DNA of 64,000 bases from the NCBI GenBank assembly GCA_964036045.1, contig OZ038378.1:60623408-60687407 (forward strand), given 5' to 3'. The notes below the pieces were generated by a model. The model was not told the origin of the DNA. It did not search any database and saw only the letters and a list, made by a program, of their open reading frames with translations. Positions 1 to 64,000 of this stretch are shown piece by piece; the stretch's first letter is position 1, and each line of letters opens with the position of its first letter. The position numbers and the translations under genes are program-made. The DNA is from Eutreptiella sp. 'Long Island Sound 2002' (taxonomy: Eukaryota > Euglenozoa > Euglenophyceae > Eutreptiales > Eutreptiaceae).

Positions 1-130
1 CCTCAGGGTCACTCTCTCTCCATAGTGCCATCTCAGGAGATGTGCACTCTTTGTTTTGGGTCCCATATGTGCTGAGGTGGCATGGTATGTGGCGATGAGG
101 TCACTGCCATGTCACATGGGATCTTCCTAC

Positions 131-216
131 TTAGCTAGGCTGACCAGGAATTGAACCCATGACCTCTCAAAAAGAGGTGCCCAGCCCCCTAGGGTGCATA
201 CCACTAGGATAGCTAA
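131..216 (-). repeat. tRNA-like sequence, probable SINE head or tRNA pseudogene
   Basis: Read on the minus strand, the ends pair perfectly (TTAGCTA with TAGCTAA) as an acceptor stem. A D-arm-like CTAG/CTAG stem follows, then an anticodon-like arm with stem ACCTC/GAGGT and a 7-base loop. A near-perfect RNA polymerase III B box, GGTTCAATTCC, lies downstream of an A-box-like TATCCTAGTGG. The unit is 86 nt, longer than a normal tRNA because about ten extra bases lie between the D and anticodon arms, and the T stem pairs poorly. A tRNA-derived SINE or tRNA pseudogene is therefore more likely than a working tRNA. No A-rich tail was recognised. Confidence 0.45.
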
Positions 217-496
217 GAATTCATGGAAAAACATAGATAAATTCGTAGGTTCTACCTTAGGTATGTCAGTGCTCAGTCAACTCAGGAAAAGATGAATAGC
301 TTCACATTGAAAGGGGATTAAGGAGTCCACTCCATATCCTGATTGGGTGTTTGGTTCCATAGGTCAAAATGTGTTATCACCACTTTTGGTGGGACCAATA
401 CTAAGATAAAAATGCATGGATGCTCAGTGCATCTCTAATACAACTAGAATATGCCTCAAAGCAAAGGAAAAGCACTTTTTCTTACTGGGATGGGCT
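217..496. other. no recognisable feature
   Basis: AT-richer sequence with no long open frame or repeat that I can support. Confidence 0.5.
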
Positions 497-900
497 GGGG
501 CCGCACGACAACCCGGGGGAATAGGACGGGGCCGCGGCACGGGTGAAGGGGGTGGGAAGGGAGCGACCCGTGCTAGGCGCACGAAACGGTCCCCGGATGG
601 ATGAGGATCCAGTGGGCCCGCGCCACGGGGTTGCTGGCGGCCCGGTGGGGTATAAACACGGGATGAGGGATGGCATCGGGCCGCAAGACAGCCCGGGGGA
701 TTAGGCCAGGGCCGCGGCACAGGGGAAAGGGACGTGGGCGGGAAGGGAGCGACCCGTGCTAGGCGCACGAAACGGTCTGTCAATGGAAGAGGCCCCAGTA
801 CGCCAGCGCCACAGGGTAGCAGGCGACCCGGTGGGGTATAAACACGGGATGATGGGACAAGGGGACGGGGCGGGGAAGGGCGTGTGGCTAGGGCCGCACA
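497..900. repeat. GC-rich tandem repeat, units of about 180 and 213 bp
   Basis: The motif GGGCCGCA.GACA.CCCGGG starts units near 498, 678 and 891. Each complete unit ends with GGTGGGGTATAAACACGGG (TATAAAC at 651 and 837). The third unit is cut short. The TATAAA-bearing segment could be a repeated promoter, but nothing downstream supports this. A minus-strand open frame across the region is compositional. Confidence 0.6.
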
Positions 901-1660
901 ACAGCCCGAAGGGGTAGGGAATCCATGGGACGCTGGGAACGGGCCGGTGCCGGGATGAGGCAAAGGAGAATGGGACATGGGAAGGGCAGGGAGGCCGAAA
1001 GCGCCAAGCAACAGCCCTGTGGGATTGGGAAACCAGTCGCCATGGAGTGGTGAACCATGGGCCAACCATGGGGAACCTGGCCACGGGAAGTCGGGAAAAT
1101 GCCCTGAACTCCGGGACGGCCGTGAGGTGTCCGCAGAGGTGAGGGTTGACCTTGACATCCCCGGGTCAATGGCCTGAGTACACGTAGGTTCACGCGTGAG
1201 CGGGACCAGGAGGAACGTGGAAAGGGTTGCCCCCTGGCCTCCAGCCGTGGATGGACGACAACCAAGTGCATCCGGGAGCCGAGTGGGTACTCCAGCCCGT
1301 GAGGGATGGGGAGAGGTGGAATGTGGTTGACAGAGAGAAATGCTCCGCTGTCGGCGAGGGCTATCCACAGGAAACCCGCCTGCAGGCGCCCAATAGGCTG
1401 TGCCAGGGGGGGAAGGCCGGGGGATCCTTCAAAGGGTGACCGGAAGGAGCTGAAACCGTGAGGGCAGCGACTGGGGGGAGCCTACCACCGGTCATGCCCC
1501 AAGGGAACCTGGTTGAAGCTCTCGGCCGTGAGGTGAGACAGGGGTCGCCAGGGGAACTGATGGTGGAGAGCACTCCTTCCCGCCAGAGGCGGCCACCATG
1601 TAAAACAAACAAGGAGGAGTCAGATGAGGCTACGGACGCGGCCGCCCTTACTTACTTACT
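901..1660. other. unassigned GC-rich region
   Basis: No coding frame or RNA gene is recognised. It ends in a short (TTAC)n tract at about 1648-1664, which is also where the recognisable frame of the older gypsy element begins. The tract may mark a truncation point. Confidence 0.3.
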
Positions 1661-1819
1661 TACTCGGAGTACCTGAAGGAATTTGGGGATATCTACAAGC
1701 GCCTGGAGAAAGGCCTTGAACCCCTCTTGGTCAACCAAGATCAGTGGAAGAGGGACAAGAGCTACCTCTGGCACGAGGACCGCATCGTGGTACCCAGTGA
1801 CAGAGTCCCAGCGCTGAAG
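1661..1819 (+). pseudogene. Gypsy element 2, left integrase fragment
   Basis: This short frame (YSEYLKEFGDIYKRLEKG..., then LWHEDRIVVPSDRVPALK) reads like the linker before an integrase zinc domain. It stops at the edge of the 5' LTR of element 1. The frame resumes at 14972 in the same phase (LKWTHESSGHVHADRT), so the two pieces are halves of one integrase gene. Nothing of this element's reverse transcriptase is present upstream. Confidence 0.7.
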
Positions 1820-4163
1820 CCGGTTCGAACCCCCGTGGCCATCTTGGGGTCACTTGGGGTGTGTATCTATGTGCCGGCAAGCCGCCATTGGCTGATATCA
1901 TACTCTCCCATCCACCTGACCTAACCCGATGTGATAGTGTGATAGGTTTGGCCATTCCGGCTATGAGCGGCCATATTCAGTACCGAGGCGCCGCCAGCGG
2001 AGATTTATATATCAGAATATCAGGAATCAACAGGGTTTTATTATCATAATGTTTCCGTAATTTTTCAGCCTTTCGTTCTGATGGTCAATGTATCGGCGAC
2101 TGTCAGTTGGCTCGCGATTTTGCGTTAACCGATTGGTTAACTGTTATTTCCAGATATTTTGGCTGAAACCCCGATGAAGGGTCAGATTTCATCAGTAAAG
2201 GGTTCGTTGCTTCCGCAATTTTCTAAATATGCACTCGAAATTTTATTCTGAATTTTTCGCGATGTCGAAATCGGATTTTCGACTTCGACATCGCCGCACT
2301 TGATTTGGTCTTCTTCGAGTGGTCATACTCTTTTCCCTATGCCCGAATCAGGTTTCCCTTATACATGCCACCCATTTGACTTGGAGATACAAGGGAAACA
2401 AAAGTGAATCGTGGGACCACTTTGAAGGGCCATATCTACGCGCGAGTGTGAGGAAAGAGAATAAGGAAGGTTGGGTTGCAAGCGCCTTAGTCTCAACTTA
2501 ATTTAAGAAGCATCAAACGCCTTAGGTGTGTACACATGCCCGGTGTAGCAAGGGATGATGGTCAAGAGGGTAGAAAGTGATATATAACTCTTGGACCGTG
2601 CAACCGAATATTTTCTTGCGACTTTCGAGTGTACCGCATGAGTGTTGGGGTTGCATAGATAATTTCCTTGGGTTCCCACGTATTTTTAACGTGAAGTTAT
2701 GGCCATGGAGGGGCATGGCATACCATGGTGGGAGCCACTTTTGAGGGTATGTGTTATATGCATGATATGTGCTTCGATATGCTCACGCCCATGTTATATA
2801 TCTTCGTGTGGCCGAAGAGACGGGGAGCCACACGTGACAAGGGCTTTGCCCATGTCCCAAATGTGGAATTCAAAGCGCTAGACTAAGTCTACCGCGTATG
2901 TATTGCTCATGGTATGTTTGGCAAAGAGATCCATGAGTGCACTCCTATTTTCATGGGGCATGTAGATATGGGTGGCGAAGGTATCTCCATGCGCCCGATT
3001 GGGGATCCAAGTGGGGGAATAGTTCGTAAATGGTTCCAATCATTTGTGTATTGAACCATGAGCGGATATCATGGGTGAGCATAGAGATATACTATCATGA
3101 CAACTTTGTATTTGGACATATTTTCATGTTTTTGACCTCATTTTATGCTCATTTTTGTGTTTTATGTGCTCAACTGGTCAGCTAACCGTAAAGTGCCTAG
3201 AGATCCGTGAACTATAGTATGTTGCTTATATGTTGGCATATGCTTCGGTGTTGCACCTCACCATATGCCGGATCACGTAGTCACTTTGGCTTGGCACACG
3301 AGGCCTCACAAAATTAGGTCTCAAATTCATGTGTTGACTTGTGAAACATGTCATGTACATAACCGGAGGAGTTTCGGAGCCAATCATGGGATATTCTTGG
3401 GCATGGACCTTTGGTCTATATTACCCTTGTATATTACTTTCCGGTTTGACACATGCATGGAGCATTTGAATATATGCCGTACGCATTTTTGAGTATATAA
3501 TTGACTTTTGGGCATAATGGTGTGATTTGCCTGATTTTGCCATGTTGTGAGGTCATCATCATGGGGCAGTTCTCCAAGCCCAATCGACTCCAAGCCCAAC
3601 CAAGGTTATGTCAGGGTAGGGCATGGTCCTGAGTGCCACTCTAGGCCATGACGCGCCACCTCCCCTATTGGCCTAGGATTTAGAGGCTTGGGAGTGAACA
3701 CATTTTTGGGGTTTATGTAGTGACTTTTGACACATGGCATTTAGCCATTTTATTTGACTGGGTTCAGGGCAACATGTTGGTGAGTCAAGGGAAGGTCTTG
3801 AGTCCAGGGAATGAGGGGTCTATGGCTGTGATTGTGTACGTTTCCATCTTTCCTCAACTTTGCTTTATTTGTGTTCATATGCCAATTTCAGGGCTTTTTT
3901 CCTTGGTGCAATTCTTGTACATGCCCGCCATCGTGAGACCATCGATGTGCTGAACGGAAGCCCGCAGTATGGATTGGATTACTGCTGGATTTGTGGGATC
4001 TGGTTGCTGCTCAGGGTTGAAGGAGGATTGTATTTCATTTTCTATATTTTTGGATTTGGAACCCTGGATTTTGATACATGCAATCGTTGATCAGGAGCAA
4101 ATCGGCAGGGGTTACATGCGGAAGGGGCACAGCAGGGGCCGGTCCTGGTAGGGACCTTCTTTA
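1814..4163 (+). repeat. 5' LTR of gypsy element 1
   Basis: About 2.35 kb is repeated at 12618-14971. By eye I count about 24 substitutions and one 4-bp indel, roughly 1 percent divergence, so the insertion is fairly recent. Both copies start CTGAAGCCGGTTCG and end CCTTCTTTA. The primer-binding site follows directly at 4164 and the 3' copy is preceded by a purine tract. Short ORFs inside are duplicated between copies and are not genes. Confidence 0.92.
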
Positions 4164-4178
4164 TGGTAGCAGAGGCTT
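4164..4178 (+). promoter_or_regulatory. Primer-binding site, initiator tRNA-Met-like
   Basis: TGGTAGCAGAGGCTT lies at the LTR edge and is close to TGGTATCAGAGC, the common initiator-Met primer site of chromoviruses. The core GGTAGCAGAGGC recurs at 17965 before the gag of element 3. Confidence 0.75.
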
Positions 4179-4383
4179 ACCTGCTGCCCCTACCAACCGC
4201 CGACCCGGGGATTTGGGCCCTTATGAGCCCTGCCCAAGTACGCCCCGGGTGTGTATTGTGGACTCGGTGGAGACCACGCCGGAGATTGGAGCCATAGAAG
4301 AACCGAGACGTTCAAGAGCATGGCGAACTCCGGAAGTTGAAGCCCGAAGAGAAGTACAACATTCGGGAAGAGGAGGACGTGAC

Positions 4384-7162
4384 ATGGAGGACCTGGTCTC
4401 CATGTGTGAGCGTCGCTGCCGAAAGGCATGCAACCTCCGCTCCGCCGCGGAGGAATCTGATGAGGCCTGCCATTCAGGCAGCAGTGGAGGATGGGCCCGG
4501 CGCTACCGGAAGCGCGGGTCACCCAAGTCCGCGGCAAGGGACGCCGGGGCTATGGACACGGACCCCAGCCCGGTCAGGCTGTGGGAATCCGAGGGGCACT
4601 CCGAGGGCTATCGGACGGCCTACGAGCCACCTTCGGAGTCGGAGATGTCCGCGCTGATCGCCAGGGCGCATACGGCCCCCGAGCCCGCCCTGAAGCACGA
4701 CGCCAAGGGCTTGCGGAGGCCAGCCAGGGCCCGGACGGCACCTGTGCCCCGGCACACGGGACCAGAGACGGACTCCATAGGCGATACGCCCATGGGCGAC
4801 GGGTCTGAGGTGCCGGGAACCGCGGGATGCGCCGGATCAGGCGGAAAGCAGGCTGAGTGCCACTGCGAGCACGTGTCCTTCCTCATGGGCAAGTACCCAA
4901 AGATGGGGATGGACGCCATCGTGCATCGCCTAGACCGCCTGGACAACGCAAAGGACGGTCTAGAGGAGGACGTCGCGGGGATCCTGGATGACCAGTCGGC
5001 CGCGGAGAAAGACATGGAGGAGCTGCGAGCGGAACGGGACCGGTACCGGGAGAATCTGGAGCTGGCCCTGGAGAAGCAGCAGCGAGTGGTGGACAGCCTC
5101 CTCCACCTGGTGGAGGACATGTCGGGACGCCTGAAAAGGCTAGAGGAGCTACAGCCCCTCGCCTCGGGTCCGGAGCTCCCGGCGAAGCCGGCCGCGGCAG
5201 AGCTGGTGGAGCGGGTTAAGACCCTCAGGAGCGCCATGGATAAACCCATGGGCGGCCCTGCAGAGGCACCCTACGCGCCTCAGCGTGTTGACCCGGGGGC
5301 GCTGCCGTTTGTTCCCATGTTCAGCGAATCCGGAATGCTCGGGGAACACACGGCACCGGCTGGGTCCATGCGGGAAGGGCACGTAACCACGGACCCGAGG
5401 AGCCTGACGGTACAGATGTCCCATGCCGCCCAGGATCTACCGATCACGACGAATATGGTAGTCTTTGCGGAAGAGGAGATCCAGATCCAGAACCAGACCA
5501 TGCAGGGGCGAACCATGGGAAGCGCCGACGGACATGGTCGAGGCCATCCAAGCGGAAACCTGTGGGCGAAGGACCCCAAGACGGGGATATGGACGGCCGA
5601 TGGAGCAAGTCCTTCCCGCATTCCAAACCCCATGGGTTCAGGCCCAACTGGACCGCACTCCATGGAGGAGAGGGATGTACGGGGAGTGTACTCACACCCC
5701 TTGGCCACAGGTGGTATCCGTCTCGGTGGAGTGGTGGCTGGGGACGTCGGAGACGCCATCAGGATTGATGACCTCAGGGGAATCAAAATCCCCTACTACG
5801 ATGGCAACCCCTCCAACCTGGACGACTTCATCCTGGATTGGGAGGACTTCGCCGAGGAGGTCGTCGGCGAGATGCGGGGAGCGCCGCGGGACAAGTGGGT
5901 ATGCCGGACATTCCCACACCGGCTGGCGCAGGACCTGAAGGAGGAGCTGAGGGATCAGATCCGGGAAGGATTGATCCGTACGGAGCAGGCCTGCCTCCAG
6001 TGGTTGGAGGATGAGGAGCGGGTGGACGCTCCGAATCAGAAGCTGGAGGACTTGTGGTCCATCGCGCTGCCGCTGGACCGCGGTGAGTTGCGGGTCCGGG
6101 AATAGAACCGGTATCTGCGGAAGTACCGCAGATGCCTCAAGCTGGTGGAGGACTGGAACGAAGCCAGCGAGATCCGCCACCTCCTGAAGGACGTCCTCCC
6201 CGGCCAATGGAAGAGCTGAGTGGAGGACGAGGAGAAGAAGCGCGCCAAGAAGCGGGTGGCGGTGAGGATCATGGCGGCGGAGGATACCCATGCGGGTATC
6301 ATGGAGTTCTTCAGGAGGAACCTGGGCGAACCCAACCGGATGTTGGGACTGAAGAACGCCGTGTACGTGGAGGCATTTGGAGACTCCATGGGGCAAAGGT
6401 TGTTGCGCCTCAACAACGTGGAGTGGAGGCGCGGGGAGCCGCTGAGGATGCAGGTCATCTTCGCCCGCATGAGCCTGGACGAGATCGTGAAGTACATCAC
6501 GGTGGAGTTGAAGCTCAATGCGAAGAACGCGGCCCACGTGCAGGATCGACATGGTCATGGACAACGAGGCCACCGAGAAGACCGCCATCATCAGGAGATC
6601 CAGGAGGACACGGCCAGCTCCGCGGAGGATGGTAGTGGAAGTGGCCAAGACCACTGGTCCCGGGAGGATCACGAGGAGGCCCATTTCTTTGCGTTTGTGG
6701 CAGGATCGGTCCAGATGGAGCCGGGTGGGACCAAGGGGCAAAGAGCCAAGGAGGATCGGGAACCCACCGCTCTCGTTCCGAGAGTACAGGTCTCAGCACG
6801 ACGGGTGCTGGGTCTATTATCGCAACGGAAACAACCATGCACATGACCACCGTCAGTGCAAGGTGTATGAGGCGGACAAGAAGGCCTACTTCGCAGCCCA
6901 CCCCGAGAAGAAGCCCAAGGAGCAGCGGATTTCCGATTGGAAGGCAAAGGGCGGAGACGGGGGAAAAGGCCAAGGCAAAGGCCAAGGAAAAGGCGGAGGA
7001 AGAGGCTATGGTGGTGGACCTGGCCAAGACCGACGAGTGAGATCGATCGAGGAGGTTGCTGAGGACATGTTGAGGAAGTTGGAGGAACTCAAAGCCCAGC
7101 AACGTGGTGGACAAAGTCCTGGCGGATCGCAGCCGGAAGGTGCTGCGGGAAGCCAAGTCTAG
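4384..7162 (+). pseudogene. Gag polyprotein of gypsy element 1, broken by stops and a frameshift
   Basis: The first Met past the primer site in the long frame is at 4384 (MEDLVSMCERRC); the same frame is open from 4078. The N-terminal part is low complexity, then a coiled coil (about 4960-5150). A capsid-like region follows from about 5740 (YYDGNPSNLDDFILDWEDF, the usual start of a gypsy Gag capsid domain). The frame is interrupted by TAG at 6103 and TGA near 6217 and shifts around 6550-6780. The next frame carries a CHHC-like nucleocapsid motif (CWVYYRNGNNHAHDHRQC) and a Gly/Lys-rich tail to TAG at 7160. The stops are probably decay, although a gag-pol readthrough site at 7160 is conceivable. 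Confidence 0.8.
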
Positions 7163-10100
7163 AGGAGCCCGCACGGGAGTGGGACCTCGGAGGTCTCTCC
7201 TCCGAAAATCAGTGGAATCCCAGAGAAAGCGAAGGCACATCCGGTGCCAAAGAAGGCTTCAGAAGAGCCAATACCACTGAGCTTCGCCACTCCCAACCCC
7301 TGGAGCGCCCTGCCAAGGGAAGTACATGTGGGTACGGGACCTGGCAAGAAGGAAGGAGCGACCACGGAGAGCCCCGTGGACGGACAGGACCAACCCAAGA
7401 TCTACACCATCCGTGACCATACCCTTGAAGTCCTGATGCACCCGGACGTGCTAGAGTTGCATGCCGTGAGAGTCGTCCATACACCTCATGGTGACGAGCG
7501 GCAGTTGCACTTGAAAGTGCGAGTACGGTGCGGACGAGAGGAGAAGGTGGTGGATGTGTTAGTGGATACGGGTGCCCAGGTGAGCCTGGTCCGGAGAGGG
7601 TTGTTCAAGGAGGAATTCCTGCAGCCCAGCCGGAGACCGGTACGCCTGAAGGTTGCCAACGGAGAGATTATGGGTGGTGGTACCCATGAGGCCACTATCA
7701 GTATGGAATTCTGGGAGCATGAGCGCTTGAACCGCCCTGATCAGGCGACGAGAAGCACTCTATCCGGGAACTTCTATGTGGCCGACATTATCGATTGGGA
7801 CATGATCATCGGGTACGACTTCATGGTGGCAAATGCCATTGGAGCCCTTCCCCATCGTGCAACGCTGGTCCGGGAGGATGATGAATGCCTCACATGGCTG
7901 TCCACGGACTATGCATGCGGATCATCCCAATGGAATGCTGAGGAAGAGGATCGGATCGTCCAAGCGGTGCAAGCTGTGGGTGCCAAGTCCAGAGGAGACC
8001 GCGGCGTTCAGCTCACGGAATATGGAGTGGCGCCACAGGTGTATGACAGGATGATCCAGACGCTGGGAGCCGAAGCGCCCGAGACGGACGTCTTCGCTTC
8101 CCGGGATGCCCCACTTCTGCGGAAGTGTAGGAGGCATTGGCATCGAGGAGACTCAGCCTGGCACCGGCATTGGGGGTTGAAGGAGTGGGGACCCATGTAT
8201 TGGCATGGCTCCCTGGACAATACCAGACGTACGGTGGAGAAGATCATCGCGGATAGGGCGAAGGGGATCCTGGTCATAACCGGCATAGGATCCACCCCAT
8301 GTCCGCTGGAAGGTCTCAAGTCGACGCTGGACTCCATCACCCTGAACGAGGTCTCATTCGGGCCAGAGGAGGAGCTGTTCATCGACGCCAAGGGTGTATC
8401 AATGCCCTCCCCGGGTCAAGCGTGGGGTACCAAGGCTTTCCTGGTGGATGGGGCGCAAGCCCAGCCCACGGGTGATGAAGCATTCATCCGTACGGTGGAG
8501 GCGGTGCCCATGAAGGTCATGTTTGAGCCCAAGGAGGTGACGGATCAGCCAATTGATGGCATTGATGTCCTGTCCCACGCCGAGATCGGCGACGTCGTCA
8601 ACTACATGCGGATGGGGATGCACGACCGTGTGGCAGCCAAGAAGAGGCGGGCCATGGTCACATCTCCGCATTGGTGGGATGACAAGATGTTGGTCACCGG
8701 CAAGTACGAGAAGGATGAGTTCGTGGCGAGGGTCATGGATCACATCGCGGACCAATACGATGGTCCTGTTGGGTCGGACCCACCAACGTGGGGTTTTCCA
8801 AGAGTGGGAACCGGTAGCGACGAGCACCAGCCCGAAGCCGCAAATTTTCGAAGATTATCGGTGGGAATTGCGACCCACGACGATGAAGACGGCATATCGG
8901 ACGAGGAGAAGTCGGACTCGGAACCAGAAGAGGCCTATACCGCAGTGCGGTCGGTTGTATCGATACCGAAGCAAGCGGCTGAAGAGGCCCAGGAGAACCC
9001 GAAGGTCGCCGAGCTGAAGGAGAGGCTGATCCATGCCTATCCGCGGCTATTCAGTGGCGTCGCCAACAAGAACCCTCCAGATCGTGGGAGGTTTGGTACA
9101 GCGAAGATCAAGCTGAAGCCGAACCCGAAGATCTATCGTCATCGGGAGTACCAACTTCAGGGCGATCGGGCCGAGGCCATGAAGAAGCTGTTGGCCGAGT
9201 TCATTGAGCGGGGACGGATCGAACCCTCCGACAGTGAGTGGGCCAGCCCAGCCTTCATCGTGCCCAAGAAGGAGAAGGGCGAATGGAGGTTGGTGGTGGA
9301 TTACAGAGGTTTGAACGAGCAGACCGAGCACGACTCGTACTCGCTTCCCCTGATCGACTCCATCCTCCAAAAAGAACAGAAAAAGCGGATTTTCACGGTG
9401 TTGGACCTGAAACACGGTTATCACCAGATGCCGCTACACCGGGACTCCAGGCCCTGCACAGCGATGTCGACACCGCTTGGGCCCATGCAGTGGAAGGTGG
9501 TGCCCTTGGGCGCCAAGAATGGCAACGCCGCTTTCCAGCGCATGATGGAGGACCTACTCGGTCCTGTCCGGGACTGTGCCGACCCCTTCGTGGATGACAT
9601 CATCATCGGGTCCGGCACGGAGAACATGACTGAGGATGAGCTCATCGACGCGCATGAGAAGGATCTGCGCCGAGTGCTCAGCGAGTTGGACAAGCACAAT
9701 ATGGTGTGCAAGCCCACCAAAGCCTCACTCTGGGTGAAGGAAGTGGAGTTCGCGGGTCACGTGGTTGGTCACGGGCAACGCCGTCCCATGCCTGGGAAGC
9801 TGGCGTCCCTGCACCACTGGGAGAAGCCCCAGACCATCAGCGAACTCCGGTCCTTCATGGGGTTCTGCAATTACAATTCGGGCTATGTCCGGATGTATGC
9901 AGAACTCCCGGGGCCGCTGCACAAGATGCTGCAAGTGGGCAAGTTCAATGGCCGCAAGGGGAGCAAGAAGAAGCTTGCCTGGACCCCTGAGGCTGAGGAT
10001 GCGTTCAACCGCCTGAAGGAGCGACTCCTGGGGCAGTTGGGGCTGTTCCTGGTGGACCCGGACAAGGGATTCGTGCTACGGACAGACGGCTCGGACTATG

Positions 10101-10849
10101 CCGTGGGGGCAGTCCTCGAGCAAGTCCGGGACGACGGGACTCATGTTCCCGTGGCGTTTTGGAACAGGATCCTGGCCGAGGGCCAACGCCGAACATGGAC
10201 CGCGAGGGAGAAGGAGACATACGCCATTGTATGTGCGCTCAGGAAGTGGTCTGGCCACATCGGACTGCAGCCGGTGGTCGTTTGCACGGACCACCAATCC
10301 CTACAGAGCTGGCACAAGGAGCATGTCGACACCCCCTCAGGACCAGCAGCTAGGCGGGCCCGATGGCACGAGACGTTCGCCAAGTTCGACCTCAGCGTCG
10401 TATACGTCCCGGGGAAGGACAACACTGTGGCAGATTGCCTCAGTCGCTGGGCCTACCCCGCGGGCAAGGCGTGGATGGACATATCCAGCCATGGAGACGC
10501 CAAGGAGACCGAGGAGGCCAAGCGCATCATCGAGATGGAAAAGGCCATGGAGCAAGAGGGGGTCAAGTGCTTTGTGGTGATGGCAAACCGTACGGACCTG
10601 GCCAAGTTCCGGGGCGCCCGAGTCCAAGCTATTCGAGAGGAAACCCTCGAGCAGTGGATGGTGGCCCCTGTAGAGCTAGTCAGGTCGGTGCTCACAGAGG
10701 ACTGGTCGGATGACTATGCGGCATCCGAGCACTGGAGCAAGTACTGGAATGCCGTGAGCGCCCCGTCGGACGACGAATGGCCCGAGGGCTTGACCGAGGA
10801 TGGCGACAAGTTGTTCCTCAAGGACAAGCTGCTGGTGCCCGAGAACTGA
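7163..10849 (+). CDS. Pol of gypsy element 1: protease, extra domain, reverse transcriptase, RNase H
   Basis: In frame with gag past TAG 7160; the first Met is near 7244, giving 1201 codons. The aspartic protease is visible as VDVLVDTGAQVSLV (DTGA near 7565). The reverse transcriptase has WRLVVDYRGLN, FTVLDLKHGYHQM and the catalytic FVDD near 9587. RNase H starts at LRTDGSDYAVGAVLEQ (about 10080) and includes CTDHQSL. About 300 residues between protease and reverse transcriptase carry PETDVFAS at about 8081-8102, resembling a module normally found after RNase H in other retroelements. The frame ends at TGA 10847 but continues in phase into integrase. A single CGA to TGA change would explain the break. 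Confidence 0.9.
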   Translation, partial: RSPHGSGTSEVSPPKISGIPEKAKAHPVPKKASEEPIPLSFATPNPWSALPREVHVGTGPGKKEGATTESPVDGQDQPKIYTIRDHTLEVLMHPDVLELHAVRVVHTPHGDERQLHLKVRVRCGREEKVVDVLVDTGAQVSLVRRGLFKEEFLQPSRRPVRLKVANGEIMGGGTHEATISMEFWEHERLNRPDQATRSTLSGNFYVADIIDWDMIIGYDFMVANAIGALPHRATLVREDDECLTWLSTDYACGSSQWNAEEEDRIVQAVQAVGAKSRGDRGVQLTEYGVAPQVYDRMIQTLGAEAPETDVFASRDAPLLRKCRRHWHRGDSAWHRHWGLKEWGPMYWHGSLDNTRRTVEKIIADRAKGILVITGIGSTPCPLEGLKSTLDSITLNEVSFGPEEELFIDAKGVSMPSPGQAWGTKAFLVDGAQAQPTGDEAFIRTVEAVPMKVMFEPKEVTDQPIDGIDVLSHAEIGDVVNYMRMGMHDRVAAKKRRAMVTSPHWWDDKMLVTGKYEKDEFVARVMDHIADQYDGPVGSDPPTWGFPRVGTGSDEHQPEAANFRRLSVGIATHDDEDGISDEEKSDSEPEEAYTAVRSVVSIPKQAAEEAQENPKVAELKERLIHAYPRLFSGVANKNPPDRGRFGTAKIKLKPNPKIYRHREYQLQGDRAEAMKKLLAEFIERGRIEPSDSEWASPAFIVPKKEKGEWRLVVDYRGLNEQTEHDSYSLPLIDSILQKEQKKRIFTVLDLKHGYHQMPLHRDSRPCTAMSTPLGPMQWKVVPLGAKNGNAAFQRMMEDLLGPVRDCADPFVDDIIIGSGTENMTEDELIDAHEKDLRRVLSELDKHNMVCKPTKASLWVKEVEFAGHVVGHGQRRPMPGKLASLHHWEKPQTISELRSFMGFCNYNSGYVRMYAELPGPLHKMLQVGKFNGRKGSKKKLAWTPEAEDAFNRLKERLLGQLGLFLVDPDKGFVLRTDGSDYAVGAVLEQVRDDGTHVPVAFWNRILAEGQRRTWTAREKETYAIVCALRKWSGHIGLQPVVVCTDHQSLQSWHKEHVDTPSGPAARRARWHETFAKFDLSVVYVPGKDNTVADCLSRWAYPAGKAWMDISSHGDAKETEEAKRIIEMEKAMEQEGVKCFVVMANRTDLAKFRGARVQAIREETLEQWMVAPVELVRSVLTEDWSDDYAASEHWSKYWNAVSAPSDDEWPEGLTEDGDKLFLKDKLLVPEN

Positions 10850-12229
10850 GTGGAGGAGCTCATTGACCATTGGCACAACGCCCAGCTCATGCACCCTGGC
10901 CGAGACAAGATGCAGCATGACCTGGAGTGGCGTTTCAAGTTCCCTCCGGGGTACTACGCCATCCTGGATAGGTACTGCAGCGACTGTGCCGTGTGTCGGG
11001 CCACGAAGAGCCCCAACCACTCCACAGCGGGCAATCCGGTGTACACGGCTATACCGGAGGCCCCTATGCGGTCCGTAGCCATGGATGTATTCGCCATGCC
11101 TGAAGTCACCGTGGAAGGAGAGAACTACGACTGTGTCATCCTGGCGGTGGATAGGCACGGTGGGTATATCGTGGCGGTCCCTGGCAAGAAGTCCAAGAAG
11201 AAGGACAAGAAGGACAAGCATGGAGTGGGGCTGCAGGCCAAGACCGTCGCTAATGCCATGATCAGGCATTGGCTGACGATTTTTGATGTCCCGGCAGTCA
11301 TCTGTAGCGATCGGGGCCGTCAGTTTGTGGGGACGTGGTTCAAGACGATGTGCAAGCACATGGGGATTCGGCACGCCAAGACCGTGGCGCACCACAGCCG
11401 GTCGAATGGCCGAGCTGAGGTGGCCGGGCGGCAGATGTTCGAGAAGTTCCGCCAGCTGCACATCGACGAACCGGGCCGGAATTGGTATAATTCGCTGTGG
11501 AGAGTACTCCAAGCGTATCACGACCTTCCCGGACCCACTGGACTGTCGCCCGATCGCATCCTGTTCCTACGGGATCGAGTGTCGCGCACTCTCCCGTGGT
11601 TGAACCATGGCAAAGTGGCCCAGGATGCGAACGCTATGATGGCTGAGGCGGACGACACGGCGGCCAAGGTGTGCAAGGCACTTCAGGACGAGCATGACAA
11701 GAGGGCCAAGTACTTCAAGCAGGGAAAAGTCCAAAAGTATGCTCTCCAAGACACCGTGTGGGTGGAGCGGCACCACAAGGATGTCCTGTCCAGGCATCGG
11801 CAGGCATCTTGGTATGTGCCGGGGGTAATCGTGCGGAAGGTCGGGCAGGACGTGTATGCGGTTCGTGTGGGGGATAACAAGATCCTGGACCGCGACCATA
11901 CCCAGCTCCGTCCTCGAGCACCAGACCCCAGCGGACGTCCCGTCACCTTCGAGTTCACGGCCGGCGATGTGGACTCAGGCGACGAGGGTGAGGACGACGA
12001 CTTCACCGCCGAAAGAATCCTGGCGGACAAGCCGGACCCGGGGACGCCTGGGGGGAGGCTTTATAAAGTCCGTTGGAAGGGATTCGCCGCGTCCCGGGAT
12101 TCGTGGGAGCCTCCGAGCAGTTTTGTGCCGAGGTACACCACGGTCTGGATGGACTACCTGAAGAAAAAGAATATTTCTTTGGATGTCAAGGACGTGTTGG
12201 TCCATTTGGTTGCTGCAGTAGCACCGTAA
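10850..12229 (+). CDS. Integrase with C-terminal chromodomain, gypsy element 1
   Basis: The frame continues that of pol after one TGA. The zinc domain is HWHNAQLMHPGRD followed by CSDCAVC. The DDE core is visible as VAMDVFAMPE (first Asp about 11084), VICSDRGRQFVG (second Asp about 11309) and SNGRAEVAGRQ (Glu about 11415). A chromodomain ends the protein (YKVRWKGF...DSWEP, about 12060-12115). That places the element among the chromoviruses, whose chromodomain guides insertion to marked chromatin. The catalytic residues look complete, so this module is damaged only by the upstream TGA. Confidence 0.92.
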   Translation: MEELIDHWHNAQLMHPGRDKMQHDLEWRFKFPPGYYAILDRYCSDCAVCRATKSPNHSTAGNPVYTAIPEAPMRSVAMDVFAMPEVTVEGENYDCVILAVDRHGGYIVAVPGKKSKKKDKKDKHGVGLQAKTVANAMIRHWLTIFDVPAVICSDRGRQFVGTWFKTMCKHMGIRHAKTVAHHSRSNGRAEVAGRQMFEKFRQLHIDEPGRNWYNSLWRVLQAYHDLPGPTGLSPDRILFLRDRVSRTLPWLNHGKVAQDANAMMAEADDTAAKVCKALQDEHDKRAKYFKQGKVQKYALQDTVWVERHHKDVLSRHRQASWYVPGVIVRKVGQDVYAVRVGDNKILDRDHTQLRPRAPDPSGRPVTFEFTAGDVDSGDEGEDDDFTAERILADKPDPGTPGGRLYKVRWKGFAASRDSWEPPSSFVPRYTTVWMDYLKKKNISLDVKDVLVHLVAAVAP

Positions 12230-12607
12230 TGGATTCCCCTTGGCATTTTTGTTTGTTTTTGTGCTTGTGGAATGGGTGAGGGCGTTCATCCGGGGATTTT
12301 TGGGCCCTCATTGGCCGCATACCCCCTTCACTCGATCTCCACATATATATTTCACTGTGGTATACTTATTTAGGTCGACGGACGACGTTTTTCTACCTTT
12401 GATCCCCTTGGTCCATGTTGTAGATCAAGAGGAGACCGGATATGGCGTGGGGCACCGATTATCAGTGTCCTCACCCCTCCCTTGGGGCATGGGGGACGCC
12501 TACGACGTGTGTGGGGCCTCCATGTGTCCTTGGGACATGGGGGAGGGGGTTTGGAGCCTATTGGGGTCCTCCTCTCTTCAATGTCTTCCGAGCGGTAACG
12601 ACGCTCT
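12230..12607 (+). other. Element 1 spacer between integrase stop and purine tract
   Basis: About 380 bases of noncoding element sequence. The ORF spanning it continues into the LTR and has no recognisable domain. Confidence 0.5.
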
Positions 12608-12617
12608 GAGAAGGGGG
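12608..12617 (+). promoter_or_regulatory. Polypurine tract of gypsy element 1
   Basis: GAGAAGGGGG lies directly before the 3' LTR, the expected plus-strand primer site. It helps fix the LTR start at CTGAAG/TGAAG. Confidence 0.75.
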
Positions 12618-14971
12618 CTGAAGCCGGTTCGGACCCCCGTGGCCATCTTGGGGTCACTTGGGGTGTGTATCTATGTGCCGGCAAGCCGCCATTGGCTGAT
12701 ATCATACTCTCCCATCCACCTGACCTAACCCGATGTGATAGTGTGATAGGTTTGGCCATTCCGGCTATGAGCGGCCATATTCAGTACCGAGGCGCCGCCA
12801 GCGGAGATTTATATATCAGAATATCAGGAATCAACAGGGTTTTATTATCATAATGTTTCCGTAATTTTTCAGCCTTTCGTTCTGATGGTCAATGTATCGG
12901 CGACTGTCAGTTGGCTCGCGATTTTGCGTTAACCGATTGGTTAACTGTTATTTCCAGATATTTTGGCGGAAACCCCGATGAAGGGTCAGATTTCATCAGT
13001 AAAGGGTTCGTTGCTTCCGCAATTTTCTAAATATGCACTCGAAATTTTATTCTGAATTTTTCGCGATGTCGAAATCGGATTTTCGACTTCGACATCGCCG
13101 CACTTGATTTGGTCTTCTTCGAGTGGTCATACTCTTTTCCCTATGCCCGAATCAGGTTTCCCTTATACATGCCACCCATTTGACTTGGAGATATAAGGGA
13201 AACAAAAGTGAATCGTGGGACCACTTTGAAGGGCCATATCTACGCGCGAGTGTGAGGAAAGAGAATAAGGAAGGTTGGGTTGCAAGCGCCTTAGTCTCAA
13301 CTTAATTTAGGAAGCATCAAACGCCTTAGGTGTGTACACATGCCCGGTGTAGGGAGGGATAATGGTCAAGAGGGTAGAAAGTGATATATAACTCTTGGAC
13401 CGTGCAACCGAATATTTTCTTGCGACTTTCGAGTGTACCGCATGAGTGTTGGGGTTGCATAGATAATTTTCTTGGGTTCCCACGTATTTTTAACGTGAAG
13501 TTATGGCCATGGAGGGGCATGGCATACCATGGTGGGAGCCACTTTTGAGGGTATGTGTTATATGCATGATATGTGCTTCGATATGCTCACGCCCATGTTA
13601 TATATCTTCGTGTGGCCGAAGAGATGGGGAGCCACACGTGACAAGGGCTTTGCCCATGTCCCAAATGTGGAATTCAAAGCGCTAGACTAAGTCTACCGCG
13701 TATGTATTGCTCATGGTATGTTTGGCAAAGAGATCCATGAGTGCACTCCTATTTTCATGGGGCATGTAGATATGGGTGGCGAAGGTATCTCCATGCGCCT
13801 GATTGCGGATCCAAGTGGGGGAATAGTTCGTAAATGGTTCCAATCATTTGTGTATTGAACCATGAGCGGATATCATGGGTGAGCATAGAGATATACTATC
13901 ATGACAACTTTGTATATGGACATATTTTCATGTTTTTGACCTCATTTTATGCTCATTTTTGTGTTTTATGTGCTCAACTGGTCAGCTAACCGTAAAGTGC
14001 CTAGAGATCCGTGAACTATGGTATGTTGCTTATATGTTGGCATATGCTTCGGTGTTGCACCTCACCATATGCCGGATAAGGTAGTCACTTTGGCTTGGCA
14101 CACGAGGCCTCACAAAATTAGGTCTCAAATTCATGTGTTGACTTGTGAAGCATGTCATGTACATAACCGGAGGAGTTTCGGAGCCAATCATGGGATATTC
14201 TTGGGCATGGACCTTTGGTCTATATTACCCTTGTATATTACTTTCCGGTTTGACACATGCATGGAGCATTTGAATATATGCCGTACGCATTTTTGAGTAT
14301 ATAATTGACTTTTGGGCATAATTAATGGTGTGATTTGCCTGATTTTGCCATGTTGTGAGGTCATCATCATGGGGCAGTTCTCCAAGCCCAATCGACTCCA
14401 AGCCCAACCAAGGTTATGTCAGGGTAGGGCATGGTCCTGAGTGCCACTCTAGGCCATGACACGCCACCTCCCCTATTGGGCTAGGATTTAGAGGCTTGGG
14501 AGTGAACACATTTTTGGGGTTTATGTAGTGACTTTTGACACATGGCATTTAGCCATTTTATTTGACTGGGTTCAGGGCAACATGTTGGTGAGTCAAGGGA
14601 AGGTCTTGAGTCCAGGGAATGAGGGGTCTATGGCTGTGATTGTGTACGTTTCCATCTTTCCCCAACTTTGCTTTATTTGTGTTCATATGCCAATTTCAGG
14701 GCTTTCTTCCTTGGTGCAATTCTTGTACATGCCCGCCATCGTGAGACCATCGATGTGCTGAACGGAAGCCCGCAGTGTGGATTGGATTACTGCTGGATTT
14801 GTGGGATCTGGTTGCTGCTCAGGGTTGAAGGAGGATTGTATTTTATTTTCTATATTTTTGGATTTGGAACCCTGGATTTTGATAAATGCAATCGTTGATC
14901 AGGAGCAAATCGGCAGGGGTTACAGGCGGAAGGGGCACAGCAGGGGCCGGTCCTGGTAGGGACCTTCTTTA
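12618..14971 (+). repeat. 3' LTR of gypsy element 1
   Basis: Near-identical copy of 1814-4163, with a 4-bp insertion near 14323. It ends CCTTCTTTA, and the next bases CTGAAGTGG belong to the host integrase gene. A clear 5-bp target duplication is not seen. Instead the six bases CTGAAG occur at both junctions and at both LTR starts, so the exact boundary is ambiguous by six bases. Confidence 0.92.
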
Positions 14972-15826
14972 CTGAAGTGGACCCATGAGTCCAGCGGTCA
15001 TGTGCATGCTGACCGTACCCTGAGGCTATTCAAGCAGTGGTTCCACACTACGTGGACTGACGACCAACTGCGGAAAATCCTCCAGCCTATCGTGGACAAG
15101 TGCCCGTGTAGGTCCTGCAAACCGGGGGATATCAGGGACAGGGGTCTCTACTCGACCCTGCCCATCCCTCACTGTGCTAACAGTGTTCTATACGTGGACT
15201 ACAGGGAGATGCCGAAGTTCGGGGGCTATGACTTTGCCCTCGTGGTAACCTGTGGGTTGACCAGGTTTACCAGGGTGCTCCCATCTACCAAGCACATTAC
15301 CGGGGAGGAGAGTATCAAGATACTCCTGGAGGAGTGGTTTTGCGTCCATGGGGCGCCCAAGGAGATCAACTCTGATGAGGATGTACGAGTGCGCTCAGAT
15401 ACCGGCTGGTACAAGAGGGTCCTGAGATCCCTCAATGTCCAGGTGTCTACGGGGATGCCCTACTATCACACGAGCAACCCCCCATGTGAGCGACAGATTC
15501 GTGTCCTCAAGGAGAATGTAAAGATATGGTGCAAAACTGAACGCACCAGAGACTGGGTGAGACTACTCCCCGTCATGTCCTTCATGATGAACACCCAAGA
15601 GAGTTTGGCTACTGGCTACTCGCCCCATGAGCTATTCCTAGGGCGCCCGGCGTGGTTCCTACATGCCCCCTATCCAGGGGACACCCATTCTTCCGTGGGT
15701 GAGTGGGTCCAAGAGCAACAAGCGAAGGTGGACAAGGCCAAGGCTATGCTCCAAAGAGTGAGGGAGTGTCAGTGGAACAAGAAGAACAAGGACCGAGTAC
15801 CGGCCACCTACCAAGAGGGGGACTGA
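14972..15826 (+). pseudogene. Gypsy element 2 integrase, right part
   Basis: It continues the fragment at 1661-1819. The zinc domain reads GHVHADRT...CPCRSC. The DDE core is visible as VLYVDYREMPKF, EINSDEDVRVRSDTGW and PPCERQIRVLKENVK. TGA at 15824 separates it from the downstream SH3-like and chromodomain region in the same frame (QEGD-stop-VLVHH). Integrases usually have Gly-Asp-Trp or similar here, so a TGG to TGA change would explain the stop. The gene is inactivated by the insertion of element 1. Confidence 0.85.
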
Positions 15827-16279
15827 GTGCTGGTGCACCACAGCCGACTACCCGCCTGGCCAAGCTCTACGAGCGATGACCCATACTTTGGGCCCTACAA
15901 GATTCTATCTGTGGATGGACACCGTATAACCGTGCGGTGTTCTCGCCGTCTAGGGCAGACCCTGGTGTGCGCTGCTCAACACCTGAAGCGCTACTATGAT
16001 CCTGAAGACCTCTGTGGGGAGGAGTGCGAGCTGAACGACGAGGAAATCGCCGCCCTAGACCTACAAGGGGCTGCCAGCCCTATGGAAGTTGAAGGGGAAC
16101 TCCCCGACATGAACGCCGAGGAGATGGCTAAGGAGGGCTTCTACCTGGTGAAGTCTGTCCTACGCCACCGCTATTGCCAGGGTTGGCGCTTCCTCACCCT
16201 CTGGGAAGGGTTTGGAGTCCAAGAGGCCACATGGGAGCCCTTCTCTGCGTTTGTTCTACCTGAGGGACGCCTAAACTAA
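15827..16279 (+). pseudogene. Gypsy element 2 integrase C-terminus with chromodomain
   Basis: In frame with the preceding integrase. GPYKILSVDG...AQHLKRYYDP is the SH3-like tail seen in gypsy integrases. FYLVKSVLRHR...FLTLWEGF...ATWEPFSAF is a chromodomain with its aromatic residues. The frame ends at TAA after EGRLN. Confidence 0.8.
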
Positions 16280-17961
16280 GTTCTGGTTGACTACTTGTCC
16301 CTGAACAGCCTTGGTGAGTTGCCGAGGCTCGCTGAGACGCTTGCCTCCGAGACTAAAGCTAGGGACTGAACCCTCCCCCTAAGTGTGCTATGTATGTCTG
16401 TGTGTGTCTCACTTCTCTCCCGGGCGTGGCTCCCGAATCAACGGGCTTGGCTGATGTCGGACCGAAGGTCGTAGTCAGTTACTAATACCACTCCTATGGC
16501 GCCCAATTTCTGTGCTGGCGCCTATCCATGGGGGAAGACGGCAAAAACCCTACCTACTACAGGGGAGGAGTGGCCAAGTGTGCTAAGGACATACAAAATG
16601 CCCATTTTTGCTAAAGGCCAAAGGCTAACGCACTCCCCTGCCCACGTGGAAAAGCACGCGGGACAAAAGACACCACTACTCTACACACCCTATCTACAGT
16701 GGCACCATCCTGGTGGGCGAGCACTTTTGCAACAGGCTCAAGCCCCCACTCAGGACTACCACTCCTACACGCACGCTCTACTGGGTGGCGTTGAGGATGA
16801 AGACAAGAGCCCTAGCGGCTCACCTTTGAGAGTGCAAGAAAACACAAAGCCACTAAGCTTCTGTGGCCTAACAGGGACGCCACAACGCGTTTCCCTGCTA
16901 GGGCTTGGAGGGAAGGGGTGCTCTTGTTGCGTGCACAGCGTGAATGTTGAAGATGTCAGGCTACGCTTGCCACTCCTGGCTGAGTCGTAGCTTGTTGTTT
17001 GTGTGATCAGCGCCGTATATTTTAGCACGGCTCAAGGGACTGCACCAGTTCACCCTGACCTTCCTACCTGAAGAGCAAAGGCGGATGAAGGAGCGTTTGC
17101 AGCGGAGGAACCAAGACCATCCCCACGTATTATACGCTTCTCAGATGGCCCTATAATGAACTCCACCACCGCCCCTATCAAGCAAGCAAGCTTAAGGAAC
17201 TCCACCCGTTCTCTTATAGAACGTGGGGTGGAGCCCCTGGGTAACCTAAACAAGGAGTAAGAAAAAGTCACTGCCATGTCTTTCTTGGAGGGCTTGATCC
17301 AGGCCAAGCCCCCCTTAAAACCCTCTTGTTGATGCTAAGACTAACTTAAGTATTTTTATCTCTCTTTTGAAGCCTAAAGTACACTTTCTCAAAGTAACTA
17401 GGGTTGTAACCCTAGCTCCCCATGAAGTTCACCCCTACCACTCAACTGAGCGGAGGTATCTTCCTTCACGGAGGATATACCGAAATAAAATAGGCATTTC
17501 ATGCTTTAGGGCTTGGAGGTTAAGCCTAGTGGTCTCCCACCCCAAGACCCCTATACTCAATTGTTTCTACCACTTATTGTGGTTCTACTTTTTAACTGTT
17601 TCTGAATTCAGTTGCTTGGCCAAGTCATTTTCTGTGTTGGCCTGACACCTATGCTCCACATTCCTAACCAGCACCATTTCACCCAAAACAGTGCACATGA
17701 AGTGCTTGATGCTAAATTGGAGGGTAGAGTCAGCCCAGTTTTCATATAAAACCTTTTGTATTATCCATTTGTGATTGAATCTTTGTGTTTATACCTGCAT
17801 TGTCTATCTGAAGCCCTTCTATGTTACACTGGATTTCAAAACTATTCATTGATTCGATCCATATCCTGTTCTTGCTCTACTTGCTGCTTTGGTTTAGGTT
17901 TTCAACATCAAGATCTGCAGGATTTCATCAAAAAAATTTGGGCACCAATCAAGGACATCTT
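16280..17961. repeat. Noncoding stretch, probable LTR between gypsy elements 2 and 3
   Basis: About 1.7 kb lies between the chromodomain stop of element 2 and the primer-site-like motif of element 3. No domain is recognisable in its short ORFs. Its end (AAGGACATCTTTGA before GGTAGCAGAGGC) resembles the end of the element 1 LTR (GGGACCTTCTTTAT before GGTAGCAGAGGC). It may be one LTR shared by two tandem copies (pol of one, LTR, gag of the next). I found no second copy in the window to prove this. Confidence 0.4.
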
Positions 17962-17963
17962 TG

Positions 17964-17978
17964 AGGTAGCAGAGGCAA
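17964..17978 (+). promoter_or_regulatory. Primer-binding-site-like motif of gypsy element 3
   Basis: GAGGTAGCAGAGGCA shares GGTAGCAGAGGC with the primer site of element 1 and lies just upstream of a gag ORF, the correct position. Confidence 0.55.
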
Positions 17979-18036
17979 CCCTTGAGAACCTTTCGAACCG
18001 ACTCTGAGAAGAACACAGGCCAAAACCAGAAACAAA

Positions 18037-20250
18037 ATGTCCACACCATCAGTACAGATGTCTGCAAGGACCTGGCCAATACGAAGTGTACAAGTTCAAT
18101 TTGGCAACAGTGGGCCCACCTCAATGAGTGAGCCCAAACTCAGAGCGGCATCTGGGTTTCAAGAAGATCCAGTACACAGAAGGGCGGAACAAGATGCGCC
18201 CAGATTAACCACAGAGGCCTTAGCGGCCCGTGGTGATAGCCTTCAGCACCTCCGCCGAAGGGTTGCTGCGTCGATCTCCAGATCCATATGCCCAGCTTCT
18301 TCTTCAACGGCTACCCCCGCTCGAGAACCCGAGGAAGAAGGCGAGTTCAGAAGGAAAATCAACGAATATATTCTCCACGACGAGTACTACAAGTCCGTCA
18401 CAGGCAAAGATGGAGAGGAACCACTAGACGCCTTGGGATCCCCACCGTACACGGACATGGGTTCCTACCCTTACTCCATCCCACCTACGGACCTGGCCGA
18501 CACAGTGTCTCTACCCAGGCGACCTCGAGGGCCAGTATGGCCCCCGGAGCTGCCAATCACTAGCAGGAGCCCTGAAGTGTGCCCCGCATATGTGAAAGCT
18601 CCCACTCTACCAGAGCCAACTCATGGGGCCCTGGACCGTACGGCCGAATTACTGGCTAAATTACTGTCTGGGTCCGAAGACCCTGATGTGACAGCCCTTT
18701 CTGAGGCTGTCAAAGCTAAACTGGGTATCACTGAACCCTTACCCCAGCCAGCGCTACTCTCACCTTCACCAGGATTGAGCACGTTGGCTGATGATCTAAA
18801 AAGATCAAGGCTGTCCAGGTTGCTACCCAAGGTCACTTGCCCCAGCCCTTTTCATCCTCGCGCCAGGACAGTCCCTATTGCTGAACTACAGGACGTGCCG
18901 GTGACGGAGACTGAGAAAAGAGGGCTGTCAGCCCTGGCACCTCTTGCCGGCGTATCACCTTCTGGCCTAACTCCGGCGGGTGGGAAGACGGGCAGACCTA
19001 TTGCCCAGGCGAACATCCAGCTGGAACTGCCGGAGTTCGACCCCAAAAATCTGCCCGAATGGGCAGAACAATTTGCTGAGTTTCTTTTGCTGACTGGCCA
19101 ATCCCATGTGGATGTGGCCACCAAATGCTCACTGCTGAAACCCTCGTGCAAAAAGAAATTTTTGCAAGAACAGGTGAAACAGATTGTGAAAACCTGTTCC
19201 ACCTGGGCAGAGGTACTCCAGAGGTTGGAGAAAACTTTCCCAGTCTATGAGACTGACCTCAGTGTGCGCACACAGATAGAGGAGCTACCTATGCTCCCTG
19301 AGTTTCCTTCCGCTGCGCGAATCTCTGAATACGTGTGCAACCTGGAGTATCTGTTTTCGCGGATGAACGTGGGCTCCTACGGAGCCACTGAGCCCCACCT
19401 GTGGCTCATGAGTAAGATCCCCCAACGTACGTGGGATGATTGCCGCTCTACCTCTGAGAGGAAGAGTCGGACCCACTCGTATGATGAACTGGTGGACCTT
19501 CTGATTGAGCTAGCTCTTGAGAGGGAGAATGTTTCCCACATGGAGAAATTCCTCAAGAAGCACTTCGGTCGAGGGGGTAACCCTACCCCCGAACGTGGCG
19601 AAGGGAAAGGGCCTAAAAATCCCACCAACGCCAACCAGGGAGGTGGTAAAGGAAAGGGTAACCTACGTGCCATGAATGAGGTTAAACCTGATGCAGGTAC
19701 ACCCCCTTTGTTCTACTGCAAACCTGTCAATGACAAGGGGGGGCCATGTCATGCCCCTGACTGCGATCAACGCAGTAGCTGTATGCTGCAGATTAAACGA
19801 TAGCAGCATACCAAAGATGGGAAACCTGTGACCCGTCAGGATCATTTCAGGTGTACCATCACCTGTGGCTATTGTGGCAAACGTCGTGACTACAAAGACG
19901 AATGTCACATAAAGAAACGCGAGAGTGATAAACTCAAGCGGCAGGAGCCTTAACGCCAGAAGACCCAAACAGCCACCAAAAACCCTCAGAATGGGGATAA
20001 AGGTGGTAAAGGAGGTGGCAAGGGAGTTGGCAAAGGTGGACCCCCTAACCCCCAGAGACACTCATCAGCGCCCGTTGCTACAGCCCCTCCTGCTGCTACA
20101 CCCCCTCCTGCCGCAGCTGATCCCAAGAAGCGCCCACAGGGGGATAACGCTACCCCTGAGGGGAATAACTCCAAGAAGAGGCAATTGGCCTGGATGGCCA
20201 GGTCCCTCATAGCTGCAGGGGTGGATGTCAAGTTCCCTGATGAGGCGTAG
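18037..20250 (+). pseudogene. Gag of gypsy element 3 with in-frame stops
   Basis: The ATG opens a 588-codon frame. A capsid-like domain runs from about residue 325 (LELPEFDPKNLPEWAEQFAEF), followed by basic Gly/Lys-rich sequence. The same frame continues past TAG at 19801, TAA at 19951 and TAG at 20248. Between the first two stops is a CCCH-type zinc knuckle (CGYCGKRRDYKDECH). All three stops are one C-to-T or G-to-T step from a sense codon, so decay is the simplest explanation. Confidence 0.75.
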
Positions 20251-20770
20251 GGGGGCGGCTCCGAAGACCCGGACTTGGTTTTCTGGATCCTCGTGAAGAT
20301 CGGGGATCAAGTTTTTCGAGCGGTGCTTGACACCGGTGCAACACTTTCCATAGTGGCCCGGCGCCTGCTAAAGACTTTCAAGAAAACTAAGACCGTGGCC
20401 ATAAGGTTAGGGGATGGGCGTACCATCCATTCCTTGGGGGGGGTCGATGTGACTATATGCCTGGGCGACGAAACCGTGACCCAACACTGCAGAGTGCTGG
20501 ACACCGACGCCTTTGACATCGTCATTGGTACACACTTCCTACGAAGAAACCGCCAGGTAAAAATGCTGTCTCTCCAGCGCCCCTATTCTTTGCACTGCGA
20601 CTTTGGCAGTGGGCTGTTCCCCGTACCTTTGGAGCTGTCACGACGAAAAGAGTCTGGGCTGCGCTACCCATCCAAGACTAACTATCGTACTGAAAACTAC
20701 CAATTGGCCCGTCATTTTCTTGAAAATGGACTGGCGGCCCTTCAGCTAAACCTGGATGAGAATGCGCATG
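20251..20770 (+). pseudogene. Retroviral-type aspartic protease of gypsy element 3, truncated
   Basis: It follows gag in frame. WILVKIGDQVFRAVLDTGATLSIVARR contains the DTGA active site (about 20329), and FDIVIGTHFLRR is the typical protease end. Recognisable sequence stops near 20770, where repeats and then a MULE gene begin. Reverse transcriptase and integrase are missing here. Confidence 0.75.
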
Positions 20771-20777
20771 GCCTTGA

Positions 20778-21062
20778 CAGGCCGTCTCACAGCGGCTTGG
20801 AGCGGTCGGCCCATCATGGGTCGGAGGTTGGTCAAAAAAATGACAATTTTTTTTTTCAAAACCGGGTTGCCAGATGTCCCGGCGGGGTAACTTCGCGCCA
20901 CCGTGGAGTTTTTCCAATCTGTTTGGACCTTTGGAAAGTCCACAGTGTCTACTTTTCAGATATGCGTAGCCGTGCTAGGCCGTTTCACACCGGCTTGGAG
21001 TAGTCGGACCGTCATGGGTCGGAGCTAGGTTGGTCAAAAAAATGACAAAATTGTTTTTTTTT
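20778..21062. repeat. Pair of direct repeats about 75 bp long, 202 bp apart
   Basis: Copies start near 20778 and 20980 and share GGCTTGGAG, CATGGGTCGGAG, GGTTGGTCAAAAAAATGACA and a poly-T tract ending CAAAACC. They sit between the truncated protease and the MULE remnant and may be subterminal MULE sequence. I found no inverted partner on the other side. Confidence 0.55.
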
Positions 21063-22350
21063 CAAAACCAGCGGCTGTTGTGTCTGCATCCATGGTAGCT
21101 GGCATGTCGACCGCGGGAACATCACCCCTGGTGTGGGCATTGGGCGATGGATGGTGCTTCCCACTACAGCCAAGTGTGGTTGCGAGGGTTGCACCATTTC
21201 CACCTGTTCAACATAGGGTTTTTGCTCAGGAAACCACTGTTGGTGGAACAACCCCATGTGGAAGAATACGGGAATGCTCTCACGATGAAGCACAGCGACG
21301 TAGTGACGACAAGGCTGCCCAAACCGAGCATGACCGCAAGAGCAGAGAAACTGTCTGTAGCCAATGCACTTCAGGTCGTCGGCATCAACTATGGGGTCAA
21401 AAAATGCATGATGCTGAGGCATACCTGCATAGCCCGTAGCGGGTAGGACACGAACTGTAGCTGTTTGCATCCGCATGTCTTGCACCTCTGCAGGGGGGAC
21501 AAACCCATCCAACATATGGGAGGGAGAGCCATCATATACAGCGTGGTCCACCCCATTCGGTGGGATGGGTTCCACCGTTTGGGGGTTGTGGGACGACACG
21601 TCGTACATGGTAGTGCCCATGTCTACTTGTACAAAAAAACGTTGCAAACCGTAGCTGGTCAAGCTTGCTTGCACCAACGGAATCATGGCCGGGAGTGCTT
21701 TATTAATCGTGGGTACCGTTTTTTTGAGGTTATCAATCGCAAGGCAACGGTTTTGAGTGCGCATTTGGCATTTCACTAGCCTTTCCAGGGCATCAAAAAT
21801 TTTATTCACGCTGTAGCGCTTGCGAACCTTGGTGCATAGGGCTTTCACCCACCGGTTTGTGTTCTCCCTCCTTTGAGAACTTTGAATTCCGGCTGTGAAG
21901 CACTCCCAATGGTAGCAGGTTGCCCGTTATTTACATTTTTCCTTGCCCTACGTTGATTCCAAATAATAACGCGCGTCGGGATAAGCATCCAATAGAGCAT
22001 TCCATTGGCGATGAAAAATCTGCCCATTGCACTCCTTGCGCACATCATGGAAAAGGGCCATCATAGCCTGGTACCTATGCTTGTTCATTTTTCGGAGCAA
22101 CTTTTTACGGATGTTTTCAATGATGTGCCAGATGCACCACAAGTTGTGTGTTTTCTTGAGCAGTGTGCGAACTGCATTGGCACATGCTACATTTGCGTCA
22201 GTCATTCACACTTTGGGGGCTGCGGGGACGTTGTTCAACCATTGGCGGAGCTGCCAATCATAATCACAATCCCTTTCCCCGAGGACCAGTGCCTATGCGG
22301 TGAGCAAAGATTTTCCATGCTCATTAATGGTCATGAAGGAGCCGAGGTGA
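21012..22350 (-). pseudogene. MULE (Mutator-like) transposase remnant with SWIM zinc finger
   Basis: Reading right to left, GSFMTINEHGKSLL resembles the first catalytic region of FAR1/MULE transposases. TDANVACANAV holds the second Asp, followed by LWCIWHIIENI with the CxxH motif typical of MULEs (22205-21948). The Glu region RRENTNRWVK lies near 21850. A SWIM zinc finger, CSCGHARFGQPCRH, is near 21300. At least two stops near 22300-22210 and a frameshift near 21850-21950 show decay. It lies in, or at the end of, gypsy element 3. Confidence 0.75.
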
Positions 22351-22607
22351 AAAAAATTCCCCGGATAACACTTGCGGTGCAGGGGCTGTTGCAGGGCGCA
22401 ATGGCAAATGCCCTGCAGCCACAACAAATTCAGCTGGTGATTGATTCCACCGTTGAGATTTTATCAACGGCTGACACGGGTGCAGCCCCAGATTTTTCTT
22501 TGGGCTCAGAACCAGACGCAGAAGGGAGAGACGAAAGGATGGAAAGTGACTCATCACAGGGTTCGTTGTCGTCAGCAATAGTCATCAGTGACTGAGGGGC
22601 AACCTGG

Positions 22608-22833
22608 TTGTTGGGCCAGTTTGGCGTTTGATTAGTATGATCAGCTTCACATGTTGGACTTTTTATGTTCCAAGGGGGGGGCAGCCGAGTACGAGAGGCC
22701 ACCTCGATGAAACCCAGGGCGACAGAGGGCAAGCAGGGAACGATGAAGAGGTAATGACTGGAGAGAGAGAGAGCGACATGGTTGTTGGGCCATTTGGGCC
22801 TTTGATCGGTATGATCTGTTTCACATGTCCATT
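22608..22833. repeat. Direct repeat pair, about 54 bp, 172 bp apart
   Basis: TGGTTGTTGGGCCA....TTTGAT..GTATGATC occurs at 22608-22662 and 22780-22833 with about 80 percent identity. Between them is a purine-rich stretch with a (GA)n tract. This may be the right margin of the MULE or the left margin of element D. Confidence 0.5.
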
Positions 22834-23052
22834 GGTTGGATGTTACACGGAGTGCACAGTGTGCACAGTGCGCGGTGAGAGATGGTCCGGGCGAAGGGCG
22901 AAGGGCGAAGGGAGCAGTGAACATGCCACAGAGCGCAGAGAACACAGCTCAGGGGCCAGGGTCGTGCCAGGCTCCAGGGAGAAGAACAAAGCATTAGGAG
23001 TGATGACCCAGTCGAACACGACCCTACGTGCTCATTTGGATGAGGTACTTCA

Positions 23053-23157
23053 CACAGTGGTTTTACCCGGTTTAACCCGGTTGAACTCGGAAGGGGCGCG
23101 TTGAACCGCTGAACCGCGGTTGAACCGCGGTTGAACCACCGCCAGCGCTGGCGGTGG
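23053..23157. repeat. Element D palindrome array, left, with a 22-bp perfect palindrome
   Basis: Repeats of CCGGTTGAAC, AACCGCGGTTGAACC and related half-sites run from 23060 to 23135. A perfect 22-base palindrome (CCACCGCCAGC and its complement) follows at 23136-23157. The same GGTTCAACCG units recur at 23530-23560, 23743-23800 and 25243-25310, bracketing the transposase gene. Confidence 0.65.
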
Positions 23158-23529
23158 CGGCTGCGCCAGCGGCGCGCGCGTTTCTGAACAAAATATTTGC
23201 ATAACCGCCTGAAACTCACGCGTGACAAAGCTTTTTTAAAAAAAATTAAAAAATGTCCCACCACTGGCTGCAAGTGGTGAACGACCACTACAGCGGGTGG
23301 TGGGGACCAACAGCTGGTGGACGACTTGTTCACCTTTTTTTGCACAAACGGCACGACAAAACGCCTATGGAAACAACTTGCTGACCGAATTGGTAACACA
23401 CAGAGGGCTTCCAAACAGACAAAAAGGGCTACAAAAAAAGCTTTCACAGGATCCGACGCTGTGCGCCTTATTTTGGACCTTGGGATGCCGAAGCGAAGGT
23501 ATGTGGCATAATGCACACATGCCTACAAG

Positions 23530-23800
23530 TGGTTCAACGGGGTTCAACGGTGCGGTTGAACCCTTATCACAAATGAACAATTGTGATTGTGCTTCATGAC
23601 AACGTTTGCACGGCAAAATAATCGCTTAATGTTGCCCAAAGCATGAACATATGAGTTGCAACGTGTTGCCCGCGTCACAAATGTGAATACTTTGTGGTTT
23701 GTACCATTGGACGCTTTTTGGTGCCATGACGGCAACCCATTGACATTCAACCGCCGGTTCAACCGCGCACTTTATCCCAATTTCTCGGTTCAACCGTCCC
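23530..23800. repeat. Element D palindrome half-sites upstream of the transposase
   Basis: GGTTCAACGGGGTTCAACGG and GCGGTTGAACCC lie at 23532-23567. ACCGCCGGTTCAACCGCGC and CGGTTCAACCG follow at 23746-23797, about 100 bases before the transposase ATG. A 64-codon ORF at 23317-23511 (MDDLFTFFCTNGTTKRLWKQ) lies between array blocks. Its status is unknown. Confidence 0.55.
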
Positions 23801-23897
23801 TAGGTACAAGAAGCTTATTTCGTGGGCCGATGCCACAGAGAAGAAAACCCGTGCAAGCACCGTCCCATGGACACATTGCTTTCCGTCGTATGCAACG

Positions 23898-25230
23898 ATG
23901 GATAAAGCTTGGTCCACGTTAAGTAAGAGACAAGTACTAAAAACGACCATAAAGGATGGAAGAGTTGGGGTTCGTTGGGATGTGGATGATTGGATACAAT
24001 ATATAGGTGATCAAAGGGATGTGCTAGAAGAAATGCACTTCCCAAGATTTAGGGATGATCACCCCTATGTACTTATAGTGCGTGGTGATGGGTTTCCATG
24101 TGGAGCAAGGTCATGGTGCCAAATTGCATGTGGTTTTGCAAACCACATGCAAAAAGCACGAACTTTGCTCTACAACTGGACCCTTGACCTTGCTCTCGTA
24201 AGTGAGCATGAAACGGATCTTGTGCGTGTCCTCTTTGGAGAGACACTAAAAAAAATACAACAAATTATTGACCGTGGCTACATGTTGCTCCGAGGGTTTT
24301 GGGTGCGAACGGTTGTCATTATTGGAGGCGATAGCCCTTGGCTTCGTCATATACTTGGTCTATCAACATTTTATGAAATTGGTTCAATTTATTCTTTTGC
24401 GACATGGTCTAGGGAGAAAGAAAGATGGGTAGGGTGTGAATGGCGACGAAGTACAAGACTTGAAGCAAAATTCCTAAAGTATAGGAAACAAGGAGTTAGT
24501 TGTGTTGGTGCAAAAGGGTGCATCGAAAGTCCATTATTGAAAGTGGATGACCGTATAGGGTGTGTCATCATGTGTGTTCTTCATCTTGTAATACGATGTG
24601 GTGAATACTTAACAACGTTTGTGCGCACACGAGCCACAATGTTGACGGTACCACAACGATCCAAGGTTCAAAGCCTCCTAAAGGACGCTAAGACCAATGT
24701 TTCTTTGAAAGGCCGGTCCTTCCCCGATGGGGAAGAGACATGGCACTTGTTTGCCAATTGGTTGCCCATTGCAAAGAGTTTGCGTCTAACACCACATGTC
24801 ACCACTACCGTTGAGGACATGGGGAAATTGCTAACCGCTATCTATCGGTGGACATATGATCCATTCGTCCAAGGGTGTGCACAAATTGCAAAGAGGTTTC
24901 AAAACACTATATGTCCCCATAAACGATCCCCCTACTTGCTTTGGCTCCGCAACGAGGGGGCCATCGTATTGGGTAATTTGCAACCTTTGGGGGGGGGGCA
25001 TGTTTTGTGGCGACATTGTTGAGTCACTTAACTATGTCTTTAAAGACAACTTTCTAACCACAAGTTCCCGGGGTGGTGGTCGTAAGGCTACCAACGAGGA
25101 AAAGGATGAGGCAATGCTCCGCCATGCGCACGAGCGCACCTTCCTCTGCAAGGAGATGCCTCGATGGGACGGGCGGCGGCGACGGGAAGATGAGCACGTA
25201 GTGCACGCTCAATTGGAAGTTGGCAACTAG
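23898..25230 (+). pseudogene. Element D DDE transposase of C(2)H type, one frameshift
   Basis: ATG at 23898. Candidate catalytic positions are Asp in LIVRGDGFPCGARSW, Asp in VIIGGDSPWLRHILG, a Cys-x2-His motif (CVIMCVLHLVIRCGEY), and Glu in DIVESLNYVFKDNF. The frame is lost at a run of ten G (24989-24998) and continues one frame over to 25230, which includes the Glu region. The C(2)H motif between second Asp and Glu is known from hAT, MULE, Kolobok and P superfamilies. I cannot place it more precisely. The G10 shift may be a sequencing error. Confidence 0.6.
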
Positions 25231-25242
25231 GAGGTGTGTGTG

Positions 25243-25310
25243 TGGTTCAACCGTGGTTCAGGAGGTTCATCCGCGCGGTTGAACCGGCTTCCCCACGGTT
25301 TCACCCCTGC
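25243..25310. repeat. Element D palindrome array, right
   Basis: GTGGTTCAACCGTGGTTCAGG, GCGCGGTTGAACCGG and ACGGTTTCACC match the half-sites left of the transposase. The next ATG (25333) begins 23 bases after the array. Confidence 0.6.
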
Positions 25311-25332
25311 TTCTCTCAGGTGCCTTTGCACC

Positions 25333-25635
25333 ATGGACCCCGAGTCTTTGGGAAAGGCCTTGCAGGACTGCCTGCGGGCACTGGGTACGGGCCAAGGCGC
25401 CGATCCCCCTGCCGCGCCAGCGCCACAAGCAGCGGCAGCGCCTCCAGCCCCCCACCTGGCCGACAAGTTCCCGCTGAAGGAAGAAGTGGTGGTCCACAAC
25501 ACCTGCAACCCCGACACCACCCTGGCGCCCGAGACGCCTGAGTGGCGGTGGCTGGCTGACGTGACGCCGAAGTACGTGTTCCGCCGTGCCATGGCGCTGT
25601 GGATGAAGAAGCACCGCCACGAAGACAAGGATGGG
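25333..25635 (+). CDS. First exon of an unidentified gene
   Basis: ATG to a GT donor (GATGGG|GTACGC) gives exactly 101 codons. The protein starts MDPESLGKALQDCLRALG, has an Ala/Pro-rich linker, then a well-formed stretch (WRWLADVTPKYVFRRAMALWMKK). No family is recognised. It follows the element D array directly, as elements A-C place genes after arrays, so it may be a second gene of element D. Downstream exons are uncertain; candidates lie at 27501 and beyond. Confidence 0.5.
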
Positions 25636-26454
25636 GTACGCAAAGAAAATGGATGGCACACAGACACACACATACCATCAATGAAAGCAAAGAGCCCCCC
25701 ATTGCACCCACACACCGCCCGCCCAGAGCCCCTCATATGAGAGAGAGAAACTCAAACACAAGCACATACCCGCAATGAAATCACACAGCCCCCACTCCAC
25801 ACACATCCACAATATGTTACATCACGAAACCCCTGCACGCAACATACCTCGGTTCGGATGCACCAAGGCGCACGGAGCCATGCACTTGGATGCTGCTGCC
25901 CCACAGTGTGTGCACACCCACGTCAAATTCCGTGTTTGTGGGTGAACAATCCAACTCTTCTACCCGGATAGAGGTGAGAAACTCGGAAGAGCCGACATCA
26001 AAAAATGAAAGAGTAAAAATCCTCTGAAGAGGAAAGGAGTACCCGCCCTAACCTTAACCGAACTACAGCAAGCAAGACACCCTCATAACCCCACACCTAG
26101 ACACTCAGGGGGTGTAAGTGGGGGTCTCCTGCCCCTCCACCCCCTGCCAACCCTCAATGTGGTTGATTACGCTCCTATGGTTTCACCCTCGTGCATCTAC
26201 CAGCACCTATGACCCATGCCCTTCGCAACATTTGTGTGAGCAATGCAACAATGGTTTGACCCCGATGGACCCCCCCACCACTGCATTCCCTTGTCACCTA
26301 CAACCTATGCCCTTCGCAACAACTTACTAAGCTAGCAATGCAACAAAGCATAAAAAATGGAATGAGTACTGTTTTATCTAGGGATCTACGAAAAAAATTC
26401 AATATGCAATGTGTGCAACAAAGAACAGTGACAAGACAAAATGGGGGCCAATCC
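25636..26454. other. Noncoding, possibly intron of the gene starting at 25333
   Basis: Low-complexity CA/AC-rich text without a supported exon or RNA gene. ORFs here are short and lack domains. Confidence 0.35.
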
Positions 26455-26755
26455 GTGCAAAATTCGTACGAATTCGTACGAAATTCACAGTCTCGTGAAT
26501 TTGTGAATCTCGCGTGAATCTATGTGTGAATTTCGGTGCATGAATTTAAGATTTGACCTGACACCGACAAATATGTCAAACCAGTAGGCTAGTTAAAACG
26601 TCTAATTTGCAAACATTTATTGCACCACGCTTTTGGCGAAAATAGCACAAGAAATGCACACAATGGAACCAAGTTACGCGCAAGACATAGCAAAAAGTTG
26701 TCAAATTTGCACTACCATGAATCTCCCATTCAAACAGCCGCTTCACGCAGGCCAC
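26455..26755 (-). mobile_element. Truncated or non-autonomous relative of element C, left end
   Basis: On the minus strand this matches the left end of element C (43755-44050). Shared features are the GTTTGAAT.GGAGATTCA. segment, a following stretch of about 130 bp with clear similarity (ACCAAGTTACG.GCAA, then GTTAAA/TTGCA/TTATTGCA blocks), and an array of AATTCGTACGAA palindromes at 26455-26490. It lacks genes. It lies in the putative intron region between 25635 and 27501. Confidence 0.6.
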
Positions 26756-27500
26756 ATTGCAGCCACTCCTTCTGAGCTGCATGCAAATATGCTGAAGGTG
26801 GTCCCAAACCATTGAAGGTCCACGTTGGTGGAATTCTTGCAAGTCATGTTGCGAAAGATTGTCAAGCAATGGACTAGCTGCCCCTTTGCCTCTTCTGGAC
26901 GTGCCCCTCAACCCGAGCCGTGGATGTGGCAGGAGAGCCCAGCGCTGCATATGGCAAATTCATTTTTCGATGATGGCGATGCCCTGTCAATTGACCAAGG
27001 AGACTCCTATAAAAAAAAACAAGGCTGGAATGGACAACCCATTAAGGAGGATCGGCCCATTGAGGTGTTGCCATGGCGGGACTCACAATCCACACTTTGT
27101 TGCGTCGCTTCTCAAGTTGGGGTTAGAAACTCATGATCCACGCTTTGTTGGGTGGCCCCTCGAGTTGCGGTTAGGGACTCACAATCCACGCTTTGTTGCG
27201 TGCCAGCCACATTGCGTAAGATTAGGGAAGGGACCCCGATTACCTGGGAGGTATTTGTAGCTTTTCTCCGCATCCACCGCGTGACAGCGGATGGTTGTAC
27301 GTGTGCAAAGTATTGCAGGTTCACAATGTGTGAGGGTGTGTTGTTGTGGCTCCTCGTAAAAGAACCAAAATTTAAGGTGCCCTCTCAATACCCTTGGGAG
27401 ATTGTTGCCGTTTGGCCAAATTGAGCGCAAGGTGACTGCAAGTGCAAAGCCATCAACAAAGGTGCGCACCCATCAGTAAAAAAAAATTGCCTCCCAACAG
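26756..27500. other. Unassigned region
   Basis: It contains three similar segments near 27075, 27125 and 27175 (GACTCACAATCCACACTTTGTTG and variants), about 50 bases apart, forming a degenerate tandem repeat. No domain is recognised in the ORFs of either strand. Confidence 0.4.
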
Positions 27501-28255
27501 AAAAAGGCACTTGCAAAAAGCCGCAGGAAGGTGGCGGCCGGTAGTGATACGGATAGCGACGCTAATGTCTCCACGCTTGCTGTGAACCCACCCAGTGACG
27601 ATGAGTCTACGTCTACTACCGTTGCTGCACCCATGGAGGTGCATCGAGACCTTGGCATTGCCTGAATCTCCTTCGGCCGCCTGAGGTATGTGGCCAATGT
27701 CACGAGACCGTCTACCTCTGGTGCATGCATTGTGAGGGGTGTGGATTTTGCCTATTAGTAATACACTTTGGAGTGTCTAGTTTGTGGAAGGGCCCACCCC
27801 AACACGGACAAGTGGCTCTTTGAAAAATGGGGTGAGGAGGTAGACGTTGAGGAGGTTTTGACCACCACCCTACCCAACGAACTGGTGTCCGGTAACGAGG
27901 AGTTGGACGTCCTTTCTAATCTTTTTTGGCCTCTCCCCCAGGTAAGGAGGTGAAGAAAAAAGAGGTCCAGATATCTGATTCAGACGTGGACCTCTTTGTG
28001 CCTCCCCCTGCCGCCCCTGTGCCTCAGAAGAAGGTGAAGGGAAAGAAGGCCTTGCCAAGTACCACTCCCCCGCAGGTGAAGGGAAGGAAGGCCTTGCCAA
28101 GTGCACCACTTGTCGACCCTCCCACTTCCAAAAGGCATACTCGAAGCACCATCCCGAGCGAAACAACCCCTTTGGGGGTGGGAGATTGGTTGACACATAA
28201 GGATATTGTGTGTTGGTTGAACCAACAGCTCTGCCACATGGAAATGATGAACCAC
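27501..28255 (+). CDS. Candidate exons of an unidentified Lys/Ser/Asp-rich nuclear-type protein
   Basis: Exon candidate one, 27501-27638, lies between a CCTCCCAACAG acceptor and an ATGGAG|GTGCAT donor. It is exactly 46 codons (KKALAKSRRKVAAGSDTDSDANV...). A middle candidate near 27780 reads CLVCGRAHPNTDKWLFEKW. Exon candidate three, 27942-28255, starts after CTCTCCCCCAG and reads KEVKKKEVQISDSDVDLFVPP, with two copies of a KVKGKKALPS/QVKGRKALPS motif. Exact joins are not proven, and no family is recognised. Confidence 0.35.
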
Positions 28256-28462
28256 GTGCGCGGACTCTATAGCTTCTACATATTCCTTTGGCTACCACCC
28301 GGGATGTTCCCCAACGTCACCGGTCACCTGCTGTGCTTTTGTTGGGGCAGGGGGTTTTCGAGGGCGCTGGATCTGCTGAGAATGGTGGTTTGGTCCAAAA
28401 ATTGTGTTTTGAATGTGAAACCGAAAATGTTCCCACATTTTGGTAAAATGTTACCCAACATG

Positions 28463-28520
28463 TTCCCCAACATGCCTGACGATGTTGTACGACGTCCTCG
28501 TCGTTAGGCATGCTGGGGAA
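28463..28520. repeat. 58-base inverted repeat (hairpin)
   Basis: TTCCCCAACATGCCTGACGA pairs with TCGTTAGGCATGCTGGGGAA across an 18-base loop, with two mismatches in 20. GTTCCCCA and GTTACCC words around it match the array at 42262-42610, suggesting the same element family. Confidence 0.6.
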
Positions 28521-28854
28521 CAAGGGTGGGAGAGGGCGGGGACATTTTTTTCAGACCCACAGGTTTGGTACGGATACAGTCTCTTACGGTGTTGGATGGT
28601 GGTGCTCGACTTAGACAATGTAGACAGGATGGTGCAGACATACCCGTGGTGGTGCCCGTTGTGTACCCATAGAACGCTGATTGCTGCTTGTGTTGTAGTT
28701 TGAGAGTGAATAGCGTAAGAAGAACGAAAGGCGATGGGCAGGGAACGGGAGGACAGGGTGAAGCGCTTGATGCCTGCACATGTCAAACTGTTTCCCAGCC
28801 TATGACCGGTTACTGAGGAGTCTTCTTGCCTCGCGCTTTCTGCTTGCTCATTAC

Positions 28855-28900
28855 TTTGTTACCGGGGACAATATGCGGGTACATGTGTTCCTCGGTACAC
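28855..28900. repeat. GTACCGGG-type repeat, element E family
   Basis: TTACCGGGGACAATATGCGG followed by GTACAT matches 42471-42496 at 24 of 26 bases. It lies upstream of a splice acceptor (CCCTTCTCCTAG, ending 28995) that precedes the ATG at 29015. Confidence 0.5.
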
Positions 28901-29014
28901 ATTTTGTCATTTTTCCTCTTGTCTTGTTTGTTCATTCCCGCATCTGTGCAACTCGGAGGTGCCTTGTGCACCTGGGTTGCCCTCCCTTCTCCTAGGCACC
29001 CTGTTTCTTGCATC

Positions 29015-30640
29015 ATGCCATGTCTCCCCCCGGACTACGACCCCAAGGAGCACGACTTGGAGGTGGTGGAGGTGGCGAAGTTGAAGGTGGGGAAGCCCCT
29101 GCTGGTGCAGAAGAGGCAGAGCCGTGGGGGCGTTCACTTTGGCACCATCAGCAAGGTACCTTTGTTCATTGCACTCCTCGTGTTAGGTTTGCATTTTTTT
29201 CTCCACGCATTTCTTTTTCGTCTTCTCCTCTTAGCAGTTAAAGACAAGTGAGATCCTCCTCATCGAGGCCGTCACCTACAACGCCTCGCAAGCTAAACCA
29301 ACGAATGCCAGGTTGTCCTTCTGTATTCCTTGTTACTTTCCCACGTTCATGTTTCCCACATTGTATCCCGTTGACCCCGTTTTACTGCCTTCCCCCTTTC
29401 GTCCTCCGACGTTTCCTTGTGCAGGCGAGTTGGGCTCCACCACTGCCGCCGAGAGCGTGTCGTCTCGCTCTGGCGACTTGTCGACATCAAGGCCCAAAAC
29501 AAGAAGAAGAAGAAGGGGACCTCCAGCAGTGAGGATGAGTCCTCCTCATCGTCATCATCCCCTTCCGCTTCTTCTTCTTCAGCCTCCTCCAGGTATGCCC
29601 GCCTTCCTATGGGTAGTCTCACTTTGTTTCACATTGTTCCTCCACCCCTATCCTTTCGTTCTTCAGCGATGAGAATGAGGAACACAATGAAGAAGAGGAG
29701 GAGGACGGGGAAGCGTCAGATGATGTGGAGGAGGTCAAGAGCGAGGAAGAGGAGGAGGTCAAGGGAAAGGGAAAGGGAAAGAGTGCAAAGAAGGGGAAGG
29801 CGGCCCCCAAGGAGGAAAAGGAAGCAACGAAAAAGGAAACACAAATCAAGGCAGACGGGAGCGCACAGCGTTACGACACAGGAAAAGGAAAGCAGGAAAA
29901 GGAAGCAACGAAAAAGAAGAGGCATAGGAAGGACAAAGCAGAAGAGGAGGACGAAGAGGACGATAAGCCCACAAAGAAGAGGAAGGGCAGAGAAGAAGAG
30001 GGAGAGGAGAAGCCCAAGAAGAAGGGCAAGGCGGTTCCGGTCGGTAAGTTATGCCGGTTCGCAACCGCCGAACCCTCTAAGGCAGGAGGTGCCAGGAGTG
30101 TGCCGGTAGGGGGCACCCGCCAGGAGAGGACGGTCGCCGGCGCGGGCCACGCCCACAGGATCGAGAAGTTGACCAACAAGCTGGGGGACCTCATCGGCAT
30201 CAAACGAGCCCAAGTGAAGCAGCACTATCGTGTTTGCCTAGACACGGGCAGCTGGTCGGACAAGGGACACCGGCGTGCCCTGCTGTCGGCCTGTCTCATT
30301 ACGGCCTGTGAGGCCGAGGCAGATGTGCTGGACAGGGCCTGCGGCGTGCGGGGAGAATACAGGTACGGGCGCAAGAAGGCCACGGAGATCGCTGAGACTG
30401 AGGAGGACTCCCGTCGTTGCTGTTCGGGTACACGTGTACCCACGTAATGTACCCGGTAACATTTAATGTTCCCCAATGTTTCTGCAGGCTGCAAAGAAGG
30501 AGAAGAAGGAGAAGCGGGAGGCGGCCTTCCCGGCCCGCCAAGCGGCCCTGCTGGCCGCACACCAAGTGGCCCGGCAAGAACCCCCGCCCGTGAAGGGACC
30601 CCCGCTGCTGACGCAGCCCGAGAAGACCGATGAGGCGTGA
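29015..30640 (+). CDS. Five-exon gene, acidic/basic low-complexity nuclear-type protein of about 435 aa
   Basis: Exons 29015-29155, 29235-29311, 29425-29592, 29667-30435 and 30488-30640 are bounded by GT-AG sites, and all phases agree. The protein starts MPCLPPDYDPKEHDLEVVEV. It has a poly-Lys and Ser-rich stretch, a long alternating Glu/Lys region (nuclear and disordered in character), and then an ordered part (RIEKLTNKLGDLIGIKRAQVKQHYR). A charged Ala/Lys tail ends at TGA. No family is recognised. The leader before ATG (CCTGTTTCTTGCATC) resembles that of the element C transposase (CCTGTATCTCACATC). Intron 4 carries GTACCCGGTAAC palindromes, so it may be a mobile-element gene (element E) and not a host gene. 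Confidence 0.65.
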
Positions 30641-30890
30641 GGGTTGAAGTGGAGTCATGGGTGCAGTGCGCGCGATCCGCGTAGACAGCGTGTTTGTGCT
30701 GTGCGTGAATAGGTTGGAAAAGCAGTGCGCACAATTTGCACAAGCAGTGCGCACGGACCGGGTGCCTAACCGTGACCCGTGAATGGCATTATTTATTATT
30801 ACTCTTCTTTGGACCGACTGCACAATGTTTGTTGAAAAAAGATGAACCAAACGATCACTTTGTGCAAAGCGTGCCAGGGCAGGTAGGGAC
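30641..30890. other. Spacer with GCAGTGCGCAC repeats
   Basis: AGCAGTGCGCACAATTTGC and AGCAGTGCGCACGGACC form a short direct repeat near 30721 and 30751. No gene is seen. Confidence 0.4.
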
Positions 30891-31080
30891 TATGGGATGC
30901 AGCGTTCTAGGGCGTGGTGCGGAACCCCCCCAATTTTGGGTGTTGTTAATATGGTTGGAACCCGGAATTTCACATGTTACATGGGTGCACTATGATGCAA
31001 CAATGTGCCTTCCATGTATTGTTTGCTCGATATTGCCCGTTTTGCACTTTTTGCGATTTGATCTTTGTGTGCTCTAACTA

Positions 31081-31222
31081 GTTATCGCGGGGTTAGAACG
31101 GGGTTAGAGCACTAGTTATCGCGTGGGTTATCGCGCGATAACCTAGTTATCGCGGGGGTTATCGCGGGGGTTATCGCGCGATAACTAGTTATCGCGTGGG
31201 TTATCGCGTGGGTTATCGCGCT
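31081..31222. repeat. Element A palindrome array, left
   Basis: At least six units of GTTATCGCG with complements (GTTATCGCGCGATAAC, ACTAGTTATCGCG) occur, mixed with GGTTAGA.C half-sites. It ends about 30 bases before a TTTTCGCTTTAG acceptor-like site that precedes the transposase ATG, so it is probably intronic in the 5' leader. Confidence 0.85.
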
Positions 31223-31278
31223 TCATTTTATGTTTCCCCTTTTCGCTTTAGCTCTCAAAGCCTTCGTATTCTTTGATA

Positions 31279-33335
31279 ATGGCCCTTGCTGCTGCCCACG
31301 CTTGGTGCGAGCACCATCAAAAGCTCCTTGGGGTCCGTCGCCTTGGCGGTCCTGAGGGGTTTACGATGGGTGATGCCAATGTGAGGCGCCCTGTGGCGAC
31401 CCGCTTTGAACATGGTGTGGACTTTGGACTCCTTGTCCATAAGTCCCCCTTCATGGCGGACGACCGAGACCCCCTGGTTCTCAGCAACTACATCTTCGAG
31501 TTGCTAGAGGTAAATCCAGGGGTTGCTGGATTTTTGATCCAGCTTCATCCGGACGATGTGGACGCGGTGGTGGAGTCCGTCACCGCCCATGCCGAGAAGG
31601 GTGCGGGGACGAAGACGACCCTCTATGTGGGTCAGGAGGAGGAGGAAGTGGAGGAAGTGGAGGAGGAGGAGGAGGATGCGGGGGGGGTGGGGGCTGGGGG
31701 GAGGAAGGAGAAGCCCCACAACCCCCTCATGATTAGTGTCCAGAAGGTAAGGATCCGACAGGGTAAGGGGAAGGGGCAGTCGGATGGTTGGTTCCCCCAA
31801 CCCCTCACCCACAACACCCGCCGGGTCTGCACTGACGACCCCGAAAACAAGCTCCCCATGCACTCCCTTTGCCCCACAAGGGAGTGGGAGCGTGAGTGGT
31901 ATGGGGTCACCACTCCCAACATTGTTTCGGGGCAGGGGGTGATTCTTTTTCCATTTGGGGCAACACCCCCCCTTATTGGGGAGGCGGAGGAGGTGGTTGC
32001 CGCCGAGCCCTTGGGGGCCTTTAATAGGGACCCCAATGACCTTGTGCTCACGGTGGGGGGGAAGCTGGTGGTCAACCACCTCCTGGAGCACGATTTTTTG
32101 AGTGATGTGCAGCTCCAAAGTCTTTTGTGCAAAATGCAATATCTATGGCCCGAGTTATTGGGAAACCCCCCCCTAGTGGCGTTGCCATTATTGTTATTTC
32201 AGTTGATGCGACTTCCTTGTGGAAGGCATCCTCTACCCGTGCGGATGTATGGGTTAATGTATGGGGGGGGGCAAAATATGCTTCGAAGGTGAAGCTATGG
32301 GCCTCATGGTTTTGCATGGATGGCGGGGATGAACAGGCTTTTTTGAGAAGCCTGGACATCTCCGCCAACCTCAACCAAGAGGTGAGGGATGTGGAAGAGG
32401 ACGTTGTCCTCTTTCAAAACCAATTTTTGACTTGCACTGTCATTTTGACAGGGGATGGGAAGGGGATGCAAGCAATGGGGGGGGCTGGGTCTAAGTGTTG
32501 GTTGTGCAAAGACCCCAATGGGATTGTTGAGCAAATGGGGGTGGAGTCCACCTCAAGATGGGGGTCATTCTTGAGAAGTGTGACCCCTGATAGGCGGCCG
32601 GGGGACTACCAACATGCAGCATGCCGCATCCTAAACGGCATTGCAAAGCGCATTGAGACCACCCTCCAGGCCCTCCCCCCTAGTACCCCTGGTAAGGCCC
32701 AAGCTCTTGCAGCTTTGCAGGCTTTCAAACAAGCCCTCAAGGATGAGACCGCAGGCATCCCTCTTAGGGAACGCCTCCCTTCGGCCTCGAGGGCCACAGA
32801 AAAAGATTTCGATCTAACCAGCACCAAAGTTTTCCTAACCTCCCCCCCCTTCCAAAGGCAATTTGTGGAATGCCTCAAAGAGCATGTCCCCACAGTGAGG
32901 ACCCCTGGGGGACCTATGTTATGGGTTGTTGTGCATGTCATGGTGAAATGCATTGAGGGTTTGTATGAGCTTTGGAGGGTGAGGGAGTTGTACACTCTAA
33001 CCCAAGTGGAACGCCACCGTGCGTTGACCACAAAATTTTCAAAAGCGTGGGGAGACTCAGGTTGGTCCCCCACCAGGTGGATCCATTGGTGCTTGGCACA
33101 TTCCACCTTTTTTGCCGAGAAATGGAGGAACATTTTTCAGTTTTCCTCCATCCCAACGGAGTATCGGCATGGGCCTTACAAGAGGAGGCTCAAAAATTGT
33201 TTTAAGGGTTGGTCTTTGGTGAGGCCAAGTATGTCCCTCCGCCACATGCACCATTGCATGTCCATGAACGCCCTGGAGCAAGGGCTTTTGGGACTGGAGG
33301 CAGCCAAGGCCTCAGACATTGATGACTTTGTATGA
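31279..33335 (+). pseudogene. Element A transposase, RAG1/Transib/CMC-type DDE, one frameshift
   Basis: The first ATG is 31279, after AGCTCTCAAA...CTTTGATA, a leader shared with the element C dioxygenase. The N-terminal half includes an acidic tract. The frame shifts at C8 (about 32165-32173) and then reads VIISVDATSLW (first Asp about 32205) and ILTGDGKGMQ (second Asp about 32454). SKCWLC follows (CxxC), then WIHWCLAH (Hx4H near 33083-33098), and PTEYRHGPYKRRLKN (Glu about 33159). From the last His to Glu is 20 positions, as in RAG1. It is the smallest member of the family found here. Confidence 0.75.
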
Positions 33336-33397
33336 AAAACGACCACAGATGCTTTGTGCCAAGTGTTTTGTGTTGTTTGTCCCAGGGAGGGAGGGAG

Positions 33398-33480
33398 GAG
33401 GGGTGCGCGATAACTACCCGCGATAACTGCGCGATAACTGAGTTATCGCGCGATAACTAGCGCGATAACTAGTTAGAGCA
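33398..33480. repeat. Element A palindrome array, right
   Basis: GCGCGATAACTACC, CGCGATAACTGCGCGATAAC and TTATCGCGCGATAACTAGCG match the left array, followed by GTTCTAAC/GCTCTAAC units to about 33525. Confidence 0.85.
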
Positions 33481-33966
33481 AGGTGCTCTAACTGCGTTCT
33501 AACTCTGTTCTAACTGTGCTCTAACTCTTTGACCCCCCCCCCAAAAACCACCCCCATGATGCGGGTTATGTGGGGAAAGAAAGGGGATGGGGGGTTTTTG
33601 AGGGTGCTGAATCCATTTTTTTAGGTGGTTTGCCCCAAAATTGAGGGTAGGTGGGTGTTCCAGAAATTGCGTTCTAACTAGGGGTTCCGCACCACGCCCT
33701 AGAACGCTGCATCCCATAAGACGCATTGTAACTACGAAGCCAAGAGACATTCGCCAACTTGCTTCGGAATGCAGCCAAATCATGGCGGGTGTCTATTATG
33801 TTGTTACACTGGCTACCCAGGGATTTTTTCCTCCTTTTTGGTGTAAATGTAAACTTTTTACCCTAAAAACCCCCGGGTTTCATGCCCCTCTCGTGCTGAA
33901 AACACTCCTACACGGTACAAAAGTCCCAAAGTTGGCTTCCCGGGCCTGGGCTCGCGCAAATTCACA

Positions 33967-34005
33967 AGTTGGCGCGCCAACTTGCGACTTGGCGCGCGCC
34001 AAATG
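33967..34005. repeat. Element B palindrome array 1
   Basis: AAGTTGGCGCGCCAACTTG and CTTGGCGCGCGCCAA lie beyond the transposase 3' end. Confidence 0.85.
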
Positions 34006-34186
34006 TCCCCCCATTGATCAAACCATCGACTTGCATACCATTGTTGTCACTGGAAATTCCGTCCCTCACCTGCCCTTGCACACTTGGCACGAAGAAAGCA
34101 TTGTTCCATCTTTTTTTGATTAATGTGCAAAAGACTGCTAATGCGCAAGAAGCTGTCAAATCAATCATATAAATCATATATAGAGG

Positions 34187-36002
34187 TCACATGCCTTGTT
34201 CAGCCTGGACGAAGACCCCCTTATTCTCTATGTACCCCCTTTGCTTCGTCCACGACGACTCCCAAACCGAAAATTTTTTATTATATAACCCCCAGTCCAG
34301 ATTATCTGAGCGGATCACTTCCCCCCACCCCTTCCGCGTGCGATCCCCCTTGCCCCCCTTCACCCGCACTCTGGCCCCCCGCAGTCTGGACACCCGGCCG
34401 CCTTTACTTCCACCTCGAAAGCTGCGCTTTGAGATTTCACATTTCAGGGCTTTGTGCCGCCCCTCTCCTTTGAAGGCGGCAAAAATGGCAATGTGCCCCC
34501 ACCTGCGGGCCCATCCCAACAGGTGGTCAATCCACAGATGGGCCCACAGGGTGACGTTCATTTCACAGGCCTTATGGGCCTCCCCCATTTTTTTCAATTC
34601 TGTTCGCAGAATTTTCATGTCGGGCAACTGCAATGGTCCGGATTTCCAGACGACATCGCTTGTTGCCAACAGGGATTTTCCCCATTGCCGGAAGGCGTCC
34701 GTCCAGGACACCTGGACCCCCCCCATGTCAACGACATGCTGCAGGAGGCCCTCCCCCTCCAAATGGTCACACATGGTGTCCCATCCCTCACTCTTCACCC
34801 ACTCGGCAGCCGCCGTCTGCTCGATTTTCAGGGGCACCTTCTTCTTATCCTTCCTCTCCTCTTCCAACGCCACCCCGGTGGCGGTCCGTGCCTGGATCCG
34901 AATGGGATCCAGGAACCATTGCACCCACCTCACGGCCTTTCCCCTTTTCCACCGATGCACCGTGTGGAGGCTGTTCACAAGGGCTGAAAGCCCATTGTGC
35001 ACTTGCCGGTGCACACCATGCAGCCCATAGTCGGGGGGCCGCTGGGCGGGGCGCACGATCGGGCAGATCATCCCCGCCCACAGCCACTCCTCGACAATCA
35101 CCCCCATCCCGCAACCAAATTCGTGCAGAATGGTTGCCCGATTTTTCCCACACAGCCAACAAACGGTGGTTGCGGGGTTTTTGGCCGTGAAGGAGGAGCA
35201 ACCCCCCAAAATGACCTGCGCCTTGGTGTGTGCTATAAAAAAACAAATCACCTTACGCAGGTAACCCCCTTTATCGGGGATTTGCTGCTGCGCCACCTCG
35301 GTGAGGTCCGCGTTCAGGTCATAGACCTCGGCCAATTGGGAAATGATGGCCTTCTTCTCGGATCCGCGCAGCAAGATCCAAGAGCCCAAGGGCATATGAC
35401 TCCCCAGGTCTCCAACGGCAAAATGCACGAAGGAGGCCTGCGAGAGCTTTGTCCCGTCGAAGGAGATGCCCACCCACACGTTGTCCGTCAGGAACGTGGG
35501 GCCGTCACGGTGCCACATCACCTATGCCGGAAAACAGGCCGTGTGTAACGGGTCACCGTGAACGGTCGCCGGGAAACGCTTTGGTGCAGGGTGAATATAC
35601 CTGCAGTTTCTGCCACAGATTGCATGCGGCCCCAAAAATGTCATCGTCCTCGTCCGTCTGAAAATGGACCTCCGTGACACGGGGGGCGGACAATGCCTTT
35701 CGCACCTGCATCAGGGTTCCCCATGGGCACTTCCATTGGCTGTGTGCCCGGCTGTACTGCAGTTTGCGGAAGCTGTCGCCATTTTTGCGGCGCTCCCACA
35801 GAATGGCCGCGGCCAACAGCTCCAAATCGGGGGTGGGGGGTTTGCTCTCCCCGCAAACGAGGTGGATGCGGCGGCGGCCGGGTTTGACGTGTACTTCCTA
35901 ATGTGGCCCCAGAATCTCCCCCACGACTTCGCGAAGGCGTGCCAGCCGCGCGCGCCTGTCGCGGTAGTTTGAGGGCGCCAGCTGCTCAAAGGGCCGCTGC
36001 AT
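34187..36002 (-). pseudogene. Element B transposase, two exons, RAG1/Transib/CMC-type
   Basis: Exon 1 (36002-35601, 134 codons) starts MQRPFEQLAPSNYRDRRARL; a GT-AG intron of 79 bases follows; exon 2 runs 35521-34187. Exon 1 aligns well with the element C transposase N-terminus (RARLARLREVVGEIL versus RVQELQEVVSKEL) but has one in-frame TAG. First Asp: VGISFDGTKLSQASF. TTVCWLCGKN gives CxxC, PPDYGLHGVH is shared with C, LWAHLWIDH gives Hx4H, and FKGEGRHKALK holds the Glu, 20 positions after the last His. The second acidic site, DGKAQV in element C, is HTKAQV here. The transposase may be inactive. Confidence 0.75.
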
Positions 36003-36111
36003 GGTGCACAAACAAAGACCTGCGGCACGTGAGGACGTGGCAGGCGGGTTAGATCATGCAACGGAACGTTGTTGCACGTTCGCACACAGATGGCACACAG
36101 TTGGCAGGCAG

Positions 36112-36298
36112 TTGGCGCGCGCCAATTCAGGATTTGGCGCGCGCCAACTCGTCAGTTGGCGCGCGCCAAGTCCTGAGTTGGCGCGCGCCAAGTGGCAAGT
36201 TGGCGCGCCAACTTCCCATTTGGCGCGCGCCAACTCCCCTGTTGGCGCACGCCAAATCAGGATTTGGCGCCCCAACTTACCACTTGGCGCGCGCCAAA
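36112..36298. repeat. Element B palindrome array 2
   Basis: Seven or more TTGGCGCGCGCCAA units with short variable spacers sit between ORF2 and the transposase, upstream of a CCGCAG splice acceptor and the transposase ATG. Confidence 0.9.
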
Positions 36299-36344
36299 AC
36301 CATGCCCAGCCGGTGCCTGCTCATTTCTTCGACCGCTTGCTGCC

Positions 36345-37585
36345 CTAACTCTGACTCCCCTCGCTCTCTTCCGCCCGCCTGCGCTTGGGGTCAAGCAGGT
36401 GCGAAACCGGGTGCTTGTCCAGCAGGCCCTTCAGCTCCGTGAGGGTGGCCTCTTTAACCCCCATGTTGATGGCCACATGGCGTTGGGCGCTGAGTGCAGA
36501 GTGCAACTCCACCGCCGCCGCCTGCAGGTACAGCACATGCTGCCCTTGGTCGGGGTCTGCACTACCCTCTGCCCCCCCCCCAACTGCACGCACCTGCGCC
36601 GTGGCGGTCACCTGCTGCTGCAACTCCCCCCTCTGCTTTTCCCACCCCTTCTCCCGCCGCTCCCACAAGGCGCGCTCACCGGTGAGCGCGTCCTGTGCCG
36701 TCTTGCGGGCGGCCTCCGCCGCCTTCAGCTGCTCGCGCAGCAGCTTGTTCTCCGCCTCCAGGCGGAGAATCTCCGCCTTCTCCCGTGCCCCCTCCCCGTC
36801 TCCCGCTGCCTGCGCTGCCTGTGCTGCCTCCCGGGGGGTGGTCGTGGGGCGAGGGCGCCTGGAGCCCCTAGCTTGCTGCTCCGTGCGGCCCTTGCTCTGC
36901 AGGGAGGGGTCCCCAGACACGTCAGATGCGGCCCTGCCCCCCTTCTCCCGCTTCGGCCCTTTCCCCACGAGCTGCTTCTGGAAGCGGAGCACAAACGCCT
37001 GCGTTGCCTCCTTCAAGTGGGGGGCGGGGGCAATGGCCCGCACGTCGCTCCACTCACACTGCTTCCACCTCTGCAGCTGTCCCAGAGCGTCAATGCTGCA
37101 GAGGAGGAGCCGGTTGTGCGTGGAGGGGGGGCGCACCTGCACAAAGGGCACAACGGAGACAACCCATGGTTGCACCCCCCCTTCCCCTGCACCACTGCCC
37201 AGAACGGGCACTCCACCACCCGGTTCTGTCCCGAACCCCGCCGAATCACCTGCGCCTGGAACAGGCGGCTGATGATCGTCCCCCCCCCATCGACGACGTC
37301 CACCGCCGTCGCCTCGGCGGACGTCAGCTTCAGGAACTTGTCGGGGCTGTGCAGGGCGTCCCCGAAGTCCGCCGGTTCCGGGACCGCCGGAACGTCCCAA
37401 TCCACCACCACGTCCACATCCACCTCCAACCCCTCCTGCTGCTCCTGCCGCTGCTCCTGCCGCTGTTCCTGCCGCTGCTCCTGCCGCTGCTCCTGCGGCT
37501 GCCCCTCCACCTCCTCCGCCCCGGCCGGCACGGGCACCGGACGCGGGTCCACTTCCAATTGAAAATTGGCGTAGTGGATGGGGAC
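36345..37585 (-). pseudogene. Element B ORF2, globular domain plus coiled coil
   Basis: The exon begins after GCGCATTTGCAG at 37585 (VPIHYANFQLEVDPRPVP). A QEQR tandem tract follows, then an ordered domain ending in VVECPFWAV. The frame shifts at a C7 run near 37180 and continues VQPWVVSVVPFVQVRPPSTHNRLLL. A classical coiled coil follows (EKAEILRLEAENKLLREQLKAAEAARKTAQ, about 36820-36700). The C-terminus is LDPKRRRAEESEGSQS with a nuclear-localisation-like KRRR. It matches element C ORF2 in layout. No known family is recognised. It could be a DNA-binding or accessory subunit. Confidence 0.6.
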
Positions 37586-37707
37586 CTGCAAATGCGCAAC
37601 AACACAAGCATAAAACAATGCACACAACGACACCACTGCAACAGCGAAGACAACTCGAAAACCAGCCACAGCACAACGTTTCCGATAAAACCCAACGAAT
37701 TAAATTC

Positions 37708-37910
37708 AGGCGCCAAAACGGCACTTGGCGTGCGCCAACTAGCTATTTGGCGCGCCAAAACTTGACTTGGCGCGCGCCAAAACTGGACTTGGCGCACGCC
37801 AACCGAACACTTGGCGCGCCCACCGGTGACTTGGCGCGCGCCAAGATGGAAGTTGGCGCGCGCCAACTGCGAAGTTGGCGCGCCAATCTGCTATTTGGCG
37901 CGCGCCAAAT
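37708..37910. repeat. Element B palindrome array 3, inside an intron
   Basis: Eight or more CTTGGCGCGCGCCAA units sit between the dioxygenase splice donor (37963) and the ORF2 acceptor (37586). These sites would join the two ORFs in phase. Confidence 0.9.
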
Positions 37911-37962
37911 TCGTGTCACGTGTGACAACATCGCATGCATGCAAGGCACCGCGCGGGCACAC

Positions 37963-40219
37963 CTTCTCGCTGCAGGAGCAGATGGTGCGGCGGGCCTTGT
38001 CCACGCGGACGAGGTCCAACATCTCGGCGTCCTGGGAGCTCAGGGGCGGGGTGAAGTGGGCCATGGCCATCCAGGCCATGCGGCCGGCCCCTGGCTCCCG
38101 CACGAACGCAGCGCCCAGTGCGGCGAACGAGTACACCACCGTGCCTGCCGTGCTGCGCACGCGGCAGAAGTCGGTGGCCTCGAGGGGGGGAAGCCACCAC
38201 CTGTGGATGTGCGGAGTGAGGCAGGCATCCGCTCTGGCCGCCTCGGCGGTGGGCCCCACGTGCGCGTGGTCGGTGGGGGTCAGAAACAGACCCGCAGACA
38301 CCCCCTCTTGCAGGAGGAGGACGTCCCCCATGTAGGGCACCGGGGGGTCCAACGGCTGCTCAGCCTGCGACACGAAGCAAACTGGCTGGGGGATCGCGTC
38401 GGGAGTGAGGAAGTCCTCCTCTGCCGGGGGGGGGGCGGCCGGCCTCTCCTCCGCTTCCGCCGGCGCCTCCGCATCCGCCGGCGCCTCCGCATCCGCCGGC
38501 GCCTCCGCATCCGCCGGCGCCTCCGCATCCGCTGGCGCCGCCGGCATCTCCTCCTCCTCCTGTGCCGCACTCTGTGGGGGGGGGGGCGGCATCCGCGTCA
38601 GCCGGCGCGGCCGGCCTCTCCTCTGCATCCGCCGGCGCCTCCGGCATGTCCACCTCGTGGGGGGCAGGCACGGGATCCTGGGGCCGGTACCTGTCCGGGT
38701 CGGACCCATACGGGAGGCACAGAGGGGACCCGACTGCAGCCCCCTCGGCCAGAAGCTCGGAGGGCATCACCGGAACACTGTTCATCAGCTCCGTTACACT
38801 CTCCGGCTCTACGGTCAGCATGCGCGACCGGTAGCCGACGGGTGCAAACGGGATGAACAGTGCCCGGCCAGGCCCGCCCGCACCGCGGTGGATCACCGTC
38901 CCGCGGAGGAGCGTCACGCTGCGAAGCGGTTGGATAACAATATCCCACCGATGCGCAGCGTGATAGCCCCCCTGCGTGCCCGGGCACACCTGGAGGGACT
39001 TGGACGGGGGAGAGGTGGTGAGGGGGATGAACACGACCATGCACTGCACTGACTGTTTCACAGACAGTGCAAAATCGCGGTGGGGGATCTGGAAACCCTT
39101 CCAGGGTTCTTCCTCCCACCGCTCGATGATCTTGGGGCACAAGGCCTCAAGTCCCTGCAGCGGTGGGAGGGAGAACCCCAGCAGGGCCAGAACAGCCTGC
39201 CAGAGGTCGTCCGGGAGCCAGTGGGGGACGCTGGAGACCGTCGTCTGATAGCGCCCCCCACCTTCCCCGGGGGCCTGGAGGTCCACCTCCTCGAGCATCG
39301 ACGGGTTGAGTTCCACCGTGGCGAGCTCCGCCAGTCTGGCCCACAGATCCTCGGGGATGATGCGGTCATACTGGCGGTAGCCCGCCGCGGCAAAACCCTC
39401 CTCCGTGACGATGGGGGGGTTGGGGATGTCGTGGTTGGCGACGGGGTAGGAGTTGTGGAAGGAGGGGTGGGGGCAACCCATGCCAAGCATGGTGAGGGGG
39501 GCGTCGGTGCTGTAGAGGGTGGGGTGGGTGATGTTCGGGATGTGGGTGCGCAGGCGACGGTTGGTGGAGAACTCTGTGGGAGCTACTGCATCCCACGCCT
39601 GCACCTTCACCGACTGGTACCGCACGACGGCGTCAGTGGCCGTGCGGTGCGTCCAGCCACTTTTTTTGACTGGATCCACCCACAGCCACTGCTCCTCGGG
39701 GTGGAGACCCTGAGGCGGCATCTCCTGCAGGTCGAGAACGTTAACGAACTCTTTTGACGCTGCAGCAGTGCACAGCTTCAGGGTCTTGTTGAAGGCCTCA
39801 AGGGTGACTTGAGAAAGCTTCAACTCGACCGCGAGCGTCGTGGGGTACCGACCCATCACGGCACAGCAGAATCTGCTAAGAACCCCCCTGGTCAGGGCGA
39901 AGTTAACACGGGTGGCGTCAATTCGCCAGACCAAGTGGGGATTGCCCGGCTGGTCCCACTTGCCGAAGAGGGCGGCCTCCAGGGGTTCGCGGAGGGGGGG
40001 GGGCTCGGGGAAGGATTCGGCGTCCGGGGAGGTGAGGGTGTAGGGGATGGGAAAATAGCCCCCGGGGAAGTGCTCGGAGCCGACGTTGGCGATGTGGGCG
40101 TCGAGCACCGCCTGCACCTCGGGGTTAGGTGGTGCAGCGGGGGCTGGGGCTGGGGCAGACGTGGGGTCGGTGACTGTCACCTCCTTCCCCTTGCCCTTCT
40201 TGGGTTGCTTTGGAGGCAT
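37963..40219 (-). pseudogene. Element B 2-oxoglutarate/Fe(II) dioxygenase-like protein
   Basis: ATG at 40219 lies 15 bases after a CCCTTTCCCTTCTAG acceptor. The N-terminal region is about 330 residues. The catalytic fold is suggested by FQIPHRDFALSV (HxD), MVVFIPLTTSPPS, VCPGTQGGYH (phytanoyl-hydroxylase-like PGTxxG), and VTLLRGTVIHRGAGGPGRALF (distal His and Arg). Ala/Asp/Glu repeats (APADAE) follow. A G13 run near 38575-38587 shifts the frame, and the protein continues to a Cys-rich end (TICSCSEK) at a GT donor. Substrate is unknown. TET/JBP-like action on modified bases or a PhyH-like role are the main alternatives. Confidence 0.65.
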
Positions 40220-40289
40220 GATAACGTGAAATGCCTAGAAGGGAAAGGGAATGCATAAAGGGTGCAAGAGAAGAGGAAGAATGGGGCAC

Positions 40290-40432
40290 TTGGCGCGCGC
40301 CAAAACCGGAGTTGGCGCGCGCCAACTCAAGAGTTGGCGCGCCAACTTGGCGCGCCAACTTGGCAGTTGGCGCGCCAACTCTTGAGTTGGCGCGCGCCAA
40401 CTGCCAAGTTGGCGCGCCAACTTTGACTTGGC
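40290..40432. repeat. Element B palindrome array 4
   Basis: Six TTGGCGCGCGCCAA or TTGGCGCGCCAA units lie upstream (minus strand) of the dioxygenase gene, just before its leader acceptor site. Confidence 0.9.
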
Positions 40433-40648
40433 TTCCAAAAAGTTGGCTTCGACCCAAAAAACCCACATATTGCATCATAACAACAAAGCAACGCAACCAA
40501 AAGCTGTAAAATATCAATAGTTCCTCACGTTTCATGCACAAGGCGTAGCAACAACACAGTGCACAAGTACAAGCAAGTTGAATGCTCTCGACATGGAGTT
40601 GACTAGGAGTTGGCGAATGTACAGTATCTGGGGTTGGCTTCGTAGTTA

Positions 40649-40740
40649 CAATGATTGGAACAACTATGCAGGTCCGCAGCTTCACAGGTCAATGATTGGA
40701 ACAACTACGCATGTCCGCAGGTTCCGCAGGTCCGCAGGTC
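40649..40740. repeat. Short tandem repeat at the right edge of element B
   Basis: CAATGATTGGAACAACTA occurs twice (40649 and 40691), followed by several GGTCCGCAG units. Confidence 0.6.
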
Positions 40741-40783
40741 CCGCACCGAACCAAGATTGCTATTCTTTTGCCAATAGGAAAGT

Positions 40784-42115
40784 ATGCGATGGAAACGTGG
40801 CCCCCTCCGTGCAAGGAAGTGTGCTACCCAAATCGGTGTGGATGAAGCTAGGCGTGGCCAATGCGTCCTCGAAGGAGCGCGTAGCCCCCTAGAGGTCTGG
40901 GAATACATGATTGACCCCGTTCTCCACCTGATGGAAAAGGCAATCATCAAAAAGGGCAAACGGCACCTCACCGGGTACGTGCCCAACTACTTTTGCTTGC
41001 GGCTGGCTCTGGGGATCGTGAATCCCACCCGGATTGATGACATCCCGGACCCCGATGCCGCCGCCTACAACCCCCGTCTTAGTCGGCTGCTGTCGCGCCA
41101 CAAGTTCTGGGAACTACACCGCTACGCGCGACCCAATGTGGTCAAACTAGTGGCCAAATGCAGCAAACACTGGGCTGCAGCATGGATCATGGAGGCTTTT
41201 GTGGCCGGTGACGAGGGCATAGCCCCACACAAGGGGAAGGGGCCAATGCGGATGTACATCCCTTGCAAACTCCATGCGACGGGGGTAAAGCTATACGTCT
41301 TGGCCGACGCCACAACCCCCTCTGTACTAGATATGTACATCTACAAGGGCAAGTGCAGGCTGCGGGGTGCCCGCCGGTACAAGTGCATTGGTCGTTTCCC
41401 GGCCAGCGAAATTACAAATTGCTGGGCTGACCAGTTGCCACGGGACACAACACTAGTTTGCGATAGCCACAAAACGGCGGGTGGCCTAGCAAGCCGGCAG
41501 GTACCATTTCTCGTTTTGGTACCCAAAAATACCAAAGGCGTGCCGGCGGCGGCACAACGACTTAAGGAGGGAGCGTATCGTGTGGGCCACACGAAGGCTG
41601 GGTACTCCTTGTATGCATTCAAAAGCCCAAAGGTGGGTAGCAAGGCGGGCAAGGTGGTGCCAATGCTCACGAACTGCGAGGTGGTCGGAGAATACACCAC
41701 CCATAAGCGTGGTTATGAACTGCCAACGGTAGTGCAAGTGTACCGTCAGGCATCAAATGGTGTGGACGTTTGCAACCAGCTGGCACTACAGCTGCGCGAG
41801 ACCAATCGCATCGGAACATGGAGTGCTGCAGTGCGCGCCCTGGTCATGCGCTATGCTGCGGTGAACGCCTACACGGCTTCCAATGTGCTGGGTGTGCGCC
41901 AGCCCAGCCTGACACTTGGTGAGTTTCAATGGCTCACCATCAAGGCCGTGTTTCCGGACATTGAGCGGCCACTCGGAGGCGTGGTGCACGTGCCGGTGCA
42001 GTGCAACAAGGTGCGCATGCGGTGCAAACAGTGCGGCGGCGAGACAAACTGGATGTGCAGTGGGTGCGGCGACCCTCTCCACGTGAAATGCTTCGGCGTG
42101 TACCACAACGTGTAG
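40784..42115 (+). CDS. piggyBac-type transposase with C-terminal cysteine-rich domain
   Basis: The 443-codon frame reads as a DDE_Tnp_1_7 protein. NPRLSRLLSRHKFWELHRYARPN is the usual N-terminal core. The three acidic positions are in VAGDEGIAPHKGKG, TLVCDSHKTAGG and QASNGVDVCNQLAL. The C-terminus MRCKQCGGETNWMCSGC...HVKC is a piggyBac-style zinc-binding domain that helps bind the transposon ends. The catalytic domain looks complete. The exact start is uncertain because a neighbouring frame also runs across 40700-40890. Confidence 0.85.
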   Translation: MRWKRGPLRARKCATQIGVDEARRGQCVLEGARSPLEVWEYMIDPVLHLMEKAIIKKGKRHLTGYVPNYFCLRLALGIVNPTRIDDIPDPDAAAYNPRLSRLLSRHKFWELHRYARPNVVKLVAKCSKHWAAAWIMEAFVAGDEGIAPHKGKGPMRMYIPCKLHATGVKLYVLADATTPSVLDMYIYKGKCRLRGARRYKCIGRFPASEITNCWADQLPRDTTLVCDSHKTAGGLASRQVPFLVLVPKNTKGVPAAAQRLKEGAYRVGHTKAGYSLYAFKSPKVGSKAGKVVPMLTNCEVVGEYTTHKRGYELPTVVQVYRQASNGVDVCNQLALQLRETNRIGTWSAAVRALVMRYAAVNAYTASNVLGVRQPSLTLGEFQWLTIKAVFPDIERPLGGVVHVPVQCNKVRMRCKQCGGETNWMCSGCGDPLHVKCFGVYHNV

Positions 42116-42261
42116 CCGCGGACATGCAGGTTAGTGGTCATAGGCCGTCCGGGGAAGTACCCGGTCGGGAAGCTCCCACTGACGTTGGCCCCTGCAAGAG
42201 CTAACGACCGATGTTGCTGCCAGCCCTCGAAGGCTCTGGCTGGGGATGCAACCGCAACACC

Positions 42262-42610
42262 ATGGTATGTCGATAGCAAATGGGTACATGGGAACATGTG
42301 TTACCGCTTTTTGTACCCGGGTACACGGTGTTGTTCCCCACATGTTCTGACAATGTTCTAAACGTTCCGTTATGTTGTATTTTACCCGGTACAAATAGTG
42401 TTCCCACATATCTTTGTTTAGAACGTCCCAGACCTTGGGGACGTTCTAAACGTTCAGGTACACTATTTGTTACCGGGTACAATATGCGGGTACATACCGC
42501 AAATTTTTCCCGGACGTCCCCAACGTTTGACGCTCCCAACAAATCACAGCGTTTTTTTTTGTTCCCACGTGGGTATATGTGGGTACCGGTGTACCCTACG
42601 TACCCGGTAG
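42262..42610. repeat. GTACCCGGGTAC / GTTACCGGTAAC palindrome array (element E type)
   Basis: Many palindromes occur: TGTACCCGGGTACA, GTACCGGTGTACC, GTTCTAAACGTTC. An inverted pair (TTTACCCGGTACAAATAGTG and its near complement at 42450-42475) is also present. It lies between the piggyBac stop and the Ulp1 exon, whose acceptor TACCCGGTAG is the last array unit. Related units occur at 28300-28520, 28855-28900 and 30428-30480. Confidence 0.75.
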
Positions 42611-43010
42611 CCAAAGAGATATCAAGATCCTGTCCAAGTGCATGCAGAGAGTTGAATCCGGCGAAAGACTGGCCAACATGAGTTGGTGCCGCCGCCACAT
42701 TTTGGTGGTTACTTCCGCTGACAACGCAGGGTTGCATTGGTTTGTGTGTACCTTCGATTGTGGTGTCCAATTGGACCTTTTCACTATTCTGGTTGGGGAA
42801 CCCCTAAGCTCCACTCATTTGAACCGTCTTTTCTTGTTTGCCTTGGAGAAACTTTCGCTAACCACCAAGCACCACGCCTTGGAATTCCAAACGGACGGTT
42901 AGTCTTGTGGTTTTCAAAGGTTCAACATCGCTAAACTGGTGGTGGAGCACCGGGGTACTTTTTCCAGTTCGGCCCTCGTCCCAATAGGTGCCGGTTTTGT
43001 GGACTATGTG
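42611..43010 (+). pseudogene. Ulp1-like (C48) cysteine protease exon with one stop
   Basis: HILVVTSADNAGLHWFVCTF supplies the catalytic His region, and ALEFQTDG-stop-SCGFQRF supplies the Gln and Cys region (Ulp1 proteases read QxDGxxCG). The stop is TAG at 42900, where Trp or another residue is expected. The exon is bounded by CCGGTAG and a GTAAGC donor, with its phase-0 end at 43010. Ulp1-like proteases are frequent passengers of eukaryotic DNA transposons. The remaining exons were not found. Confidence 0.55.
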
Positions 43011-43025
43011 GTAAGCATTGTTTAT

Positions 43026-43130
43026 TATGAAAACGGTCTATTGACCCGTTTTCCTCAATGAAAACGGGCTGCAAAAGGTGCGTAAAAACGGGTTATTATA
43101 GCTCGTTTTATTTGGCTGAAACAGGTTAAC
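43026..43130. repeat. AACCCGTTTT inverted-repeat cluster, left copy (element F)
   Basis: ACCCGTTTTCCTCAATGAAAACGGGC, followed by AAAACGGGTTATTATAGC and TTTTATTTGGCTGAAACAGGTTAAC. The same blocks occur inverted at 51013-51150. It lies in the putative intron after the Ulp1 exon. Confidence 0.7.
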
Positions 43131-43747
43131 GAGACCGACGTTAGGTTCTTGGGACACTTGTGCGAACCTCCCGGCGACCTGTGCAGGTTCCAGTTCACAC
43201 ATGGAGGAGACGCAAGGCAAATAAACGTACCGCATGTGAAATGTTGGATGACATGATAAAAAACCCTACCACCGGCATGGGGAAAAACGCCTCCATTGTA
43301 CATACACTATACAGGATAGTTTCGAGTGATCACCTTTGATTAGTGTTTACAATCATATAGTATAATGATAGTTTGTTTTGATTTCTCCTTCGAATCCGAG
43401 TGTACATTATTAATAATAGTGTATAATAATTATGATCTACTCCTTGGGGCAACAAGGGCCACGCATGGAGCCATCTTTGGCACCCGCGCCCATGCAAGCT
43501 TCATGGTATGGAGCATTACGCCCAAAGGACGCCGCACATTGATCTCTCGGGAGCACTTATGACAAATGAACTCGGATGCCACTTGCCTAACCGCAGGCGG
43601 ACACTTTGGTCGCCGCATCTTTTGTAGGGCATCGGCATATCCGAGAGATCTTGGGAAATGGGAGCATTACCTGCGCTGGGAGGTGCAGCCCAAGCAACAT
43701 CCCCATACTCTTGGCGACTATCCTCCAAAGAGCGCTTCAGGGACACC
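43131..43747. other. Unassigned region left of element C
   Basis: No supported gene; ORFs are short. It may belong to the intron or element interrupted by element C. Confidence 0.35.
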
Positions 43748-44014
43748 TGTACCCTTCGTGAACCGGCCGTTTGAATCGGAGATTCACGGTACCGTGAATT
43801 TCCCCCAATTTTGCTGTGTTTTGCTCGTAACTTGGTGCTATCGTGTGCTTTTGTCGTGCTACCTTCGCCCAAAGTAAGATGCAACAAATAGGTGCAATTT
43901 AGAGGTTTAAAGTCCCCGCATGGTTTAACAGATTTTGTGAGATTCACGTGAATGTGAGATTCACGCACCTAAATTCACGCAAAAATTCACGCTAGATTCA
44001 CAGATTCACAGTAT

Positions 44015-44078
44015 GTGAAATTCGTACGAAATTCGTACGAAATTCGTACGAATTTCGTACGAATTTCGTACGAATTTA
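44015..44078. repeat. Element C palindrome array 1
   Basis: GAAATTCGTACGAA repeated three times, then TTCGTACGAATTTC repeated three times. The array is itself an inverted repeat. It lies upstream of a TTTCCCACAG acceptor and the dioxygenase ATG. Confidence 0.92.
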
Positions 44079-44127
44079 CCCTCATTTCCACTGTTTCGCT
44101 TTCCCACAGCTCTCAAACTCTTTGACA

Positions 44128-46047
44128 ATGTCGCAGCAGACTATGTCTCAGCTCGCCAGCCTGGCCTCGCGCCCCGACCCCGCAGCCGACACCCTCGCCC
44201 ACTACCAAGCCCTCCCCGTTGCCCACCATCAATTGGAGGAGGCAACGTACGAGTCGGAGGCACTGGGGGTGGATGCCATCGTGGGCTGGGCAGCCTCCCT
44301 CGACCCCTCCCCCGATGTCATCCACATCGACATGCGCAGCCCCACCCGCAACAGCTACCTCGGGGGGAGGGGATGGGCCACAACCCTGTGGAGGGAACTG
44401 CGCCACCAACTCCCCACCCTCAAATTTCTCCATCTGACCCCTCTCCCCTCTAGTGTTGACCAGCTCCTCAACTCGATGAGGAATAACCCTGTGGGGAAGC
44501 CTAAGGACGCCCACGTCCAGGTGTACCCCACCGCTAACCTCGTCCACCCCCCCCCCCACTGCGATATGGTGTGCCTGCAGGATCTTGCTGCAGGTGCACC
44601 AGCAGGCCACTCTTTTTTCCCCTTTTCTTGGCATCTCGCCAACCCCCGGTGGTGGGATGATTTGGGCATCGCCCCTTTCCATCCCACCATCCCCCCCCAG
44701 GTGCACGTCCCCGACGTCACCCACCCCACCTTCTACAGCACAACTTCTTTGCAATGGTACCGTGGTGCCTCATGCGCCCCCCCCTTCATTTCGAGTGAAC
44801 CCCCCCTCCGCACCGAACCCCTTCCCGACCCCCCTCATGGGGTGACGGGCAGCCCTGACCCCGCCCCCGACAGGGTTGGCCCCTCTCAGCCGCCCCTCAA
44901 CTTTGTTGATGGGAACGGCTACATTGTGCTTCGGGGGCTTGTGGAGGAACGGGATTGTGAGGTGGGGTGGAACAAGGTGATGAAGGCGTGGGGCAGCGGC
45001 GACGAAAAAGTCGTCGCAAAAAATTTTGAGCTCCTTTTCAACGCCGCGCGGAGTGAGGAGCAGGCCAAGGATCCCGAGCTCCCCCGCCGGTGGCAAAGCA
45101 AGAGCGCCTTGGGGTCGGGGGTGGGGGGGCCTCTCTTCAAGAAGTTCCACCCCCACCTCACCGAAAGTGTCCCTGGGGTTGAGGACCTCCACCCAATGAC
45201 GCCGGGCAGCGTCATTGTGGCCAGTGTGGGGAGTGGGCCGCAGCTCCCCCACACCGACGTGACCACCCACCCCGAAGTCCTCCCCCCCAGCGACAAGGCG
45301 GTGGGGGACTGCCACCTGAGTAGCTTCCTCTGCTTGTCAGAGGACTACCAGGTGGCGGTGCAGGCGGGGACGGCCCTGGGGGAGGCGGCGGAGGCGCGCT
45401 GGGACACCGTTCAGCTGCATCGGGGGGACATGCTGCTGATGGTGGCCACCAGCCGCCATCATGGATTGCCTGCCCACCCTGACTCCAAGGATGGGCTGCA
45501 GGGGGCTCTTTTTAACTTGTGGACCCCCGACCCCCGACACAAACACCACCAGGCCAACACCACACACTTGGACGCCATCCCCCCCAAGGAGGCCCTGGAC
45601 GTTGCTGGGGATTTGTCCAGCTGGGACCTCCCCAGCGTGGACCAGGTGTTGTGGGTGGGGAAGGGGGCGGTTGCGAGGGTGGGGTTGTGGGAGGGGGAGG
45701 CTGCCCAGGCCCTGTTCGCCGACCCCCCGCAGACGCTCCCGGCAGGCCCCCCCACCTCCCCCTTCCACCCCACCTTCATCTCCCGGTCGGCCCCGGCCGC
45801 CGACCTCGCCGTCATCGAGGTCGGCCCCCAGTGCATGCTGTTCTTCCTGGGCAGCGTGCACCAGCTGGAGGTCGTGAAGGGGGGCGATGTCGACGCGGAG
45901 TCGGAGATCCACTTCGCCTTGTCCGGCATTGCCCCCCCGGGTCGGCCGACCACGCTGTGGCACCTGGTGAACACGGTCCCAGCGTGGCGGTCGCCCAAGT
46001 GCGCGAGGACCGGGGCATGGAGCATCACCTGCCCATGCGACTGCAAG
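44128..46047 (+). CDS. Element C 2-oxoglutarate/Fe(II) dioxygenase-like protein
   Basis: ATG 44128 follows the leader AGCTCTCAAACTCTTTGACA. The open frame runs to a GT donor after GACTGCAAG (46047), 640 codons; read without splicing it would enter the array. VASVGSGPQLPHTDVTTHP gives HxD, and MLLMVATSRHHGLPAHPD gives the distal His. LFNLWTPD matches the strand after the His in element B, but the 2-oxoglutarate-binding Arg of B (GPGRALF) is not at the same place (GLQGALF). The C-terminus TCPCDCK resembles ICSCSEK of B. The N-terminal 250 residues have no known match. The frame is intact, unlike in B. Confidence 0.7.
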
Positions 46048-46093
46048 GTGTGCCTGCTTGTGTGTTTGCTTTGTGTATTTGCAACAATTGGAC

Positions 46094-46262
46094 GAAATTC
46101 ACGTGAAATTCGTACGAAATTCGTACGAATTTCGTACGAATTTCGTACGAATTTCACGTGAATAAATTTGTGTGAATTTTCTCGAGATGTGAAATTCGTA
46201 CGAAATTCGTACAAAATTCGTACGAATTTCGTACGAATTTCGTACGAATTTCTGTGAATTTC
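46094..46262. repeat. Element C palindrome array 2
   Basis: Two blocks of GAAATTCGTACGAA/TTCGTACGAATTTC (46104-46162 and 46192-46262), themselves inverted relative to each other, sit between the dioxygenase donor and ORF2. Confidence 0.92.
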
Positions 46263-46392
46263 GTCCAATTTGCTCCTTTTGCTCTTCCATTGCCCCGTGT
46301 CCACTCCCCCTTTCTCAATTTTTGCCTTGCACACCTCCCCACATCTGCATCCCGTTCACCGCTTGGTCGCCGGATATTCGGCACCACACCAG

Positions 46393-47912
46393 GCGCCAAT
46401 ACAAGCCCCGGCCCCGATTGCCTGAGGAGCACGCCGAGCCCGCCGAAGGCCCCGGTGGCGCCCAGCCTGCAGGCACCGGCGGTGGACGGGCACCAAGCGA
46501 GGCCGGCAGCGTGCGCAGTGTGGGGTCGCAGCGCTCTCGGCGTTCGGGAGGCAGCGAGGCCAGCACCGCCAGGGGGCATATGGCGCGCGAGGTGGTGGTG
46601 CCCCAGCCGTCCCGCGACGCGCTGGGCGAGGCCCACACCGACCCCCCCCTGGACCGGGTCACCTTGGCCGCCAGGCAGCCGGATCCGGCCTGGACCCAGC
46701 AGGTGCCGCCCGGGCCGGATGGGCGGCAGCGGCACCTCAGTGCCGTGTGGGACATGGAGTTGGAGTCGCGGGGGGTGCAGGGCACCCTCCGCATCTCCTT
46801 CCCCTGCCCCATTGTGCTCCGGGGGGGGTCCAACCTGCCTGAGGGGCAGGAGCTGGTGGGCATGTTTGCCTACCGGCTTGTGAGTGGGCACTGGCGGGTG
46901 CAGACGGGGGTGTCGGGGATCGGGGAGGGGGGGATGGTGACGACGGCAGGGATTTGTGGGCTGAATGTGCTCACGGGTTGGGAGCAGCGGAGGCCGGAGT
47001 GGGTGGACGTGGCATGGGTTGCCATGCGCGTCCATGTGGGGAGGCAGCGGAAGATGGGGGTGGTGGCTGACGTCATTGACGTCGAGGAGGACGAACCCCC
47101 CCCCACGCGCAAGCGGAAAGGGCGCCCCGAAGGGGACACGGGCTTCACCCCCCCCCCCCCCCAAAGCCCCGCGTACGGCCACCCCGGGGGAGCGGGCAGG
47201 GCGGGCGGAGCAGGCGGAGCCGTCGGGGGGGCCGGGGCAGAGGGGGGTGGTGCAGGAGTGGGTGGACCAGCGGCGGGCGGGGGCGTGGGAGGCACGCGCC
47301 ATCAGCGCGGAGGCCGCCAACCGCGACCTCGAGGCCCGTCTGTCCAGGGTCCACGAGGACAGGCGGGACTGCGAGTCGCGGTTGGCGGACGTCACCAGGG
47401 AGCGTGACCGGCTGGCCACCAAGGTGAAGACCGTGGAGCGTGACGTGGCGACGTTGCGCAAGGCAAAGCCAGCGGCACAGCCAGCAGAGGCAGTGGAGAG
47501 GGCTGAGGGTGCCGAGGCCCCCGCCCCCCCGGGTGACAGGGGGGGGGGCAGTGCTGCCGGTGTCCGGTACCTCCTGGCCGGCGCACAGGCCTGGCATGCC
47601 CAGGCCGAGGCATGCGCCGGCCAGGTGTCCGCAGTGTCCACCGGCCTGCGGATGGCCATCATGGCCAGTGGCCAGCAGGTCGATGTGGACAGCGTGGCCC
47701 CGGACGCCCCCAAGGTGACTGCCGCACTGGAGGAAGTGCGCCGGCAGTACCCCCCCCACCGCCTCACGTCGGCGGCCATGGACCCCTCCTTTGTGGAGGC
47801 GGTGGCGGAGCAGAGCTCCCAGGGCTCCGCTAGCAGGAGCTCTGCTCCCGGGGGGGGGGGGGTGCGTAGGTACCCTCCGGAGCACCTGTCCTTTCTAACC
47901 ACGACTTTCTAA
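46393..47912 (+). pseudogene. Element C ORF2, globular domain plus coiled coil
   Basis: A CACACCAG acceptor at 46392 precedes RQYKPRPRLPEEHAEP. Its phase does not match the dioxygenase donor, so the start is uncertain. A domain (HLSAVWDMELESRGVQGTLRI ... LVSGHWRVQTGVSGIGEGG, about 46730-47060) parallels the ordered domain of B ORF2. A basic RKRKGRP segment follows. The frame shifts at C15 (47148-47162). A coiled coil follows (NRDLEARLSRVHEDRRDCESRL...), then an Ala-rich C-terminal helical region. No family is recognised. Confidence 0.6.
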
Positions 47913-48250
47913 CCACGACGAATGTTATCCTGCCCCCCCCCCCCCAAGCATGGGCAGTTTGACCGATATGTGGGGTACTCCCCCCCCACTGTGCGAAATT
48001 TTCTGCAGCACTGTTTGTACATTACCCCCTGACCTGATGTGCCCCCTGACCTGTTAACCTGTTAACCTGTTAATTTGCGATTCCTTTCTGCGGAACTGTT
48101 TGTATATTACACTGCTGGCTGAGTGACAGCCGGAATGACAGCATGAGACAATGACAATGATAATGACAGCATGAGCACCATCCTGAGCTTGCTTTGTGAG
48201 GGTCAACGAGGGCACAAGGATGAGGCTTTGGCAGAAATTCTGTGACAGTC
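47913..48250. other. Spacer in element C
   Basis: C-rich runs, a short CTGTTAAC repeat (48051-48075) and GACA/ATGACAG repeats. No gene. Confidence 0.5.
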
Positions 48251-48251
48251 A

Positions 48252-48392
48252 TGTGAAATTCGCACGAAATTCGTACGAATTTCGTACGAATTTCGTACGA
48301 ATTTCACATTTTCAGAATATTCACACATTTCTATTCATGTGAAATTCGTACGAAATTCGTACGAATTTCGTACGAATTTCGTGCGAATCTAT
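48252..48392. repeat. Element C palindrome array 3
   Basis: Two blocks of GAAATTCGTACGAATTTC units, 48254-48306 and 48338-48390, upstream of a CATTCAACAG acceptor and the transposase ATG. Confidence 0.92.
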
Positions 48393-48507
48393 GTGATTTT
48401 CTTTTAATTGCATGCGAATCACAGTAGAGAGAGTGGTCTGCGGCAGGGGGATGGTAGAAACTTTGCGATGACTGCCTGCCCATTCAACAGGTCCTGTATC
48501 TCACATC

Positions 48508-50271
48508 ATGCCACGGCCCAAGGAGCCATTCCATCTGGTAGCGGATCGTACACGACGGCGGCGCGTACAAGAGCTCCAGGAGGTTGTTTCCAAGGAGCTT
48601 GCAGCACCCTACACCGTCAAGTACCTGCCCGACACGGGGCAAATAGTGCTTACCCCCGAAACAAGAATTGTAGCCACCGTCCAGCCCGAGCCCACCCAGC
48701 AGGAGAGGTTGATTATGGCCGTGTGGAGGATCCGGTCATTGCACCCCTCTAGGACAGAGTCCCGGTACCTGGTGGGGAGCATGACGTACGGTGTGGTATG
48801 GGACCAGGTGTACGGCATGCTCCGGCAGCTAGCGTTGCCGGAGTCCCGGGCGTTTACTGCCTATACGGGTGACGACACGGCCATCAATGGTGCGGCCTGC
48901 TACCTACCTGACCGCATCGCCCACCTATTCAAGTGTCGACCACCACCACCCTCGGCCATCATGCAGCCCGGGGACCGACGGCTGCATTGGTTGCCTATTG
49001 CGGTGGACGGTACATCGAGGCATGAGGCCTCGTACGTCCATTGCACGCTTGGTGGCACCGCCAGCCCCAACCAACTATCTAGTTGGTGGCTACTAGGGGG
49101 CAGTGAAAAGTGGGACACCCTCTACGCGGCCTCCGAGGAAATTGATTTTGATGATGAGTTGCGCAAGGCCGCAACCGTAAGTTTTAAGGATGCGGCAGGG
49201 AACGATAGGCAGTCCCTTTTTTTTCTGTGTGCAGATGGTAAGGCACAGGTGCTCATGGCGGGCTGCCAAAACTGGAAGGCAGAATCCCCTGGTGCCACTG
49301 TGTGTTGGGTCTGCATGCGTAACCGTGCTCTGTGCCTTGCTACCTTTGGCACAGCAAGTGCGATAGACGGCAACTGGGAACCAGCCGTTGCCATAAGTGC
49401 TATATATAGGACCATTATGAGTGATAGGCGAGTGCCTGATTATGGCCTCCATGGGGTCCTTCGTGTCCTGTTGTGTGCAGTCAACGGGACACGGGACCTA
49501 GTTGTACAATTGACAGGGAAGGCACCGGCCACTGTGGCACGCACCATGCTGCAACCGGTTTTAGATGAGGCACGGCTTGCTGCACGAACTTGCACCCGTG
49601 CCTCATGAAATAATGACAAGGCAAACAGCAAGGGGAAGGTGAGGATGGAGTGTGCTGCTGCCATCCATTTCATGCGCAATAAGGGTTGGGAGAAGATAAT
49701 AGATGCTTGCCTAGAGCAGCCTAGTGTCAGGCAGCATCAAGTAGGGGGAAAAAGTTGGGAGTCGGTGTGCAAAACGTGGTGGGAGAATTTTGCAAGCATG
49801 TGTGTATACGCGTGGCGTTCCGCATGGTTCTCCGGGGCCGACTTGGGGCGGCTCCGGAACCATAGCATAGCCATGGGCGCTGCCCACAATGAGCTCCAGT
49901 GGGGCAAACTTCTGTGGACGCATCTTTGGATCGACCACATGTATTATTTTGCAAAGAAGTGGAGAATCTTGTCAAAGTTCTCCTGCTTTGCCATGGAGGG
50001 AAGTCACCGGAGGCTGAAGCGCATGTTGCGCAACAGCGGGGGCCTAAGCCTCCTCCGGGGGAGACTAGGGGTGCAAGTGGTTGTGGACAACCACACCATT
50101 GACGATAGCCTTTGGTTGCATGGGTGGGATGCGACCAAAAGGGCTCAACATGGGCAAGGGCCCATAAGTGTACAAACGTATGCAAGCCGCACAAGAAGAC
50201 GGCTTCTAACCGACATGCAGCACCTTCAGACTCTACAGCGGCGGTTCCGGTGCCGCAAGAGACGGACATGA
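48508..50271 (+). pseudogene. Element C transposase, RAG1/Transib/CMC-type, one in-frame stop
   Basis: ATG 48508 starts MPRPKEPFHLVADRTRRRRV. Motifs in order are WLPIAVDGTSRHEASY (first Asp), FFLCADGKAQVLMAGC (second Asp), ATVCWVCMRN (CxxC), VPDYGLHGVLR, LLWTHLWIDHMYYF (Hx4H), and CFAMEGSHRRLKRMLRN (Glu, 20 positions after the second His). The only defect is TGA at 49606, in a variable linker that element B fills with a Lys/Glu-rich insert. B and C share this architecture throughout, which supports a single protein. Confidence 0.8.
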
Positions 50272-50381
50272 GATGACCTTACGAACCCAGACCATTGTTG
50301 CCTGTGACCGGGGTGCATGCTGGGGGGCTTACTAGGGGTGTGAGGACAAATCAGGGGGTGCACACGGGTAACATTTGTGTA

Positions 50382-50480
50382 AATTCACGTGAATTCACGC
50401 GAATTCACGTGAAATTCGTACGAAATTCGTACGAAATTCGTATGAATTTCACGTCAATTCACGTGAATTCACGGCTGTGA
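50382..50480. repeat. Element C palindrome array 4
   Basis: AATTCACGTGAATTCACG units frame GAAATTCGTACGAA repeats. A smaller AATTCACGTGAAATTCACG block lies at 50671-50689, close to the right end. Confidence 0.9.
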
Positions 50481-50850
50481 ATCGGCTACAGGCTTGCCGG
50501 GTTCCGGCACCTCTCGTTTTGGGCACGGTGCGGACATGATGCATGCTTTTGGGGCGGGACTTTCATTGGATGATGCGTAACAAAGCTAGGGGAGGAATTT
50601 TGGCCCCTCAAAGCCCTTGAAGCGAACCAAGAATATGGCATTTTCCCCCAAAAACCTCAAATTTTGGGTAAATTCACGTGAAATTCACGCAATTATTCAA
50701 ACGGCCACTTAACGGCCGTTCACGAAGGGTACACCTGTGTCAAGGGCCGCTCATCATAGTGCCACACCGACTCACTAGACTCACTTCTACCATCAGCGAG
50801 CAAGTCCACAGAGCCACCTGATTGGGAGGACGTCACACTAAGCTTTGCAG

Positions 50851-50998
50851 GGCTCGAATCGGCTACGGGAGCAGGGTGAGGAGGAGCCTCCACTGGTTCA
50901 CGGCTCGAATTGGCCACGGGAGTAGGGTGAGGAGGAGCCTCCACCGGTTCAGGGCTCGAATCGGCCACGGGAGCAGGTTGAGGAGGAGCCTCCACCCA
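50851..50998. repeat. 51-bp minisatellite, three copies
   Basis: GGCTCGAAT.GGC.ACGGGAG starts at 50851, 50902 and 50953. On the minus strand it stays open as a 17-residue repeat (PVADSSPEPVEAPPH), so it may be coding. Confidence 0.8.
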
Positions 50999-51012
50999 TA
51001 AGCCCATAAAAT

Positions 51013-51150
51013 TTGGGGTTAACCCGTTTCTTTCCAGAAAAGCGAGTTAATAGCCCGTTTTCATTGAGGAAAACGGGTTAACCCCTGCCAAAACTGTGGA
51101 CAAGTTAACCCGTTTTTCAGCCAAATAAAATGGGCTATTAACCCGTTTTT
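51013..51150. repeat. AACCCGTTTT inverted-repeat cluster, right copy (element F)
   Basis: It contains AGCCCGTTTTCATTGAGGAAAACGGGTT and AACCCGTTTTTCAGCCAAATAAAATGGGC, which are reverse complements (with a few differences) of blocks at 43035-43130. The two clusters flank element C. Confidence 0.7.
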
Positions 51151-51165
51151 AATGCTAATTGTGCT

Positions 51166-51650
51166 GTGCGGGTCGTTCAAGCGCTTGGTGATGATGTGGA
51201 GGGTGTGACAGAGCTTCCTGGCCCCCCTGAGTCTCCCCCCCCCCCAGCAACCAAGTTTAAGGATACTTCAACTTGGGCGCGGGGGGGGGTCGAGGAGACT
51301 GTTCAGGCCACCCCCAACCCACTCGAAGGCAACGAGGCCTCCGCCGAGCAGTGCGTGGAAAGCCCGGACGCCAGGCCGCAACCTTCCATGGCCACTCCCA
51401 CAGAGGAGGACACCCATCCCAAGGTCCTCCTCCGTGGAGAGTGGCGCAAGGTGCCGGATGGCTACCCAGCAGATGCATCTGGCCAGTTGGCCAGCTAGAG
51501 CGTGACCAGCTTTTCATCAATGACCTGTCCAAGCAGCTAGTAGCAGAGTTACGCGCCGCTTGTTAGTTCAACCCCAATGCTTGTGCAAAGCTCAAGGCCA
51601 GCGACACCAAAACGAATTTGTTCTACAAGCGTGCATTCTGCAACTATCTG
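51166..51650 (+). pseudogene. Degraded unidentified ORF
   Basis: A frame with Pro/Glu-rich text and LLRGEWRKVPDGYPADASGQL continues in another frame as LERDQLFINDLSKQLVAELR. Then, past a TAG, it reads NACAKLKASDTKTNLFYKRAFCNYL. Frameshift and stops indicate decay. No family is recognised. Confidence 0.35.
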
Positions 51651-51780
51651 TAGCGGCTGCATATCTGTGGGTTGTATTTTCCTCCGCCCGTCTTTTGTAC
51701 CAATGGTGGAGCGTATAAGATTGCTATTATGTTGGGCCGATGCCAGTGCCTTGGTGGCCTATAATGGTGGCACTAGCGTT

Positions 51781-51896
51781 GGCCATGGCCTGTGAGGACT
51801 CTTTTTCTTGAGCCTGATTTTGTTCCTAGCGCTGGCACACTGGATTGTGGACATGGCCTTGTCAGGACTCTTTTTTGGGGCCTAATTTTGAGTCTT
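51781..51896. repeat. Direct repeat of about 46 bp
   Basis: GGCCATGGCCTGTGAGGACTC and GGACATGGCCTTGTCAGGACTC start similar copies at about 51781 and 51849, immediately left of the hairpin element. Confidence 0.5.
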
Positions 51897-52141
51897 GTAA
51901 CTGCTAAGGTGTGGCCTTTTTTGTTCACATGGACACGTACGGGTTGAAATCTCAACTTGTACGCACTGATTTTCCACACCGTACTGGGTACCAAACGCGC
52001 ACGGGCTGCGTACGATTTTGCGCCAAACGCGTTCGGAGTGCGTACCGTTTGGTAAATCAGTGCGTACGAGTTGGGATTTCAACACGTACGTGTCGGGATT
52101 TTAACACGTACGTGTCCATGTGAACAGATCTTAGCAGCTAC
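51897..52141. mobile_element. 245-bp hairpin, MITE-like element
   Basis: The ends GTAACTGCTAAG and CTTAGCAGCTAC pair with one mismatch. Inside, TGTTCACATGGACACGTACG and its complement (52107-52126) form long arms, with AAATC.CAACACGTACGTG repeats. The centre carries GCGTACGATTTTGCGCCAAACGCG. CpG-centred palindromes (CACGTACGTG) recall the arrays of elements A-E. Confidence 0.75.
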
Positions 52142-52896
52142 ACTAGTGCCAATGACACCATGTGTAACTACGTTATATTGGTCGAGTCCCAACTAATTGG
52201 TGGCCACGCAGAGTACTATGTGCTTTGTGGACTCCGCGTCCCATCATTAAGGTCGCTATTGGGTGCCGTACGGAACCGACAGCTTTACATATTGCCCATG
52301 TATTGCAAAGGTTGCATTTCTTTGAATTTTGGAAACTTTTTTTTACATAATTTGCAGCTCTCACCGCAAAAAAAATTACTCGCCCTTACTGCAAAAAAAA
52401 CTTCAATTTTTTTTCAAATTCGCATGACTTACCACAAAGAAAAATTGCACGGAATCACCGCAAAAAAAAACACCACTAGACCATTTTTTTTGTACACAAC
52501 TTGCATTTTTCACCCATGGGGCCCAACAACTTTAGGGGGGGTTGGGGTCAGTATTGGAGGCTAAGCACCCCCCCTGACAACCCCTACTAGTGAGTGAGCT
52601 GCATATTAGGAGATGCAAAATGGCATCGCAATGATAAGAGTACTTGCGTGCAAATCGATTGAGCCCACATGGCTGCAACAAAAATTGCACAATAGCGAAG
52701 TTATAACCTACCTATGGTGTATGAAATCCGTGCAATTGTAGCACTTGGTCACCTATCAACACACTATGGAGGCGGCATGGTCATGACTGGGGGACATATC
52801 AGCTCTCCCCCTCCAAGTCAAGCAAGCATGGGATCTGCTGTTGCGGCCTAGGGGCCTTGCATGCTGTCTGACTGTGGTGAAGAGCCACAAACACCC
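52142..52896. other. Unassigned region with ACCGCAAAAAAAA repeats
   Basis: Around 52366-52480, short units such as CACCGCAAAAAAAA and TTACTGCAAAAAAAA repeat irregularly. No gene is supported. Confidence 0.4.
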
Positions 52897-53092
52897 CTAT
52901 TGCAATCTAGGGTGTGGGGAGAAAGGGGTCTTCCCGAGATCATCCAACACCTCAAACGGCCTCCAATTCTCTCGTGCCTCCCCATTGCACCTTACCCACA
53001 GTGTTTCACACATGCGCTCCGCGCTTTGGCCAAAGTGAGTAGCCGTCACGTAGTTGAATACTCTCTCACATGAACATGAGCTTGCCTCAACC
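52897..53092 (-). pseudogene. hAT-like transposase, C-terminal fragment
   Basis: SSCSCERVFNYVTATHFGQS followed by ERMCETLWVRCN resembles the hAT C-terminal dimerisation region (S..ERVFS...R...E.L...N) with its catalytic Glu. The gene continues to the right of the retroelement at 57471-57868, so it was split by that insertion. Confidence 0.45.
53006..53092. repeat. 87-bp direct repeat, left copy
   Basis: Repeated at 57471-57557 with two mismatches by eye. The two copies bracket the tyrosine-recombinase retroelement. Confidence 0.9.
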
Positions 53093-53222
53093 AAGGGATT
53101 TGCCTATAGGCGAATCACACGATTCACCCCATAATCCCACTCATATGCACTATCACTATAGAATCTTTTAAAGATTTTTGAGTTCTCAGGCCCGTCCGGC
53201 CAAGTAAGGAGATCCGTACCAA

Positions 53223-55605
53223 ATGTCAGCCATTAGCATGGAGTCCCTCACCTTCAAAGACTTCGCCTCCAAGGGCCAGTTCGAGGTCTACAAGAGCACC
53301 CTCCCCGCAGACCACTTGGCGAGAGCGGCAGTAGAAATCATGCAGCGCATCAGAGATGCGGGGGTGGACCACGACAAATGGCTGGAGGACCTCAAGGTGG
53401 CCTGTGGCTGGCAAGAAGATCCGCGCAAACTCCTCCACGCCATTGCTGGTTATGAGAGCTGCTGTCGATGCACCATTGAGGTCCAAACAGGGGAGTTCAA
53501 GGCGAAAAAGGAAACGGAGCTGGCGGTTAGGGATGATACCAGGGCACGCATCAAGTCGTTTTCGGAGTCGCAGTGGACCACTTTTCAGAAGCTCTGCTCC
53601 AGTGCCGAAATCGGGAAGGCGGGAATGGAGGTGGCACAGCTGGCAGCCAAGCACCGCCTGGCCATCCAAGAGTTTGCGGAGGGTATCCCTGAGACCCGAA
53701 AGCCAGAGGACCCCGATTTCGTGCTCAAGGCAATGGGGGCGCTGGCCCTCTTGGACAATTTCAAGTGGATCATCATTCGGGAAGGCCACAAACTGAACCT
53801 GGTATCGGCAGATTCATCAGATGGAGGGAAGCTAGATGCGCCTGTAGATCCGGAGGAGCAGGAGATCTCAAAACAGATGAAAGCGCTCAAAATGAGATTG
53901 GAGCACAAGCGGAGAGCAACAATCGTGAGGTCCCTGACCCCTGCAGCGCTGGACGTGTTTGTTGAGGCCCCGGGAAATGCCAAATGGATGCGTGAGACGA
54001 CAGCTTCCCTGAAGAAATTCGCGGAGTCCAACGAGGAGGGCAAAGGGGAGACGCTGGCAAAGGAGCTGTGGGAGGTGATGCTGGTCTCCAAGGACAGCTA
54101 TAAAGAGAAGTACCCCAGCGGAGGCCACAGCGTGACTGGTGGCTCACACAAGGGCGCCGGGAAACAACCACAATCCCGGGTTACGGCAAGGTCTGCCAAG
54201 AAGTTGGAAAGATTGGGTGCCCGCACATGGATTGAAGCGACCCGACAGGAGAGATTCCGGTTTGCGGAGTTGGAGAACATCACCTACTACTGCACTGCGA
54301 GGGGCGACAACGCATATGACGTGGCGAAGGGCCCCCCGGGGCTTTGTGGAGAATTCTGGAGACAGCCACCGGATATGGGACTGCGCGAACTGACTTCCCC
54401 CGGAAGGGGGGGAGGGGGGGGCATGGCGGAGGACAGCCCAAACAGGTTTCTTTTGCATGAAGAAAAAGTGGAGGGGGAGAGTGACGACGACAAGATCCCC
54501 AGGGAATGGCCGGCATATCGACGGGCATATGCCCCATTGTGTCGAGCCCAGGAGGACAGCAAGGATGGGGTCCTGGGAAGCAACTGGCAAGTCCTCGCGA
54601 ACTCCTGTAGCACGACATCGCTGGGTATGTACAAGACGGGAATGCGACGACTCCGACAGACGCATATGGCCCGGCCGGAGTGGGGACCATACAAGGTCGT
54701 GGAGCAAGTCGTGTGTGATGCTACTCGAGAGGGAAAAGGCAGCAGCTCAGTCAAAACAATCCTCAATGCAGCGGCCATGGCATACACCTCGGGGGTGGTC
54801 GGCGAGCCGGTTCCAAAACGGATGTGGAAGGCATTCAAGGCGGCACAGCGACTGGAAGAGAAGTCCACACAGGAGTGGGGGAGTTTTGAAGCTCTGCAGA
54901 TCATGGCACACCAAGCGGATTCAGAGCTGGAGTGGTGTGTGGTGGGTCTCGCGGTACTTTCAACGCCTTTGGGCCTCAGAGTCGGCGAGGCGGCGAGCAT
55001 CAGCTTCCACAGGCTGGGGGTTCTGGCATGAACGGCGGAGTTCTATGACCGCAAAGTCCACAGGGCTGGGATTACCCCCGGTTTCAGGAGTGGCCCTCGA
55101 ATGCCTGCACCTCTGCGCCTGGATTGCACAAAGGTGCTGGAACCTCAACAAGTTTCAGGGACTGGCCCCTGGGGACAAACTGCAAAATGTCATGGCAACC
55201 CTTTTGCGTGGATCCAAGTGGAAGGACCTCACATGGCATGCATGGCGACTCCTGGGCCCAGCGACCATGTACAAGGCTGGAGGCAAGATCCCTAGCATGA
55301 AGGCGTGGTTCAGGTGGAGGAGCACCAGGACGTCAATGGCCTACATCAACTGCCCGCTCCCAGGGCGCATCCGACACACATTCACGACGGCTACCCCCCC
55401 CAGTTACCTCAAGGGGAGGCCATGGATTCTGGGAACATCAACCAGGCGATGTACGGAATTCTGGGCCCCTGAGGCCTACGATATCCCTGAGGTGAACGCC
55501 CCACAGAGCGACTCTGGAGATTCCACGTGCTCTGGGTCATCCTCACATGGCCCCTCACCTTGGAAGGCCGATGGTAGGAGGGGCAAGAGGAGACGCACCG
55601 CGTGA
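53223..55605 (+). pseudogene. Gag and tyrosine recombinase of a DIRS/Ngaro-like retroelement
   Basis: The frame opens at 53223. The first 430 codons look Gag-like (helical, charged). The recombinase begins near 54560 (SLGMYKTGMRRLRQTHM is core-binding-domain-like). STPLGLRVGEAASIS holds the first catalytic Arg. After a TGA at 55029 and a frameshift near 55070 it continues with LTWHAWRLLGPA (HxxR) and RSTRTSMAYI (likely nucleophilic Tyr), then a basic tail to 55605. The catalytic set is therefore visible but split over two frames. Confidence 0.7.
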
Positions 55606-56026
55606 GGAGGCGGCTGGCCGGACGGCCTGTGGGGCAGCGAGGAGGGGTGGGAGAGTGTGGCAGGCGTCCCCCGGCGATGAGGCGGGTGGGCAGCACAAGC
55701 CTGCAAAGGATGAAATCTCTCATGGGAGTTGGAGGAGGGAGTACGGCGGGAGCGTGGGTCACATATAGACGGGTGCGGGCATGTGCGTGGTCGGCTTCGA
55801 GACGGGTCGAACGGGTCTCGGATATCCCGCGGAATGAGCTTTTCCGGGCCGCGCTTGCGGTGATCCTCCGAGCGCGGGAGCGCCTCAGAGATGTGGACGG
55901 TGGACCGCACACTTGGAAAGGATCCTACGCCACATGGAGGATCTGAATGAGCTCCGTTGGGACTTGCTGGGTTAGGACTATGACGGGTATGATGGGGATG
56001 GCCCGTCGGGAGGTACCCCAGAAAGA

Positions 56027-57503
56027 ATGATTGCAGCGGGCCTTGGAGAGAGGGGCAGCCTGGACATCCCTTTGGACGTGTGGAACGCGAACATCCCGAC
56101 GCGCCTCATATGGGATCTACGGAGTTGGAAGTCGGGGCCGGATTCTGGGAGATTCCATGTATGGCAGCCGTCGTTGCACACCAGGAGCATGATTGGAGTG
56201 CTGGTGGACGATGGATTCCTGTGTCGGGACCCTGCGTGTTTGGGGGGCCCTGAGTGGGAGGACCTCCCGGACAATGTGTCGGCTTTCGTTAAACCCAAAA
56301 TGATATGAAGTGCTCCTTCATCATTGACATGCGAAATCTGAACGACTGCTGGAAGGTACCATTGCGCAAGGTCAAGCTTCCGTTCACACAGTCTTTCAGA
56401 CCATCCAACGGGAGATACACAGAGAGGCACCATTGTGGTGCATCACCTTGGACATATCCAACTTTTACTGGAGCCTGCAAATCCCGGTTGAACATAGGGG
56501 ACTGTGTCGCATACAAGGGGCGCACTTCCACTGCCTCCCGTTTGGATGGAAGTTTTCCCCGGTACTGGCACAGGATACGTTGGCGGCGTTGTTGAGGGAG
56601 TTCGGTGACAACCATGCAATGGGGCTCGATATCTATCGTTTCCATTATTTGGACGATGTCCTGATCTTGTCACCAGACAGGGAATGCATGGACAGCCTAG
56701 GTTCACGGTTGGCAGCCTTCTTGATGGAAAAGGGCCTGCGCATCTCCACCAAATCCTGCCTCGAACCACATCAGAATGTCCTGTGGTTGGGAAAGGTTTT
56801 CGATCTGGCAAAAGGGGAGGTGCGGAACACCGACAAGATGCTCACAAAGTGCTTGGGGATTGCCATCAAAACGGCCTGCTCGCCCGTGTCCCCAAAGGTA
56901 GCGGACCGGGTCATGGGAAAAATGCAATGGGCGTTTGGACCACGCAAGGGGGTCACCCTATTTCCACAGGGGTGGCATAGGTTCCGATGGGGACATCATC
57001 GGTTTCAACACCGCCCGAGCCCGGCCCTGATATCAGCGCTGTTCAACACGCTGGCAATCTCGTATGTACCAGCCACGGTTGACCCAATCCCTCGGCATTT
57101 TGGTTTTGCGCCATTCTTGTCGGTAGATGCAGCGGAGGCTGCTGGTGGGTACCGCCTGGGTATCTGTGGACGCAATGGACTCGTGCTGACGCGAAAAATC
57201 CCGGCCAAGAACCAACAACAGGCGGAGCTCAGCGGTGTCCCACATGCCTGTAGGTTTGCGGTGACGCAGAAGTGGCACAGGGTCTCCTTGTTTGTGGACA
57301 ATACGGCAACCTGCTACAGTACAGCCAATATGACGGCGTCGACGAGGGCATGTACACAAGTGAAGATACTCCGTGCTCTTTGGAGCTTGTTGTGGCACAC
57401 GGGCCCGGTTTTGAATGTTGTCTGGGTTGATACTGCGCGCATGCCTGCTGATGCTGTACCCCGATTGCGATCACACATGCGCTCCGTGCTTTGGCCAAAG
57501 TGA
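56027..57503 (+). pseudogene. Reverse transcriptase and RNase H of the same retroelement, frameshifted
   Basis: Three frames are needed: 56027-56308, 56305-56450 (FIIDMRNLNDCWKVPL) and 56433-57503. ITLDISNFYWSLQIP and HYLDDVLILS (YLDD catalytic pair near 56653) identify the reverse transcriptase. RNase H follows (FLSVDAAEAAGGYRLGI, LFVDNTATCYS, WVDTARMPADAVPR). The stop lies inside the right 87-bp repeat. Gene order gag-recombinase-RT-RNase H differs from the usual order in which the recombinase comes last. Confidence 0.75.
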
Positions 57504-57557
57504 GTAGCCGTCACGTAGTTGAATACTCTCTCACATGAACATGAGCTTGACTCAACC
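57471..57557. repeat. 87-bp direct repeat, right copy
   Basis: It matches 53006-53092. On the plus strand it encodes the last codons and stop of the RNase H ORF; on the minus strand it encodes hAT-like sequence. Confidence 0.9.
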
Positions 57558-57868
57558 CAATCCTCCGCTGTGGCACTATCATCCCAGTGAGTGCCATTGA
57601 AGCGTGTTTGGACATCTTCAATTAGATTGCGAAGAAAATTAATGCGGCTACATTTGACGGGGCTCCTCCCTACCTCAAAACGTAACACTTCCTCCCATCT
57701 CCTTGGAGTGACATGACGCATGGTGTACAAGAGCGGCGTGCACATCACGTTTATCAAACCGTGGACAGCAGCAACTCGTGCACCCCTAGTGCCTTGAACT
57801 TTGTTGCTTGTGGCGATGATTTGGGGAGGGTCAACACCGGTCTGCCTCCAGTGCATCCTTTCACACAA
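57471..57868 (-). pseudogene. hAT-like transposase fragment, upstream part
   Basis: LINVMCTPLLYTMRHVTPRRWEEVLRFE...DWVESSSCSCERVFNYV reads toward the retroelement, and the hAT frame resumes at 53005 on its other side (ETLWVRCNGEARENW). The DDE aspartates were not identified, so family assignment rests on the C-terminal motif. Confidence 0.45.
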
Positions 57869-57969
57869 CAGTTCCTAGCCAGCCGCATCTCTGACGTGGA
57901 GAATACGGCAAACCGAGTTGGGACCTACAGACGGACACTGCAGCTCCCTTGGCCTAGTGACTAAGAGCC

Positions 57970-58022
57970 ACAGCTCCTCCTCCTCCTCCTCCTCCTCTTC
58001 CTCCTCCTCCTCCTCCTCTCCC
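57970..58022. repeat. (CCT)n microsatellite
   Basis: About fifteen CTC/CCT units with two interruptions. Confidence 0.9.
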
Positions 58023-58490
58023 CCTGGTGCATTGAGCTGGACTATCACTCCTTACTGTCTCTTCGTGTCTAGAATGTACATATTGCGTCTACAATGAGCT
58101 GTGACATATGTAGTCCGTCTGCAGTCTGCAGGGCCTAATACATGCACCCAACTGTTCTCCTTTTTAGGAGTTCAAGCATAGGTTGGGGCTGACTCACGCT
58201 ACTCACACATGACAATGCCGTAACGAAGGGGGGTGGGGATAATTGTGTTGAGTCGTTCAGCAGAAAACAAGTTTGCGGTTGTGGAAGTGTGCCCCCCCCC
58301 CCCCACAACTACACTTCACTTGAGGATTATGCGCAGTAGAAGGTTTGTTTTTGGCACACAGGGCAAGGTGCCACTGAGGGGCAATCTTTGAGAGCACTTG
58401 GCCAAGATTTCACGCCACTTGTGTCTATTTCTCCTTGCTTAGCCACTGTGTTTCCCCCCATTCCCCCAATTCTTCTGCCGATTTGGCACC
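58023..58490. other. No recognisable feature
   Basis: No supported ORF; a C14-16 run is at about 58294. Confidence 0.4.
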
Positions 58491-61400
58491 TGAAATCACC
58501 TAGCAGAGGTTGTTAGAGCAAAGCCAGGCGTATATAGGGGAAAGCGCCACATACCCTCCTTTTTGGGCCCATTCACGTACCCTACTAAATTGTTAGTTTA
58601 ACCCCTTGTAAAAGCATTCTTTTGTCCAATAAACGCATCCCCGGATGAGTTTTTGGTCCGGACCCCCCCCCCCCTGAACCCCCCCACTTGAAACCCACTT
58701 TTTGGAGGTTTTGAGGGAGGTGGGGGGGGGGCTGGGGGGGGGATGAACACCCCTTTTTTGGGGTTGAAACTCATGAATCTTTCGGTTGTTTTGATTTTGA
58801 ACCGAAAAAGTGATTCCGGGTCCCGACTCCATGGGGTTTGTATGGGGCGGAGTGGGACAAGCGCTTATGCAGTTTATGCACTTACCACCTATTTTTGTTG
58901 GTATGCTGGCGGTTTTGGCGACCTCAGTGACCCTGTGGTACCCACTTTGAGGGGTGTGAGTGGGGATGTTGTGACAGCATATGCCTACTAGGATACGAAA
59001 GGACTTTTTTTGCCGTCTGTAGCATTGCCGAGGGCTGGTCCAAACCTGTGCCAAAGATGCAAAATGACCGTTTCCACTAATAATGGCTTACATGAGTGCA
59101 TGGGCCGGTGCACAACCTGCTTATGCAGCTTTTCACCCTGGGCAGCTCAAAAATCGAAGTTTCCGAGACTTTCTTTTTTAACATTGTGACCACACAGTAT
59201 GACCATCCAAGGTATGTAAAGCATGTTTTAGGCCGTTTTTGTGCGTTTTTCACCTTATTTGGGTATTGGGTGCGGGGCTTGGGGGCTGGGGGGGGGGTCT
59301 CTAAAGGGATTGGTACACAACCTGCTGGTGCAGTTTTTCACATTGGGCAGCTCAAAAATCGAAGTTTCCGAAACTTATTTTTTTGATACGGTGATCACCT
59401 ATTATGACGATCCAAGGTATGTAAAGCATGTTTCAGCCCGTGTTCATGTGTTCTTTCCCCTATTTGCGATTGGGTACGGGGGGGGAGGGGTAAAACGGGA
59501 TGGGTACACAACCTGCTTATGCAGTTTTTCAGCCTATACAGCTCAAAATAATTGAAGTTTCCGACACTTTTTTTTTGGTATTGTCATCACCCAAAATGAC
59601 CATCCAAGATATGTAAAGCATGTTTTAGCCCGTATTTATATAGTTTTTACCCTGTGTTAGATGTGTGTTGCTTGGTGTAGATTCCTTGCGAGGTGGACTT
59701 GCGGAAGGCAATAGAATCACCTCGCACCGGTTGCTAGATCAAAGCCAAACAACCGTATATAGGGGAAAACGCCACATACCCCCCCATTGTGGGCCTTTTT
59801 GGGGCTTTTCGTGTACCCTACCCCAAGGGGTTGAATTGTTAGTTGAACCCCTTGTAAAATCATTATTTTGTCCAATAAACGCATCCCCCAATGAGTTTTT
59901 GGTCCGGACCCCCTAGACCCCCCCCCCCACCACTTGAAACCCACTTTTTGGAGGTTTTGAGGGCGGTGGGGGGGTGGGGGGTGGGGGGGGTCAAAATGTC
60001 GTAAAAATGACCACCCCTTTTTTTGGGGTTGAAAATCATGAATCTTTTGGTTTTTTTTCGATTTTGAGTAGAAAAAGTTCTTGCGGGTCTCAACTCCATG
60101 AGGTCTGTATGGGCCGGACCGGGACAAGTGCTGATGCACTTTATGCACTTTTCACCCATTTTTGCTATGTTGGTGTTTTTGGCGACCTCAGTGACCCCGT
60201 GGTACCCACTCTGAGGGGTGTGAGTGGGGATGTTGTGGCAGTATATGCCTACTAGGATACGAAAGGACGTTTTTTTGCAATCTCTAGCCCTGTCGAGAGC
60301 TGGTCAAAACCTGTGCCAAAGATGCAAAATGACAGTTTCCACCAATACTGGCTTACGTGAGTACATGGGCCGGTGCATAACCTTTTTATACAGCTTTTCA
60401 GGTTGGGCAGCTCAAAAATCGAAGTTTCCGAAAGTTATTTTTTTAACATTGTGGCCACACAATAATCCCTAATCTAGGGTTAGTACTCAAGGATCCATAT
60501 GGTCTGGGTAACCCATTTCTGCCCCAGAAAATAGCTGAAGATATTTGACCTTCTTTATTTTTCGATGGGGCAACATGCTTGTTACCTGGGTAACACATGT
60601 TACCGCGGGTATTACCCATGTGTTATCTCAGGGACTTCCTATGTTACCGGTAACATGTATGTGTTACCCGAGCGCTCTTGTTGTTGTTTGTTTTTGGTAC
60701 CACCGTTGTAACCCTTGGGGTGTTACCCGGGTAGCCATGCCCCTTTCCAAGAGCACTTTGTCACTAGTTACCCCTTGTGTTACCTTTCATGTAACCCCTT
60801 CTCCATCACACTTTGTTTCTAGTTACCCCATTGTGGCTTGGCGCACGGTCATGCATGCACAGTCCCTCCCCTCCCTGCCCTGTAAGAAGCATAACTGCGC
60901 CGTAGGACAACTGTTTCTTTTGCGTTCAAGCTTTCAGTTCTCCATGCCACTTGTTGGAACAACCACCCGAGGAGTGCCAATGAACATCGCAAAGAGCACA
61001 CTTGAACCAAGTGCGCCCTTTTTATACTTTGCAAGTGCCTCGGGTACCTACAAGCAGCGGCGTGTGCACAGCGTCCCCCAGGGAGACAAAAATCACCTCG
61101 CAGAGGTTGTTAGATCAAAGCCAGGCAGGCGTATATAGGGAAAAACGCCACATACCCCCCCATTTTGGCCTTTTTGGGGCTATTCGCGTACCCTACCCCA
61201 AGGGGTTGAATTGTTCGTTTAACCCCTTGTAAAATCATTTTTTGTCCAATAAACGCATCCCGCAATGAGTTTTTGGTCCGGACCCCCCAAGACCACCCCC
61301 ACTTAAAACCAACTTTTTTGAGGTTTTGAGGGAGGGGGGGGGGGTGGGTGGGGGGGGGGTCAAAAAATGACCCCCCCTTTTTGTGGGTCTAAAACCATAA

Positions 61401-61923
61401 ATCTTTTGGTTTTTTCGATTTTGAGCCGAAAAAGTGTTTCCGGGTCCCGACTCCATAGGGTTTGCATGGGGCGGAGTGGGACAAGCGCTCATGCAGTTTA
61501 TGCACTTTTCACCCATTTTTGCTATGTCGGCGGTTTTGGCGACCTCGGTGACCCCGTGGTACCCACTTTGAGGGGTGCGAGTGGGGATGTTGTGACAGTA
61601 CTTGCCTGCTAGGATACGGAAGGACGTATTTTGCAATCTCTGGCCTTGCTTAGGGCCGTTCACAACCCGTGCCAAAGACACCAAATGGCTGTTACGCCAA
61701 TAATGGCCTTGTGAATGGGCCGGGACATAACCTGTTGATGCAGTTTTTCACCCTGTACAGCTCAAAAACGGAAGTTTTCGAAACTTGTGTTTTTGATATT
61801 GTGACCACTCAAAATGACCATCCAAGGTATATAGAGCATGTTTTAGGCCGCATTTACGTTTTTTTCACCCGATTTTGGTATTAGGTCCGGGAGGGGGGGG
61901 GGGGGGGGCTCTCCCAAGGAATT
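58491..61923. repeat. Three long tandem units of about 1.2-1.4 kb
   Basis: Units begin AAATCACCT.GCA...GGTTG near 58491, 59712 and 61089. Each then has GTATATAGGG.AAA.CGCCACATACC, TTTGTCCAATAAACGCATCC (58623, 59869, 61243), a G/C-rich homopolymer zone, a GGCGACCTC.GTGACCC block and copies of the 195-bp monomer. Both strands stay open for about 80-150 codons in all three copies, but the frames are interrupted and no domain is seen, so I do not call genes. The second unit is enlarged by the insert at about 60480-61080. Confidence 0.75.
60560..60850. repeat. GTTACC palindrome array
   Basis: GTTACCTGGGTAACACATGT, TACCGCGGGTA, ATGTTACCGGTAACATGT and GTTACCCGGGTA occur within about 150 bases inside the second long tandem unit. 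It resembles the arrays of elements A-E but has no gene beside it. Confidence 0.65.
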
Positions 61924-63432
61924 GGTACACAACCTGCTTTTGCAGTTTTTCACCCTGTAGGGCTTAAAAGTCGAAGTTTCCGAAACCTATTTGTATGATA
62001 TTGTGATCACACAATATGACCCTCCAAACTATGTACAGCATGTTTTAGGCCGTATTTACATGATTTTCACCCTAGTTGGGTATTAGGCCTTGGGGGGGGG
62101 GGGCGCCAGGGGATTGGTACACAACCTGCTTATGGAGTTTTTCGCCATGTAGAGCTCGAAAATGGAAGTTTTCGAAATTTGTGTTTTTGATATTATGACC
62201 ACTCAAAATGACAATCCAAGGAATATACAGCATTTTTTTGGCCGTATTTACGTGCTTTTCACCCCATTGGGGTATTAGGTCCGGCGGGGGGGGGGGGGTC
62301 TCCCAAGGGATTGGTACACAACCTGCTTATGCAGTTTTTCACCCTGTAGGGCTCAAAACTCGAACTTTTGGAACCTTACTTTTTTGATATGGTGATCACG
62401 TAAAATGACCATCCAAGCTACGTAAAGCATGTTTTAGGCCGTATTTACGTGTTTTTCACCATATTTCGGTGTTGGCCGCACCGGGGGGGGGGGGGTCTCC
62501 GAAGGGATTGGTACACAACGTGCTTGTGCAATTTTTCACCCTGTAGAGCTCAAAAATGGAAGTTTTCGAAACTTGTGTTTTTGATATTGTGACAACTCAA
62601 AATGATAATCCAAGCTATATAAAGCATGTTTTAGGCCGTATTTACGTGTTTTTCACCCGATTTGGGTATTAGGTTCAGGGGGGGGGTGTTCTCCCAAGGG
62701 ATTGGTACACAACCTGCTTATGAAGCTTTTCACCCTGTAGGGCTCAAAAGTCGAAGTTTTGGAACCTTTCTTTTTTGATATGGTGATCACCTAAAATGAC
62801 CATCCAAGCTACGTAAAGCATGTTTTAGGCCGTATTTACGTGTTTTTCACCGGATTTGGGTATTAGGTCGGGGGGGGGGGGGTTCTCCCAAGGGATTGGT
62901 ACACAACCTGCTTATGCAGTTTTTCACCCTGTAGGCTCAAAAGTCGAAGTTTTGGAAACTTATTTTTTGATATCGTGATCACCTAAAATGACCATCCAAG
63001 CTACGTAAGGCATGTTTTAGGCCGTGTTTACGTGTTTTTCACCCTATTTGGGTATTGGCCGCACCGGGGTGGGTGGCGGGGACTCCCAGGGGATTGGTAC
63101 ACAATGTGCTTGTGCAGTTTTTCATCCGGGGCATCTCCAAAATTGAAGTTTTGGAAACTCATTTGTATGATATTGTGACCACACAATATGACCATCCAAG
63201 GTATGTAAAGCATGTTTTAGGCTGTATTTACATGATTTTCACCCTGTTTGGGTATTAGGTCTTGGGGGGAGGGGGCTCCCAGGGGATTGGTACACAACCT
63301 GCTTATGCAGCTTTTCACCCTGGGCAGCTCAAATTTCGAAGTTTTCGAATCTTAATTTTTTTGAGACCATGATCACCTAAAAGGACCAGCAAGGTATGGA
63401 AAGCATGTTTTAGGCCGTATTTACGTGTTTTT
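61924..63432. repeat. Satellite array of about 195-bp monomers, eight copies
   Basis: GGTACACAACCTGC recurs at 61924, 62116, 62313, 62510, 62704, 62898, 63096 and 63289, spacing 192-198. Each monomer has TTTTTCACCCTGTAGGGCTC, GACCATCCAAG, GCATGTTTTAGGCCGTATTT and a run of 6-13 G. Older copies lie at 59090-59640 and 60370. The last monomer is cut at about 63432. Confidence 0.9.
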
Positions 63433-64000
63433 CAAGCAGCCCTCCCAAGAGGGGGCCCTGCGGTGCGTTGCGCTGGTGGCCTGCACGGTCCACGAGGCCC
63501 ACCTCGCGGCTGCGGCCGCCCTCGCCATCCCGGCCCATGACGCCGTCCAGCGGGTCACCGCCCTGGTGCACCTACAGGGCGGCAGCAAGGCGGCCCCCAC
63601 GGTGGCCGCCCTGCTGCACACCCTCTGCCGGACGAGGGCCAGCCTGCCACGGCCCTGCAGGGCGTGGTGTGCACCGAGCGCCAGCCCTGGGAGACGGCGG
63701 TCCCGGCGGTGGTGGAACCCGCGCTGCCGGGGCACATCGTGCAGCTCGTCGGGGAGTGCCTCCCGGAGGATGACGACCGCGAGTTGGCGGAGATCCCGGA
63801 CGTGGACCCGGCGCCGCTGGACCCCGTGCAAGCCACCGTCCGGGTCGTCTGCATCCTGGACCTGGTGGTCTTGGCGGATGCCGACGCGCGTTGGCTCCAC
63901 GTGGGAGCCTTTGGAAAGGACCACGTGTGGCGGCACCTCAAGCCGCTCATGGCGGCAGCCCTCCCCTATTTTCCGCCCATGCAGGCCGCGGTCCGGGGTT
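63433..64000 (+). CDS. Partial GC-rich coding region, unidentified
   Basis: Directly after the satellite and an ACGTGTTTTTCAAGCAG acceptor-like site, one frame reads QEGALRCVALVACTVHEAHL...TVAALLHTL to about 63620. A second frame continues as ALQGVVCTERQPWETAVPAV...CILDLVVLADADARWLHVG to the window edge. One indel near 63620 is implied. The residue pattern is protein-like, with GC-rich third positions as in ORF2 of B and C. No family is recognised. The gene runs off the window. Confidence 0.4.

Follow-up and report, generated by a model that had tools for sequence, protein, structure and literature searches.

Two DNA transposons, elements B and C, lie in opposite orientation in the 64-kb window (the whole stretch of DNA analysed) and share the gene order ORF1, ORF2, transposase, each of the three genes being bounded by arrays of CpG-containing palindromes whose motif is family-specific. 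We give an even chance to the reading that they are two families of one eukaryotic cut-and-paste lineage with a RAG1/Transib-fold transposase, carrying an array-bounded three-gene module in which ORF1, acting at the arrays, keeps the element open; each element may in this way use its dioxygenase-like gene and its arrays to free itself of silencing marks. The sizes, coordinates, opposite orientation and common gene order given for B and C in an initial annotation are upheld, as are the differences between their ends and between their array motifs, and terminal inverted repeats (TIRs) were located for both (Table 1). The same annotation had called the transposons independent, which their proteins do not support: the transposases match at 34% over 352 aa (E 6e-50) and the ORF1 proteins at 31% over 61 aa (E 8e-6), making B and C relatives. 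Both copies in the window are not intact, having frame breaks or an in-frame stop, and the window holds a third RAG-like element, A.

Table 1. Positions of elements A, B and C and of their genes and arrays in the window.
Feature	Position	Strand	Remarks
Element A, third relative	30891..33718	+	2828 bp; 38-bp perfect TIR
Element A transposase	32106..33335	+	within element A
Element B, whole transposon	33724..40653	-	6930 bp; 20-bp perfect TIR CATTGTAACTACGAAGCCAA at 33724..33743 and 40634..40653
B array 1	33960..34005	.	TTGGCGCGC palindromes, 2 units
B transposase (without N-terminal part)	34187..35521	-	H replaces second catalytic D
B array 2	36109..36298	.	transposase/ORF2 gap
B ORF2, coiled-coil protein	36345..37699	-	split over two frames
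B array 3	37710..37909	.	ORF2/ORF1 gap
B ORF1, dioxygenase-like	37891..40219	-	frame breaks; frame 38360..40219, putative continuation in frame 37891..38766
B array 4	40290..40432	.	upstream of ORF1
Element C, whole transposon	43750..50731	+	6982 bp; TIR TACCCTTCGTGAAC at 43750..43763 and 50718..50731
C array 1	44017..44074	.	GAAATTCGTACGAATTTC palindromes, 11-bp step; upstream of ORF1
C ORF1, dioxygenase-like	44122..46161	+	H377, D379, H447; Q460-G461 opposite 2OG-type Arg of B
C array 2	46105..46264	.	ORF1/ORF2 gap
C ORF2	46330..47912	+	conserved domain, basic stretch and coiled coil; two frames, with the break near the poly-C run at 47153
C array 3	48255..48388	.	ORF2/transposase gap
C transposase	48508..50271	+	RAG1/Transib fold (predicted); one in-frame TGA at 49606..49608
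C array 4	50382..50473	.	downstream of transposase

The earlier description of the transposase as RAG-like is borne out by structure comparison, in which the predicted fold of the C protein corresponds to RAG1/Transib over residues 61-529, with sequence identities of 7-13% to Transib, ProtoRAG (BbRAGL) and RAG1 in the structural alignments. The two motifs by which the CMCT clade is recognised, C(2)C and H(3-4)H, are both present between the second D and the last E; in the transposase alignment the former is formed by C266 (12 of 14 rows) and C269 (14 of 14) and the latter by H472 (11/14) and H477 (12/14), spaced as H-x4-H. Profile searches of Pfam, PHROGs, NCBIfam and PDB recognised no transposase family for the transposases of B and C and gave a weak match to KaiB (E 0.11). 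Scans with the transposase found stretches fitting a pattern in IMG/VR (6 and 54 in two scans) and in GTDB contigs (52), with 0 confirmed as relatives.

We infer that ORF1 belongs to the Fe(II)-dependent oxygenases. The metal triad HxD...H of the C family is formed by H377 (15/15 alignment rows), D379 (14/15) and H447 (15/15), H377 and H447 being the only invariant histidines in the alignment, and the triad residues are kept in relatives at 42-50% identity; in B ORF1, PHRD and HRG align with the same pattern. B also has an Arg at +8 after the distal His, in the 2OG-type position. The C-family column opposite, G461, holds G in 11, A in 2 and R in 1 of 15 rows with 1 gap, and is preceded by Q460 in 14 of 15; because neither Arg nor Lys is conserved there across the 15 rows, the alignment suggests that the canonical co-substrate pocket of C-family ORF1 may be absent. 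The dioxygenase claim of the initial annotation retains the support of the motif but not that of profiles, and a TET/JBP or PhyH assignment is not supported. The chance-level profile score that the initial annotation had named as refuting its claim is, taken literally, what the sequence profiles give. Pfam and PHROGs gave no oxygenase family for ORF1 of B or C at E<=10, the sole matches being two PHROGs (E 0.49 and 1.8) and DUF3306 (E 3.5), all to low-complexity parts of B; NCBIfam profiles recognised an oxygenase family for none of the three B/C proteins; and PDB searches with ORF1 returned six and three matches, all at chance level and none an oxygenase. We keep the dioxygenase reading despite these null profiles, since it is on the metal triad that conservation falls. 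IMG/VR scans yielded 101 stretches fitting the pattern of C ORF1 and 3 fitting that of B ORF1, with 0 confirmed as relatives.

ORF2 matched only coiled-coil or SMC-like profiles, weakly (best E 0.011-0.044), and contains a basic stretch resembling a nuclear signal. Matching protein layouts had been claimed for B and C, but for ORF2 the C-family profile scored against the B protein was equalled by 57/60 and 48/60 shuffles, and homology at the sequence level is rejected. Local alignment of the oxygenase-like regions of B and C was likewise not above chance (39/300 shuffles as high), nor was that of the C-terminal (156/300) or N-terminal (191/300) parts of ORF1. Three protein searches found numerous homologues for each of the C proteins, the counts being lower bounds because only the approximately 8000 candidates sharing most words were scored. 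The proposal that the three genes recur as a unit is supported by these homologues and by two diverged translated copies, P0168 and P0062, which are collinear for ORF1, array and ORF2; the ORF2-transposase junction in window order was found in none of the flagged translated proteins. The wider group does not depend on the module, neither ORF1 nor ORF2 having been detected in element A.

The array motifs are nearly confined to their own elements within the 64-kb window: 41 of 42 matches to the two 11-mers of C or to their complements fall inside C, 45 of 46 to the B 9-mer inside B, and 17 of 17 to the A 9-mer inside A, where the arrays, of GTTATCGCG, stand near the two ends only. Each of the element ends was read from a single copy. 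Element C ends in TACCC..GGGTA and is flanked at 43744-43749 and 50732-50737 by CACCTG, a candidate target duplication of 6 bp, which fits better than TA; the outermost ends of B are CATTG..CAATG with no clear duplication; and those of A are compatible with a TA duplication, the flanks of A and B showing no convincing direct repeat and no 6-bp duplication.

Under the reading we favour, the arrays would be binding sites of an element-encoded protein, either the transposase or ORF2, and would overlap promoters. ORF2, through its coiled coil and basic stretch, or else the transposase, would recruit ORF1 to the arrays, where it would oxidise methylated bases such that the genes and ends of the element stay open, and divergence of the array motifs would restrict this help to the element's own family, comparable to the anti-silencing of plant VANDAL/VANC. 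Against this reading count the null profile searches and poor model of ORF1, the chance-level comparisons of ORF1 and of ORF2 between B and C, the C-family column lacking a conserved Arg or Lys, the absence of a detected module from element A, and the CpG figures given further below. VANC, which is not known to be an oxygenase, belongs to another superfamily. The comparison concerns only how the systems work: VANDALs of Arabidopsis have family-specific short tandem motifs in noncoding element regions, and binding was shown there, whereas array binding in B and C is only proposed (PMC10398659). Removal of a silencing mark by the dioxygenase, as the initial annotation supposed, is plausible and, in the available text on fungal TET+ transposons, has been published as a suggestion (PMC12730594). 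We put forward more tentatively, as possible at well under even chances, a RAG1-type lineage with a complete, self-addressed epigenetic eraser. In it the family-specific CpG palindromes at the gene borders would serve as the address, ORF2 or the transposase would read them, and ORF1, as a divergent oxygenase, would be the effector; the Arg that usually anchors 2OG would have been lost in the C branch, where the co-substrate may also have changed.

If the triad of ORF1 were due to chance or descent and the protein no oxygenase, B and C would be ordinary multi-gene RAG1-like transposons with two accessory proteins. The searches without any oxygenase match, and the poor AlphaFold model of C ORF1 (15 alignment rows, pLDDT 31), agree with this, but the invariant histidines fall exactly on HxD...H and B aligns with the same pattern, and we consider it unlikely. 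An oxygenase could also add or build a modified base, as JBP and CMD1 do, leaving methylation uncleared and marking or shielding the element DNA with the altered base. The C family, having no conserved basic residue at the 2OG-type position, would suit such an enzyme, as CMD1, which uses vitamin C to make 5gmC, likewise has none for the far 2OG carboxylate in the part of its description available (PMC7854593); the Arg retained in B, however, speaks against it and leaves it improbable.

The arrays might be mere transposase-binding subterminal repeats for synapsis, with ORF1 and ORF2 as passengers or in an unrelated role, for example on histones or RNA. CACTA-type elements commonly have subterminal repeats, and element A has end arrays where ORF1 and ORF2 were not detected; yet B and C each hold arrays in their two internal gaps, unneeded for synapsis, and the ORF1 triad is kept in relatives at 42-50% identity, and we consider this account rather doubtful. 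Finally, the dioxygenase genes could have reached B and C in separate captures, or have passed from one transposon to another, as has been reported of TET genes in Puccinia transposons. That ORF1 similarity is weak beyond 61 aa and ORF2 similarity undetectable would follow, but the elements agree in three-gene order, orientation and array layout and their transposases are homologous; independent capture is thought less likely, and we hold it distinctly improbable.

Among known systems, Transib, ProtoRAG and RAG1 resemble the C transposase in predicted fold but differ from B and C in accessory genes and ends as well as in sequence. ESTA, TET+ EnSpm-like transposons of Pucciniales with TA target duplications (Kojima 2025, PMC12730594), are, like B and C with their putative dioxygenase, DNA transposons that each hold a dioxygenase gene together with a RAG1-like transposase, and the C(2)C and H(3-4)H motifs are common to both. 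ESTA differs in its TA duplication, against the candidate 6 bp of C, and in its TET enzyme, against an ORF1 with no TET/JBP profile match; gene-border arrays and a coiled-coil partner go unmentioned in the available text of that account, where 'subterminal' occurs 0 times. The same text describes TET+ Plavaka, EnSpm, Kyakuja, Zisupton, Dileera, IS3EU and other elements in fungi, in which, as in B and C with their putative oxygenase, an oxygenase gene accompanies the transposase and some families have a third protein, although several have transposases of other groups. It gives the CMCT clade (CACTA/EnSpm-Mirage-Chapaev-Transib, including RAG1) 'in most cases' 5'-CA..TG-3' ends and 2-5 bp target duplications. 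IS3EU has TA..TA ends and 6-bp duplications, which the one C copy with its candidate duplication would fit, and its transposase is placed near integrases, in a grouping with IS3 and IS481, in the text available (PMC10045372). CMD1, a TET homologue of Chlamydomonas, is likened to the putative oxygenase ORF1 as an enzyme of the HxD...H type whose co-substrate pocket is unusual (PMC7854593, in part), and PDB searches found no sequence match between them.

Should ORF1 prove to be an oxygenase directed to the arrays of its own element, TET-bearing and VANC-type motif-addressing anti-silencing would be joined in one element, as a system whose enzyme, address and reader are separately testable. The transposase, with its predicted RAG1 fold, would moreover represent a further branch close to the ancestry of V(D)J recombination, one accompanied by different partner genes. 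Counting against the favoured reading, the arrays are CpG-enriched because the motif itself contains CpG; the GpC enrichment of the B arrays (1.7-2.0) exceeds that of CpG, and CpG values elsewhere in the window (0.54-0.89) resemble those of the elements.

Elements B and C are related transposons with the same gene order along their own direction: a dioxygenase-like ORF1, a coiled-coil ORF2 and a transposase for which a RAG1/Transib fold is predicted. The initial annotation was right on this shared order and on their opposite orientation, but its view of the two as independent does not hold, as the transposases share 34% identity along 352 aligned residues (E 6e-50). Each element carries palindromic arrays with a motif of its own, and in raw counts 41 of 42 C motif matches, 45 of 46 B matches and 17 of 17 A matches fall inside the respective element. 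Element A, whose right end lies 5 bp from B, is a more distant relation; its transposase aligns weakly with those of B and C (best E about 1e-6 and 4e-6), its arrays occur near the element ends only, and comparison with the B and C proteins detected neither ORF1 nor ORF2 there, the ORF upstream of its transposase matching none of them. The second catalytic Asp of the B transposase is replaced by H, and hence this copy of B is, judging by its sequence, probably inactive.

Features of the window and their positions
Feature	Position	Strand	Remarks
Element A	30891-33718		distant RAG1-like transposon; 38-bp perfect TIR; own palindromic GTTATCGCG arrays
A, upstream ORF	31252-32292
Element B	33724-40653	-	20-bp perfect TIR
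B arrays (four)	about 33960-34005, 36109-36298, 37710-37909, 40290-40432
B transposase	34187-35521	-
Element C	43750-50731	+	TIR TACCCTTCGTGAAC...GTTCACGAAGGGTA; candidate 6-bp duplication CACCTG on either flank
C arrays (four)	44017-44074, 46105-46264, 48255-48388, 50382-50473
Gypsy-like retrotransposon	4075-12229	+	reverse transcriptase, RNase H, integrase and chromodomain matches
Tandem repeat	40649-40732		41-bp unit; past right end of B
piggyBac-like transposase ORF	40778-42115	+	between B and C; Pfam DDE_Tnp_1_7, E 1.2e-13
Tandem repeat	50851-50996		51-bp unit; past right end of C
Retroelement	53208-57503	+	reverse transcriptase (RVT_1); upstream ORF tyrosine recombinase-like by eye, Pfam search without match
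Satellite-like tandem repeat	61725-63434		197-bp unit, about 8.7 copies

The remaining proteins of B and C are less alike. Their ORF1 products share 31% identity across 61 aa (E 8e-6); in segments picked post hoc, with the motifs already seen, global alignment scores were reached by 5/300 shuffles (oxygenase-like region) and 7/300 (C-terminal part), and local scores were at chance level (39/300, 156/300 and 191/300 for the oxygenase-like, C-terminal and N-terminal segments). The proposed match between the ORF2 proteins stands for position and coiled coil and fails for sequence, since B ORF2 scored no higher than shuffles against a C-family profile built from 21 of at least 161 matches. Because order, orientation and array layout are alike in B and C, we favour a common three-gene ancestor, while transfer between families may account for the likeness instead.

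ORF1 had been proposed as a dioxygenase, yet no oxygenase profile recognised it; searches of Pfam, PHROGs, NCBIfam and PDB all left the domain unrecognised, and AlphaFold gave no reliable fold for C ORF1, for which reasons we term it only dioxygenase-like, a designation that its residues make probable. In an alignment of C ORF1 with 14 of at least 29 matches (15 rows), the metal-triad residues H377 (15/15), D379 (14/15) and H447 (15/15) are kept, as are R426 and D428 (both 15/15) and Q460 (14/15, one gap). No histidine other than H377 and H447 is invariant in this family. B ORF1 shows PHRD and HRGAGGPGR at the places aligned with C. The B Arg is aligned with G461 of C, a column with G in 11 rows, A in 2, R in 1 and a gap in 1, and a 2OG-type Arg thus appears to be kept in B and not in the C family. 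PE-type TET proteins are similarly hard to recognise, with a published HHpred E of 1.4 against CMD1 (PMC12730594).

The proteins of the unit, and part of its gene order, recur beyond the window. At E<=0.001, at least 45 clusters are homologous to the C transposase, at least 29 to ORF1 and at least 161 to ORF2 (120 of these listed), all lower bounds from roughly 8000 candidates scored per protein. The full-length clusters for transposase (P0001, 587 aa), ORF1 (P0046, 677 aa) and ORF2 (P0083, 505 aa) hold 203, 193 and 66 sequences, and the biggest transposase cluster, a shorter form (P0011, 422 aa), holds 248, although such members cannot be equated with numbers of complete elements and may derive from more than one assembly. 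ORF2 is divided among more clusters than the other two proteins, perhaps through poly-C runs breaking its frame. Two homologues, P0168 (49-54% identity) and P0062 (63%), are collinear with C from ORF1 through the array to ORF2, and thus this order also occurs outside the window. Contig sizes also recur among homologues (for instance 626,575 for P0009, P0070 and P0079; 2,003,987 for P0014, P0051 and P0145; 33,888 for P0061, an ORF1, and P0161, an ORF2), which would place those of equal size on the same contig. Rearranged joins of two-gene pieces in 4 of 194 homologue proteins (P0022, P0075, P0127 and P0135, all predicted), one piece being inverted in three of them, suggest rearranged C-family copies, perhaps arising by recombination at the palindromic arrays.

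In all three elements the coding sequences are low in CpG (observed/expected 0.42-0.79), with TpG/CpA in excess, and the rest of the window is likewise low (0.54-0.89), consistent with host CpG methylation and deamination. That the host is a eukaryote is indicated by the Gypsy-like element, with its chromodomain, and by the piggyBac-like transposase. The arrays are CpG-rich, which is only suggestive of mechanism because the motif alone explains the richness and GpC is enriched even more in B arrays. In Arabidopsis, VANC anti-silencing proteins are addressed by family-specific tandem motifs in noncoding transposon parts (PMC10398659); B and C have motifs of this kind, which may likewise serve as an address. 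Setting such addressing beside an oxygenase-like protein, and starting from the established anatomy, homology, predicted fold, residue conservation and abundance, we infer a model in which an element-encoded protein would bind and read the arrays, ORF2 would recruit ORF1, and ORF1, as an oxygenase, would have methylated bases at the arrays as its substrate and would oxidise them, the outcome for the element being anti-silencing. The open-licence literature, in the portions covered, yielded no description of the three-gene, array-bounded layout. TET-bearing transposons have been published, among them the RAG1-like ESTA and EnSpm of rust fungi, and that account already suggests for them the anti-silencing role that we propose for B and C (PMC12730594).
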